A stretch of DNA of 64,000 nucleotides from assembly GCF_041320605.1 (NCBI RefSeq), contig NZ_CP166679.1, positions 2,590,001 to 2,654,000 of the forward strand, given 5' to 3'. The first letter of the stretch is position 1; the number at the start of each line of letters is the position of its first letter. The notes under the pieces are model-generated. The model did not search any database, had not been told where the DNA came from, and was given only the letters and a program-made list of their open reading frames with translations. A program made the position numbers and the translations under genes. This document shows positions 1-64,000 of this stretch, in pieces. This DNA comes from Arenibacter antarcticus. Its GTDB lineage: Bacteria > Bacteroidota > Bacteroidia > Flavobacteriales > Flavobacteriaceae.

Positions 1-88
1 CATAAGACAGCCCTTTTTTTTTGGCTTCCAGTCCACATGCGATACCTATAGGTCCACCACCGATAATTATAATATCAAATTCCTTCAT
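1..88 (-). CDS. N-terminal fragment of a flavin-dependent pyridine nucleotide-disulfide reductase-like protein
   Basis: Only the first 29 codons lie in the window; the gene runs off the left edge. The start reads MKEFDIIIIGGGPIGIACG, a classic beta-alpha-beta FAD-binding fold with the GGGPIG dinucleotide motif directly after the first strand. This resembles the YpdA/thioredoxin-reductase-like flavoprotein family, in which an N-terminal FAD domain reduces low-molecular-weight thiol disulfides. Family membership beyond FAD-dependent oxidoreductase is inference, because the rest is missing. Its ATG shares one base with the TAA stop of rpe upstream (a TAATG overlap at 86-90), which suggests the two genes are translated from one message. 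Confidence 0.7.
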   Translation of the reverse strand, partial: MKEFDIIIIGGGPIGIACGLEAKKKGLSY

Positions 89-747
89 TATCCTACTAAT
101 TCTTTTAGTTCTTTTATTGTTTTGGCAGGGTTCTCACTGCTAAAAATAAAACTCCCTGCAACTAAAACATCTGCACCGGCGTCAATGAGCTGTTTGGCAT
201 TTTCGGAAGTAACCCCTCCATCGATTTCAATTAGGGTATGTGCCTCTTTCCGGTTGATCAGTTCCTTTAAAGCTTTAATCTTGTCATAGGTGTTCTCTAT
301 AAAAGATTGTCCCCCAAATCCAGGGTTTACACTCATGATCAGTACCAGATCGATATCGTTTATAGTATCTTCCAAGAGGCTAATATTGGTATGTGGGTTG
401 ATCGCCACTCCAGCTGCCATGCCTTCTTCCTTTATAGCCTCTAAAGTTCTGTGTAGATGGGTGCAGGCTTCATAGTGCACCGTTAGGTTATTGGCTCCCA
501 GCTTGGCAAATGTCTTTATATAACGGTCTGGGTCCACAATCATTAGGTGTACATCTATAGTTTTAGTGGCGTGGGCGGTTATTGCCTTTAATACCGGCAT
601 GCCAAAGGAGATGTTAGGTACAAAAACACCATCCATAATATCGATATGAAACCAATCAGCATCGCTATTATTTACCATTTCAATGTCTCTCTGTAAGTTG
701 GCGAAATCGGCTGCCAGTAAGGAAGGAGCAATAAGTTTTGAATCCAT
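88..747 (-). CDS. rpe: Ribulose-phosphate 3-epimerase
   Basis: Interconverts D-ribulose 5-phosphate and D-xylulose 5-phosphate in the non-oxidative pentose phosphate pathway, in the cytoplasm. The 219-residue product has the normal family length and TIM-barrel motifs. The metal-binding residues are visible as H34 and D36 in HIDIMDG, H67 in VHLMI and D176 in EIDGG; the phosphate-binding loop is MSVNPGFGGQ at about 138-147. The start at 747 gives the usual N-terminus (MDSKLIAPSLLAADFANL). The stop codon overlaps the start of the following flavoprotein gene by one base, so the two are probably cotranscribed. No canonical promoter was found in the 139 bases between it and the helicase gene. Confidence 0.97.
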   Translation of the reverse strand: MDSKLIAPSLLAADFANLQRDIEMVNNSDADWFHIDIMDGVFVPNISFGMPVLKAITAHATKTIDVHLMIVDPDRYIKTFAKLGANNLTVHYEACTHLHRTLEAIKEEGMAAGVAINPHTNISLLEDTINDIDLVLIMSVNPGFGGQSFIENTYDKIKALKELINRKEAHTLIEIDGGVTSENAKQLIDAGADVLVAGSFIFSSENPAKTIKELKELVG

Positions 748-819
748 TTTAGAGGTCTGAAAATTTATTTTATAAAGATAATAATTTTAATAGGTTCTGG
801 AGAAAAGCTCTGTTTGTGC

Positions 820-858
820 TATTTTGAAGGCGTAAATGGCTAGTCACCCTTCAAAATA
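820..858 (-). terminator. Hairpin downstream of the DEAD-box helicase gene
   Basis: Eleven-base arms (TATTTTGAAGG and its complement) flank a 17-base loop about 29 bases past the helicase stop. There is no clear T-run after it, so it may be a weak terminator or an RNA 3' end stabiliser. Confidence 0.4.
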
Positions 859-886
859 ACGTATCGTAGATTTCTATAGAACAGCA

Positions 887-2122
887 TTAATACCAACGTT
901 TCTTTTTCTTTTTTGAAGCTTCGGATTTTCTGCCTTTTTTATGCTTGCTGCCCTTTCTTTTATGTACTTCTGGTTTGGCTTTGGGGTCCAGAGGGAAAGG
1001 ATGGTCCTCTACAACATCGATATGCTTTTGCATTAACTTTTGTATGCTAATCACATATTCTTTTTCATCTGCGGAACACAATGAGTATGCTGTTCCACTT
1101 TGTCCTGCTCTCCCGGTCCTACCAATTCGGTGCACATAGGTTTCAGGGATATTGGGAAGATCAAAATTTAATACATTGTCTAAATTGTCAATGTCTATTC
1201 CCCTTGCAGCAACGTCTGTTGCTATTAGAATATTGGCCTCTTTGTTCTTAAACCTGCTTAAGGCATCCTGTCTATCGTCCTGCGATTTGTCGCCATGAAT
1301 ACTTTCTACCTTATAATTATTTTTTAAGAGCGTCTCTTCCAATTTATCCACCCCGTGTTTGGTTCTCCTAAAGATTAGGATATTGCCCTTTATGGTGTTT
1401 CTTAAGAGGTGTAGGCAAAGCTCTATTTTATTTGGCTTTGGGGTAAAATAGAGTAGCTGGTATACCCTGGCCGCCGCCAAGGATGTAGGGGTTACATTAA
1501 CTTTCGAGGCATTCTTTAAAATGCTGTTCGTCAATTGTACCACCTTATACGGAATGGTAGCGGAAAATAGCAGGGTCTGTTTTCCAGAGGGACAGAGTCG
1601 CTCTATCTTTTTAACATCATCAATAAAACCCATATCCAGCATTAGGTCTGCCTCATCCAAGACCAGTGTTTCTACATAATCTAAATTTATGACATCCTGT
1701 TTGTGGAGGTCTAGTAGCCTCCCTGGAGTGGCGACAAGGATATCCACTCCTTTTTTTAGCTCAGCGATCTGTGGCTCCATAGCGGTGCCCCCATAAACTA
1801 CTGTAGAGGTCAGCTCCGTATATAGGCTGTACTCTTTAAAATTTTCTTGGATCTGTACGGCCAATTCCCTAGTGGGACTTATTACTAAAGCCCTTATTTT
1901 CTTTCCTTTTTTAGAGGCTTCCTGTCTGTTGAACAACAGTTGAAGGATGGGAAGGGCATAGGCAGCAGTTTTGCCCGTCCCTGTCTGCGCAGATACAATT
2001 ACGTCTTTCCCTTCCAAAACTAGCGGAATGGTCATTTCCTGAACAGGGGTGGGTGCGTTATAATTCTTTTCGGCAACTGCTCTTAAAAGCGGTTTATTAA
2101 GCCCTAATTCCTTAAAATTCAT
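887..2122 (-). CDS. DEAD-box ATP-dependent RNA helicase (RhlE-like)
   Basis: An ATP-dependent RNA unwinding enzyme of 411 residues, of the type involved in ribosome assembly or RNA turnover. All core motifs are visible: a Q motif region (PTPVQ, 24-28), Walker A AQTGTGKT (45-52), PTRELA (83-88), the DEAD box (156-159), SAT (187-189), and in the second RecA domain the motif VI sequence HRIGRTGR. The protein ends in a strongly basic tail rich in Lys and Arg (about the last 30 residues), a common RNA-binding extension in RhlE-type helicases. A TAnnTTTG box lies 25 bases before the start. The exact subfamily (RhlE, DeaD or SrmB) cannot be settled by eye, so no symbol is given. Confidence 0.92.
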   Translation of the reverse strand: MNFKELGLNKPLLRAVAEKNYNAPTPVQEMTIPLVLEGKDVIVSAQTGTGKTAAYALPILQLLFNRQEASKKGKKIRALVISPTRELAVQIQENFKEYSLYTELTSTVVYGGTAMEPQIAELKKGVDILVATPGRLLDLHKQDVINLDYVETLVLDEADLMLDMGFIDDVKKIERLCPSGKQTLLFSATIPYKVVQLTNSILKNASKVNVTPTSLAAARVYQLLYFTPKPNKIELCLHLLRNTIKGNILIFRRTKHGVDKLEETLLKNNYKVESIHGDKSQDDRQDALSRFKNKEANILIATDVAARGIDIDNLDNVLNFDLPNIPETYVHRIGRTGRAGQSGTAYSLCSADEKEYVISIQKLMQKHIDVVEDHPFPLDPKAKPEVHKRKGSKHKKGRKSEASKKKKKRWY

Positions 2123-2147
2123 GTATTTTAATTGAAAAATATGGATA

Positions 2148-2155
2148 CAAAGGTA
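2148..2155 (-). promoter_or_regulatory. Putative -7 box for the DEAD-box helicase gene
   Basis: Reads TACCTTTG on the minus strand, a perfect match to the Bacteroidetes -7 consensus TAnnTTTG, 25 bases upstream of the ATG. No clear -33 TTG was seen. Confidence 0.5.
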
Positions 2156-2752
2156 CGTCTAAATCCTTGTTTATTTTTTAAACCTATAATTTTTGCTTTG
2201 GGGGTTAATATAGTATTGGTTTGTATTGGGTGAAATCTAATAGATAAAGTTGCAGCAATGGGTATTCACGGCATAGCGCCTTTGTAGGTTTAAGTGAATT
2301 CAGAAGAGGATAGCTATTTGCCTTACTTATTTCCCTATAAGAGTGATAACTGTTTGTTGATCAGTGGAGGTCCAATTGCCTTACAATTCTTCCTAAGTTT
2401 GGATTACGATAAGACCAACTTATATGCCGTTTTTTTATTCCTGCTTTGGATTGTTTTTGTTTACTTATATAGTATTATTTATCTTTAATTCATTGTCATC
2501 ATTCTAAACTAAAAAGTGTGGTAAATAGTGTGGTGACTGTTTAGGATATTCCTTAAAACTCAATGAATACTGGGCTTAATGCAGTTTTTGCTTGACTATA
2601 TAAATGGAAAAACTCCGGTAATCAGCCGGAGTTTATTCATCAATCAAAAAACGAACAGTCATGATAACTGTTGTTAATGTTTACAATTTACGATTTTTAC
2701 TACATATTTCCAACTTGGAAATGCATTTGCGTGAAAATTAAAATTGATTGGG
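2156..2752. other. Gene-free stretch between the helicase gene and rpoD
   Basis: About 600 bases without a convincing gene. A GTG-initiated 64-codon frame at 2294-2488 (+) ends in a hydrophobic segment, but it has no promoter or recognisable family and I do not call it. A hairpin at 2610-2634 probably ends the rpoD transcript. I see nothing else. Confidence 0.6.
2610..2634 (-). terminator. Probable rpoD terminator hairpin
   Basis: Nine-base arms AAACTCCGG and CCGGAGTTT flank a 7-base loop, about 120 bases past the rpoD stop. Read on the minus strand the stem ends in GTTTTTCC, a short T-run. Confidence 0.6.
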
Positions 2753-3616
2753 TTACCCAAGATACGTCTTAAGTATTTTACTCCTAGAAGTGTGTTTTAA
2801 TCTTCTAATAGCTTTTTCCTTAATTTGACGAACCCTTTCCCTGGTAAGGTCAAAGGTTTCCCCTATTTCTTCTAAAGTCATGGAATGTTGTCCCGCAAGG
2901 CCAAAATATAATCGAATTACATCGGCTTCCCTAGGGGTTAACGTTTCCAAAGCTCTTTCTATTTCGGTCCTTAAGGATTCATGCAACAATTCCCTGTCTG
3001 GATTTGGAGACTCCCCACTGCGCAATACATCGTATAGGTTAGAATCTTCCCCGTCTATTAAGGGAGCATCCATGGATACATGGCGACCTGAATTTTTAAG
3101 AGATTGCTTAACATCCTCAACGGTCATATCCAATTCTTTGGCAATTTCTTCCGCTGAAGGTTGTCTTTCATGGGCTTGCTCTAAGAATGCAAAAGTCTTG
3201 TTGATTTTATTGATGGAGCCAATCTTGTTCAATGGCAACCTTACAATACGGGATTGTTCTGCAAGCGCTTGTAAGATGGACTGACGGATCCACCAAACGG
3301 CATAAGATATAAATTTAAATCCACGTGTTTCATCAAAACGTTGGGCAGCCTTAATTAAGCCAAGGTTACCTTCGTTAATTAAATCGGGTAGGGTTAATCC
3401 TTGGTTTTGGTATTGCTTTGCCACAGATACCACAAATCGTAAGTTGGCCTTGGTCAGTTTTTCAAGAGCAAGTTGATCCCCTGCCTTGATCCGTTGTGCC
3501 AGTTCCACTTCCTCGTCTGCAGTAATCAAGTCTACCTTTCCAATTTCTTGTAGGTACTTGTCCAACGAAGCTGTTTCCCTATTGGTAACCTGTTTTGTAA
3601 TTTTAAGCTGTCTCAT
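2753..3616 (-). CDS. rpoD: Primary RNA polymerase sigma factor, Bacteroidetes type
   Basis: Directs RNA polymerase to housekeeping promoters. The 287-residue protein is much shorter than proteobacterial RpoD because it lacks region 1.1 and the non-conserved insert, which is normal for Bacteroidetes. Region 1.2 begins at about residue 17 ([10 protein letters not shown]). Region 2 spans about 55-125 and includes the core-binding and -10 recognition helices ([12 protein letters not shown], then the aromatic-rich [15 protein letters not shown]). Region 4.2 is the C-terminal helix-turn-helix at about 246-275 ([20 protein letters not shown]). The divergent promoter consensus TAnnTTTG seen at many genes in this window is the known target of this sigma type. 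Confidence 0.97.
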
Positions 3617-3740
3617 CGAAATATTTCGTTTCTAAATTATGTGCATTAAGCATAAGCTGCAATAGGTTATACGTATATAAGTTAGAAATGTTACAATAGC
3701 AGGACTTTATTTTTGATTTTTAGTCAAACTGAATAAAAAA

Positions 3741-3776
3741 AGCCACGTTTTCACAAAATATTTGGAAAACGTGGCT
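3741..3776 (-). terminator. Terminator of pnp
   Basis: A stem of 11-12 pairs (AGCCACGTTTTC with its complement) and a 12-base loop, followed on the minus strand by a run of seven T. It lies about 25 bases past the pnp stop. A textbook intrinsic terminator. Confidence 0.88.
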
Positions 3777-3800
3777 TGTAATAGTGGGACTATTTTAAAA

Positions 3801-6020
3801 TTAGTCTCTTCTTGGTTTACGATCTCTATCTCTATTTCTATCGTTTCCCCTATCATTTCTACCACGATCTTCTCGCGGTGGTCTTTCCACAAAACCTTCT
3901 GGTTTAGGTAAAATAGCTTTTCTAGATACCTTTTCCTTTCTAGTCCTTGGATCTACCCCAAAGTATTTAACATCGAATACATCACCCATGTTAACTACAT
4001 CGGAAACATTTTCGGTTCGTTCCCATGCCAATTCTGACACGTGAAGCAATACTTCGTTGCCAGGAGCATCTGCGTATTCAACCACGGCACCAAAATCTAA
4101 CATTTTGATAACTTTTACTTCGTATATGCTACCCACTTCAGGCTTAAATAAAATAGAATCTATTTTTGCTAAAACAGCATTAATACCTTCTTGTCCTACT
4201 CCTAAAATTTCTACGATTCCTTCTTCAGTAACTGGATCTTCATTGATTACAATAGTAGTTCCAGTTTCTTTTTGCATTTCCTGAATCACTTTTCCACCAG
4301 GTCCAATTAACGCACCAATGAATTCATTAGGGATACGTCTAGTAACCATTTTTGGAGAATGTGCCTTCACATCAGCAGCTGGAGCGGCAATTGTTTCGGT
4401 GATCTTCTCTAAGATGTGTAAACGGCCAGTACGTGCTTGTTTTAGTGCATTCACTAAAATTTCGTAGGATAAACCTTTTACTTTAATGTCCATTTGACAA
4501 GCTGTAATACCATCAGCAGTTCCTGTGACTTTAAAGTCCATATCTCCTAAGTGATCTTCATCACCTAAAATATCAGAAAGTACTGCGTATTTTCCAGAAT
4601 CAGCATCAGAAATCAATCCCATGGCGATACCAGAAACTGGCTTTATCAATTGAACACCAGCGTCCATTAGTGCCATTGTACCTGAACAAACTGTAGCCAT
4701 AGAAGAAGAACCGTTAGATTCCAATACTTCCGCTACTACACGAACGGTATAAGGACAGTCTGCAGGAATCATTCCTTTTAAGGCGCGTTGTGCTAAATTA
4801 CCATGGCCTACTTCTCTACGAGATGTTCCACGAATTGGTCTTGCTTCACCTGTAGAGAAAGGAGGGAAGTTATAGTGTAGGTAAAACCGCTCTTCACCTT
4901 CAAACGAGGGCATATCTATTTGGTTGGCATCTCTAGATGTTCCTAAAGTAACCGTTGCCAAGGCTTGGGTTTCTCCACGAGTAAAGATTGCAGAACCGTG
5001 TGTAGAAGGTAAGTAATCTACCTCACACCAGATCGGTCTAATTTCATCTGTTTTTCTACCATCCAAACGCAGGCCTTCGTTTAGGGTAAGGTCCCTCACT
5101 GCGGCTTTTTCTGCTTTGTAGTAATACTTGGAGATCATTCCTCCTAAATCTGCTAATTCTTCTTCGGGAAAAGAAGCTTTAATTTCTTCCTTAATTGCGT
5201 CAAAGGCAGCAGTTCTTTCTTGTTTGGAAGAACCAGCTTTGGCTATGGCGTATACCTTGTCATAGGCCATTTCATGGATCTTCTTCGCTAAATCTTCGTC
5301 AGTTCTTTCTGCGTCGTATTCACGAACTTCTTTTTTTCCAAATGCTTCTGCTAATTTTACTTGAGCAGCACATTGAACTTTAATTGCTTCGTGAGCAAAC
5401 TTAATGGCCTCAGCCATTTCTTCTTCAGAAATCTCATCCATTTCCCCTTCCACCATCATTACTGAATCGGCAGAAGCACCAATCATCATATCGATGTCAG
5501 ATTCTGCTAATTGCGTACGTGTTGGATTGATTACGAATTCGCCATTTACTCTAGCAACTCGTGCTTCAGAAATAGGGCATTCGAAAGGTAAATCTGATAA
5601 TTGAATAGCTGCAGATGCGGCTAAACCTGCCATTGCATCTGGCATAACGTCATCGTCATGTGACATTAATTGGATCATTACCTGAGTTTCAGCATGATAA
5701 TCCTTTGGGAAAAGTGGACGCAAAACACGGTCTACCAATCTCATGGTCAATACTTCGCCATCACTAGGTCTTGCTTCTCTTTTAAAGAAACCGCCTGGGT
5801 AACGTCCGGATGCCGCAAATTTTTCACGGTAATCCACGGTAAGTGGAAGAAAATCCACATCACTTTGTTTGTAATTGGAAACAACTGTACATAATAACAT
5901 ACATTTTCCTGACTGTACAACAACAGAACCATGGGCCTGCTTTGCCAATTTTCCGGTTTCGATAGAAATTTCCCTACCGTCACCAAGGTCTATGACCTCC
6001 CTAAATACTTTTGGTATCAT
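3801..6020 (-). CDS. pnp: Polyribonucleotide nucleotidyltransferase (PNPase)
   Basis: A phosphorolytic 3'-5' exoribonuclease acting in mRNA decay. Two RNase PH-like domains fill roughly the first 550 residues ([33 protein letters not shown]). A KH domain follows ([20 protein letters not shown]), then an S1 domain ([20 protein letters not shown]). It ends in an Arg/Asp-rich disordered tail. An upstream in-frame ATG at 6062 would add 14 residues. I chose the ATG at 6020 because [15 protein letters not shown] matches where the family begins and the extension overlaps a likely leader hairpin. That gives 739 residues, typical of the family. It sits directly downstream of rpsO, the conserved rpsO-pnp order, but a terminator separates the two. 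Confidence 0.96.
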
Positions 6021-6038
6021 AAATACGATTTTAAACCC

Positions 6039-6085
6039 ACCATTGGTAGGTTTGTTAAACAATGGTCTTTCGTCTGTTTAAGACG
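6039..6085 (-). promoter_or_regulatory. Two small hairpins in the pnp leader
   Basis: A 7-bp stem (ACCATTG/CAATGGT, 6039-6066) and a perfect 5-bp stem with 5-base loop (CGTCT/AGACG, 6071-6085) lie just before the pnp start. In E. coli, pnp autoregulates through a leader hairpin cut by RNase III. A similar role here is only an inference. Confidence 0.3.
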
Positions 6086-6213
6086 ACGTTGTTGTGTTGT
6101 AGTTGTTGTTGACCAATGAAAAACTATGTGTAAGCTTTTTATTTTGCCCTCCAATAAAATAAGGGACTTTGTAATAAAACAATACGTAGATAAATAGTAT
6201 TGGTACTGTATAA

Positions 6214-6246
6214 AAAAAGGGGAAAAGTTAAACAATTCCCCTTTTT
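6214..6246 (-). terminator. Terminator of rpsO
   Basis: A hairpin with GGGGAA/TTCCCC core arms extended by A/T pairs. On the minus strand it is followed by a run of seven T, and it starts a few bases past the rpsO stop. It implies pnp has a separate promoter or depends on read-through. Confidence 0.75.
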
Positions 6247-6250
6247 AAAT

Positions 6251-6520
6251 TTATTTCCTAATTCCTAATTCTTTGATTATTTCACGATATCTCACAATAT
6301 CGGTCTTAATTAAATAATCTAAAAGAGATCTTCTCTTACCAACCAACATTACCAAAGAACGCTCAGTGTTGAAATCTTTACGATTATTCTTCAAGTGTTC
6401 AGTTAAGTGGTTTATCCTGTAAGTGAATAGAGCTATTTGCCCTTCAGAAGAACCTGTGTTCTTTACATCACCATTGTGCTTCTTAAAAATCTCTGCTTTT
6501 ACTTCTTTGCTTAAATACAT
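6251..6520 (-). CDS. rpsO: 30S ribosomal protein S15
   Basis: A primary binder of 16S rRNA in the central domain of the small subunit. The 89-residue length is exactly typical. The conserved S15 segments are present: TGSSEGQIALFTYRINHLTEHLKNN in the middle (about 22-46), then DFNTERSLVMLVGKRRSLLDYL. It lies immediately upstream of pnp as in many bacteria. A TATCTTTG -7 box is found 53 bases upstream, and a strong hairpin follows the stop. Confidence 0.98.
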   Translation of the reverse strand: MYLSKEVKAEIFKKHNGDVKNTGSSEGQIALFTYRINHLTEHLKNNRKDFNTERSLVMLVGKRRSLLDYLIKTDIVRYREIIKELGIRK

Positions 6521-6573
6521 TCCAATATTTGTTTAATGATTTTTATGTATATGATTGTTTTTCAATCAGGGCG

Positions 6574-6581
6574 CAAAGATA
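6574..6581 (-). promoter_or_regulatory. Putative -7 box for rpsO
   Basis: Reads TATCTTTG on the minus strand, matching TAnnTTTG, 53 bases upstream of the rpsO start codon. Confidence 0.45.
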
Positions 6582-6615
6582 AACTAATTTTTAGATTCCT
6601 CGCGTAAGATTGTTG

Positions 6616-7476
6616 TTATTTCCTTACGGGATTGTTTTCTATTAAATCGATATAGAGGTTGATTTTCTTTTTAAGGTCCCTTCTGTGGACGATAAAATCT
6701 AAAAAGCCGTGCTCTTGAAGGAATTCAGCGGTCTGGAATCCTACCGGCAATTCTTTTCCGGTTGCCTCTTTTACTACCCGTGGTCCTGCAAAACCGATCA
6801 AGGCCCCTGGTTCGGAGATATTAATATCCCCAAGCATGGCGTAAGATGCGGTTGTTCCTCCAGTAGTTGGATCTGTACAGAGGGAAATGTAAGGAATGCC
6901 GGCATCCGCAAGTTGCGCTAATTTGGCTGATGTTTTAGCCAGCTGCATTAGGGATAGAGCGGCCTCCATCATTCTGGCACCACCAGATTTAGAAATCATT
7001 ACAAAGGGAATTTTCTTTTTTATAGAATAATCTATTCCCCTAGCAATCTTTTCTCCTACCACACTCCCCATAGAACCGCCGATAAAACTAAAGTCCATAC
7101 AGGCAATCACTAGGTCTTTCCCCTGTGATTTTCCAACCGCAGTCCGAACAGCATCTTTTAAACCTGTTTTTTTCTCTGCGGCCTCCAAACGATCTACATA
7201 CTTTTTGGTATCCTCAAATTTTAGGGGATCTTTAGAAGAAAGCTTGGCATCCATTTCGGTAAACTTGTTGTTGTCGAACAGAATTTCAAAATATTCCTTA
7301 CTGCCAATACGCACATGGTAATCATCCTCTGGGCTAACGTAAAAGTTTTTCGCCAATTCATCGGATTCCACAATTTTTCCCGTGGGTGATTTGTACCAAA
7401 GTCCTTTTGGGGTATCCTTTTTCTGATCCGTAGCGGTCTGAATTCCTTTTTCCTTTCTTTTGAACCAAGATGACAT
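6616..7476 (-). CDS. accD: Acetyl-CoA carboxylase carboxyltransferase subunit beta, without the usual zinc ribbon
   Basis: The beta subunit of the carboxyltransferase that moves CO2 from carboxybiotin to acetyl-CoA, the first committed step of fatty acid synthesis. The crotonase-like core is clear: [40 protein letters not shown] and [17 protein letters not shown]. The N-terminus of E. coli AccD carries a four-cysteine zinc ribbon. Here the aligned segment ([19 protein letters not shown], then [11 protein letters not shown]) has no cysteine at all, with SPTG and SPED standing where the two CxxC pairs would be. I believe this loss is shared by related flavobacteria, from memory only. It is 23 bases downstream of the aldolase gene and probably cotranscribed with it. 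Confidence 0.95.
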
Positions 7477-7499
7477 ATGTTTCTATTTAGGGTTGGCGA

Positions 7500-8567
7500 T
7501 TATAGGGTGTTCACGTTATTAAGATCCTCGAAGGCCTTTTTTAAACGTGCAACAAAAGTTTTCTCGCCTTCTCTAAGCCATACACGTGGGTCATAATGCT
7601 TTTTGTTAGGCTCATCCGATCCATCTGGGTTTCCGATCTGCGTTTGTAGGTACTCTTTTTTACCTTGGATATAGTCCCTGATTCCTTCCAAAAAGGCATA
7701 TTGTAAATCGGTGTCTATATTCATTTTAATTACTCCATAACCAATTGCCTCGCGAATTTCTTCAACTGAGGATCCTGATCCACCATGGAATACAAAATCG
7801 ATATGGTTGTGTCCCACTCCGTATTTTTTAGATACAAACTCCTGAGAATTTTTTAGAATTTTCGGCGTCAATTTTACATTTCCTGGCTTATAAACTCCAT
7901 GTACGTTACCAAACGCAGCTGCAATGGTAAATCTTGGGCTTACTTTTAATAGCTCTTCATAGGCATATGCCACCTCTTCTGGTTGGGTGTATAATTTGGA
8001 GTCGTCCACATCGCTATTGTCAACACCATCTTCTTCTCCACCAGTAATACCAAGTTCTATCTCCAAGGTCATTCCCATCTTGCTCATTCTGGCAAGATAT
8101 TTTTTACAGATCTCAATATTTTCTTCCAACGGCTCTTCCGATAGGTCAATCATATGCGAACTGTACAAAGGTTTTCCTGTTTCTTCGAAATGTTTTTCAC
8201 TGGCATCCAAAAGGCCGTCTATCCAAGGCAATAATTTCTTGGCACAGTGGTCTGTGTGTAATATAACGGTAGCGCCATAGGCTTCTGCTAGTTCATGTAC
8301 GTGCTTGGCACCTGCAACCGCTCCTAAAATAGCAGCTTGTTGATTATCGTTGGATAGTGCTTTACCCGCGTTAAATTGAGCGCCACCATTAGAGAATTGA
8401 ATAATTACTGGGGCGTTAAGACTTGCCGCCGTTTCCAAAACTCCGTTTATTGTGTCAGAACCAATAACATTGACAGCAGGTAGTGCAAAGCCTTTCTCCT
8501 TTGCGTAATTAAAAATTTTCTGAACGTCATCGCCAGTTGCAACTCCTGGTTTAATATTGTGTGCCAT
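7500..8567 (-). CDS. fbaA: Class II fructose-bisphosphate aldolase
   Basis: A zinc-dependent aldolase that splits fructose 1,6-bisphosphate to dihydroxyacetone phosphate and glyceraldehyde 3-phosphate in glycolysis and gluconeogenesis. At 355 residues it has the length of the E. coli FbaA type. The metal-binding motifs are visible: ILHTDHCAKK (His at about 110), FGNVHGVY, and VFHGGSGSS carrying the third histidine. The N-terminal segment GVATGDDVQKIFNYAKEKGF fits the family start. A TACTTTTG promoter box lies 36 bases upstream. accD follows after 23 bases. Confidence 0.96.
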   Translation of the reverse strand: MAHNIKPGVATGDDVQKIFNYAKEKGFALPAVNVIGSDTINGVLETAASLNAPVIIQFSNGGAQFNAGKALSNDNQQAAILGAVAGAKHVHELAEAYGATVILHTDHCAKKLLPWIDGLLDASEKHFEETGKPLYSSHMIDLSEEPLEENIEICKKYLARMSKMGMTLEIELGITGGEEDGVDNSDVDDSKLYTQPEEVAYAYEELLKVSPRFTIAAAFGNVHGVYKPGNVKLTPKILKNSQEFVSKKYGVGHNHIDFVFHGGSGSSVEEIREAIGYGVIKMNIDTDLQYAFLEGIRDYIQGKKEYLQTQIGNPDGSDEPNKKHYDPRVWLREGEKTFVARLKKAFEDLNNVNTL

Positions 8568-8603
8568 AATCTTATGTTGTGTAATTGATTAAAAAATATG
8601 GTA

Positions 8604-8611
8604 CAAAAGTA
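8604..8611 (-). promoter_or_regulatory. Putative -7 box for the aldolase gene
   Basis: Reads TACTTTTG on the minus strand (TAnnTTTG consensus), 36 bases before the start codon, in the 60-base gap after tamL. Confidence 0.5.
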
Positions 8612-8627
8612 AATAAAATTATCAGGC

Positions 8628-11222
8628 TTAAAAAGGATAATTTATACCGATGTTGAATACCCCGTTCGCTAAATTGTAGTCTCTGAACCATCTTTTGGAG
8701 GTTTCTTCGGCCGGATTGTAGGTTTTAAAGCCCATATCTAATCGGAAAACGAAATACGAAAAATCGTAACGTATTCCTAAGCCGGTGCCTAATGCTATAT
8801 CGGCAAGGGAGCCAAAATTGTTAAAAGTGGCCTTCTCATCATTAACATTATCCAGTGCATTCCATATATTTCCTGCATCGGCAAATAGGGCGCCTTTAAT
8901 ATTCCCCAAAATGGGAAAACGGTATTCTACATTTAAGGCTATTTTTAAGTTTGCCTCGTTAAAATCGTTCACGTCCTGGGTACGCCCAGGTCCCAAAGAA
9001 TAAGGGAGCCAGGCGCGGTTGTCGTTAGATCCTCCTGCAAAGTAACTTCTGGCAAAGGGGATGTTGTCCGAGTTCCCATAAGGTATGGCGATTCCGAAAA
9101 AACTTCTAAAGGCCAGCACCGTAGTTCTGGAAAAACTCCAATGCTGTATATAGTCGAATTCTGTTTTTATATATTGGGAGTAGGGTACCCCAAACACCAA
9201 TTTCCTATTGTTATCGCTCTTATTAAAATTGATGATATTGGAAGCGCCAGACAGGAGGTTACCCGCACTTTCCAATTTAAACCGGAATTGATAAAAATCG
9301 TTGTCGGTGAGACCTATTTTGTTGTTTTTGTTGTAGGTATAATTGCTTGTAAAGATCAGGTTGTTCTCTGAAAGTCGTTTCCTGCGTTCCTCAATACTGC
9401 TTATTTCGTTATAATCAAAAGTGGTGACGGGGACCTCTCTAGCTAAAATGGCATTTGTAAAACCTGTTGTTCCCTCGGGAATAATTAGTTTGGGCTCCGT
9501 GCTTCCCCCAGGGATTTCATAAAACTCAGATAGCGCGGTATTGTTTTGATAGTTGTTGGCTATCCTGTCCAGTTTATTGTAAGTGTTTTGGTAGACCGTG
9601 AAAAATCTATTGGGATTAACGTTCCGTACAAACTGGACATTTAGTAGTTCGATCGTATTCTTTTTAAAATCTGTAGGCGACCAATTATAGCCCAATATGG
9701 CATTAAAAGTTTCTTTGTCCAGACCAATGTTTTGTTGAAAACTGGTTCCCATGGATATTTTGGTTTGTGGGAGCATATAGTTGGGAATCAGCTTGGATGT
9801 GCTGAATAGGGGCATCCAAATTCGCGGTAAATTTAGGTTGATGTCCCCTCCAAATTCTAGGATATTGAAAAACCGATTGTCAGCTATGCTTGGGTCCTTT
9901 GAAGCTCCCAGATTAATTCTTCCTGAAATACTTAAGTTTTCTGCACCTTTAAATAAATTTCTTGCCTGTAACGATGGGCTAAAAGCCAGGCCCAAGAATT
10001 GGATATTGGAATGCGTTATATCAAAATCGGTTCCCAAAGAATATTTTGGGCGAGGCGTCAGGTATATATTGGTGGTTAATTTAGACTTGGTACTGTCCTC
10101 TACAAATTCAATATTGGGATATTTAAAGGTGTTGAGGTTATTAATTTGACGGTAGGTCCTAATTCGGTCCAATTCTCGGTAAATACTATCCTTTTTTAGG
10201 AAAATCGCATCGGTTATCGCCTTGGGTTTAAAGCGTAATTTGTTTTTGTAATAAATGGTGAAATTCTTGTAGTCAACAGATTTTAGACTGTCATTTCCAT
10301 TGTTAAAGTTATAGTCGGTATAGATGTTAATTTTTTTAAAGGAATGCACGTTGTATTCCGAAGTGGTAAGGGCATTGTCCGTTCTTTTCTTTAAATCCTC
10401 TATGTTTAAAAGGATGTCCAATTTTTGATTGGTCCCAATTTTGGTGGTGTCGCCAATTAAGTCAAACGATATGGAGCTCTCCTGGAAATTGTAGACTCCT
10501 GTATTTCTAAATAGTTCGGTCAACCGTTCCCTTTCGTCATTTAAATCTTGAAGGATTATCTGATTTCCAGACTTTAAAAAGGAGTCCGTTAGGTTTAATT
10601 GGTGAATGGAGTCTAGTTGAGGAGAGCTTATGCTTTTCTGTAGTGAGTCTATCTTGTAGGGCTTACCTAGCGCTACTCTATAATTAATAGCAGCCCTTTG
10701 TTTGCGTCTATTACTGTCTAAAACGTAGGTGGTGTTGTTGTTGAAATAGCCCTTGCTTTTGTAGTATGCACTTAATCTTTGAAGCGATCTTCTGGCCTTT
10801 AATGTATCAATTACCACAGGGGGCTCCCCAATATTTTTAAGCCAAACGCTGGACCCCTTTACTATAAAGGATTCGCCCAACCTTGCTACCTGTTTTTTGG
10901 ATAGTAAATTTATAAGTCGTTGCTCTCGTTTATCTTTTTTGTGAAGCCATGCCCTATAAGAGGAATCTGGATCCTTCTTGGCAAGGTTATATAGGTTCAG
11001 TCGCAGTGGATAGCCCAAAAGAGTACTGTTGGGTTTTTGGAAAATTAGGCTATGGACATCCTCGTTGGAAACCTTCACACTGTCTGCAAAAACCATGTTT
11101 TTGGTGAGCAGTAGCTCATTGTCGCCCACTCTTTTTAATGCGTTGCACGAGGTGATAGCAATTGCTAGCAATAATAAGCTTATTTTCGTAACGTTTTTAT
11201 TTATACACGATAGCGTCCCCAT
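8628..11222 (-). CDS. tamL: Translocation and assembly module lipoprotein TamL (BamA/TamA-family outer membrane protein)
   Basis: An Omp85-family outer membrane protein of the Bacteroidetes TamA-like type, which is lipid-anchored. After a basic start and a hydrophobic stretch comes a lipobox-like LLLLAIAITSC, so the mature N-terminus is probably an acylated cysteine. The middle contains POTRA-like segments. The C-terminal half is a beta barrel with an Omp85-like AGGSNDNRAWLPYSLGPG motif and a terminal aromatic residue (NIGINYPF). An upstream ATG at 11264 is in frame, but a TATTTTTG promoter box lies at 11229-11236, between the two ATGs. I therefore take 11222 as the start (864 residues). It is divergent from the methyltransferase gene. 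The inner membrane partner TamB is not in the window. Confidence 0.88.
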   Translation of the reverse strand: MGTLSCINKNVTKISLLLLAIAITSCNALKRVGDNELLLTKNMVFADSVKVSNEDVHSLIFQKPNSTLLGYPLRLNLYNLAKKDPDSSYRAWLHKKDKREQRLINLLSKKQVARLGESFIVKGSSVWLKNIGEPPVVIDTLKARRSLQRLSAYYKSKGYFNNNTTYVLDSNRRKQRAAINYRVALGKPYKIDSLQKSISSPQLDSIHQLNLTDSFLKSGNQIILQDLNDERERLTELFRNTGVYNFQESSISFDLIGDTTKIGTNQKLDILLNIEDLKKRTDNALTTSEYNVHSFKKINIYTDYNFNNGNDSLKSVDYKNFTIYYKNKLRFKPKAITDAIFLKKDSIYRELDRIRTYRQINNLNTFKYPNIEFVEDSTKSKLTTNIYLTPRPKYSLGTDFDITHSNIQFLGLAFSPSLQARNLFKGAENLSISGRINLGASKDPSIADNRFFNILEFGGDINLNLPRIWMPLFSTSKLIPNYMLPQTKISMGTSFQQNIGLDKETFNAILGYNWSPTDFKKNTIELLNVQFVRNVNPNRFFTVYQNTYNKLDRIANNYQNNTALSEFYEIPGGSTEPKLIIPEGTTGFTNAILAREVPVTTFDYNEISSIEERRKRLSENNLIFTSNYTYNKNNKIGLTDNDFYQFRFKLESAGNLLSGASNIINFNKSDNNRKLVFGVPYSQYIKTEFDYIQHWSFSRTTVLAFRSFFGIAIPYGNSDNIPFARSYFAGGSNDNRAWLPYSLGPGRTQDVNDFNEANLKIALNVEYRFPILGNIKGALFADAGNIWNALDNVNDEKATFNNFGSLADIALGTGLGIRYDFSYFVFRLDMGFKTYNPAEETSKRWFRDYNLANGVFNIGINYPF

Positions 11223-11228
11223 GGAGGT

Positions 11229-11236
11229 CAAAAATA
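11229..11236 (-). promoter_or_regulatory. Putative -7 box for tamL that decides its start
   Basis: Reads TATTTTTG on the minus strand and ends 6 bases before the ATG at 11222. If used, the tamL mRNA would be leaderless or nearly so, and the upstream ATG at 11264 could not be in the transcript. Confidence 0.45.
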
Positions 11237-11246
11237 CATTATTTGT

Positions 11247-12002
11247 ATGGTTGTTAAAAGCCAAATAAAATTTATAAAAAGTTTACAGCAAAAAAAACAC
11301 CGATCCCAAAATCGCTTATTTGTGGCGGAGGGGATTAAAACAGTTACAGAACTATTAGCTTCTTCCCTTATATGTCACAAAGTGTATGTTACAGATGCCT
11401 CTATTTTTGCGGGGAATCCAAGGGATGTGGAAGTGATAAGTGAAGTGGACTTAAAGAAAATGAGTGGATTGGCCACGCCTAACAAGGCGTTGGGGGTCTT
11501 CCATTTTCCAGAGACCAAGGCAATAGACTATTCTGGATGGGTAATTGCGTTGGACGATGTTCGCGATCCCGGTAATTTAGGTACTATAATTAGATTGTGT
11601 GATTGGTTTGGTATATCGGACCTGATCTGCTCTCCTAATACGGTGGATTGTTATAATCCTAAAACCCTCCAAGCAACCATGGGGTCTATCAGCCGAGTGA
11701 ATATTGTATATAAAGAGCTTATGACGGTTGTTAGGGAATCTAAATCCCCTGTTTACGGTACCTTTATGGATGGTGAGGTGGTATATAGCTCGCCTTTACC
11801 AAAGTCTGGCGTACTGATTATGGGCAACGAGGCTAACGGAATTTCCAAGGAAATTGAAACTATAGTAGATAAGCGGATTAGTATCCCCCAATTTGGGCAA
11901 AAAACAACCGATAGTTTAAATGTGGCAACAGCTACAGCAATCCTATTGAGCGAAGTGAGAAGATCGGGTATGGATTTATTCAAACGTGAAATTGACAAAT
12001 AG
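11247..12002 (+). CDS. TrmH/SpoU-family RNA 2'-O-methyltransferase
   Basis: A 251-residue SAM-dependent RNA ribose methyltransferase of the SPOUT superfamily. An N-terminal substrate-binding part (about 1-95) includes QKKHRSQNRLFVAEGIKTV. The knotted catalytic domain follows with its three hallmark motifs: DDVRDPGNLGTIIR (motif 1), NEANGISKE (motif 2) and IPQFGQKTTDSLNVATATAI (motif 3, the SAM-binding knot). The exact target (23S rRNA or tRNA position) cannot be read from sequence. Its 3' end overlaps the end of the convergent PorT-like gene by 27 bases. It starts only 24 bases from the divergent tamL start. Confidence 0.92.
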   Translation: MVVKSQIKFIKSLQQKKHRSQNRLFVAEGIKTVTELLASSLICHKVYVTDASIFAGNPRDVEVISEVDLKKMSGLATPNKALGVFHFPETKAIDYSGWVIALDDVRDPGNLGTIIRLCDWFGISDLICSPNTVDCYNPKTLQATMGSISRVNIVYKELMTVVRESKSPVYGTFMDGEVVYSSPLPKSGVLIMGNEANGISKEIETIVDKRISIPQFGQKTTDSLNVATATAILLSEVRRSGMDLFKREIDK

Positions 12003-12677
12003 TCCCCGTGTCATCATTGCATCAATATTACCCGTCCAAGGGCTGTTGGGGTCCTTGTCACGAACCAGTTCATCGTTAATGGCAAAAACCCCTCGTATAG
12101 ATGGGGAAAACTTAAAATATTCCAAGTAAAAATCGATCCCAAAACCCATTTCATAATAATAGGTGTTTTTTTTCATCCGAAACTTGCCACTGCTATTATC
12201 GTCCAAACTTTGTTCGTTGCTGCCCAGGTTTAAGGAAGTAGACGCCCCACCAATAATAAATGGTTTCCAGTTCCCCAATCGCTTGGCACTTACTTTTAGA
12301 AGTAAAGGGAAATTAATATAGGTCGATTTTACTTCCCTCATGGCATCCCTTTCATTGTTCAAACCAGGAAATCCCATATTTCTTTGATTGTAATGCAGGC
12401 CTGGTTCAAAACGAAGGTCTAAATGGTTGTTGATGCGCAGTTCGCTAATTAATCCTACATTAAAGCCAAAAGTTTTGTCAACTAAAATATCCGTATTATC
12501 TACGTTATCGTGGTATTTAAATTTGAAGTCGTATTGGTTAAAGCCTAAGAAATAACCCCAATTAAGTAGGGGCTTATCCTCGTTTTCTAAATTTAGAACG
12601 GGACTTTCATTAAATTGTGCGGACATTGTGTTGCCCATAAGCATAAAACCTATAATTAGGATAAGATTTTTTTTCAT
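11976..12677 (-). CDS. porT: PorT-family outer membrane beta-barrel protein (T9SS-associated)
   Basis: A 233-residue protein with a signal peptide (MKKNLILIIGFMLMGNTMSAQ) and alternating beta-strand patterning typical of an eight-stranded outer membrane barrel: GYFLGFNQYDFKFKY, FGFNVGLISELRINNHLDLRFEPGLHY, and a final phenylalanine-containing strand FVNFTFE. The pattern and the position beside ubiE fit PorT/SprT of the type IX secretion and gliding machinery in Flavobacterium. PorT is needed for T9SS secretion, but its biochemical role is unsettled. The assignment rests on memory of the family. A generic outer membrane beta-barrel domain protein is the alternative. The 3' end overlaps the convergent methyltransferase gene. 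Confidence 0.8.
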   Translation of the reverse strand: MKKNLILIIGFMLMGNTMSAQFNESPVLNLENEDKPLLNWGYFLGFNQYDFKFKYHDNVDNTDILVDKTFGFNVGLISELRINNHLDLRFEPGLHYNQRNMGFPGLNNERDAMREVKSTYINFPLLLKVSAKRLGNWKPFIIGGASTSLNLGSNEQSLDDNSSGKFRMKKNTYYYEMGFGIDFYLEYFKFSPSIRGVFAINDELVRDKDPNSPWTGNIDAMMTRGLFVNFTFE

Positions 12678-12774
12678 CAGCTTAGCAATGTAGGGTTATT
12701 GTAAATCCACAATTAGTTGCGTATCTATTATTTGAGATTGTGATAAAGAAAAGACCTATGGTTGCACTTGTTGA

Positions 12775-13503
12775 TTATTTGGATGCAATGTATATAGATG
12801 CTACTCCAAAGGTTTGGGGTCTATTCTCTATATCTATAAACCCAATTTTTTTCAAAATATTGTTGAACTCTTCTCCATGGGGGAAAACAGATGCAGATTC
12901 TGAAAGATAAGTATAGGCACTTCGGTCTTTAGAAAATAGTCTTCCTATGGCGGGTAAAATATATTTGGTGTAAATTTTATAGCCTTGTTTGTAAGGTGTT
13001 TTGGTGGGGTTGGAAGTCTCCAAAATAACAAAGGTGCCGTTTTGTTTAAGGACCCTATGTATTTCGGAAAGGCCCTTTTCAAGATTATCAAAGTTTCTAA
13101 CTCCAAAGGCTACTGTGATGGCATCAAAGGAATTGTCTTCAAAAGGCAGATTTTCACTATCTCCGACTATCATTTTGATAGTATTTCCCATTTTTTTCGC
13201 CGCAATTTTCTTACGCCCTACCTCCAACATCCCTGGAGAAATGTCCAATCCAATAATTTCTTTGGCCCCGGTCTCTACCATGTTTATGGCTAGGTCCCCA
13301 GTGCCTGTCGCGATATCTAAAATAGATTCAGGATTTTTTTTGCCGATGATGGCTACCACGCGTTTCCGCCACTTTATATCGATTCCAAAAGAGATAATTC
13401 TATTCAAGTCGTCGTACTTACCTGAAATGGTATCGAACATCTTTGTTACCTGCTCCTTTTTTCCAAGATTGGAATCTTTGTATGGGGTAACTTTCTTATT
13501 CAT
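12775..13503 (-). CDS. ubiE: Demethylmenaquinone methyltransferase (UbiE/MenG)
   Basis: A SAM-dependent C-methyltransferase that converts demethylmenaquinone to menaquinone; Bacteroidetes use menaquinone. The 242-residue protein shows the family N-terminus ([20 protein letters not shown]), the SAM-binding motif [15 protein letters not shown], the family motif [16 protein letters not shown], and the C-terminal segment [15 protein letters not shown]. It is 97 bases upstream of the PorT-like gene on the same strand, so the two may be cotranscribed. The name menG would describe the reaction better. Confidence 0.95.
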
Positions 13504-13791
13504 AATTGTGAAATTTTTGGTAAATATACTATATCGTGAGAAAGTTATGGGTTTAATTTTTTTTGTATTCGTCCTCCGAAGTCTTCCTTAAGTTGGTGAA
13601 TATGGAAGGCAGCCGGATAATATTATGTAGTTTTGCTACGCTTTAAGTGTAATTAAATTAAATTCATCTTACTATGTACGTTAAGATTATGATTGAATAA
13701 TAATTTGTTTTTTACGCAAGGGGAAGGATAATTCGGTAAGTTTAAGGGTAATAGGTGGACCGTAATTTTATAGGTTGGCAGATATTTAGAC
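13504..13791. other. Divergent regulatory region between ubiE and trkA
   Basis: About 290 bases with no gene I can support. A clear trkA promoter sits at its right end. I saw no canonical -7 box for ubiE. Confidence 0.5.
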
Positions 13792-13799
13792 TACCTTTG
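13775..13799 (+). promoter_or_regulatory. Promoter of trkA-trkH
   Basis: A -33 TTG at 13775-13777 and a perfect -7 box TACCTTTG at 13792-13799, a spacing typical of Bacteroidetes promoters, 28 bases before the trkA ATG. This is the best complete promoter in the window. Confidence 0.7.
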
Positions 13800-13827
13800 A
13801 ATCGTCGTTAATTAATTTAATAAACCA

Positions 13828-15177
13828 ATGAAAATTATTATTGCAGGTGCTGGTGAAGTAGGTTTTCATTTGGCCAAATTGCTATCTTACGAATCTCAGG
13901 ATATCACCCTAATAGATTGTAATAAAGATAGTCTTTCCTATGCAGATAGTCATTTGGATATCAGGGTTTTAAAGGGTGATGCTACTTCAATTTCCGTATT
14001 GAGGGATGCTCATGTGGAACGTTCCGATCTTATGATAGGGGTAACTTCCTCGGAGACGACTAATATAACCTTGTGCATGTTGGCTAAGCAATTGGGTTGT
14101 AAACGTACCATTGCTCGAATCTCCAACGCAGAATTCATAAATAATAATGGACTTATTAATTTTTCGGAATTAGGTATAGATGAGCTTATTTCCCCCGAAG
14201 CCTTAGCGGCAACGGAAATACAATTATTGTTAAATCAATCTGCATTTAATAACACTTACGAGTTTGAGGAAGGCTTGTTGATAATGGTTGGGGTATCTCT
14301 TCCAGCGGCAGCACCTTTTGTGGGTAAATCTGTGCAAGAAGCTGCTAAGATCTTCCCTGAGCTTCATTTTATGCCCATTGCAATCCAAAGGATGGGGACT
14401 CAATTTACCATTGTTCCAAGAGGTGATACCGTTTTTAAAGAGAAGGATCAAGTCTATTTTGTGATCAACAAGGAGGGAATGGATGATCTTTACAAACTTA
14501 CTGGGAAGGTTAAAAAACAAATAAAAAATGTAATGATTCTTGGCGGTAGTAATGTAGGTTTTAAGACTGCACGTGATCTTTGTAATAATAAGTTTAATGT
14601 AAAACTTATAGAAAAGAACAAGGAAAGGGCCTTTGATTTAGCGGACGATTTACCCAATGCATTAATCATTAATGGGGATGGAAGAAATGTTGAACTTCTA
14701 GATGAGGAGAATTTGGAGTCTATGGATGCCTTTGTAGCAGTGACCGGAAATTCTGAAACCAATATTATGTCCTGTTTGGTCGCTAAATCTAAAAATGTAA
14801 AGAAAACCATTGCTCTGGTAGAAAATATGGACTATTTTCAATTATCGCACTCTATTGGAATAGATACACTTCTCAATAAAAAACTGCTTGCCGCTAACCA
14901 TATTTTCAGGCATGTCCGGAAAGGGGAAGTAGTAGCGATGACCAGATTAAATAATTTAAATGCAGAGATTTTGGAGTTTAATGTAACACCTACCTCAGAA
15001 GTTAATGGTAAATTTATTAGAGAACTTCAATTCCCAAAAGAAGCTACCATTGGAGGGGTCATTAGGGGTGATAAAGGAATAATTGCCTTAGGCGGATTTA
15101 AGATCACTGAAGGTGATAGGGTAGTGGTATGTTGTTTGCCAAGTGCTATCCGTAAAATAGAAAAGCTCTTCCTGTAA
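13828..15177 (+). CDS. trkA: Trk system potassium transporter, peripheral NAD-binding subunit TrkA
   Basis: A cytoplasmic gating subunit of the TrkH potassium channel. The 449 residues are a tandem duplication of an RCK unit. The first Rossmann fold starts IIIAGAGEVGFHLAK at residue 3 and is followed by a TrkA_C domain. The second starts NVMILGGSNVGFKTA at about 233 and is followed by a second TrkA_C domain ending at the C-terminus. Acidic residues at the end of beta-2 (LIDCNKD; LIEKNKE) fit NAD(H) binding. trkH begins two bases after the stop, so the two subunits form an operon under the promoter at 13775-13799. Confidence 0.96.
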   Translation: MKIIIAGAGEVGFHLAKLLSYESQDITLIDCNKDSLSYADSHLDIRVLKGDATSISVLRDAHVERSDLMIGVTSSETTNITLCMLAKQLGCKRTIARISNAEFINNNGLINFSELGIDELISPEALAATEIQLLLNQSAFNNTYEFEEGLLIMVGVSLPAAAPFVGKSVQEAAKIFPELHFMPIAIQRMGTQFTIVPRGDTVFKEKDQVYFVINKEGMDDLYKLTGKVKKQIKNVMILGGSNVGFKTARDLCNNKFNVKLIEKNKERAFDLADDLPNALIINGDGRNVELLDEENLESMDAFVAVTGNSETNIMSCLVAKSKNVKKTIALVENMDYFQLSHSIGIDTLLNKKLLAANHIFRHVRKGEVVAMTRLNNLNAEILEFNVTPTSEVNGKFIRELQFPKEATIGGVIRGDKGIIALGGFKITEGDRVVVCCLPSAIRKIEKLFL

Positions 15178-15178
15178 C

Positions 15179-16669
15179 ATGGGATTAAATTCGAAAATCA
15201 TTTTTCACCTTATGGGACTTCTATTGCTGTGCAATGGTGGTTTTATGATTTTAGCGGCCATAGTTAGTGGAATTTACGATGATGGTGTAACCTTGGATAT
15301 AGCGCTTGCGGCAATCGTTACCATGTTAACTGGGGTGTTGTCCATGTTTTATACCCGGGAACATAAAAAAGAGGTGAAGCGGCGCGAAGGCTATATCATA
15401 GTTACCTTTGGTTGGCTCGTAATGTCGGTTTCGGGAATGTTGCCCTATCTTTTTTCCGATGCCATCCCTGGTGTGACCAATGCTTTTTTTGAAACTATGT
15501 CGGGCTATACTACCACTGGGGCGTCCATAGTAGATGATATTGAGGCTCTGCCAGAGGGAATTCTTTTTTGGAGAAGCCTAACGCATTGGATAGGTGGAAT
15601 GGGGATCATAGTATTGGCAATTGCAATTTTGCCGCTTTTAGGAATTGGGGGAATGCAATTGTTTGCTGCGGAAGCACCTGGTCCAAGCGGAGATAAATTA
15701 CATCCTAGAATTACAGATACCGCTAAAAGGCTGTGGTTAATCTATGTCACGTATACCCTAGCCGAAACCCTCTTGTTGAAATTAGCAGGGATGAACTTTT
15801 TTGACGCGATTAATCATTCCATGGCAACCCTTTCCACAGGTGGGTTTTCTACTAAAAATGCCAGTATGGCGTATTGGAACGACCAGCCGTTGATACAGTA
15901 TATAGTTATTTTATTTATGTTCCTGGCGGGTACCAACTTTGTGTTGAGCTATTATGCCTTTAAGGGGAAGGTCCAAAAAGTTATTAAGGACGAAGAGTTT
16001 AAGTTTTACTCCATTTCCGTGATTTGTTTTGCCCTTATTGCTGCATTGGTGATTTACCTAAAGGCAAATGTCATTGTTTCGGACATTGATCCGATGGTTT
16101 TCGGGGAGGCTGAAAGTGTATTTAGACATGCGTTGTTTCAGGTAGTATCGGTAATAACTACCACGGGATTCGTTACTGCAGATTTCACTTCATGGACCCC
16201 ATTCTTGACTATCTTATTCTTTGGCTTAATGTTTTTAGGAGGATCTGCTGGGTCTACTTCAGGAGGTATAAAAGTGATGAGGCATATTCTGATCATTAAG
16301 AATGGGCTGTTAGAATTTAAACGCACCATGCATATCAATGCTATTATTCCCGTCCGTTATAACAATAAGACCGTTCAAGAAAATATAGTCTACAATGTTA
16401 TTGCCTTTTTTGTCCTTTATATGTTGTTGTTCATTATTGGTTCTTTGGGCTTGGGAGCGCTTGGGCTCGATTTTGTGAGTGCTATAGGTGGTGCTGCTTC
16501 CTCCTTAGGAAATGTGGGACCTGCTTTTGGAGATCTAAATCCATTAAGTAATTATAATAGTTTACCTGCTTTTGGGAAATGGTGGTGCGGGATCTTAATG
16601 TTGTTGGGAAGATTGGAACTTTTTACAGTGCTGATTTTGATAACTCCCTATTTTTGGAAAAAGGTTTAA
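15179..16669 (+). CDS. trkH: TrkH-family potassium uptake channel
   Basis: The membrane-embedded potassium-conducting subunit, 496 residues. It has about ten or more hydrophobic segments and four pore loops of the SKT superfamily. The selectivity-filter regions are recognisable as TTGAS (about residue 114), LSTGGFST (about 220), TTTGFVT (about 327) and SSLGNVGPAFGD (about 441). MGLNSKIIFHLMGLLLLCNG is a normal start for the family. It is translationally close to trkA, with a 2-base gap. A bidirectional hairpin terminator follows. Confidence 0.96.
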   Translation: MGLNSKIIFHLMGLLLLCNGGFMILAAIVSGIYDDGVTLDIALAAIVTMLTGVLSMFYTREHKKEVKRREGYIIVTFGWLVMSVSGMLPYLFSDAIPGVTNAFFETMSGYTTTGASIVDDIEALPEGILFWRSLTHWIGGMGIIVLAIAILPLLGIGGMQLFAAEAPGPSGDKLHPRITDTAKRLWLIYVTYTLAETLLLKLAGMNFFDAINHSMATLSTGGFSTKNASMAYWNDQPLIQYIVILFMFLAGTNFVLSYYAFKGKVQKVIKDEEFKFYSISVICFALIAALVIYLKANVIVSDIDPMVFGEAESVFRHALFQVVSVITTTGFVTADFTSWTPFLTILFFGLMFLGGSAGSTSGGIKVMRHILIIKNGLLEFKRTMHINAIIPVRYNNKTVQENIVYNVIAFFVLYMLLFIIGSLGLGALGLDFVSAIGGAASSLGNVGPAFGDLNPLSNYNSLPAFGKWWCGILMLLGRLELFTVLILITPYFWKKV

Positions 16670-16747
16670 GGTCAGCTGTAGGGGTATTCGATAGATGTTA
16701 GGGATTAGATCTGCTAAGGATACTATAAAACTATTAAAACATAAAAA

Positions 16748-16772
16748 AATGGACATCGGTTAGATGTCCATT
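16748..16772. terminator. Bidirectional terminator between trkH and the aminotransferase gene
   Basis: Nine-base arms (ATGGACATC/GATGTCCAT) with a 5-base loop. There are T-rich tracts on the plus side and a run of seven A on the other, so it can stop both converging transcripts. Confidence 0.8.
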
Positions 16773-16798
16773 TTGTTTTTTCTGCTTTTGGATAGGTT

Positions 16799-17983
16799 TT
16801 ATAAAACCGCTTTTATCCTTGCTATTGCTTCCCTTAATTCCTTTTCGGAAGCTGCATAGGAAATTCTAATGCAATTGTCATTTCCAAAGGCTTCGCCGGT
16901 TACGGTGGCTACATTGGCCTTTTCCAATAGGTATAGTGAGAAATCAGAGGCGGTATTGATCTTGGTCCCATTAAGTGTTTTCCCAAAGAAGCTGGAAATA
17001 TCTGGGAATACATAAAATGCGCCTTCTGGTATGTTTAAGTTGAATCCTTTTATTTCGCCCAACAGTTCCAGAACTAGGTCACGTCTTTTGTGAAATTCAT
17101 CGATCATGAATTTTATAGATGATACTGGGGCGTTTAAAGCGGCAATAGTGGCGCGTTGTGCAATTGAGTTGGCACCACTGGTAATTTGTCCTTGAAATTT
17201 GTTGCAGGCCTTTGCTATCCACTCTGGTCCGCCAATATATCCAATACGCCAGCCAGTCATGGCAAACGCTTTAGATACTCCGTTTACGGTTACCGTACGA
17301 TCGTACATACCTTCTATATTGGCAATACTTACGTGGGTTCCCCTAAAGTTGATATGCTCATATATTTCGTCAGAAACCACAAAAATATTCGGGTGCTTGC
17401 GCAATACTTCTGCCAAGCCTTCCAATTCCTCTTTACTGTATACAGATCCACTTGGATTACAAGGGGAGCTAAACCACATCATTTTAGTTTTTGGAGTGAT
17501 AGCTTTTTCTAACTGTTCAGGAGTCATTTTAAAATCGGTATCTATGCTCGTTGGCACTTCAACAGGAACTCCTTCCGCTAATTTTACAATATCGCTATAA
17601 CTTACCCAATAAGGTGCTGGGAGAATAACCTCGTCACCGTGGTTCAACATTACCATGGCAATGTTGGCCAAAGATTGCTTAGCGCCTGTAGATACTACTA
17701 TCTGATTCAGCGCGTAGGTAAGGCCATTGTCTCTTTTAAACTTATTGGCTACGGCTTGCTTCAGATCTACGTACCCGTCTACCGGGGAGTAGCTACTGTA
17801 GTTCTGGTCTATAGCTTCTTTCGCTGCCTCTTTAATGAATTCTGGAATGTTGAAATCTGGTTCTCCCAGGCTAAGGCCAATAATGTCTTTGCCTTCGCTT
17901 TTTAATTCTCTTGCTTTTGCGGCCATAGCTAAAGTGGCCGAAGTGGACATGGAGTTAATCCTATCGGATAAGTGGTTCTTCAT
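16799..17983 (-). CDS. Class I pyridoxal phosphate-dependent aminotransferase (aspartate aminotransferase type)
   Basis: A 394-residue fold-type I aminotransferase of the Iγ/Ib aspartate aminotransferase subgroup. Visible landmarks are the substrate-side glycine LSLGEPDF, the cofactor ring-stacking region APYWVSYSD, FSSPCNPSGSVYSKEEL with the PLP-interacting asparagine, the aspartate in VVSDEIYEHI, and the Schiff-base lysine in VNGVSKAFAMTGWRIGY. The carboxylate-binding arginine lies in NCIRISYA. Substrate is probably aspartate/2-oxoglutarate, but related enzymes also accept prephenate or aromatic amino acids. It converges on trkH and follows the desaturase gene by 13 bases on the same strand. 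Confidence 0.93.
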   Translation of the reverse strand: MKNHLSDRINSMSTSATLAMAAKARELKSEGKDIIGLSLGEPDFNIPEFIKEAAKEAIDQNYSSYSPVDGYVDLKQAVANKFKRDNGLTYALNQIVVSTGAKQSLANIAMVMLNHGDEVILPAPYWVSYSDIVKLAEGVPVEVPTSIDTDFKMTPEQLEKAITPKTKMMWFSSPCNPSGSVYSKEELEGLAEVLRKHPNIFVVSDEIYEHINFRGTHVSIANIEGMYDRTVTVNGVSKAFAMTGWRIGYIGGPEWIAKACNKFQGQITSGANSIAQRATIAALNAPVSSIKFMIDEFHKRRDLVLELLGEIKGFNLNIPEGAFYVFPDISSFFGKTLNGTKINTASDFSLYLLEKANVATVTGEAFGNDNCIRISYAASEKELREAIARIKAVL

Positions 17984-17996
17984 TTCTGTATTAGGT

Positions 17997-19100
17997 TTAC
18001 TGATATTGTACTTCTGGATTTTGGCCCAACTTTTTCAAATGTTTGAAGTGCGAAATTATAGCTTTTCTCGTAGTTTTATATTCATGGTATGGCAAATTAA
18101 ACTCATTTGCTGTCTCTTTAACAATTTTGGCAATATTTGTGTAATGAATATGGCTTATGTTAGGGAAGATATGGTGCTCCACCTGATGATTAAGTCCGCC
18201 AGTGAACCAGTTTACAATTCGGTTTTTGGTGCCGAAATTCACGGTGGTGAACAATTGGTGAATGGCCCAAGTGTTTTTCATGGAGCCATCTTCTGCCGGT
18301 AAGGGCGTGTCTGCAGCATCTACCACATGTGCTAATTGAAAAACAACGCTTAAAATAACTCCGGCAACATAATGCATGATAAAGAATCCTATTAAAATTT
18401 TCCACCAAGCAATGCTAAGGAATGCCATAGGAATAACGATCCATATAGTTAGGTAAATAAGTTTGGTAACCACAAGCATGCTCCAGTTTAAAGCTGGACT
18501 TGGGAATTTACCGTAGGATAATTTTCTTTTAGTGTAACGGTACATTTGTTGGAAATCGGTGGTAATTGCCCAGTTAAAGGTTAAAAGACCGTAAAGGAGT
18601 ATAGAATAAAAATGTTGGAATTTATGAAATTTATGCCATTTGGCATGTTTGGAGAACCTTAGTATTCTTCCTGCTTCCAAATCTTCATCGTGTTCGTGTA
18701 TATTGGTGTAGGTGTGGTGAAGTACGTTATGCTGCACCTGCCAATTGTAAACATTCCCAGCGAGGATGTAAATACTGCCACCCATAATTTTGTTTACCCA
18801 TTTTTTATTGGAGTAAGATCCGTGGTTACCATCATGCATTACATTCATGCCTACGCCTGCCATACCTATTCCCATAACAATGGTAAGGAGTAAATTTGCC
18901 CAATTGGGTAAGCCTAGGGTTAATATGAGGAAATAGGGGGCTAAAAACAGCGCAAACATAATGGCTGTCTTTACGTGTAATTTCCAGTTTCCTGTTTTCT
19001 TTAAGTTGTTTTCCTTGAAATAATCGTTGACCCTTTTATTTAATATTTTAAAAAACTGAGCTGAATCTTTTCTTGAAAATCTAATGGTTTTATTGTCCAT
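17997..19100 (-). CDS. Membrane fatty acid (acyl-CoA/acyl-lipid) desaturase
   Basis: A di-iron membrane desaturase of 367 residues. The three histidine boxes are present in order: HDGNHG, HNVLHHTYTNIHEHDED, and HQVEHHIFP, the last typical of front-end and linoleoyl-type desaturases. Several hydrophobic segments surround them (MFALFLAPYFLILTLGL; LLLTIVMGIGMAGVGMNVM). There is no fused cytochrome b5 domain. The likely role is introducing double bonds into membrane fatty acids for fluidity control; the position of the double bond cannot be told. It lies 13 bases upstream of the aminotransferase gene and is divergent from rsmG. Confidence 0.92.
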   Translation of the reverse strand: MDNKTIRFSRKDSAQFFKILNKRVNDYFKENNLKKTGNWKLHVKTAIMFALFLAPYFLILTLGLPNWANLLLTIVMGIGMAGVGMNVMHDGNHGSYSNKKWVNKIMGGSIYILAGNVYNWQVQHNVLHHTYTNIHEHDEDLEAGRILRFSKHAKWHKFHKFQHFYSILLYGLLTFNWAITTDFQQMYRYTKRKLSYGKFPSPALNWSMLVVTKLIYLTIWIVIPMAFLSIAWWKILIGFFIMHYVAGVILSVVFQLAHVVDAADTPLPAEDGSMKNTWAIHQLFTTVNFGTKNRIVNWFTGGLNHQVEHHIFPNISHIHYTNIAKIVKETANEFNLPYHEYKTTRKAIISHFKHLKKLGQNPEVQYQ

Positions 19101-19188
19101 GATTTAATTTTTTGTAAATATACGGCAAAACGCCACTTATTTTATAATATACGTCTAGTTAAAACTTAGCCAATGGCCGTGAAAGTGC

Positions 19189-19196
19189 TATTTTTG
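19189..19196 (+). promoter_or_regulatory. Putative -7 box for rsmG
   Basis: Reads TATTTTTG, matching TAnnTTTG, with only 11 bases between it and the rsmG ATG, so the leader would be very short. Confidence 0.4.
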
Positions 19197-19207
19197 CCAA
19201 TAATTTA

Positions 19208-19852
19208 ATGAAACATATGGACCTTTCTATTATCTATAAATACTTTCCCGATCTAACGGATCTGCAAAAGGAACAATTTATAATGTTGCAAGAGTTATAC
19301 CAAGATTGGAATATGAAGATTAATGTCGTTTCCAGAAGGGATATAGATGAGTTGTATCTTCGTCATGTATTGCACTCGTTAGGAATCGCTAAATTTCAGC
19401 AGTTTGCTCCAGGGACTACCGTTTTGGATGTAGGTACTGGGGGTGGATTTCCAGGGATTCCACTAGCTATTATTTTTCCAGAGACACAATTTGTCTTGGT
19501 AGATGCTATTGGCAAGAAAATTAAGGTGGTACAAGAGGTGGTAGACGGTTTGGGGATCACTAATGTTACGGCCATCCATTCCCGTGTAGAGGAAATAGAT
19601 CAGCAATTCGATTTTATTGTCAGTCGCGCTGTAGCCGCCATGCCTACTTTTGTGCATTGGGTAAAGGGTAGGATAAAAAAGAACTCAGTTCACGACAGAA
19701 GAAATGGCATCCTTTATCTTAAAGGGGGCGATTTAGAGGAAGAGCTAAAAGAGTACCGTACCGTAGAGGTATATCCGCTGTCGGATTTCTTTGAGGAGGA
19801 GTTTTTTGAGACCAAAAAATTGGTTTACCTGCCTGTGAAATTTAAGGGTTAA
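19208..19852 (+). CDS. rsmG: 16S rRNA (guanine-N7)-methyltransferase RsmG
   Basis: Methylates G527 of 16S rRNA (E. coli numbering) using SAM. The 214-residue product has the GidB/RsmG landmarks: LYQDWNMKINVVSRRDIDEL near residue 30, the SAM motif VLDVGTGGGFPGIPLAI at about 77-93, and FDFIVSRAVAAM. The normal family length is about 205-215. Start 19208 is taken; an ATG three codons downstream (19217) is equally possible. The stop overlaps by four bases the end of a small convergent reading frame. Confidence 0.95.
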   Translation: MKHMDLSIIYKYFPDLTDLQKEQFIMLQELYQDWNMKINVVSRRDIDELYLRHVLHSLGIAKFQQFAPGTTVLDVGTGGGFPGIPLAIIFPETQFVLVDAIGKKIKVVQEVVDGLGITNVTAIHSRVEEIDQQFDFIVSRAVAAMPTFVHWVKGRIKKNSVHDRRNGILYLKGGDLEEELKEYRTVEVYPLSDFFEEEFFETKKLVYLPVKFKG

Positions 19853-19977
19853 AGATTTTGCATGGAGTAATAGGATTCTCTACATCGTTTGGCATATTCC
19901 TTAAGTAGTTTCGGGAAATTTACTTTCCAAGTATTCATTCCTAAGCTTGCTCTATTATTGTTTGTCGGTGCTTTCAT
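19849..19977 (-). CDS. Possible small protein of 42 residues
   Basis: An ATG-started frame of 42 codons. It encodes a basic peptide with a Trp and the segment FPKLLKEYAKRCRESYYSMQ, which looks like an amphipathic helix with two tyrosines. It has codon choice like its neighbours. I do not recognise a family. It overlaps the end of the convergent rsmG by four bases. No TAnnTTTG box was found upstream. It could be a real conserved short protein or a chance frame; conservation in relatives would decide. Confidence 0.4.
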   Translation of the reverse strand: MKAPTNNNRASLGMNTWKVNFPKLLKEYAKRCRESYYSMQNL

Positions 19978-20092
19978 TATGCTATTGATTTAAAGTTTCT
20001 TGTGGATAGGCTTCGCATTGTAACGTTAAAGTTGCAGTAATATTGCGTTAAGGGAGCGGAATGTGGCAGTTTTGAGCTGTTTTGTAAAAATA

Positions 20093-20128
20093 AAAAGCCC
20101 GTATTGCAATTGGCAATACGGGCTTTTG
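20093..20128 (-). terminator. Terminator of pruA
   Basis: A long perfect stem (AAAAGCCCGTATTGC with its complement) and a small loop about 20 bases past the pruA stop, followed on the minus strand by TTTTTATTTTTAC. Confidence 0.9.
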
Positions 20129-20146
20129 TCTAGAATGTAATTTAAT

Positions 20147-21775
20147 TTATCCTAAAAATGGATATCTATAATCCACAGGGGTTACAAAAGTTTCCTTAAT
20201 CAATCTTGGGGATACCCATCGCAATAAGTTTTGGGCCGAGCCTGCTTTGTCATTGGTGCCCGAAGCCCTAGCTCCTCCAAAAGGTTGTTGCCCTACAACG
20301 GCGCCAGTAGGTTTGTCATTGATATAGAAGTTTCCGGCGCAGTTTTGTAGCGCTTTCGTAGCTTCGTCTATGGCATAACGGTCTCCAGAAATAACGGCTC
20401 CTGTAAGGGCGTATTCCGAAGTGCTATCTATTAATTTCAAGGTCGTGGACCAGTCCTTGTCTTCATACACATAAATGGTAACTACAGGACCAAAAAGTTC
20501 TGTTTCCATAGTGGTGTACTTAGGATCTGTAGTGACAATTACCGTAGGCTCAATAAAATATCCCTTGGTTTTGTCATAATTTCCACCTGCGAAGATTTCT
20601 GCATTTTTGTCTTTTTTGGCTTGATCTATATACTTGGCCAATTTATCAAAAGATGCTTCGTGGATAACAGCCGTTACAAAATTCTCCATATTTTCTGGAG
20701 AACCAGGTTTGTTAATGGATTCCAGATCTGCTTTTACAAATTCCAATATTTCGTTGGAAATAGATTTTGGAAGATATACTCTGGAAGCGGCACTACATTT
20801 TTGACCCTGAAATTCAAATGCTCCCCTTACAATGGCAGTGGAAACCTGTTTTGGGTTTGCGGTAGGATGCGCAATTATAAAATCCTTACCCCCCGTTTCG
20901 CCTACTATCCTAGGATACGTCTTATAATTATGGATATTGTTTCCTATCTGTTTCCAAAGTTCTTTAAATACATGTGTAGATCCTGTGTAGTGAATACCTG
21001 CAAAGTCAGGGCTTTCTAGGGCTATTTTTGTGATCATAGCCGGATCGCCGTAAACTACATTTATTACGCCGTCAGGGAGGCCTGCCTCTTTAAAAATGTC
21101 AACAATAACCTTTGCTGAGTATATTTGACTGTCACTTGGTTTCCATAGAACAACATTGCCCATCATGGCGGCACTGGAGGGAAGATTTCCTGCAATGGCG
21201 GTGAAGTTGAATGGAGTTACGGCGTAAACAAAGCCTTCCAAAGGTCTGTACTCTACACGGTTCCAGATACCTTCAGCGGAATCTGGTTGCTCCTGATAGA
21301 TCTGAGACATATATTCCACGTTAAATCGAAGGAAGTCTATAAATTCACAGGCGGCATCAATTTCTGCTTGGTGTATGGTCTTGGATTGGGCGATCATGGT
21401 TGCTGCATTGATCTTGGCACGATACGGTCCTGCGATTAATTCCGCAGCTTTTAAGAAAATAGCGGCACGTTGTTCCCAAGGTAAATTGGCCCATTTTTCC
21501 CTAGATTCCAAGGCGTTCGAAATGGCGTCGGACACATGTTCCTTCTCTGCAAGGTGGTAATGACCAACAATATGCTTATGGTCATGTGGGGGAGACATTG
21601 GCTTGGTGTTGCCAGTTCTTACTTCTTTGTTTCCAATATACATTGGGACGTCTATGGAGCTAGTGAAGTAGCTGTTGTATTGTATTAATACCTCTTCCCG
21701 CTCGGGAGACCCGGGTGTGTAACCTTTTATAGGTTCGTTATATGCTGTGGGGACTTGAAAAAAACCTTTACCCAT
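20147..21775 (-). CDS. pruA: L-glutamate gamma-semialdehyde dehydrogenase (1-pyrroline-5-carboxylate dehydrogenase)
   Basis: Oxidises L-glutamate 5-semialdehyde to glutamate with NAD+, the second step of proline breakdown. The 542-residue length matches the stand-alone PruA group. Catalytic motifs of the aldehyde dehydrogenase fold are visible: VTPFNFTAIAGNLP and VLWKPSD (cofactor binding), VGETGGKDFIIAHP (general-base glutamate), and FQGQKCSAASRVYLP with the nucleophilic cysteine. GPVVTIYVYED and QQPFGGARASGTNDK follow near the C-terminus. It has no proline dehydrogenase domain, and putA-like genes are not in the window. A TACCTTTG -7 box is 31 bases upstream and a strong terminator follows, so it is monocistronic. 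Confidence 0.97.
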   Translation of the reverse strand: MGKGFFQVPTAYNEPIKGYTPGSPEREEVLIQYNSYFTSSIDVPMYIGNKEVRTGNTKPMSPPHDHKHIVGHYHLAEKEHVSDAISNALESREKWANLPWEQRAAIFLKAAELIAGPYRAKINAATMIAQSKTIHQAEIDAACEFIDFLRFNVEYMSQIYQEQPDSAEGIWNRVEYRPLEGFVYAVTPFNFTAIAGNLPSSAAMMGNVVLWKPSDSQIYSAKVIVDIFKEAGLPDGVINVVYGDPAMITKIALESPDFAGIHYTGSTHVFKELWKQIGNNIHNYKTYPRIVGETGGKDFIIAHPTANPKQVSTAIVRGAFEFQGQKCSAASRVYLPKSISNEILEFVKADLESINKPGSPENMENFVTAVIHEASFDKLAKYIDQAKKDKNAEIFAGGNYDKTKGYFIEPTVIVTTDPKYTTMETELFGPVVTIYVYEDKDWSTTLKLIDSTSEYALTGAVISGDRYAIDEATKALQNCAGNFYINDKPTGAVVGQQPFGGARASGTNDKAGSAQNLLRWVSPRLIKETFVTPVDYRYPFLG

Positions 21776-21806
21776 GATTATATGTTTTATTAAATTAAAA
21801 TCCAGA

Positions 21807-21814
21807 CAAAGGTA
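21807..21814 (-). promoter_or_regulatory. Putative -7 box for pruA
   Basis: Reads TACCTTTG on the minus strand, a perfect TAnnTTTG match, 31 bases before the start codon. Confidence 0.5.
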
Positions 21815-21968
21815 CTAAAAGCATCTGCGATAATAAAACCTTGAAGGGCTTCAATATGATAGTTGGGTAGTACAAGTCTAAGGGGATAAAACAAAAAGTA
21901 TGGTGCAAAAGATCCTATACTTGGTCAAAGCCATGTATAGAGGGGAAATAGGTGTAACTAATTGGATC

Positions 21969-22355
21969 TTAGTTCAGTGCAAAAGGTGCGCTAAATTTGA
22001 AGGTTGGAATATAGACCCTAAACTTTTCGGAATTGGTAAGGGTTACCATATTGTAATGGCCCTTCATGGCACCAATAGTGGAAGTTAGTAAGCAACCAGA
22101 GCTATAGGTGTGTGAATCTCCAGGTTTAATGACTGGTTTTTTTCCAATGACGCCTTCACCGTCCAAAATTTCCAAATCGTTTAAGGAATCGTAAATTTGC
22201 CAGTGACGGGAAGTAAGTTGAACTGGGGCTTTGCTTTGGTTTTCTATCGTAATAGTATACCCGAAGGCAAAGTGCATCTTATAGTTCTTGAAAAAGGTTC
22301 CTTCAAAACTAGTGTTTACCGATATTTTAATGCCCTTGGTTACTTGTGTTATCAT
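21969..22355 (-). CDS. apaG: ApaG-domain protein (Co2+/Mg2+ efflux-associated)
   Basis: A 128-residue protein matching the ApaG fold along its whole length: TKGIKISVNTSFEG at the start, HFAFGYTITIENQSKAPVQLTSRHW in the core, the characteristic VIGKKPVIKPGDSHTYSSGC, and GAMKGHYNM. ApaG is a small fibronectin-III-like beta sandwich. It has been linked to Co2+ resistance and Mg2+ homeostasis in enterobacteria, but its molecular action is not established. A TAGTTTTG box lies 45 bases upstream. The T9SS Plug gene is the next gene upstream on the same strand, 415 bases away. Confidence 0.95.
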   Translation of the reverse strand: MITQVTKGIKISVNTSFEGTFFKNYKMHFAFGYTITIENQSKAPVQLTSRHWQIYDSLNDLEILDGEGVIGKKPVIKPGDSHTYSSGCLLTSTIGAMKGHYNMVTLTNSEKFRVYIPTFKFSAPFALN

Positions 22356-22770
22356 AGGATTTTCTTCAAACTAATTTGTAATTAAGCTTTGCATTGTTGG
22401 CAAAACTATAGTGTGTCTTTGTCTAAATTTAAATCAAATTGATATAGCTCTTTTGTAATTTTAAGGAGGGTTGTCACATCATTTTTTTTCTTCGTTTTAA
22501 AGCCAATCAGTCGGCAAAAATACAAAATAAAATCGCGGTATGGTCAAGTGTGTAAATGGTATCTCGAAAATAGCTATAAAACAGCAAGATAATTAACATA
22601 TAATAAATTTGAAAGTTAATTAACAAATAATCGGTGTAATTATAACATCATAAGATGTGGGTCACAGGAGTGGTATTAAGGATCGAAATAGGGCGGGTGC
22701 TGTAAACAGTATTTCAGACTTGGTAGTGTGTGCTTAGGTTTAAGCGGAATCTTGAGGTTTTTTCTAGGGT
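22356..22770. other. Gene-free stretch between apaG and the Plug gene
   Basis: An AT-rich 415-base region. It contains two minus-strand TAnnTTTG boxes (22401-22408 and 22515-22522) and a 10-bp palindrome GTTAATTAAC at 22615-22624. No reading frame looks like a gene, and no strong terminator was seen after the Plug gene. Confidence 0.5.
22401..22408 (-). promoter_or_regulatory. Putative -7 box for apaG
   Basis: Reads TAGTTTTG on the minus strand, 45 bases before the apaG start. A second match, TATTTTTG, is at 22515-22522. Confidence 0.4.
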
Positions 22771-24015
22771 CTAGTTGGTGATATCTCTAGAGTTTGCCGA
22801 CCCCACGCCTATGATGCTATCGTGCTGGTCACCGAAATTCCTATAATACACCAAAATTAAATAATTATTTTCGGTGAAGTGAAAATCTCCAGATACTGCA
22901 TTCTTGTCTATGGTACCATCTTGTTGTACCATTACATATTTGTAATTGTAAAAGCCTTGTTTTATTTTAAGGGTTGCCTCCATATAGCCTGTTTCCTCAT
23001 TGTAGGTCATCTGGTTGTCTTCGTTTAAGGCGTAATTATTGTATTTTCCATATACATAGATCTCATTCAGTCCTATTTTCTCCGTATACGGCAGTGTAAA
23101 ATGCACATAAGTGTATTCAGCTTCCCTAGAAGAATCCTCCCCTTGAAGGGTCCTAATCACGAAATCCCCATTAATGTCTGGGTAAAAAGTGTAAGGTCTG
23201 TCATCTCTAAAATAATCCGTAAATAGGTAGTGGTTGTAAAGATCGGTCAATGATATTCTTGATATAGAGGAGCTGGGAGCTCTTAGGTCCTTGGTGTCGA
23301 AATTAAAGTATTCGTTGCCGCCAAAAAAACTGGTTTCCTTGTCGTATTTGTAAACCAGTTCATTGCCAAGGATAAATTGTGGGGTTATGTTGGTTATGGC
23401 AGTTGGCCATTGATAATTTTGTATGATGGCTATTTTAACTTCCCTGTTTGGATTTGTTAATGGGAAATTAGTGGTGTTGATGTTGAAGTGGACTACTTGT
23501 TTTTCGTTGATAAAATTAAAATCCCTAGAGCGTTTTACAACTCCACCTACTTTTACCTGATCCTGATAAACGACAAATCTTCTAGAAAACTGAATTTCAT
23601 TATAATTATTATAAATTTCCAAAACATAATTGCCACTGACCTTTAACTTCGTATTTTCATTGGGGATACTTAGTCTATAATTAGAATAGGCCTGAAGGGT
23701 GGAATAGCTGTTTTGGTAATCCATGATCCGCTCATTGTCCATTCCCTGTAAATACTGCGATTTTAATAGGGACGAAGGTGTCCAGTCGTAATCGCAGTGT
23801 ACTATTTTGTAGTAGTAATCCTGTTCGTTGGCAAATAGGTCATCAAATTCCAGGAAAATGGGTTCACCCAAAGTAACTACTGGGAATTGATCGTCCGTGT
23901 TGCCTTTAAATATAATGGATTTAATATTGCTGGGAGGGTTAATTTCCTCCTGTACTTGGGCTTCACCAGTAAGGGAGAGAATGATAAAGAAAGCAATGCT
24001 GATACTACTTCGCAT
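22771..24015 (-). CDS. Type IX secretion system Plug-like protein (DUF5103 family)
   Basis: A 414-residue secreted protein. It has a short signal peptide (MRSSISIAFFIILSLTGEAQ), then beta-rich immunoglobulin-like segments including VTLGEPIFLEFDDLFANEQDYYYKI early on and YNEETGYMEATLKIKQGFYNYKYV near the end. This matches my memory of the DUF5103 family, whose members were renamed as the T9SS Plug after a Flavobacterium johnsoniae protein was found closing the SprA translocon pore from the periplasmic side. It fits the other T9SS components here. It diverges from nqrA with 149 bases between the starts. The family name is fairly secure, the exact role less so. Confidence 0.8.
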   Translation of the reverse strand: MRSSISIAFFIILSLTGEAQVQEEINPPSNIKSIIFKGNTDDQFPVVTLGEPIFLEFDDLFANEQDYYYKIVHCDYDWTPSSLLKSQYLQGMDNERIMDYQNSYSTLQAYSNYRLSIPNENTKLKVSGNYVLEIYNNYNEIQFSRRFVVYQDQVKVGGVVKRSRDFNFINEKQVVHFNINTTNFPLTNPNREVKIAIIQNYQWPTAITNITPQFILGNELVYKYDKETSFFGGNEYFNFDTKDLRAPSSSISRISLTDLYNHYLFTDYFRDDRPYTFYPDINGDFVIRTLQGEDSSREAEYTYVHFTLPYTEKIGLNEIYVYGKYNNYALNEDNQMTYNEETGYMEATLKIKQGFYNYKYVMVQQDGTIDKNAVSGDFHFTENNYLILVYYRNFGDQHDSIIGVGSANSRDITN

Positions 24016-24123
24016 CTGACCGATTTTTCAGGTAAAGGTAAACAAAAAGCCGCCCTGATATAAGGGGTGACGTCGAAACACTAAATTTATAGGTATTTAT
24101 TATGAAAACTTTCTATTTAGTGT

Positions 24124-24131
24124 TAATTTTG
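24124..24131 (+). promoter_or_regulatory. Putative -7 box for the nqr operon
   Basis: Reads TAATTTTG, matching TAnnTTTG, 33 bases before the nqrA ATG. No TTG was seen at -33. Confidence 0.5.
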
Positions 24132-24164
24132 CACGAAATTTTGATAACTTAAGGTCTACTAAAT

Positions 24165-25517
24165 ATGTCAAAAGACATTCGAATAAAGAAAGGCTTGAAC
24201 ATTAAACTTATTGGCGAAGCGGAGAAGACTACTTCCAAAGCGGCACTGAGTAATGTTTATGCAATCAATCTTCAGGATTTTCACGGAATCACTCCCAAGA
24301 TGTTAGTTAAGCCGGGTGCTGAGGTAAAGGCAGGAGAACCATTGTTTTATAATAAAAACATGGAGGATATGCTTTTTGTCTCACCAGTTAGCGGTGAATT
24401 AATAGAGGTGGTAAGAGGTGCGAGAAGAAAAATATTGTCGCTGAAAATTTTAGCCGATAAAAGCCAAGAAAGCATTGAGCATCCTGTGATTTCATTGGGT
24501 AATGCTTCGGCAGAGGAGATAAAAACATTGCTTTTAAAGTCGGGTTGCTGGCCTTTTGTCAAGCAAAGACCTTATGACGTTATTGCGAATCCGCAGCAAA
24601 CGCCCAAGGCTATTTTTATTTCGGCCTATGTAACCAGCCCGTTATCGGCAGATTTGAATTATTCCCTTAGAGGTAAGGATAAAGAAATTCAGGCTGCATT
24701 GACTGCTTTGAGTAAATTGACTCCTGGAAAGGTGCATGTTTCTATTGCTAAGAGCGGAGAGTCCTTTTTCTCGGGTATGGATGGAATTGAAAAACACAGT
24801 GTATCTGGTCCGCATCCAGCAGGTTTGGTGGGGACGCAGATCAATAAAATAGATCCTATTAATAAAGGCGAGGTTGTATGGACCCTTGCTCCTCACGATT
24901 TGGTGATAATCGGGGAGTTGTTGCTTACGGGCAAATTTAATGCTGAGCGAGTTATTGCTTTGGTGGGTTCATCAGTGAAGGCGCCTAAATATTATACGAC
25001 TAAAATAGGGGCTGAGGTTGCTACCTTTCTTTATGCCAGTGGCGTGAATTCAGAAAATTTTAGGGTTATAAATGGCGATGTGCTTACAGGTGTCAAAACT
25101 AAGCCAGAGGGGCATTTAGGGTATTATAACAATACCGTGACCGCAATCCCAGAAGGAGACGATTATGAGTTATTTGGTTGGAATAAACCGGTTTTTGATA
25201 AAATTTCTTCTACCAGATCCCTTACCTTTTCGTGGTTGCAACCTCAGAAGAAGTACGATTTAAATACGAATACGAATGGGGAGCATAGAAACTTCGTGCT
25301 TACAGGTTTTTATGAGGAGGTATTTCCAATGGATATTTATCCGTTACAGCTTTTAAAAGCTTGTATGATCAAAGATATTGACGAGATGGAGCAATTAGGT
25401 CTCTACGAAGTGGCTCCGGAAGATTTTTCACTTACTGAATTTATTTGTGTCTCTAAACAGCCCCACCAGCAGATTATTAGGGAAGGGTTGGATTTATTAT
25501 ATAAAGAAATAGGATAA
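24165..25517 (+). CDS. nqrA: Na+-translocating NADH:quinone oxidoreductase subunit A
   Basis: A peripheral, quinone-site-associated subunit of the Na+-pumping NQR complex at the cytoplasmic membrane. The 450 residues match the family: IRIKKGLNIKLIGEAEK at the start, the lipoyl-like VKPGAEVKAGEPLFYNK and FVSPVSGELIEVVRGARR. Later come the GPHPAGLVGTQIN and HDLVIIGELLLTGKF segments typical of NqrA. It has no membrane segment. It is the first gene of the operon nqrABCDEF, with only 2-24 bases between genes. Oxidation of NADH by this complex sets up a sodium gradient, which is common in marine bacteria. Confidence 0.97.
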   Translation: MSKDIRIKKGLNIKLIGEAEKTTSKAALSNVYAINLQDFHGITPKMLVKPGAEVKAGEPLFYNKNMEDMLFVSPVSGELIEVVRGARRKILSLKILADKSQESIEHPVISLGNASAEEIKTLLLKSGCWPFVKQRPYDVIANPQQTPKAIFISAYVTSPLSADLNYSLRGKDKEIQAALTALSKLTPGKVHVSIAKSGESFFSGMDGIEKHSVSGPHPAGLVGTQINKIDPINKGEVVWTLAPHDLVIIGELLLTGKFNAERVIALVGSSVKAPKYYTTKIGAEVATFLYASGVNSENFRVINGDVLTGVKTKPEGHLGYYNNTVTAIPEGDDYELFGWNKPVFDKISSTRSLTFSWLQPQKKYDLNTNTNGEHRNFVLTGFYEEVFPMDIYPLQLLKACMIKDIDEMEQLGLYEVAPEDFSLTEFICVSKQPHQQIIREGLDLLYKEIG

Positions 25518-25519
25518 AG

Positions 25520-26788
25520 ATGAGCTTAAAAAATAATTTACACAAACTAAAGGAAAAGTATAAGGGCAAAAAGATGGCCCCCGCGTTTAACGCGTTACAT
25601 ACTTTTTTGTACTCGCCCAATGAAACTACCCATTCCGGTTCGCACATACGTGCGGTGGACGATTTAAAACGGACCATGAATACGGTGATTATGGCGTTGG
25701 TTCCCGTATTGTTCTTTGGAATCTTCAACGCGGGTTATCAGCATTATGCCGCTGTAGATGCAGCAAATGGGGTAATTAGGGAAGCTTCCCTGTTCGGGAA
25801 CTTTATAACTTGGGAGAATTTTATCATGGGAGCCTGGACAGTGCTGCCATTGGTGATAATTTCTTACGGGGTTGGACTCGCAGTAGAATTCATTTTTGCC
25901 GTTATAAAAGGACATGAGGTAGAAGAAGGGTACTTGGTAACAGGAATGTTAGTGCCGTTGATTGTTCCTATAGATACTCCATTATGGATGTTGGCAGTAG
26001 CCGTTGTTTTTGGGGTGGTTATTGGAAAAGAGGTATTTGGTGGTACAGGTATGAATATTCTAAACCCGGCTCTTACCATTAGAGCGTTTTTGTTCTTTGC
26101 CTATCCTACATGGATGAGTGGTGATAAAGTTTGGGTGCACCAAGCGGTTGAAAGAGCTGGTGGTCCAGATGCTATTTCTGGAGAAACAGTTTTGGGATTT
26201 TTAGCCCAAGGGAAAGGGGCTGAAATATCATACTCGGTTTCGGATATGTTTTTCGGTTTTATACCTGGTTCGGTAGGGGAGACCTCTACCTTGCTAATTC
26301 TATTAGGTGGTTTATTTCTGATATTCAGTAAAATTGCCAGTTGGAGGATTATGGTCAGTGCTGTAGCAGGTTCTTTAATTATGGGAATTATGTTTAACGC
26401 TACCGTGGCCGCAGGATGGATAACGGAAACCAGTTCGTTTTATGGATTGATGAGTTTTGAATATTGGAAACATTTAATCGTCGGCGGATTGGCCTTCGGT
26501 ATTGTGTATATGGCCACGGATCCGGTAACGGGGTCGCAGACCAATCGCGGGAAATGGATTTATGGATTTTTTATCGGATTTATCTCCGTTTTGATTAGGG
26601 TGTTTAACCCAGCATATCCAGAAGGCGTTTTCTTAGCCATTTTGTTGATGAACGTATTTGCGCCAACAATTGATCATTATGTGGTTAAAGGAAATATAAA
26701 CAGAAGGTTGAAGCGAGCTAAGAACGCAACGGTTTTACCTACGGATAGTGAAGGTAAAGCAAAAGAATTAAAAGCAGAAACAATTTAG
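25520..26788 (+). CDS. nqrB: Na+-translocating NADH:quinone oxidoreductase subunit B
   Basis: A 422-residue integral membrane subunit carrying covalent FMN and part of the sodium path. It has about ten hydrophobic segments and the conserved loop EEGYLVTGMLVPLIVPIDTP, followed by VVIGKEVFGGTGMNILNPAL. The FMN-attachment threonine should be T223. Its context is DAISGETV rather than the SGAT form I associate with ApbE targets, so the residue before the threonine is Glu instead of Ala. The riboflavin and sodium-path residues cannot be judged by eye. It starts three bases after nqrA. Confidence 0.97.
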   Translation: MSLKNNLHKLKEKYKGKKMAPAFNALHTFLYSPNETTHSGSHIRAVDDLKRTMNTVIMALVPVLFFGIFNAGYQHYAAVDAANGVIREASLFGNFITWENFIMGAWTVLPLVIISYGVGLAVEFIFAVIKGHEVEEGYLVTGMLVPLIVPIDTPLWMLAVAVVFGVVIGKEVFGGTGMNILNPALTIRAFLFFAYPTWMSGDKVWVHQAVERAGGPDAISGETVLGFLAQGKGAEISYSVSDMFFGFIPGSVGETSTLLILLGGLFLIFSKIASWRIMVSAVAGSLIMGIMFNATVAAGWITETSSFYGLMSFEYWKHLIVGGLAFGIVYMATDPVTGSQTNRGKWIYGFFIGFISVLIRVFNPAYPEGVFLAILLMNVFAPTIDHYVVKGNINRRLKRAKNATVLPTDSEGKAKELKAETI

Positions 26789-26790
26789 TC

Positions 26791-27543
26791 ATGGCAATTA
26801 ATACAGAAAAGAATAGTTACACGGTTATTTTTGCTGCCATTATGGTGGTAATCGTTGGGTCGCTTTTGGCATTTATAGCATCATCGTTAAGTGAAAAGAT
26901 TGGCGAAAACCAAAGATTGGAGAAACAGCAGAATATTCTCTATGCCATGGGGGTTAATGAGAATGTTGATGAAGGAAGTGTGAATTTTGTCTCAACCGAT
27001 AAGGTAGCCGCTGAATTTGAAAAATATATTAAGGAGCAATTGGTTATTCAAGGCGACAAGATCACCAAGGATGACAATGCTTATTTAATTGATCTTAAAA
27101 AGCAGGAAACCGAAGCTAAGGCAGGAAATGTGAGAAAACTTCCTTTGTTTGTTGGTGAGAAAGATGGGAAAACCTACTATATCATTCCAATGAGAGGTAA
27201 AGGTCTTTGGGATGCTGTTTGGGGCTTTATGGCCTTAGATGATAATATGGTAGTTCAAGGAGTTTTCTTTGACCATAAGGGGGAGACCCCAGGTTTGGGC
27301 GCCAACATCAACCAACGTTATTTTATGGATGATTTTACAGGAGAATCTATCCTAGACAATAATAGGTATGTCGGTATCAGCGTTGCAAAAGGAAACAACG
27401 ATCCAATCAATGAAAGGAAAGACGATAACGCTGTTGATGCATTGGCCGGTGCTACTATTACTGGTGATGGTGTTTCGGCAATGATCCGTCAAACCGTCAA
27501 TCTATATAAACCCTACTTGGAAACCATAAGAGCTAAAAAATAA
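26791..27543 (+). CDS. nqrC: Na+-translocating NADH:quinone oxidoreductase subunit C
   Basis: A 250-residue subunit with one N-terminal membrane helix (VIFAAIMVVIVGSLLAFIA) and a periplasmic FMN-binding domain. The FMN-binding region includes GKGLWDAVWGFMAL and HKGETPGLGANI. The ApbE flavinylation motif DALAGATITG is at 216-225, with T222 as the predicted FMN-phosphothreonine. It starts two bases after nqrB. The modifying enzyme ApbE is encoded a few genes downstream. Confidence 0.97.
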   Translation: MAINTEKNSYTVIFAAIMVVIVGSLLAFIASSLSEKIGENQRLEKQQNILYAMGVNENVDEGSVNFVSTDKVAAEFEKYIKEQLVIQGDKITKDDNAYLIDLKKQETEAKAGNVRKLPLFVGEKDGKTYYIIPMRGKGLWDAVWGFMALDDNMVVQGVFFDHKGETPGLGANINQRYFMDDFTGESILDNNRYVGISVAKGNNDPINERKDDNAVDALAGATITGDGVSAMIRQTVNLYKPYLETIRAKK

Positions 27544-27546
27544 ACT

Positions 27547-28194
27547 ATGGCACTACTTTCAAAAAAAGATACGAATCTAATATTAGATCCGCTAGCGGAT
27601 AATAACCCCATTACTATTCAGGTTTTGGGAATATGTTCTGCCTTGGCAATTACAGCCGAATTAAAGGCCTCGATTGTGATGGCGATTTCGGTACTGTTCG
27701 TTATGGGAATGGGGAACGTTGTTATTTCCCTTATGCGTAACATTATACCCTCAAAGATTAGAATTATAGTACAATTAATCGTTGTGGCGGCCCTAGTAAT
27801 TATGGTAGATCAGGTGTTAAAGGCGTTTGCCTACGAACTGAGTAAAACCCTATCCGTTTTCGTGGGGCTTATCATTACCAACTGTATAATCATGGGACGT
27901 TTTGAGGCTTTTGCTTTGGCTAACGGAACTTGGAGGTCCTTCTTAGATGGAATTGGAAATGCCGCCGGATATGGCGTTATTCTAATTATCATTGGATTCT
28001 TTAGAGAGCTTTTGGGCTCCGGGACTTTGCTGGGCTATAAAGTGTTGGGGGATCCCATCACCAAAACCGGACTTTATGCAATAGGGTATGAGAACAATGG
28101 ATTTATGTTGTTGTCACCAATGGCGTTGATTGTGGTTGGACTCATTATTTGGGTGCAACGTTCCAGAAACAAAGCCTTAATAGAAGAAAACTAG
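27547..28194 (+). CDS. nqrD: Na+-translocating NADH:quinone oxidoreductase subunit D
   Basis: A 215-residue integral membrane subunit with about six hydrophobic helices, of the NqrDE/RnfAE family. Conserved landmarks are PLADNNPITIQVLGICSALAIT near the N-terminus (including the inverted-repeat cysteine in GICSAL) and ITNCIIMGRFEAFAL, whose cysteine corresponds to the second membrane iron-sulfur ligand in NqrD/E pairs. It starts three bases after nqrC. NqrD and NqrE together bind an Fe-S centre in the membrane core. Confidence 0.96.
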   Translation: MALLSKKDTNLILDPLADNNPITIQVLGICSALAITAELKASIVMAISVLFVMGMGNVVISLMRNIIPSKIRIIVQLIVVAALVIMVDQVLKAFAYELSKTLSVFVGLIITNCIIMGRFEAFALANGTWRSFLDGIGNAAGYGVILIIIGFFRELLGSGTLLGYKVLGDPITKTGLYAIGYENNGFMLLSPMALIVVGLIIWVQRSRNKALIEEN

Positions 28195-28218
28195 TAGTTA
28201 CCAAAATAATAGAATGTT

Positions 28219-28959
28219 ATGTTAGAACATGTAGAGTTATTTTTTAAATCCATATTTATAGATAATATGGTATTTGCCACCTTCTTGGGAATGTGTTCCT
28301 ATCTTGCGGTATCCAAAAGGGTTGCAACAGCGGTAGGTCTTGGAGCTGCAGTAATCTTTGTTTTGGCTGTAACGGTTCCTTTAAACTGGTTATTGGACCA
28401 GTACATCCTAAGGGATGGGGCATTGGCATGGTTGGGACCGGAGTATGCAGACTATAACCTTGGATTTCTTTCCTTTATACTCTTTATCGCTACAATAGCG
28501 ACTATGGTGCAATTGGTAGAGATCGTTGTAGAGAAATTCTCCCCGGCCTTATACAATTCTTTGGGGATATTTTTACCCCTTATTGCAGTGAACTGTGCCA
28601 TCTTAGGAGGGTCTTTGTTTATGCAATCTAGGGATATCCAAACCTTGGGATTGGCCTTTAATTATGGACTAAGTTCCGGAATAGGATGGTTCCTTGCTAT
28701 TTTGGCTATTGCTGCCATTAGAGAGAAAATTAGATATTCTAATGTGCCGGCACCTTTACGTGGGCTTGGTATTACCTTTATAATCACAGGTCTTATGGCT
28801 ATTGGGTTTATGAGCTTTGGTGGTATGTTGACCGGTGGGGATGAAGTTCCTGCAGAAGAGGTAAAGACTACCGTCCAAAAAGAGAATGTAGATAAAATTT
28901 CGGAAGAGGCTAAAGACAATACCGTTTCCTTTAACAACGCAATAAAAAACAACAACTAG
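28219..28959 (+). CDS. nqrE: Na+-translocating NADH:quinone oxidoreductase subunit E
   Basis: A 246-residue integral membrane partner of NqrD. The inverted-topology repeat is visible with FATFLGMCSYLAVS and LIAVNCAILGGSLFM, each contributing a cysteine to the membrane Fe-S site. The core matches the usual NqrE of about 200 residues. The C-terminus carries an extra charged tail of about 40 residues (rich in Glu, Lys and Asn), which I believe is a Bacteroidetes feature. It starts 24 bases after nqrD. Confidence 0.96.
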   Translation: MLEHVELFFKSIFIDNMVFATFLGMCSYLAVSKRVATAVGLGAAVIFVLAVTVPLNWLLDQYILRDGALAWLGPEYADYNLGFLSFILFIATIATMVQLVEIVVEKFSPALYNSLGIFLPLIAVNCAILGGSLFMQSRDIQTLGLAFNYGLSSGIGWFLAILAIAAIREKIRYSNVPAPLRGLGITFIITGLMAIGFMSFGGMLTGGDEVPAEEVKTTVQKENVDKISEEAKDNTVSFNNAIKNNN

Positions 28960-28961
28960 AG

Positions 28962-30269
28962 ATGATATTAGCTACAAGCACACTTGGAACTATTCTGATA
29001 ACAGTAATTGCGTTTTTAATACTGTTGTTATTGTTGGTGGCACTTTTGCTGTTCACCAAAGAAAAACTTTCCCCGTCAGGACCTGTGACCATTACAATAA
29101 ATGGAGAAAGAGAAATTGAAGTGGGATCCGGAAATTCCTTATTGACAACTTTAAGTAGTCAGAAAATATTTCTACCCTCGGCCTGTGGTGGAGGTGGGAC
29201 CTGTATTCAATGTGAATGCCATGTCCTTTCTGGAGGAGGGGAAGCCTTACCTACAGAAACGCCACATTTCTCTAGAAAGGAATTAAGTGAGGGGATGCGT
29301 TTGTCTTGTCAGGTAAAGGTAAAGCAGAATATGGTGATTACCATTCCTGAAGAGGTCTTTGGAATTAAGAAATGGGATGCAGTGGTTGTCCGTAATTATA
29401 ACGTGGCTTCGTTTATTAAGGAATTTGTAGTAGAGATTCCGGAAGATATGGGTTATAAGGCCGGAGGATACATCCAGATTGAGATTCCTCAATGTGAGAT
29501 CAAATTTTCTGAGATGGATATTACCGCGCATCCGGAAGAGCATGACACTCCAGATAAGTTTCAGGCAGAATGGGATAAATTTAATCTGTGGCCTTTAGTG
29601 ATGAAGAACGCAGAAACGGTAGAAAGAGCCTATTCAATGGCCTCCTATCCTGCAGAAGGAAAAGAGATTATGTTGAACGTTCGTATTGCCACCCCGCCAT
29701 GGGATAGGGCTAAGAACGGTTGGATGGATGTAAACCCAGGAATTGCATCATCTTATATCTTTAATTTGAAGAAAGGCGATAAGTGTGTTATTTCAGGACC
29801 TTACGGCGAATTCTTTATCAATGAGTCGGAGTCTGAGATGTTATATGTTGGTGGTGGTGCCGGGATGGCCCCAATGCGTTCGCATTTGTATCACCTCTTC
29901 AATACCCTGAAAACCAACAGAAAGGTTACTTATTGGTATGGTGGTAGGTCTAAACGTGAGTTGTTCTATCTAGACCATTTCTATAGTTTAGAGAAAGAAT
30001 TCCCGAACTTTAAATTTTACTTGGCACTTTCTGAGCCTTTACCAGAAGATAACTGGAAAGTAAAGGAAAACATAGATGCGCCAGGTGACGGTTTTGTTGG
30101 ATTTATACACAATTGTGTTATTGAAAACTATCTAGATCATCACGAATCTCCAGAAGATATTGAACTTTATTTCTGTGGACCTCCTTTGATGAACAAGGCG
30201 GTACAAAAAATGGGTGAAGATTTTGGTATCCCGGATGAGCATATTAGATTTGATGATTTTGGTGGATAA
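28962..30269 (+). CDS. nqrF: Na+-translocating NADH:quinone oxidoreductase subunit F
   Basis: The NADH-oxidising entry subunit, 435 residues. An N-terminal membrane helix (ILITVIAFLILLLLLVALLL) is followed by a [2Fe-2S] ferredoxin domain with cysteines C74, C80, C83 and C115. A ferredoxin-NADP reductase-like module follows: an FAD-binding RAYSMASYP, a GPYGEFF loop, and the NADH-binding GGGAGMAPMRSHL. The C-terminal FDDFGG is typical. It is two bases after nqrE and is followed by a strong terminator, which ends the operon. Confidence 0.97.
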   Translation: MILATSTLGTILITVIAFLILLLLLVALLLFTKEKLSPSGPVTITINGEREIEVGSGNSLLTTLSSQKIFLPSACGGGGTCIQCECHVLSGGGEALPTETPHFSRKELSEGMRLSCQVKVKQNMVITIPEEVFGIKKWDAVVVRNYNVASFIKEFVVEIPEDMGYKAGGYIQIEIPQCEIKFSEMDITAHPEEHDTPDKFQAEWDKFNLWPLVMKNAETVERAYSMASYPAEGKEIMLNVRIATPPWDRAKNGWMDVNPGIASSYIFNLKKGDKCVISGPYGEFFINESESEMLYVGGGAGMAPMRSHLYHLFNTLKTNRKVTYWYGGRSKRELFYLDHFYSLEKEFPNFKFYLALSEPLPEDNWKVKENIDAPGDGFVGFIHNCVIENYLDHHESPEDIELYFCGPPLMNKAVQKMGEDFGIPDEHIRFDDFGG

Positions 30270-30300
30270 ACCGAGGTTGATTTTAATCTAAGTTATTTAA

Positions 30301-30344
30301 TAGACCTGTCCTGTTTCCAAAACAAGACAGGTCTATTTTTTTTT
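30301..30344 (+). terminator. Terminator of the nqr operon
   Basis: A stem of about 15 pairs (TAGACCTGTC and its complement, extended by a TGTTT/AAACA inner stem) followed by a run of nine T. It lies about 30 bases past the nqrF stop. The 119-residue gene and apbE are therefore downstream of it. Confidence 0.92.
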
Positions 30345-30374
30345 GTATTATATTTTTACTTTACTATTTTAAGA

Positions 30375-30734
30375 ATGAGCAAAGAATTAACCAGTCAGGA
30401 ATTGCATAATCTAGCGATGAATATTGTTGGGAAAGAACTGGAGGCCCAAGGCTACGAATTTATGGGGATCAACAGCAAACCTAAAAAGAACCCACAGTTT
30501 GTATGCTTAAAGGATAAGAAATTACATTTTATTGTAGTGCGGAATGTTCCCTATCCATTGGATCCTAAAGCGTATGATGAGGAATTCATGCAAAAGATGA
30601 AAGATCACGCGCAGAAACACGAAGCAGAAGCCTATTATGCAGGAGTAGGGCTGTATAACGCAGTGGATAGAAGCTTTCCTATTTATTTAAATGAAGATTA
30701 TATATTGGAGTATGAAGGACTTGTTAAGATTTAA
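30375..30734 (+). CDS. Small protein of unknown function between nqrF and apbE
   Basis: A 119-residue soluble protein with no signal peptide or membrane segment. It has a mixed alpha/beta look: an amphipathic helix (SQELHNLAMNIVGKELEAQGYEFM), a basic strand region (KKNPQFVCLKDKKLHFIVVRNVPYP), and a C-terminal YLNEDYILEYEGLVKI. I do not recognise the family with confidence. It overlaps apbE by 23 bases, so the two are probably translationally coupled. The neighbourhood suggests a role connected with NQR maturation or flavinylation, which is inference only. It lies just after the nqr terminator and would need read-through or its own promoter. Confidence 0.85.
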   Translation: MSKELTSQELHNLAMNIVGKELEAQGYEFMGINSKPKKNPQFVCLKDKKLHFIVVRNVPYPLDPKAYDEEFMQKMKDHAQKHEAEAYYAGVGLYNAVDRSFPIYLNEDYILEYEGLVKI

Positions 30735-31743
30735 TTACTCGCAATTAGTAGTCCTTTTGCTTTTCGCATTGGTTTTCGGATGTGGAGAAAAGAATGACAA
30801 ATGGATTAAGAATGTCAATGTAGGTGAGGCGTTAGGTACTTCCTATAGCATTATCTATTTGTCGGAAAATGAATTAGACTATCAACCAGAGATAGATTCT
30901 ATTTTTAAGGGCATTAACCAGTCTATGTCCACTTATATTCCTAACTCCGATATCTCTAGAATAAACCGAGGAGATTCTACTGTGGTTGTAGATCATATGT
31001 TTAGGGACGTGTTTCAGTTATCTAACGAGATATACAATGCCACTCAGGGCTATTTTGACCCTACTGTGGGGATTTTGGTCAACGCATGGGGATTTGGTCC
31101 CGGAAAGGAGTTGGAGATGAACAAAGGGCGCGTGGATAGTCTTTTGCAGTATGTTGGTTTTAATAAAGTAAAGATCACCCCAGATAATAGAATAATAAAA
31201 TCGGATCCCAATATCTATTTCGATTTTAATGCCATTGCCAAAGGATACTCGGTAGATCGAATTGGGGTCTTCTTAGATGCTAAAGGAATTGGGGATTACT
31301 TAATTGAAGTAGGGGGAGAGCTTGTGGCAAAAGGTGAAAATAAGATCAAGGAAAAACGGTGGGTAGTAGCTATAGATGATCCGCAAATGGATGGGGAAAG
31401 GACCTCAAAACGGACCGTTAACCTGAAAGATAATGCAATGGCGTCTTCTGGTAACTACAGGAAATTTAAGATAGACCCAGAAACAGGAGCCAAATATGTA
31501 CATACCATAGATCCCTTAACCGGATTTACCAAAACTTCCAATATTCTTGCCGTAACAGTGGTGGCTAATGACTGTGCCACTGCGGATGCCTATGCTACCG
31601 CTTTCATGGCGATGGACTTGGGGCACTCTCAAGAAATCCTAAATTCAAATTTAATTTTGGAGGGGTATATTATATATCTGGATGATGCCGGTAACGTAAT
31701 GGAATATATGACGGATGGATTTAAAATGATATTGCTACAATAG
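30712..31743 (+). CDS. apbE: FAD:protein FMN transferase (lipoprotein)
   Basis: Transfers FMN from FAD to a threonine of target proteins. The targets here are almost certainly NqrB and NqrC, encoded just upstream. I chose the ATG at 30712 rather than the in-frame ATG at 30691 because it places a clean lipoprotein signal (LLRFNYSQLVVLLLFALVFGC) at the N-terminus, with the lipobox cysteine at residue 24. That gives 343 residues. Family motifs follow: GTSYSIIY, MSTYIPNSDISRIN, GYFDPTVGILVNAWGFG, DFNAIAKGYSVDRIG, VGGELVAKG, and the metal-binding AMASSGNYRKF and VHTIDPLTG, then NDCATADAYATAFMAM. It acts on the periplasmic side. The start overlaps the preceding gene by 23 bases. Confidence 0.95.
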   Translation: MKDLLRFNYSQLVVLLLFALVFGCGEKNDKWIKNVNVGEALGTSYSIIYLSENELDYQPEIDSIFKGINQSMSTYIPNSDISRINRGDSTVVVDHMFRDVFQLSNEIYNATQGYFDPTVGILVNAWGFGPGKELEMNKGRVDSLLQYVGFNKVKITPDNRIIKSDPNIYFDFNAIAKGYSVDRIGVFLDAKGIGDYLIEVGGELVAKGENKIKEKRWVVAIDDPQMDGERTSKRTVNLKDNAMASSGNYRKFKIDPETGAKYVHTIDPLTGFTKTSNILAVTVVANDCATADAYATAFMAMDLGHSQEILNSNLILEGYIIYLDDAGNVMEYMTDGFKMILLQ

Positions 31744-32517
31744 CTATTTGGACACCAAGGGAATTAGTTCTCCAGGGGCTAAGCGATACCGGTCTACTTC
31801 TTCAGGAGATAATTTTGTATTGGTGTAATCCACTTCCGTAACCTTAAATCCAATTTTCCGGAGTTTTTCAAAATAGTCCCTACCATAAATACGAACGTGG
31901 TCGTATTGACCGAATATTTTTGCTCTTTCCTTTTTATCGGTTATACTATTGTCCTCAAAAGTATTGGGCCTGTTTAAATCCTGTGGAATCTGAAAAACAC
32001 CCCAACCCCCGGGTTTCAGGATTCGGAACAGCTCTTGCATGGCTTTGGTGTCATCTGGGATATGCTCTAACACATGATTACAGAATATTACATCGTAGGT
32101 ATTGTCTTGGAAGGGTAGCTCGCAAATGTCCGCGGTAACGTCGGCCAAGGGAGAATTTAAATCGGTAGTAGTGTAATCCAAATTTTCCAGTGCCCCGAAG
32201 CGTTTATAAAATGCTTGTTCTGGAGCGAAATGTAAAACTTTAAGTCGCTTTTTAAAGAAATTTGTCTCGTTTTGTAGGTATAACCACAACAATCTATGTC
32301 GCTCTAAAGATAAGGTAGAGGGGGACAGTACATTTTCCCGAGGACGCTCATAACCATAAGGAAGGAATTGTTTAAACGTTTTACCATCTATAGGGTCAGT
32401 GTAACGATCACCTCGCATAGTAAATGCTAATATAGGCCTGGCAACATAGCTCAATTTTATAAGCAGTGGCCTTGGGATGGTGTTAAGAACTAGTTTAAAT
32501 ATATTTTTCAATGCCAT
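31744..32517 (-). CDS. Class I SAM-dependent methyltransferase, target unknown
   Basis: A 257-residue protein with a Methyltransferase_11-like core: LKVLHFAPEQAFYKRF in place of a classical glycine-rich motif I, YTTTDLNSPLADVTADICELPF, then CNHVLEHIPDDTKAMQEL and RILKPGGWGVFQIP. The N-terminal 70 residues are basic and unlike common methyltransferases. The substrate cannot be inferred. Its stop codon abuts that of the convergent apbE (31743/31744) with no spacer, and I saw no terminator between them, so the 3' ends of the transcripts must overlap. Confidence 0.85.
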   Translation of the reverse strand: MALKNIFKLVLNTIPRPLLIKLSYVARPILAFTMRGDRYTDPIDGKTFKQFLPYGYERPRENVLSPSTLSLERHRLLWLYLQNETNFFKKRLKVLHFAPEQAFYKRFGALENLDYTTTDLNSPLADVTADICELPFQDNTYDVIFCNHVLEHIPDDTKAMQELFRILKPGGWGVFQIPQDLNRPNTFEDNSITDKKERAKIFGQYDHVRIYGRDYFEKLRKIGFKVTEVDYTNTKLSPEEVDRYRLAPGELIPLVSK

Positions 32518-32640
32518 AACTGCTATTTGGATGCGCTAATAAAAAGGTGTGGAGCATTTGTGTTGTGCACCGATATATAGGGTATACGTTAATTAGCTGT
32601 AAACGGATTTGCATGATCCGCAATAAACTGTTTTAAAATT

Positions 32641-32673
32641 AAAAACCCCCCTTTTTAATTAAAAGGGAGGTTA
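32641..32673 (-). terminator. Terminator of map
   Basis: A stem of about 11 pairs with one mismatch (AACCCCCCTTTT against AAAAGGGAGGTT) a few bases past the map stop. On the minus strand it is followed by TTTTTAATTTT. Confidence 0.75.
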
Positions 32674-32680
32674 GTGTTTG

Positions 32681-33499
32681 TTATAGTACCAATTCCTTTT
32701 GCCGGAATTCATTCTCTTCATCACTGGTAATGCCTAAGGCTTCATATATATAGGCAAAGGTAGATAGTATTTCAGGTTTGCCATTTACAATGGCTACATT
32801 GTGCTCAAAATGGGCACTTGGCTTACCATCTTTGGTCAATATGGTCCACCCGTCATTTAATTGGTTGATATGACGTGTTCCCAAATTGGTCATTGGTTCT
32901 ATGGCCACCACCATTCCCTCTATAAATTTCTTGCCCCTACCGCGTTTTCCATAATTGGGCATTTCTGGGTCTTCGTGCATTTTACGACCTAAACCGTGGC
33001 CAACTAATTCCCGTACTACACCATACCCGTGGTCTTCAGTGAATTTTTGAATTGCAAATCCTACATCGCCCACACGATTGCCGACCTTAAACTCTCTAAT
33101 TCCTATATAAAGTGATTCTTTCGTTACCTCCAATAGTTTTTTCACTTCCGTGGAAACTTCGCCCACTGCAAAGGTATAGGCATGATCTCCATAAAAATCA
33201 TTTTTTAATACTCCACAATCGATCGATATAATATCCCCTTCTAGTAAGGGAGTATCGTTCGGGATTCCATGAACCACCTGTGCGTTCGGACTCATACACA
33301 GTGAATTTGGAAAATCGTATAAACCAAGAAATCCTGGTACTCCCCCATGATCTCGAATAAAAGCTTCTGCCAATTTATCCAATTGCAAGGTCGTTACTCC
33401 AGGTTTCACTTCGCTGGCCAGCATTCCTAAGGTCTTGCTAACGATTAATGCACTTTCGCGCATTAATTCTATCTGTTCTGGTGTTTTAGTTATAATCAT
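32681..33499 (-). CDS. map: Type I methionine aminopeptidase
   Basis: Removes the initiator methionine from nascent proteins. The 272 residues show the pita-bread fold motifs: MIITKTPEQIELMRESA at the start, VVHGIPND (substrate histidine), SIDCG and GDHAYTF (metal aspartates), GLGRKMHEDP (metal histidine), AIEPM (metal glutamate) and FEHNVAI (second glutamate). All five metal ligands appear present. It extends about 10-20 residues past the E. coli enzyme at the C-terminus. The start matches the family exactly. A TACCTTTG box ends only 6 bases before the ATG, which implies a leaderless message. Confidence 0.96.
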   Translation of the reverse strand: MIITKTPEQIELMRESALIVSKTLGMLASEVKPGVTTLQLDKLAEAFIRDHGGVPGFLGLYDFPNSLCMSPNAQVVHGIPNDTPLLEGDIISIDCGVLKNDFYGDHAYTFAVGEVSTEVKKLLEVTKESLYIGIREFKVGNRVGDVGFAIQKFTEDHGYGVVRELVGHGLGRKMHEDPEMPNYGKRGRGKKFIEGMVVAIEPMTNLGTRHINQLNDGWTILTKDGKPSAHFEHNVAIVNGKPEILSTFAYIYEALGITSDEENEFRQKELVL

Positions 33500-33505
33500 A
33501 GTCTA

Positions 33506-33513
33506 CAAAGGTA
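33506..33513 (-). promoter_or_regulatory. Putative -7 box for map, implying a leaderless mRNA
   Basis: Reads TACCTTTG on the minus strand, a perfect consensus, with six bases between it and the map ATG. Confidence 0.5.
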
Positions 33514-33577
33514 AAACAATACATTTAAAACTGGGAATACGTCTTATTAGATTTTATACTTCCCTAATAATTTCTAT

Positions 33578-35095
33578 CTATACCAAGCTTTTTCCTGTCA
33601 TGGCTTTTGGCTGGGGTATATTTAATAGGGTTAAGATGGTAGGTGCGATATCACCCAGTACCCCATCCTTAATATTTTTTAATTCCTTGTCCACTAAAAT
33701 TAAGGGAACAGGGTTGGTAGTATGTGCGGTATTGGGGCTGCCATCTGGGTTCATCATGGTTTCACAATTTCCATGATCTGCAATTACCAAAGTGGTGTAC
33801 CCATTTTTTAGTCCGGCTGAAATAACCGAATTGGCACAACTATCCACCGTTTCACAGGCCTTAATAGCCGCTTGCATGTCTCCTGTATGGCCTACCATAT
33901 CTGGATTAGCAAAATTTAGACATACAAAGTCTACCTCCCCCTTTTCCAACTCTGGAATTATGGCGTCCCGTATTTCATAGGCGCTCATTTCCGGTTTTAA
34001 ATCGTAGGTGGCCACTTTTGGCGAAGGACAAAGAATTCTTCGTTCGCCATCAAAAGGAATCTCCCTACCGCCATTGAAAAAGAAGGTAACATGTGGGTAT
34101 TTTTCGGTTTCTGCGATACGAATCTGTGTCTTATGGGCATTGGCCAAGGTTTCTCCCAAAGTCTCTTCAATGTTGTCCTTGTCGTATATTACTTTTACCC
34201 CGGTATAGGAGTCGTCATAATTGGTCATGGTTACATAGTAAAGATCAAGTTTGTGCATATTGTGTTCGTGCATGTCTACCTGACTCAATACTTGGGTTAA
34301 TTCCCGACCTCGATCAGTCCTAAAGTTGAAAAATATGACTACGTCTCCATTTTTTATGGTAGAAAGTGGAACTTCATGTTCATCGGTAATCAACAAGGGT
34401 TTTAAGAATTCGTCGGTTATTCCTGCTTCATAACTATTTAATACGGATGCTTCTATGTCCTGTGTCTTTGTACCTGTCCCATTCACTAAAAGATCGTAAG
34501 CCATTTTTACTCGCTCCCATCTTTTATCGCGGTCCATGGCATAATAGCGCCCTATAACACTAGCTAATTTCGCATTTTTATCGGCGCAGTATTCATTTAA
34601 ATCAGTTAAGTATCCAATGCCGCTTTTAGGGTCTACGTCCCTGCCGTCAGTAAATGCGTGAATAAAGCTATTCTTAATATCGTAGCTTTCGCAGGCATCT
34701 ATAAGGCCCCTTAAATGGGAAGTGTGACTATGTACACCTCCATCGCTCAACAACCCTAAAAAATGTACTGGTTTATTGTTGGTTTTGGCGTGTAATAGCG
34801 CCTCTTTTAAAGTGGGTTCGTCCTTTAGAGTGTCCTGTTCTATAGCAAGGTTAATTTTTGCCAGATCCTGATAAACAATTCTTCCGGCACCTAAATTCAT
34901 ATGCCCTACCTCACTGTTTCCCATCTGCCCTTCAGGCAAGCCTACATTCATACCGTCAGTCAATAAATTGGCATTGGCATATTGGGTGTAAAGGGAATCT
35001 ATAAATGGAGTATTGGCATTTTCTATTGCAGATACTTTGGGGTCAGGGGATTTTCCCCAGCCATCCAAAATCATGAGGATTACTTTTTTGTTCAT
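33578..35095 (-). CDS. gpmI: 2,3-bisphosphoglycerate-independent phosphoglycerate mutase
   Basis: Interconverts 3- and 2-phosphoglycerate in glycolysis using two Mn2+ ions and a catalytic serine. The 505-residue length is standard. The alkaline-phosphatase-like domain starts KVILMILDGWGKSPDPKVSA, with the metal aspartate in LDGWG. The phosphorylated serine is in QMGNSEVGHMNLGAGR. Later motifs include HAFTDGRDVDPKSG, FFNFRTDRGRELTQ, NFANPDMVGHTGD and VIADHGNCETM. It starts 96 bases downstream of its nearest TAnnTTTG-containing gap and is not obviously in an operon with map, which lies 79 bases downstream. Confidence 0.97.
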   Translation of the reverse strand: MNKKVILMILDGWGKSPDPKVSAIENANTPFIDSLYTQYANANLLTDGMNVGLPEGQMGNSEVGHMNLGAGRIVYQDLAKINLAIEQDTLKDEPTLKEALLHAKTNNKPVHFLGLLSDGGVHSHTSHLRGLIDACESYDIKNSFIHAFTDGRDVDPKSGIGYLTDLNEYCADKNAKLASVIGRYYAMDRDKRWERVKMAYDLLVNGTGTKTQDIEASVLNSYEAGITDEFLKPLLITDEHEVPLSTIKNGDVVIFFNFRTDRGRELTQVLSQVDMHEHNMHKLDLYYVTMTNYDDSYTGVKVIYDKDNIEETLGETLANAHKTQIRIAETEKYPHVTFFFNGGREIPFDGERRILCPSPKVATYDLKPEMSAYEIRDAIIPELEKGEVDFVCLNFANPDMVGHTGDMQAAIKACETVDSCANSVISAGLKNGYTTLVIADHGNCETMMNPDGSPNTAHTTNPVPLILVDKELKNIKDGVLGDIAPTILTLLNIPQPKAMTGKSLV

Positions 35096-35115
35096 AATGT
35101 TATTGTTGTAGATGT

Positions 35116-35123
35116 CAAAAATA
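35116..35123 (-). promoter_or_regulatory. Putative -7 box for gpmI
   Basis: Reads TATTTTTG on the minus strand, matching TAnnTTTG, 20 bases before the start codon. Confidence 0.45.
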
Positions 35124-35221
35124 AAACTATTGCCTATGGATTGCTAAGATTTGCAAGAGGAATTTTAAAAAATTCTCATTCCATTTAAAGGATGATTAGA
35201 ATAAAACTCTGGAGGCCCATA

Positions 35222-35246
35222 CTGTTAAAGTTATGTTATTTAACAG
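35222..35246 (+). promoter_or_regulatory. Hairpin upstream of the ankyrin protein gene
   Basis: Perfect 8-base arms (CTGTTAAA/TTTAACAG) with a 9-base loop, 76 bases before the ATG at 35323. It could be a leader structure or an operator; nothing shows which. Confidence 0.3.
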
Positions 35247-35322
35247 CTAATCATGAAACAAAACAGGAATTAGTGGGTCTGTTAAGTACAATCAAAAATT
35301 CATTAATTAAATCTTATTCATC

Positions 35323-35718
35323 ATGAGAAAAACAATTTTAATCGTTGCCATTGGATTTTTATCCATGGCTTCTGGCTTTAGTGCCGAAAAATTAATTGAC
35401 AATAATATGGCAGAAAAGGCCCTATTTATGAAAGACGCTCGCGTATTAAATTCTTTTTGCAAGGCAATTGTAAAAGGGGATATCGAAACTGTAAAGCGAT
35501 TAATAGAATTGGGGGAGGATGTAAATGAAAAATCCTTGGGAAAAACTCCAGTAATTTTTGCCGCGCGTTACAATAAGGCTGACATTTTATCGCTATTGTT
35601 GGATAATGGTGCAGATCTTACCATAAGATGTGACAGTGGTTTCACTCCAAAAAGGCATGCAGAACTTTCCCATGCCAATGAGGCATTGGCAGTGATCAAT
35701 GCCTACCTCAGTAAATAG
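35323..35718 (+). CDS. Secreted ankyrin repeat protein
   Basis: A 131-residue protein with a signal peptide (MRKTILIVAIGFLSMASGFSA), probably exported to the periplasm. Two ankyrin repeats are visible: FCKAIVKGDIETVKRLIELG followed by EDVNEKSLGKTPVIFAARYN, and then KADILSLLLDNGADLTIRCDSGFTPKRHAELS. A helix caps the C-terminus. Ankyrin repeats mediate protein-protein binding and the partner is unknown. Small periplasmic ankyrin proteins are sometimes linked with catalase or stress protection, but nothing here shows that. It stands alone, with a terminator after it and a hairpin before it. Confidence 0.88.
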   Translation: MRKTILIVAIGFLSMASGFSAEKLIDNNMAEKALFMKDARVLNSFCKAIVKGDIETVKRLIELGEDVNEKSLGKTPVIFAARYNKADILSLLLDNGADLTIRCDSGFTPKRHAELSHANEALAVINAYLSK

Positions 35719-35740
35719 TTGACCCCTGATTTAAAAATCA

Positions 35741-35771
35741 AAAACCTATCGAGCTAAACTCGATAGGTTTG
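35741..35771. terminator. Bidirectional terminator after the ankyrin gene
   Basis: Twelve-base arms (AAACCTATCGAG with its complement) and a 5-base loop between the converging ankyrin gene and the 55-residue ORF. A-rich on one side and T-rich on the other. Confidence 0.82.
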
Positions 35772-35827
35772 TAATATTGTTTTCTACCATAGTGTTCAGG
35801 TCTAGGAGAAGGACCGATTTACTTTTT

Positions 35828-35995
35828 TTAAAAATCAAATCCAGTAAAGACCCTATACAAAAAAGCATAAAGTGTCATAGACAGCATTACCAAACAAAAA
35901 ACGGAATATATCTTTAAAAGAAAAACGACAATTTCCGGTTTGCAATTTTCAAATGCTTCTAAGTAAATGTGTTTAAAATGTAATAGTGTTGCCAT
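35828..35995 (-). CDS. Small membrane protein of 55 residues
   Basis: An ATG-started frame encoding MATLLHFKHIYLEAFEN, a charged linker, then one long hydrophobic helix (IVVFLLKIYSVFCLVMLSMT) and a short aromatic tail (LYAFLYRVFTGFDF). That is an amphipathic segment followed by a single membrane span. A TAGCTTTG promoter box is 26 bases upstream and a terminator lies past its stop, so it has the parts of a complete gene. It reminds me of very short conserved flavobacterial membrane proteins, possibly a DUF family, but I cannot name one with confidence. Function unknown. Confidence 0.65.
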   Translation of the reverse strand: MATLLHFKHIYLEAFENCKPEIVVFLLKIYSVFCLVMLSMTLYAFLYRVFTGFDF

Positions 35996-36021
35996 ATAGT
36001 CTTGTTTAGATTAATAGTAAT

Positions 36022-36029
36022 CAAAGCTA
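36022..36029 (-). promoter_or_regulatory. Putative -7 box for the 55-residue membrane protein gene
   Basis: Reads TAGCTTTG on the minus strand, matching TAnnTTTG, 26 bases before the ATG. Confidence 0.45.
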
Positions 36030-36119
36030 TAAGGGCTAAATTGGCTGAGGTATAAAGATTGGGATATGGCAAGATACTAAAATATCCTGTAATTCAGTGA
36101 TTTAGACGCTATTTTAACG

Positions 36120-36887
36120 TTAAGGGGTACTTTGGTGTTTCTTTATGGCCTCTTTAATTTTTTCGATTCTGTTATCGGGGTCGGGATGGGTACTTTGAAA
36201 TTCGGGTACTCTGTTTGGTCCAGCGGCGGCCTTTAATATTTCCATTACCCGTATCATTTCCTGCGGGTTATAACCAGATCGAAGCATAAATAATACGCCT
36301 AGATCATCGCTTTCCAATTCGTCTTCCCTGCCATTTGTCAACAAGGTGTTCTGTCCGATACTGCCAACTATATCACCTGCATCCGCGCCTACAGTAGCCC
36401 CTACGGACACTGTTTTCCAGAAGTTGCCCTCTGCTATTCTTTCAGCGGAATGTCTGCCTATTACATGTCCGATCTCATGTCCTAATACCCCGGCCAATTG
36501 GGCCTCATTCAATTGGGAAAAGAGCGCATAGGTTACAAACACTTGTCCGCCTGGAAGTGCAAAGGCATTGATGGTCTGTGTGTCTGCCAATAAATGAAAT
36601 TCATAGTTGTAAGGGGTTTCTCTTGCAATGCTGTTGTTCACCAACTTGTTGCCTATCTGGTCTACTAGGGCTTGAAGTTTTTCATCAGGATAGAGTCCGC
36701 CATACTGCTGTGCTATTTCCGGGGCGCTCTGTAGGCCTATGGCAATTTCCTGCTCCGTACTCATATTGATATTCTGGACCCTTCCAGTATATGGATTTTC
36801 TTCCTTATTTGTGCAGCGTTGTACATAGGCAAAGGCCACAATGGCCAAGCCAATAAAAATCCTGATTTTCCAATTGCCCCTTCTCAT
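36120..36887 (-). CDS. M48-family zinc metalloprotease (periplasmic, membrane-anchored)
   Basis: A peptidase of the M48 family (BepA/YcaL-like), acting on the periplasmic side, probably in envelope protein quality control. The zinc motif HEIGHVIGRHSAER is clear, and the third ligand lies in the ELESDDLGVLFMLRSGYNP segment. N-terminal to them are MSTEQEIAIGLQSAPEIAQQ and FALPGGQVFVTYALF, both typical of the family. I place the start at 36887 (MRRGNWKIRIFIGLAIVAFA), which gives a signal/anchor at the N-terminus and 255 residues. An in-frame ATG at 36935 would add 16 non-matching residues. A cysteine after the anchor (VQRC) is a poor lipobox. It lies 82 bases after the M15 peptidase gene on the same strand. 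Confidence 0.9.
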   Translation of the reverse strand: MRRGNWKIRIFIGLAIVAFAYVQRCTNKEENPYTGRVQNINMSTEQEIAIGLQSAPEIAQQYGGLYPDEKLQALVDQIGNKLVNNSIARETPYNYEFHLLADTQTINAFALPGGQVFVTYALFSQLNEAQLAGVLGHEIGHVIGRHSAERIAEGNFWKTVSVGATVGADAGDIVGSIGQNTLLTNGREDELESDDLGVLFMLRSGYNPQEMIRVMEILKAAAGPNRVPEFQSTHPDPDNRIEKIKEAIKKHQSTP

Positions 36888-36969
36888 TGAAGTAATATGT
36901 ATATACTCTGCTGGGAAGAATTCCCCAACCTCCACCTAATGTTAGTAGAACAATGTACAAAAAAATGGG

Positions 36970-37704
36970 TTACAATAATTCAGGATTAATATCTAAAATA
37001 TTGTTTTGTATATAGCCCTTAAGAAAACCAGCGGTAAAGTTTTCCTTGCCTATAATATCTTCCTGCATAATCTGTTTAAAAATATTCTTTCTCCTAAATT
37101 CCTTTAACATAGGTTTGGAGATAGGAGCGTAGCTGTAATGCCAGGGTTCGTATTTAAACCCCTTCCTCCTCGGGTTATTGGTATACACCAAATAAAAATC
37201 GTAGGTATTGGCATTTTCGTCCATCCATTGCTTAAAAAGCTCAAATGGTCCACCTGTTTCAAATTTGTCGGGATCTAATACACTGCCGGTAATTGTTCGG
37301 TAGCCATCAATAATGTCTACATCTGTTCCCCAATGGTGCCTGCTGGTCCCTGGAATGGTAGAGTATTCTATGATCTTTTCTATAGCGGCCAATTTTGACA
37401 TGCCGCTTTTTTCAGTGTTTTGTATGTATTTGCGTTCCCATATCGCATCTTGGCGATAGAAACTCCTGTAACTGGAAACAATTTTTAAATCGATGCCGTC
37501 ACTATAAGCCGCTTTTTTCATTTCCACGAAGGCGTCATGCGCAGCCTTTTTTAGATTGATGTCCTTCCCGAACAGTTCTATGTCTTTTTTCCCCATCAAT
37601 TCATCCAGGCTATATTCAGGGTCTTGCGATAGGGTAATACCGGGCAAGATTGATAATGCCAAACTGGTATAACCGCTTTTTTTAATAAAGGATCTTCGTT
37701 GCAT
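36970..37704 (-). CDS. M15-family D-alanyl-D-alanine carboxypeptidase (VanY-like)
   Basis: A 244-residue peptidoglycan peptidase. The N-terminus MQRRSFIKKSGYTSLALSIL looks like a twin-arginine or Sec signal. The catalytic zinc domain is clear: IVSSYRSFYRQDAIWERKY, then TSRHHWGTDVDI with the first zinc histidine and aspartate, and EPWHYSYAP with the other histidine. This matches the VanY/LdcB D-Ala-D-Ala carboxypeptidase domain, which trims the cell wall in the periplasm. It precedes the M48 protease gene, and the two may form a small envelope-maintenance operon. No strong promoter was seen. Confidence 0.92.
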   Translation of the reverse strand: MQRRSFIKKSGYTSLALSILPGITLSQDPEYSLDELMGKKDIELFGKDINLKKAAHDAFVEMKKAAYSDGIDLKIVSSYRSFYRQDAIWERKYIQNTEKSGMSKLAAIEKIIEYSTIPGTSRHHWGTDVDIIDGYRTITGSVLDPDKFETGGPFELFKQWMDENANTYDFYLVYTNNPRRKGFKYEPWHYSYAPISKPMLKEFRRKNIFKQIMQEDIIGKENFTAGFLKGYIQNNILDINPELL

Positions 37705-37935
37705 AGAGCGATATTAATTTCATGATAGATTTCGTTAATCCAGCTAACTTAAGAACAATGCAAAGTCATGTTTATTGCCTTACAAGTGCAGAATTAGATG
37801 CCAACTACAGCTAATAGCGTAAAGTTACCCAATTTTATCAAAATGGGGATCTAGGTGGATCATCGGTGTGTTAATGGTTACTCTAAATTACCTCCGAGCG
37901 CATTGGTTTGGGGATAATTAGTGGCAAGAAAATTT

Positions 37936-39114
37936 TTATTTTTTCTTGGCCCGTGCTAGGTACAGATAGCCTTGATGTTTTATTTTAAGGTCGTTTAGGG
38001 TGATGATATAAAAATACACTCCAGAATCTAGACCCGATTTTCTATTGATAACCATCTTCCGGTTTGAAAGGCCTTCAAATTCATTGTTATAATTTTCTTT
38101 ATAATAGACCAATACACCATATCGATTAAAGATTTGTAAAAGGTTTCTCGGAGATTTGTTGATCCCTTCCAGAACTAGGTAGTCATTTATTCCGTCGCCG
38201 TTCGGGGATAAATAATAATTGCCGAGTTCCACAGTAGACAGCGTTTCGTTCATATCATTTATGCCACCAATGGTGATGGCTTCATAATCGTTAGGAATAA
38301 AGATTTCCGAACTGATATAGCCCTTGGATAGTTCCCCTTTAAAATCGGAATTCCCTAGATTTATCCACTGTTTTTCTTTTTTGCTCCAACCTACCACGGT
38401 TAGGTCGCTTAGATGTTCGCTTAATACATTAATATCGCTCCATGCGTCCCAGCTTAGAGAGGCCATTACAGGCATGTCTCCCTCCAATTTCCAAAACTCC
38501 TTGGTACTGACCCCCATAACATTTTTGTCCCTTTTTTCGGTATCGAATTTTTGGGTAACTGTGGAGGGAATATTCGGATTCTCATAAAAATAGGCACATA
38601 TGGACAAGGAGATTATATCGCTCGAGGTGACGGTCAAAGGCCGTAGGCGGTCATCATCCCCAACAGGGAAGGTAAAGGTAGCCTTGTTTATCGCGGAGGC
38701 GTATCCGTCAATTTTAGTATTGTTTCCTTCGCCCACATAAAAGGCCTGCTCCGAAAACCGAACTGCAATATCACTTCTATTTTTTGGGGTATACATATTC
38801 CCTAGGATAAAATTGAGATTGTTGTTCACTCCCACAGCCGTCTGTAGGTAGAGGCCATCGGTTATGGCCACTTCCGTATCATAAAAAACAGGGGCAAAGG
38901 CCCCGGAAACCGTAATAGGATTATTTTCATTATAGAACCCTACCAATCCTAAGTTCTGATCAAAGGTTCCGTCGTTAATAACATCTATATGAAAACCCAC
39001 CATAGCAGTCTCATGAATCTGGAGGTTACCATAGTTGTGGACTGCATTTTGACAATGTGCATGGCATGCGCCTGCAAAGATGAGTAAACTAACTATGTGT
39101 CTTACTGTGTTCAT
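37936..39114 (-). CDS. Secreted protein with T9SS type B sorting domain, partner of the giant collagen-like protein
   Basis: A 392-residue secreted protein. A signal peptide (MNTVRHIVSLLIFAGACHA) leads into a beta-rich body of about 275 residues. The last 93 residues (about 300-392) are a gliding motility-associated type B C-terminal domain: YYLSPNGDGINDYL, LLQIFNRYGVLVYY, GVYFYIITLND and a short basic end. Such domains route proteins through the T9SS, commonly with a PorP/SprF-type partner, which is absent nearby. The body is closely related over its whole length to the 382-residue protein at 56177-57325 (for example FDQNLGLVGFY against FDQNLGLAGFY, and FPVGDDDRLRPL against FPVGDATQLRPL). 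It begins 95 bases after the stop of the giant gene, with no terminator seen between them. The function is not known. Confidence 0.9.
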   Translation of the reverse strand: MNTVRHIVSLLIFAGACHAHCQNAVHNYGNLQIHETAMVGFHIDVINDGTFDQNLGLVGFYNENNPITVSGAFAPVFYDTEVAITDGLYLQTAVGVNNNLNFILGNMYTPKNRSDIAVRFSEQAFYVGEGNNTKIDGYASAINKATFTFPVGDDDRLRPLTVTSSDIISLSICAYFYENPNIPSTVTQKFDTEKRDKNVMGVSTKEFWKLEGDMPVMASLSWDAWSDINVLSEHLSDLTVVGWSKKEKQWINLGNSDFKGELSKGYISSEIFIPNDYEAITIGGINDMNETLSTVELGNYYLSPNGDGINDYLVLEGINKSPRNLLQIFNRYGVLVYYKENYNNEFEGLSNRKMVINRKSGLDSGVYFYIITLNDLKIKHQGYLYLARAKKK

Positions 39115-39209
39115 ATTATATTGAACTTGGTTTAATAATTTGTTAATGCAATTTTCATATTTTTCAATTAAGTTGTATTTATCACCTAAGTATTATTTCT
39201 GGAATACTA

Positions 39210-55328
<16,119 letters not shown>

Positions 55329-55362
55329 TGAGTGGTGTGGGTGGTTATAGCCTGTTTTACGC

Positions 55363-55370
55363 CAAAACTA
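55363..55370 (-). promoter_or_regulatory. Putative -7 box for the giant collagen-like gene
   Basis: Reads TAGTTTTG on the minus strand, matching TAnnTTTG, 34 bases before the first ATG at 55328. No clear TTG at -33. Confidence 0.4.
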
Positions 55371-55834
55371 GCTTAGAAACCGCGCGCCCCTTATATAATG
55401 TTGTGAATGCTCCAAAAAATGTGGTGTGCAACGTCCTGTGGGAATCTTGACTTTAAAATGTGTATTTAAACTGCTTCAATCCCTGCGGTTTTTATTTGTA
55501 AATAAACACTCCACTTTACTTTTGCTGCGTAGAAATAGTCAAAATGAGGAGCTATTTGTCGTTTTTGGCTATGCCAAAAAGTGCTTGATTTCTTGGTTTA
55601 ATTTGTTTAAAATAATGATTTATTTTTCCCTCTTCGGAGAGGGTTAGTCCCGATTATTATCAAATAATAAACTTCAAGATATTCACTTAATTAAACTTGT
55701 CTAATCCTAGACCAGAAAACTAGAATCCATTAATTTATTTCCAAGGATGGGAAAAGTATCTAGCGCGACTTCTAAATCGGTGTAAGAAAACACTTCATGT
55801 CGAAGTGGCCGTTGAATACATTACTATTTGTAAA

Positions 55835-55860
55835 TGGTGATTTCTAGTCCGAAATCACCA
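55835..55860. terminator. Perfect hairpin downstream of the first fibre module
   Basis: Ten-base arms (TGGTGATTTC/GAAATCACCA) with a 6-base loop, about 320 bases past the stop of the 382-residue gene. It has no T-run on either side, so its role as a terminator is doubtful. Confidence 0.35.
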
Positions 55861-56176
55861 CAATGAAGTTTTGTTACATAAAGTTTGTGTTCGGGCCCGT
55901 TCAAACAGCCAAATCTCATAGCATTATCTAATTGAATGCATCAACTAAATTTTCGTCCACCCTATCCCTATTTCTCAGCAATTGTGAAATCTCATTCTTT
56001 AGAGTTGGGCGATCCACTACTTGTTAGTGCTCTTATCACTATAATTCATTAAAACTGGCAATTACTTACTGTTTAGGAGGAGGTTATTTCCTCTAATACG
56101 CCGCCTCTGGAACTAGTAGTAAATAGTTTTCCTATTCTCGGACCTGATTGAGTTGCCTAAAATACTTTGTACTACC

Positions 56177-57325
56177 TCACCTCTCCAGATACAAAAATCC
56201 CTGATAGTCCAGATCTAGGTCCTTCATATTTACGATGTAGAAATAAATGCCGTTGGGGAGTCCCGCTTCACGGTTAATGACGAGGTTGTCTATATTTGAA
56301 AACCCAGTAAAACCGTTAGTGTAGTTCTTTTCCTCGTAGACTTTTAATCCATTGCGATCAAAGATTCGGAGCATATCATCTTGGGAGAGTTCCAGTTTCT
56401 CAATATAAAGGAAATCGTTTACCCCATCGCTGTTTGGGGTCACCAAATAATTGTTGAGTGTCAGTATTTCACTAGGGATGGCTTGGGTGGCAAAGGTGAT
56501 TGCTGCATAGTCTGAAGGCACAAAGTAGTTCGAGATAAGGAAGCCTTGATTAAGGTCGCCCACTATGGAGTTAGCCCCTAGGTTGACCCATGATTTTCCC
56601 GAAATACTCCACCCTACAGGGATAAGGGTTGCCACATCGTTTGTAAGGGCAGCTAGATTACTGTTAGAATTCCAGCTAATCTGGATGGTTGAGGAAAGAT
56701 TGGCTTGTAGATGCCAAAATTCTGTACTACTGATTTCCCCAATGGTAGTGGCTTTTTGGCTGGTATTAAAACCTTGGGGAAATTCTGTGGGGTTGGCCAC
56801 ATTGTCCCTATAATAAGCACATTTGGCAAAGGTGTTGGTGCCTTTACTGTTTAAGCTAAGTGGGCGTAGCTGGGTGGCGTCGCCTACTGGGAAAACGAAA
56901 TTTTGGAACGTATTGGCCGTGACATAACCATCTACTTTGGAGAAATCGGTTTCGCCCACATAAACGGCATTGTCCAGAAAGTTATAGTAAACGTCTTGCT
57001 GCAGTCTTGGGGTAGTAATATTCCCGATGATAAAATTAGTGTTGTTGGTAACGCCAATTCCTGTCGCTAGGGTTATTCCCTGATCGTTGGCAATTTCGGT
57101 ATCGAAAAAAATAGGCATAAAAGCACCGGATATGGCTAGGGCGGTACTGCCATAAAAGCCAGCCAAGCCCAAATTTTGGTCAAAGGCCGCATTGTTGATT
57201 AGATTGGTATGGAATCCCATCTGCCCCTCCTCGTGGATACGTATGTTACCACTATTGTACAAGGCCGTTTGGGCCTGTAACCCTAGACCTAATAATAGTG
57301 CGAGTATGGAGATGATACTTTTCAT
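56177..57325 (-). CDS. Secreted protein with T9SS type B sorting domain, partner of the 1397-residue fibre protein
   Basis: A 382-residue paralogue of the protein at 37936-39114. A signal peptide (MKSIISILALLLGLGLQAQ) is followed by a beta-rich body and a type B C-terminal domain at about 292-382 (NYLVTPNSDGVNDFL, MLRIFDRNGLKVYE, GIYFYIVNMKDLD, GFLYLER). The body aligns with its paralogue from the first strand (SGNIRIHEEGQMGFH against YGNLQIHETAMVGFH) to the end. It starts 23 bases after the stop of the 1397-residue gene, so the two are almost certainly cotranscribed. That repeats the gene order of the collagen module. Function unknown; a secretion or anchoring role for the upstream fibre is inference. 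Confidence 0.9.
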   Translation of the reverse strand: MKSIISILALLLGLGLQAQTALYNSGNIRIHEEGQMGFHTNLINNAAFDQNLGLAGFYGSTALAISGAFMPIFFDTEIANDQGITLATGIGVTNNTNFIIGNITTPRLQQDVYYNFLDNAVYVGETDFSKVDGYVTANTFQNFVFPVGDATQLRPLSLNSKGTNTFAKCAYYRDNVANPTEFPQGFNTSQKATTIGEISSTEFWHLQANLSSTIQISWNSNSNLAALTNDVATLIPVGWSISGKSWVNLGANSIVGDLNQGFLISNYFVPSDYAAITFATQAIPSEILTLNNYLVTPNSDGVNDFLYIEKLELSQDDMLRIFDRNGLKVYEEKNYTNGFTGFSNIDNLVINREAGLPNGIYFYIVNMKDLDLDYQGFLYLER

Positions 57326-57348
57326 GTTCTTGGAACTATGTATTATAG

Positions 57349-60300
57349 CTAGTTCTTTCTACTGTTTTTTTGTACTAAGGCCTTTATTTCTTCCATGTCC
57401 TTGCGAAGCGACTGCAGTGCTGTAGACAGGGATTGATTTTCTTTTTTAAGCTGATCTATTTTCTTTTCCTGCTCGATAGTATGTAGGAACAATTCCTCAA
57501 TTTTTTCCAAGTTTTGCAGGTTGGACTCACTTAAGTTCCAAAAGCCATCTTGTTTAACTTCCTCTGCCGATTTGATTCCCGGTAAGTGATGGTGCTGTTT
57601 TACAAATGCTTCAATCTCTGCCAAACTTTTAAAATTATAAGCTTCTTTTAAATCCGAATAACCCTTAAAATATTTTTGGAAGACGTAGTCGGGGATTGAA
57701 GGTATTGTATCAGTATTGGAATAAAATTGACCTGTTGCAGTAATATCTTTAGCGCTGAGGTCACCTGTTGTAACTATATTTTGATCCCCGAAATCTGGAG
57801 CTATTTTTGAGCCAGCAATGGCAGCTGCACTAGAAATGTGTACGTTCGAAATTGCACCAGTGGTAATGTCTAGGGTCACGTCGGCGAACGCCGCATTGGC
57901 GCCACCTGTCACTGTGATATCGGTAGATGAGATATCCCCGGAACCTGTAAGAGTGCTTGTGTCGACTTCGAGCGCCCCTGTTCCTGGGTTCTTGGTTATT
58001 CCCGCCCCTGCCACGTTTGCATTTATCATAGCGGCGGTTACGGCATCGTCAGCAATCTCGAGGGTCACGTTGGCGAACGCTGCATTGGCACCACCGGTTA
58101 CTGTGATATCGGTAGATGAGATATCACCGGAACCTGTAAGAGTGCTTGTGTCGACTTCGAGCGCCCCTGTTCCAGGGTTTTTAGTTATTCCCGCCCCTGC
58201 AACATTTGCATTTATCATAGCGGCGGTTACGGCATCGTCAGCAATCTCGAGGGTCACGTCGGCGAACGCCGCATTGGTGCCACCTGTTACTGTGATATCG
58301 GTAGAGGAGATATCCCCGGAACCTGTAAGAGTGCTTGTGTCGACTTCGAGCGCCCCTGTTCCTGGGTTCTTGGTTATTCCCGCCCCTGCCACGTTTGCAT
58401 TTATCATAGCGGCGGTTACGGCATCGTCAGCAATCTCGAGGGTCACGTTGGCGAACGCTGCATTGGCACCACCGGTTACTGTGATATCGGTAGATGAGAT
58501 ATCACCGGAACCTGTAAGAGTGCTTGTGTCGACTTCGAGCGCCCCTGTTCCAGGGTTTTTAGTTATTCCCGCCCCTGCCACATTTGCATTTATCATAGCG
58601 GCGGTTACGGCATCGTCAGCAATCTCGAGGGTCACGTCGGCGAACGCCGCATTGGTGCCACCTGTTACTGTGATATCGGTAGAGGAGATATCCCCGGAAC
58701 CTGTAAGAGTGCTTGTGTCGACTTCGAGCGCCCCTGTTCCTGGGTTCTTGGTTATTCCCGCCCCTGCCACGTTTGCATTTATCATAGCGGCGGTTACGGC
58801 ATCGTCAGCAATCTCGAGGGTCACGTCGGCGAACGCCGCATTGGTGCCACCTGTCACTGTGATATCGGTAGATGAGATATCCCCGGAACCTGTAAGAGTG
58901 TTTGTGTCGACTTCGAGCGCCCCTGTTACTGGGTTCTTGGTTATTCCTGCCCCTGCCACGTTTGCATTTATCATAGTGGCGGTTACGGCGTCGTCCTGTA
59001 TGGTCAAAACTCCTGCATTGTCTATCGTTGCATCTCCATTTATAGTGCGTTCCTGAGGATCGTTTAAGGCATCGCCAATGAGGAACGTTCCATTGGATAA
59101 GTTGGGTAAACCTGTCCCGTCCGTACGATCATCTGCTAAAATCCATCCACCAAGGCCCGCATTTGCAGTAATGTCCCATTTTAAAATTTGCCCATCAAGG
59201 GCTCCCATGTTGTTTAAGTCTTCGGCCAAAATTGCACCGTTGCTTATATGAGATGTGGTAATTGCTCCATCCCCTACACTAAACTTATTATCCTCAGTTC
59301 CATCCCCAATAATAGTAATTTGGTCTGCCAATTCTGTGGATCCGCCGCCGCCTGCAAGACTCGCTAATGGGATGGTCCAAATTTGCCCTGGATCAGTAAT
59401 AATTAAGTCGGTCCCAATCAGCTCAGCATTTGTTATTAATTCATTATCTGGGATTTCCCCACCACCTGAGAGTCCCGATAAATTTATACTACCATTGAAC
59501 CCCCCTCCCGAACCTGTAAAATCTAAATTGGTTCCGTTGATTTCTACATTAGAAACTACACCATCGGAACTGCCACCACTACCCACCTGGGCATCAACAT
59601 AGGCCATCGTTGCTGCATCTTGGGGATCTGTAGGGTTAGGTAAATCTTTAATTGGATTATTTCCAGCACTTGTGCCAGTGGCTAAAACACCTGCCAAATC
59701 TTGATTAGCTCCGCCAGCACTTACTGCTGCCCATCTAATTTCCCCATCGGTACTGTTTATAAGCATTTGGTTTGTTGTGGGGTTTGTGGCTAAGGGTCTT
59801 ATTTTGGTCAATTCGATAGTTGCATTCCCAATATCCTCGTTTAAAATAGTCTCATCCAAAATTTCTGTAGAGGTGATTCCACCAACCATGACCTGCAATT
59901 GGGCAGATTCTCCATCGCCGGTAATTGTTGAGTTGTCTACCAATATTGGAATTCCACCTGAGACATCAGGCAAATCGGCCCATACTACAGCGCCACTAGT
60001 TGGATCGGTTCGTAAGAATTGTCCTAAGGTTGTGGAAGATATAATTTTTAGTGGATTGGTATCACTACCGGTTCCCGTTAAGGTAATACCATCGGCTTTT
60101 ACGGTGGTTCCGCCGCCTGTCCCTTCTGGCATATTATCCCAGATGACACCTCCGGTAATTGGATCTGTTCTTAAAAATTGTCCAAATACATTGGAAGGTA
60201 TAATTTTTAGGGGATCACCACCTATTCCTGAGCCAGAAATGGTAAGTCCATCTACTTCTACTGGAGTGTCGCCGCCTCCAGAGAGCTGAGATAAATCTAC

Positions 60301-61542
60301 TGTACCACCAAATCCACCACCATTGCCCGTGAACTCTAAATCCGTTCCATTTAGCGCTACTGAAGAAATAACACCGTCTGCACCATTCCCTATCAGTGTT
60401 GATAAATCTACGTTACCAGTGAAGGCTCCATTTTCCCCGGTAAAGACCAAATTGGAGTTGTTGAGTGCTACGCCAATAATTGCTCTGTCAGGACCGCCGC
60501 CGCCGCCGCCGCCGCCAAGTCCACCAAGATCAATAGTATTGCCGCCTGAAATAGAAATTTCATTGCCCGACCTGCTTAAGGTTTGATTGTCCGTATTCAC
60601 ATAGGGAGTTAAATTTACATTGCCACCACGCTCAAGGGCTAAAATATTTTGTGCACTCAGAGATAATCTCTGATTGTCATTTACAGCCCCGCCAAGATCA
60701 CCGATTTGGTTATCCACATAGATTTTTACCGCCCTTTGAGATGGGTATAAAAGGTCTGAATTTCCTAAACTAACATCTGGAGATTTATTGGAAAGATTTT
60801 CCTTAGTGTTAAGGGCATTGGTATTGGAGGTAATTCTTTGCAACACCACATCAGCAACTCTTATGGGATCTGCAGCTATGCCCTTGCCAGAAATGGTAAC
60901 CTGGTCCGCTATGGTAGCCCCTAATTCTTCTTTGTTTACCCATAGTACCTCTCCTGTCCCACTGGTGGTCAATAATTGATTAAAGCCGCCGGGCTGAATA
61001 TCCACAGCCTGAATAGTGCCATCAATAACTTCTAGAGTCCCCACGGAATTTTCCATTAATTGCATAGCTCCTACAGAATTCTCACGTAATTGCGCTGCCC
61101 CTACAGAATTAAGTGCCAATTTAGGCTGGGTTATAGAGCCATTGGCAAGGTCTTGACCAAATATGGTGGCATCCACAATATTTTCTCCCTTTATCTGTCC
61201 TACTTTAATTTCATAAGTATTGTTATTTGGCGTAACAACAATGGTTCCATTTTCGGCAGTAATAGATAGGGAGCCAGCCACGGCATCACATACATTGGTC
61301 CATGCCGCGCCGGTATAATAATGTAGACATTGTACATCTGTATTGTATACCAAAGCACCAACAGATGGAATTATGGCATTCATTTGAGCCGTGTTTACCC
61401 GGGTGATCACCAATACCCTAGACGTGCTTTCTAACTCCAAAACCGAGCTGGGGTCAATATTTTGCGGGTTGTCCCCAATCTTTATCTGCGCCTGAACCGC
61501 TATTCCAAATAGCAGGAAAAGTAATAGAATTCGATGTTTCAT
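57349..61542 (-). CDS. Large repetitive fibre-like secreted protein, 1397 residues
   Basis: A signal peptide (MKHRILLLFLLFGIAVQAQ) precedes an N-terminal domain closely related to that of the collagen-like giant (KIGDNPQNIDPSSVLELEST; C72 and C85 spaced as C75 and C88 there). Glycine-rich beta modules resembling phage tail-fibre or trimeric adhesin shafts fill about 90-840 (repeated GTDLEFTGNGGGFGG-type and GQFLRTDP-type units). Six tandem 63-residue repeats occupy about 846-1223. The end has a YVFQKYFKGYSDLKEAYNF and HHHLPG region and a coiled coil at about 1330-1390 (LEKIEELFLHTIEQEKKIDQ), the tail found in many Bacteroidetes fibre-like proteins. No T9SS sorting domain. A run of eight Gly codons (GGC repeats) lies near 60494-60516. 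Probably trimeric and extracellular; function unknown. Confidence 0.88.
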   Translation of the reverse strand: MKHRILLLFLLFGIAVQAQIKIGDNPQNIDPSSVLELESTSRVLVITRVNTAQMNAIIPSVGALVYNTDVQCLHYYTGAAWTNVCDAVAGSLSITAENGTIVVTPNNNTYEIKVGQIKGENIVDATIFGQDLANGSITQPKLALNSVGAAQLRENSVGAMQLMENSVGTLEVIDGTIQAVDIQPGGFNQLLTTSGTGEVLWVNKEELGATIADQVTISGKGIAADPIRVADVVLQRITSNTNALNTKENLSNKSPDVSLGNSDLLYPSQRAVKIYVDNQIGDLGGAVNDNQRLSLSAQNILALERGGNVNLTPYVNTDNQTLSRSGNEISISGGNTIDLGGLGGGGGGGGPDRAIIGVALNNSNLVFTGENGAFTGNVDLSTLIGNGADGVISSVALNGTDLEFTGNGGGFGGTVDLSQLSGGGDTPVEVDGLTISGSGIGGDPLKIIPSNVFGQFLRTDPITGGVIWDNMPEGTGGGTTVKADGITLTGTGSDTNPLKIISSTTLGQFLRTDPTSGAVVWADLPDVSGGIPILVDNSTITGDGESAQLQVMVGGITSTEILDETILNEDIGNATIELTKIRPLATNPTTNQMLINSTDGEIRWAAVSAGGANQDLAGVLATGTSAGNNPIKDLPNPTDPQDAATMAYVDAQVGSGGSSDGVVSNVEINGTNLDFTGSGGGFNGSINLSGLSGGGEIPDNELITNAELIGTDLIITDPGQIWTIPLASLAGGGGSTELADQITIIGDGTEDNKFSVGDGAITTSHISNGAILAEDLNNMGALDGQILKWDITANAGLGGWILADDRTDGTGLPNLSNGTFLIGDALNDPQERTINGDATIDNAGVLTIQDDAVTATMINANVAGAGITKNPVTGALEVDTNTLTGSGDISSTDITVTGGTNAAFADVTLEIADDAVTAAMINANVAGAGITKNPGTGALEVDTSTLTGSGDISSTDITVTGGTNAAFADVTLEIADDAVTAAMINANVAGAGITKNPGTGALEVDTSTLTGSGDISSTDITVTGGANAAFANVTLEIADDAVTAAMINANVAGAGITKNPGTGALEVDTSTLTGSGDISSTDITVTGGTNAAFADVTLEIADDAVTAAMINANVAGAGITKNPGTGALEVDTSTLTGSGDISSTDITVTGGANAAFANVTLEIADDAVTAAMINANVAGAGITKNPGTGALEVDTSTLTGSGDISSTDITVTGGANAAFADVTLDITTGAISNVHISSAAAIAGSKIAPDFGDQNIVTTGDLSAKDITATGQFYSNTDTIPSIPDYVFQKYFKGYSDLKEAYNFKSLAEIEAFVKQHHHLPGIKSAEEVKQDGFWNLSESNLQNLEKIEELFLHTIEQEKKIDQLKKENQSLSTALQSLRKDMEEIKALVQKNSRKN
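57873..59006 (-). repeat. Six tandem 189-bp repeats (63 residues each)
   Basis: Unit starts on the plus strand fall at 57873, 58062, 58251, 58440, 58629 and 58818, each exactly 189 bp apart. The units come in two types in the order A-B-A-B-A-A. Units 3 and 5 look identical, and units 2 and 4 differ by about one base, so a 378-bp dimer has been duplicated. The repeat encodes a DDAVTAAMINANVAGAGITK-containing segment. Confidence 0.95.
60494..60516 (-). repeat. (GGC)n trinucleotide microsatellite inside the 1397-residue gene
   Basis: Seven to eight consecutive CCG units on the plus strand encode an uninterrupted polyglycine run. Slippage here would change the length by whole codons and keep the frame. 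Confidence 0.85.
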
Positions 61543-61980
61543 TTTCTATTTTTTAGTGCGACACGCCTTGCCGCGGAGTGTCTTAATACTCAGATCTCAA
61601 TACTAGGTACCAATCCATGTGACTTCTGCTAAACCTCCATCTCCGACACTGAAATTAATAGTAGTCAAAGAGCAAGTTCTTCTCACTATCGTTCATTTGA
61701 ACTAACCACTGAATACTTTGTTTAATTCAAATTGATTATTGTTCATTGTGAAGTGCCTACTGCCAAGGGCACAGACCAATCTCACTACTCACTACTCAAA
61801 TCTCAATACTAGGTACATAAAACTTAGTGCTTAATTCGAAAATAGCAGTGGTCTATGTTGATCAATAATCAACGGGTATTCTGATATACTGGGGGCTAAC
61901 AAAAATAAAATTATCTCTGTACAAACCTAGTTATATCAGTCAAAATACCTTAGTACTAGGTGAATTGGGAGTTCGCTGTG
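61543..61980. other. Gap between the fibre gene and pepE, with short direct repeats
   Basis: About 440 bases with no gene. A 17-bp direct repeat (ATCTCAATACTAGGTAC) occurs at 61594-61610 and 61800-61816, and the core TACTAGGT recurs near 61953. A short CTCACTACTCACTACTC microrepeat precedes the second copy. A minus-strand TATTTTTG box lies at 61900-61907, far upstream of the fibre gene. An imperfect hairpin at 61560-61582 sits in the leader of the fibre gene. Confidence 0.6.
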
Positions 61981-62673
61981 TTAAAATGGAATTTGTAGAC
62001 TTTCGAAGGGTGTTTTTCCGGCTTCAAAGATGCGGGCGGTCCCAGATCCTTTTAGGGTAGTTTGTTTTCCGTTAATAAGGATATAATTTCCTTCTCTAAG
62101 TCCAACTACCGGCGTAGGGTCTACACTGTGGAATTCCCGAATCCTAGTCTCCCTAGTTTCACCTTTGTGGGTGCTATTGGGATCCGGGTCCAAATAGTGG
62201 GGGTTTAAATTAAAGTCTACTACCCCCAAGGTATCAAAACTGGAAGGGTACACAATGGGCATGTCGTTTGTGGTTTTCATGCTGGGGCCCGCTATATTGC
62301 TTCCCGCACTGGTGCCAAAATACGGGGTGCCACTGCCAATTTTTTGCTTTAAGGGTTGCATCAATTCCAATCGATGCAATTGTTGGACCAAGAGAAAGGT
62401 ATTTCCGCCCCCAGTGTACAGGGCATCGGCCTTTGCAATTCCGACAAGCGGGTTCTGGTAAGTATGAAGTCCCACTACCTTTTTATCGATTTTAGAGAAA
62501 GCCATCGCCACCAATTCTGTGTAATTGTCATGTGAAATACCGCCTGGCCGTGCGTAAGGAATAAAAGTAACCGTATCTGTATGGGAGAAGAAAGTTGTCA
62601 GTTCTGTAAGGAGGTATTCCAAATACGATTGCCCAAAAAGGGTAGAAGTGCTGGCCAGTAATAATTTTTTCAT
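61981..62673 (-). CDS. pepE: Dipeptidase E (alpha-aspartyl dipeptidase, family S51)
   Basis: Hydrolyses Asp-X dipeptides with no endopeptidase activity, in the cytoplasm. The 230-residue protein has the glutaminase-like fold with the catalytic triad of the family visible: nucleophile S122 in GTSAGSNIAG, H159 in FNLNPHYLD and E194 in GLREGNYI. The GGGNTF turn at about 88-93 supports the active site. Family length is about 230. The start gives the usual MKKLLLASTSTLFGQSYLEY. It stands alone between the fibre module and a divergent secreted protein gene. Confidence 0.96.
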   Translation of the reverse strand: MKKLLLASTSTLFGQSYLEYLLTELTTFFSHTDTVTFIPYARPGGISHDNYTELVAMAFSKIDKKVVGLHTYQNPLVGIAKADALYTGGGNTFLLVQQLHRLELMQPLKQKIGSGTPYFGTSAGSNIAGPSMKTTNDMPIVYPSSFDTLGVVDFNLNPHYLDPDPNSTHKGETRETRIREFHSVDPTPVVGLREGNYILINGKQTTLKGSGTARIFEAGKTPFESLQIPF

Positions 62674-62897
62674 GGGTAGATTTTATTCGTTCTAAAAATA
62701 CTGCAATCTGTTTTTAAATCATATATTTCGGGTACTCATTAGCGCTATATTAACAAAAGTTTAATGGAGAATAGTTTTATAATGCGGTTAACTTAGTATT
62801 TCTTTATATCTTATATTAAATCATTTTTGGTTTTTTCCAATTTCTTTGTCGGGAAAGCCCGATATCGAGCTTAATTTATCTAATTTTAAATAAAAAT

Positions 62898-63656
62898 ATG
62901 CGATTTATAATCCTGTTATTGCTTACCGTATTTACCGTTGCCTTTGGGTATTCCCAAGACGACGACCGTCAGTATTTAAGGGGGCAGGTGCTCTATAGAA
63001 ATGTAAACGTTCCCAATCAGAATGTTATTAACGTCAAGACCGAAAGGGCCACCATTACCAATGACAAGGGGGAATTTGGGATCCAGGTAAAAGCTGGTGA
63101 CCAATTGGTGTTCACCGCAGTCAATTATCAGATTATGGTGGTTGAAATTACGCCAGAGATACTTGCCAATAATCGCCTTGTTGTTGAGGTGAATGAGAAG
63201 GTTACCGAACTAGACGAGGTGGTGGTCACTCCCGAAAATCAGGAAAAATTTCTTCAGTTAAAGAGCAAGGAATTACTCTTGGAAGAACATGAATACGAAA
63301 CGGATCGATCTACTGCCGTGGAAAATATCTCCCTTTCCAAAGCCGAAAGGGGCATGGTAAACGGACTTAATTTCGTAAATATTTTTAAGGCACTACTTTT
63401 AGCTGCCAAAGGCGATGATGATACTGAAGAACGAGAGCCCCTAAAGGTTAGTGATGTGCTGAGACAGGTGTATGACGACAGATTTTTTGTGGTGGACCTG
63501 AAATTGCCACAAGATAAAATAGACGATTTTCTACTGTATTGCGATACGCAACTCCCAGGTAGGGAATTATTGCAAAAACGCAACGAATTTCAATTGATAG
63601 ATTTCTTGGTTACACAGAGCGAAAGCTATTTGGATAATCTAAATGCCAAAGATTAA
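62898..63656 (+). CDS. Secreted protein with carboxypeptidase-regulatory-like domain
   Basis: A 252-residue protein. A signal peptide (MRFIILLLLTVFTVAFGYSQ) is followed by a CarboxypepD_reg-like beta-sandwich at about 25-110 (LRGQVLYRNVNVPNQNVINV, then ATITNDKGEFGIQVKAGDQL). A helical C-terminal half begins at about residue 112 and includes LLAAKGDDDTEE and QDKIDDFLLYCDTQLPG. In Bacteroidetes this domain usually begins TonB-dependent receptors, but here it is free-standing without a barrel, a common small envelope protein type of unknown function. A related gene begins 59 bases later on the same strand. Confidence 0.88.
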   Translation: MRFIILLLLTVFTVAFGYSQDDDRQYLRGQVLYRNVNVPNQNVINVKTERATITNDKGEFGIQVKAGDQLVFTAVNYQIMVVEITPEILANNRLVVEVNEKVTELDEVVVTPENQEKFLQLKSKELLLEEHEYETDRSTAVENISLSKAERGMVNGLNFVNIFKALLLAAKGDDDTEEREPLKVSDVLRQVYDDRFFVVDLKLPQDKIDDFLLYCDTQLPGRELLQKRNEFQLIDFLVTQSESYLDNLNAKD

Positions 63657-63715
63657 ACTGTTCAAAATTCCTTTAAGTGGTATTGTGTGTCAGGGTGATA
63701 GGGCTTATAGATAAA

Positions 63716-64000
63716 ATGGCTATGGAATTACAATTCGGACTTTCCAAAACTTTTACAAAACTGTTCTTGGGTAGTTTCCTTTTGATGGTTGCTCAAGTTT
63801 CTGGTCAGACTTTTGGTGCTAAAACCTTGGAGGGAAGGGTCTATAGTTCCGATGGAGATGTTGCGGCCACCCATGTGTTGAATACCACTTCTAAAAAGGC
63901 CACCATTACCGATATTGATGGATTCTTTTCTATTGTGATTCATTTAAGTGATACCCTGGTTTTTTCGGCGGTACAGTACCAGAAAAAAATAGTGGTGGTT
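63716..64000 (+). CDS. N-terminal part of a second carboxypeptidase-regulatory-like secreted protein
   Basis: The frame is open from the ATG at 63716 to the window edge (95 codons); an ATG at 63722 is an alternative start. A signal peptide ends near VAQVSGQ. A regulatory-like domain follows (LEGRVYSSDGDVAATHVLN, then KATITDIDGFFSIVIHLSDT), very like the neighbour at 62898. The gene is cut by the right edge, so its full architecture is not visible. It is probably cotranscribed with the preceding gene. Confidence 0.85.
   Translation, partial: MAMELQFGLSKTFTKLFLGSFLLMVAQVSGQTFGAKTLEGRVYSSDGDVAATHVLNTTSKKATITDIDGFFSIVIHLSDTLVFSAVQYQKKIVVV

Follow-up and report, generated by a model that had tools for sequence, protein, structure and literature searches.

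Background

T9SS cargo is recognised through its own C-terminal signal. In F. johnsoniae, type B domains determine the final location of their proteins and orphan type B substrates use one orphan shuttle in common (PMC12618676); type B proteins also bind PorP-like proteins (PMC9143113) and are discussed as being kept on the surface by them (PMC9143113, PMC12618676). The SprB/SprF-type pairs of F. johnsoniae (PMC12618676, PMC9143113) resemble the locus reported below in combining a giant repetitive surface protein with a type B sorting domain, and remote relatives of the small partner protein of our locus likewise have PorP/SprF directly downstream, usually together with a PorE-like gene. SprB, however, bears its own sorting domain, whereas here none was found in the giant and a separate small protein has one; the two cassettes analysed also differ from the SprB/SprF pair in lacking an adjoining PorP/SprF gene. 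In this respect both partners are like known type B proteins without an adjoining shuttle gene.

The giants probably share a common plan with phage tail fibres and with the trimeric autotransporter adhesins of type Vc, namely a homotrimer with a conserved foot and a variable shaft and tip. Type Vc adhesins possess a YadA-type anchor, whereas none was found in the scanned giants, whose base would instead be another protein, itself a T9SS cargo. The bacterial collagen-like adhesins Lcl and Scl1/Scl2 have a Gly-X-Y shaft in common with the second giant, but their export and anchoring routes differ from those of the cassette. A sequence-only reading of the locus was aware of no described system of this composition, and our survey agrees: among the papers listed from a mainly open-access literature, titles and abstract openings gave no pair of a CTD-less fibre and a CTD-bearing partner.

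Layout of the cassettes

The window, i.e., the whole stretch of DNA that was analysed, comprises 64,000 nucleotides of the single-contig genome (4.69 Mb) of Arenibacter antarcticus. Its minus strand carries two fibre and partner gene pairs in tandem, in the order 1397-aa giant, 23 bases, 382-aa partner, 848 bases, 5372-aa giant, 95 bases, 392-aa partner. The features are as follows (window coordinates, strand in brackets):

57349..61542 (-): giant fibre 1 (1397 aa), with a signal peptide as judged by eye, T9SS sorting domain not found
61285..61488 (-): tail-fibre-like 68-residue domain at the N-terminus of giant 1
57865..58995 (-): repeat region in the shaft of giant 1, with a 189-nt (63-residue) unit present 6 times
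57352..57690 (-): tip at the C-terminus of giant 1, with an end that looks helical, read directly from the sequence
56177..57325 (-): partner 1 (382 aa), resembling T9SS type B cargo
57152..57271 (-): residues 1-40 of mature partner 1, the most conserved 40-residue window
56186..56458 (-): type B sorting domain (CHU_C) in partner 1
39210..55328 (-): giant fibre 2, 5372 aa counted from TTG, ATG at 55325, collagen-like
55062..55265 (-): N-terminal domain of giant 2
39531..54947 (-): Gly-X-Y run of giant 2, residues 128-5266, 1,713 triplets without a break, 0.9% proline
39213..39530 (-): tip at the C-terminus of giant 2, of the class that ends in W-F-Q-x-D-G-x-x-W, read directly
37936..39114 (-): partner 2 (392 aa), resembling T9SS type B cargo
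37957..38220 (-): type B sorting domain (CHU_C) in partner 2
36120..37704 (-): right flank outside the cassette, VanY-type carboxypeptidase at 36970-37704 and M48 peptidase at 36120-36935

As giant 2 starts with TTG-ATG, its true length may be 5371. The tandem duplicate module claimed by the sequence-only reading is present as four minus-strand ORFs, and the following of its further claims hold in numbers: the partners are paralogous over their whole length (41% identical across an alignment of 386 columns, E=3e-113), the giants have in common an N-terminal domain that is 43% identical and contains the C-x12-C pair in both, and the shafts differ, six 63-residue repeats in giant 1 standing against the uninterrupted Gly-X-Y triplets of giant 2. 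At the collagen rise of 0.286 nm per residue, the shaft of giant 2 would be about 1.5 micrometres long. When 55300-57400 was scanned on both strands, 11 promoter-like sites were found against 5.2 expected and four terminator-like sites against 2.2 expected. Among the plus-strand partner-2 loci listed for the genus, the VanY-type gene lies beside 11/11 and the M48 gene beside 10/11 (by eye).

Giants and partners

Searches with the T9SS sorting domain models TIGR04131 and TIGR04183 gave no match in giant 1, the final 662 residues of giant 2 or seven other giants, and the YadA-type membrane anchor (Pfam) was absent from giant 1 and the same 662 residues of giant 2. Both partner and giant appear, by eye, to bear a signal peptide of their own. 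The N-terminal domain, modelled alone, has a predicted fold resembling those of trimeric phage fibres and of the collagen XV/XVIII trimerisation domains, the PDB matches being weak (best E=0.049); eight BFVD matches were obtained at E<=0.001, seven of them from Caudovirales phages, and PHROG tail-fibre families matched weakly. Taken with the Gly-X-Y repeats of giant 2, a foot modelled as similar to trimerisation domains suggests that the giants may be trimeric. Collagen shafts give matches to the Lcl and Scl models of NCBIfam, which in the scanned stretch of giant 2 stay below the cut-off and within the repeat, and in one collagen giant of a relative (L131) exceed the cut-off, again through repeats. 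The tip of giant 1 has coiled-coil-type Pfam matches, all of them sub-threshold, and among the giants of relatives both shafts and tips vary.

The CHU_C domain (PF13585) scores above its cut-off of 27 bits in both partners (78.5 and 86.5 bits), while TIGR04131 places partner 2 above (40.9 vs 35) and partner 1 below (31.4) its own. The host genome has 17 CHU_C proteins, of which only the two partners match each other end to end, the others listed matching in the sorting domain or slightly before it; likewise, the N-terminal domain has just two matches in the genome, which sit directly before the two partners. Since only these 2/17 proteins match throughout and both adjoin the sole N-terminal-domain matches, the two cassettes are beyond chance.

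Read by eye, the partners begin with a hydrophobic stretch and then show a probable cleavage site ahead of a Gln. Residues 1-29 of the mature partner fall almost entirely below a pLDDT of 50 in the lone-chain model, although they lie within the most conserved 40-residue window; top conservation of residues 1-40 together with low confidence in 1-29 fits the expectation for a docking segment, and the low pLDDT may have no other cause than a shallow alignment or an oligomeric state. A structure search with the partner model recovered no known fold for the body at E<=0.001 (best PDB match E=0.005), and 8glk_D, a chain of the T9SS NucA substrate complex, matches part of the model (prob 0.99, E 0.063). 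Pfam gave CHU_C only, with no Omp85-type outer-membrane pore as in type Vb, and PHROG gave no partner match. A disulfide between fibre foot and partner was considered and found no support, as the cysteines of the domain do not covary with the single cysteine of the partner (Fisher p=0.33); in the domain itself, 58/65 pairs have cysteine at both of the two positions and 7/65 at neither, a pattern that agrees with bonding inside a fibre chain or from one chain to another.

Distribution and linkage in relatives

Strong partner and N-terminal-domain matches are equal in number in 18/18 genomes of the genus (33 each). In all, 100 partner relatives from 14 named genera and other lineages were surveyed, with start codons estimated here and in the co-divergence analysis. 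The partner directly follows a giant with the same N-terminal domain in 53/100 (52 plus L131), and such a giant lies further upstream in 13/100; four partners come after short fibres whose domain matches are weak, two after a protein of a different kind, 25 loci are cut by sequence ends and three are beyond judging. Two Aquimarina loci have, ahead of the partner, a different protein without the N-terminal domain, and at some Flavobacterium-like loci the upstream protein is also of another kind. The number of fibre genes varies too: some loci have extra short ones ahead of the partner, and L240 combines one body protein with five domain-bearing ORFs.

Remote relatives were retrieved with two independent profiles, which placed partner and domain side by side in 12/29 weak partner matches. 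The expectation of the sequence-only reading that the partner family keeps to fibre genes stands for close relatives, which are mostly beside fibres; of the remote ones, 17/29 have no domain match directly upstream. Together with the Aquimarina loci, these domain-less matches indicate that the partner body may take other clients or have another use. The N-terminal domain is wider than the partner (67 vs 31 of 395 genomes), with one strong and clear case of a domain without a partner (G199:C12).

PorP/SprF follows the partner in 10/11 weak partner matches of the same family, with a PorE-like OmpA protein also present in 9/11, and both genes also follow 2/4 weaker partner paralogues inside the genus. 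No PorP/SprF gene lies beside the two partners of the window, and none was detected in the available sequence near 78 family loci with a profile built from three remote loci. The genome as a whole encodes 10 PorP/SprF proteins, including orphans near 698,093 and 4,653,959.

Co-divergence of foot and partner

The divergence of the foot domain correlates with that of the partner (r=0.795, 65 pairs; 0/2000 permutations as high), and at double loci the native pairing of foot and partner beats the swapped one in 15/15. A single branch of the tree parts first from second modules (support 98/97, recovered in 100% of 200 bootstrap trees), so that a single, ancient duplication of the cassette is well supported. 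Judged from these comparisons, foot domain and partner have diverged together while shafts and tips were exchanged. The sequence-only reading had proposed a conserved cassette into which different shafts are fitted, and equal counts in the genus, adjacency in 14 named genera and other lineages, co-divergence, one ancient duplication and variable shafts and tips together support it well.

Proposed mechanism and alternatives

A giant without a recognised export tag next to a small tagged neighbour suggests that the partner exports the giant or holds it on the surface, and the cassette would thus serve secretion or anchoring. In our preferred reading, to which we assign a probability of roughly 60%, the partner is the T9SS-exported base of a trimeric two-part surface fibre and grips the N-terminal foot of the giant. 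The giant would be exported by Sec, trimerise via its tail-fibre-like N-terminal domain and display a shaft that varies and a C-terminal tip that can be exchanged, while the partner, bearing the type B signal, would exit through the T9SS translocon, be collected by a PorP/SprF-family shuttle encoded elsewhere, and stay on the surface holding the foot, so that the fibre tip would point outward. We infer trimer formation, foot-partner binding, the shuttle and surface retention, as well as the crossing of the outer membrane by the giant. A tentative extension, which we hold to be possible but doubtful, is export in trans, where CTD-less fibres would cross the outer membrane only when the type B partner binds their N-terminal domain, and the carrier family would also serve other CTD-less proteins, e.g., those ending ITNRxITYRV.

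Linkage and co-divergence would also fit a dedicated chaperone, that is, a partner that rides the T9SS to the surface and aids folding or trimerisation of the giant as an assembly factor or cap instead of remaining as its permanent base. One partner may indeed serve several fibre genes, as L240 and the loci with extra short fibre genes suggest, and PG1035 has been speculated to cap PorP (PMC9143113); however, the surface retention of type B proteins by PorP-like proteins discussed there and in PMC12618676 speaks against a transient role, and the PorP/SprF and PorE-like genes beside remote relatives make a base fit better than a cap, hence we regard this alternative as unlikely. The partner could also be a separate surface protein that merely shares the operon of the fibre, with no contact between the two, given that co-regulated independent adhesins could stay together, that partner and giant each appear to have their own signal peptide, and that other kinds of upstream protein occur in Aquimarina and at some Flavobacterium-like loci. 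Mere neighbours would not be expected to show a 68-residue foot co-diverging with the partner despite changes of shaft and tip, nor native pairs winning throughout at the double loci, though a locus inherited en bloc with internal repeat exchange could still yield this pattern; we consider independence of the two proteins quite unlikely.

The viral fibre matches in BFVD and the weak PHROG tail-fibre families raise the question of whether the giants are tail fibres of phage origin or belong to a prophage or some phage-like particle. Against this, 10 other scanned ORFs of the window are housekeeping or metabolic and none is phage-like (Pfam), the flanking VanY, M48 and S51 genes having also been scanned, the partner bears a T9SS domain and lacks a PHROG match, and the cassette is kept across genera. 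This reading is very improbable and already largely refuted by the genomic context.

Implications

If a small partner carries or bases fibres that have no signal of their own, lists of T9SS surface proteins would miss some of the largest marine flavobacterial proteins, while a number of small type B proteins labelled as putative adhesins might serve the product of the preceding gene as its base. The preferred reading, a T9SS-exported base gripping the foot, would, if true, suggest how a trimeric fibre is anchored N-terminally with its tip outward, as well as a display route for a collagen whose Gly-X-Y stretch runs unbroken for about 5,100 residues. Should the more tentative export in trans also prove true, the Bacteroidota would possess a two-component export and display platform accepting any shaft and tip.

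Cassette structure in the window and its genome

The window lies at positions 2,590,001–2,654,000 of a complete genome of 4.69 Mb, to which Arenibacter species stand closest among named relatives, and on its minus strand each of two small T9SS type B proteins (partners) stands behind a fibrous giant, the successive intergenic gaps being 23, 848 and 95 bases:

57349–61542, minus strand, giant 1 (1397 aa)
57865–58995, repeat block within giant 1, DNA copies nearly identical
56177–57325, minus strand, partner 1 (382 aa)
39210–55328, minus strand, giant 2 (5372 aa)
39531–54947, single unbroken Gly-X-Y run within giant 2 (1,713 triplets, proline 0.9%)
37936–39114, minus strand, partner 2 (392 aa)

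The partners align end to end with 41% identity. The shaft of giant 1 is a 189-nt unit present six times; in 300-nt windows taken from the unit starts, five copies are 93–100% alike and the sixth 69%, and this near-identity of the DNA suggests recent copying. Fibrillar collagen is about one fifth as long as the Gly-X-Y run of giant 2.

The genome encodes 17 CHU_C proteins, of which only the two window partners matched the partner over its full length, and the 68-residue tail-fibre-like N-terminal domain of the giants was matched only twice, each time directly 5' of a partner. None of the genome's 10 PorP/SprF proteins is encoded next to partner 1 or 2. Two PorP/SprF genes (C1:698093-698965 and C1:4653959-4654744) lack a type B substrate immediately upstream and may be the shuttles of the orphan partners in the window. 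The ten ORFs scanned in window positions 1–36000 are all ordinary genes (sigma-70 factor, PNPase, Omp85 protein, TrkA/TrkH, aldehyde dehydrogenase, NqrA, NqrF-like reductase, ApbE, phosphoglycerate mutase).

Conservation in the genus

All 18 genus genomes gave strong partner matches (at least 330 bits) and matches to the N-terminal domain, in equal counts per genome: 15 genomes gave two matches to either part and the other three gave one. Domain 1 and partner 1 share one contig and one strand in 10/18 genomes and lie on separate contigs in the other 8; partner 1 and domain 2 share a contig in 15/15 genomes having both modules, and domain 2 and partner 2 in 6/15. In split pairs the partner is often no more than a few kilobases from a contig end and the preceding fibre-like ORF runs off the contig, as expected where assembly is broken by repeats. 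In G006, a single-module genome, VanY comes after partner 1.

Four weaker paralogues (two in G006, one each in G009 and G014; loci L284–L287), left out of the strong-match count, have 28–32% identity reaching into the body of the partner. Upstream of all four is an open frame of 412–565 aa whose beginning, inspected by eye, looks like the N-terminal domain, with a profile match in only one (10 bits). These loci are full of domain-like starts around the paralogue; in two of them PorP/SprF and a PorE-like OmpA protein follow it, and the other two contain ITNPHIYQRV-type tails.

Gene neighbourhood of partner relatives

A scan of named genomes found 116 partner relatives; the top 80 were carried forward (78 loci) and come from Arenibacter, Maribacter, Zobellia, Eudoraea, Ulvibacterium, Cellulophaga, Pricia, Pareuzebyella, Pseudozobellia, Saonia, Lentiprolixibacter, Lacinutrix, Muricauda, Aquimarina and other Flavobacteriaceae; the Arenibacter loci apparently come largely from the same strains as the 18 genus genomes, so the counts are not independent. 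The 78 loci yielded 100 partner ORFs over 250 bits, every sequence different.

The sequence-only reading raised the possibility that the partner always sits directly behind a domain-bearing giant. This arrangement was found for 53 of the 100 ORFs, namely 52 pairs with an estimated stop-to-start distance of -22 to 36 bases (except two at 77 and 170) plus L131, where a 1148-aa domain-bearing ORF overlaps the partner; in Aquimarina loci L177 and L178 a protein of another kind precedes it. For 13 ORFs the domain-bearing giant is further upstream, across another ORF or masked sequence, for 25 the upstream ORF runs off the contig or locus, and one has just 136 bases of upstream sequence. Eight, including the two from Aquimarina, follow a complete ORF without a strong domain match; four of these ORFs are short Arenibacter fibres (479–592 aa) with weak domain matches (24–29 bits), and two loci (L104, L155) are masked by N.

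An extra short fibre-like ORF (227–592 aa, most with a weak N-terminal domain match) directly precedes the partner in eight loci (L119, L128, L132, L139, L144, L158, L159, L176), and certain fibres may thus consist of two chains.

Another gene row occurs in the window's own genome (L278, C1:2757000-2776000, locus positions 203–16554). Its first two proteins (570 and 1347 aa) both end in VITNRxITYRV, followed by a 2267-aa protein, a 680-aa CHU_C protein and PorP/SprF. The tail is also borne by the proteins preceding the window-type partner in L177 and L178, with variants in L224, L225, L244, L284 and L286, and its bearers may be a second client class.

Remote relatives and the domain without a partner

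Across the phylum set (395 genomes, profile counts being lower bounds), the domain profile matched at least 67 genomes and the partner profile at least 31. Among 16 domain matches over 100 bits, the partner was on the same contig in 11 (once with three ORFs in between) and on another contig in four, of which the three inspected run off the contig end; the remaining one, a complete 315-aa protein (G199:C12), has no partner near. The wider spread of the domain and this partnerless case indicate that the specific part is the partner, the domain being a general module.

Of 29 weak, remote partner matches, 12 have a co-oriented ORF immediately upstream that matches the domain at E ≤ 0.01, and for 9 of the 29 that match scores at least 20 bits. 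In G266 (L212/L213) four domain and body pairs follow one another, the final body lying within a 4911-aa frame, and L240 has a single body protein alongside five ORFs, each of about 700 aa, that bear the domain. The other 17 include body domains within proteins of 1,100–4,000 aa that lack a nearby domain match (L214–L217, L229, L233, L234), which would be fusions or a different use. Eleven weak matches in the Flavobacteriaceae are open frames of 408–451 aa, with PorP/SprF next in 10 and an OmpA/PD40 protein of PorE type in 9 (called by Pfam in three loci and elsewhere by profiles made from two or three of those); these neighbours link the partner family to the machinery known for type B cargo.

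Co-divergence and exchange of shafts

Partner-body and domain distances were correlated (r = 0.795, 65 different pairs), a value that partly reflects species history and was reached by 0 of 2000 permutations (highest 0.135). In a stricter test on loci with two modules, the native pairing fitted better than the swapped one in 15/15. A single branch of the body tree, in which some long branches are unsure, parts first from second modules (support 98/97, 100% of 200 bootstrap trees), indicating that the cassette was doubled once, ahead of the split of these genera. Shafts vary: of 99 upstream ORFs, which include many fragments, 14 are more than 30% Gly-X-Y. Tips vary as well, the same classes (defined by simple patterns) being found on both shaft kinds.

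Export signals and structure models

Judged by eye, both window giants start with a signal peptide. Searches for a T9SS sorting domain in giant 1, in the last 662 residues of giant 2 and in seven giants from relatives gave none. The partner model (57 alignment rows, mean pLDDT 85, pTM 0.67) is almost all beta; residues 1–29 are nearly all below pLDDT 50, yet none of the other 40-residue windows (325 in all) is as conserved as residues 1–40. Foldseek gave it no PDB match at E ≤ 0.001; part of it resembled 8glk_D, one chain of a T9SS NucA substrate complex (probability 0.99, TM 0.66 on the target, E 0.063).

In BFVD, the domain model (88 residues including the signal peptide, pLDDT 81, core over 90) had eight viral matches at E ≤ 0.001, of which seven belong to Caudovirales phages and one of the eight is annotated as a collagen-repeat protein, and weaker matches to tail-fibre and chaperone-bearing proteins. 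Its best PDB match was weak (CBA120 tailspikes, E 0.049), followed by weak but consistent matches to the major tropism determinant, phage hyaluronidases and collagen XV/XVIII trimerisation domains, unrelated proteins appearing mostly from about E 3 on. These named PDB proteins are homotrimers, so the giants are probably trimeric with the N-terminal domain as their foot.

Proposed mechanism

No account of such a giant-partner pairing was found in the literature searched; of the known systems, SprB/SprF of F. johnsoniae and the orphan type B substrates of this species come nearest. Passages of PMC9143113, PMC12618676, PMC10994853 and PMC10202324 show or propose that type B domains exit the translocon with PorP/SprF-like carriers, which retain them at the surface, and that the domain dictates the final location. 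In Zobellia galactanivorans, according to an excerpt of PMC9296495, fresh macroalgae induce four TIGR04131 proteins.

A fibre with a C-terminal tip could not easily bear a C-terminal sorting domain and still hold its tip outward. A separate signal-bearing base would resolve this conflict, and we therefore favour, at a probability of roughly 60%, a model in which the partner would be that base, exported by the T9SS and gripping the N-terminal foot of the trimeric giant while the tip stays outward. The giant itself may even be exported in trans, a bolder step.
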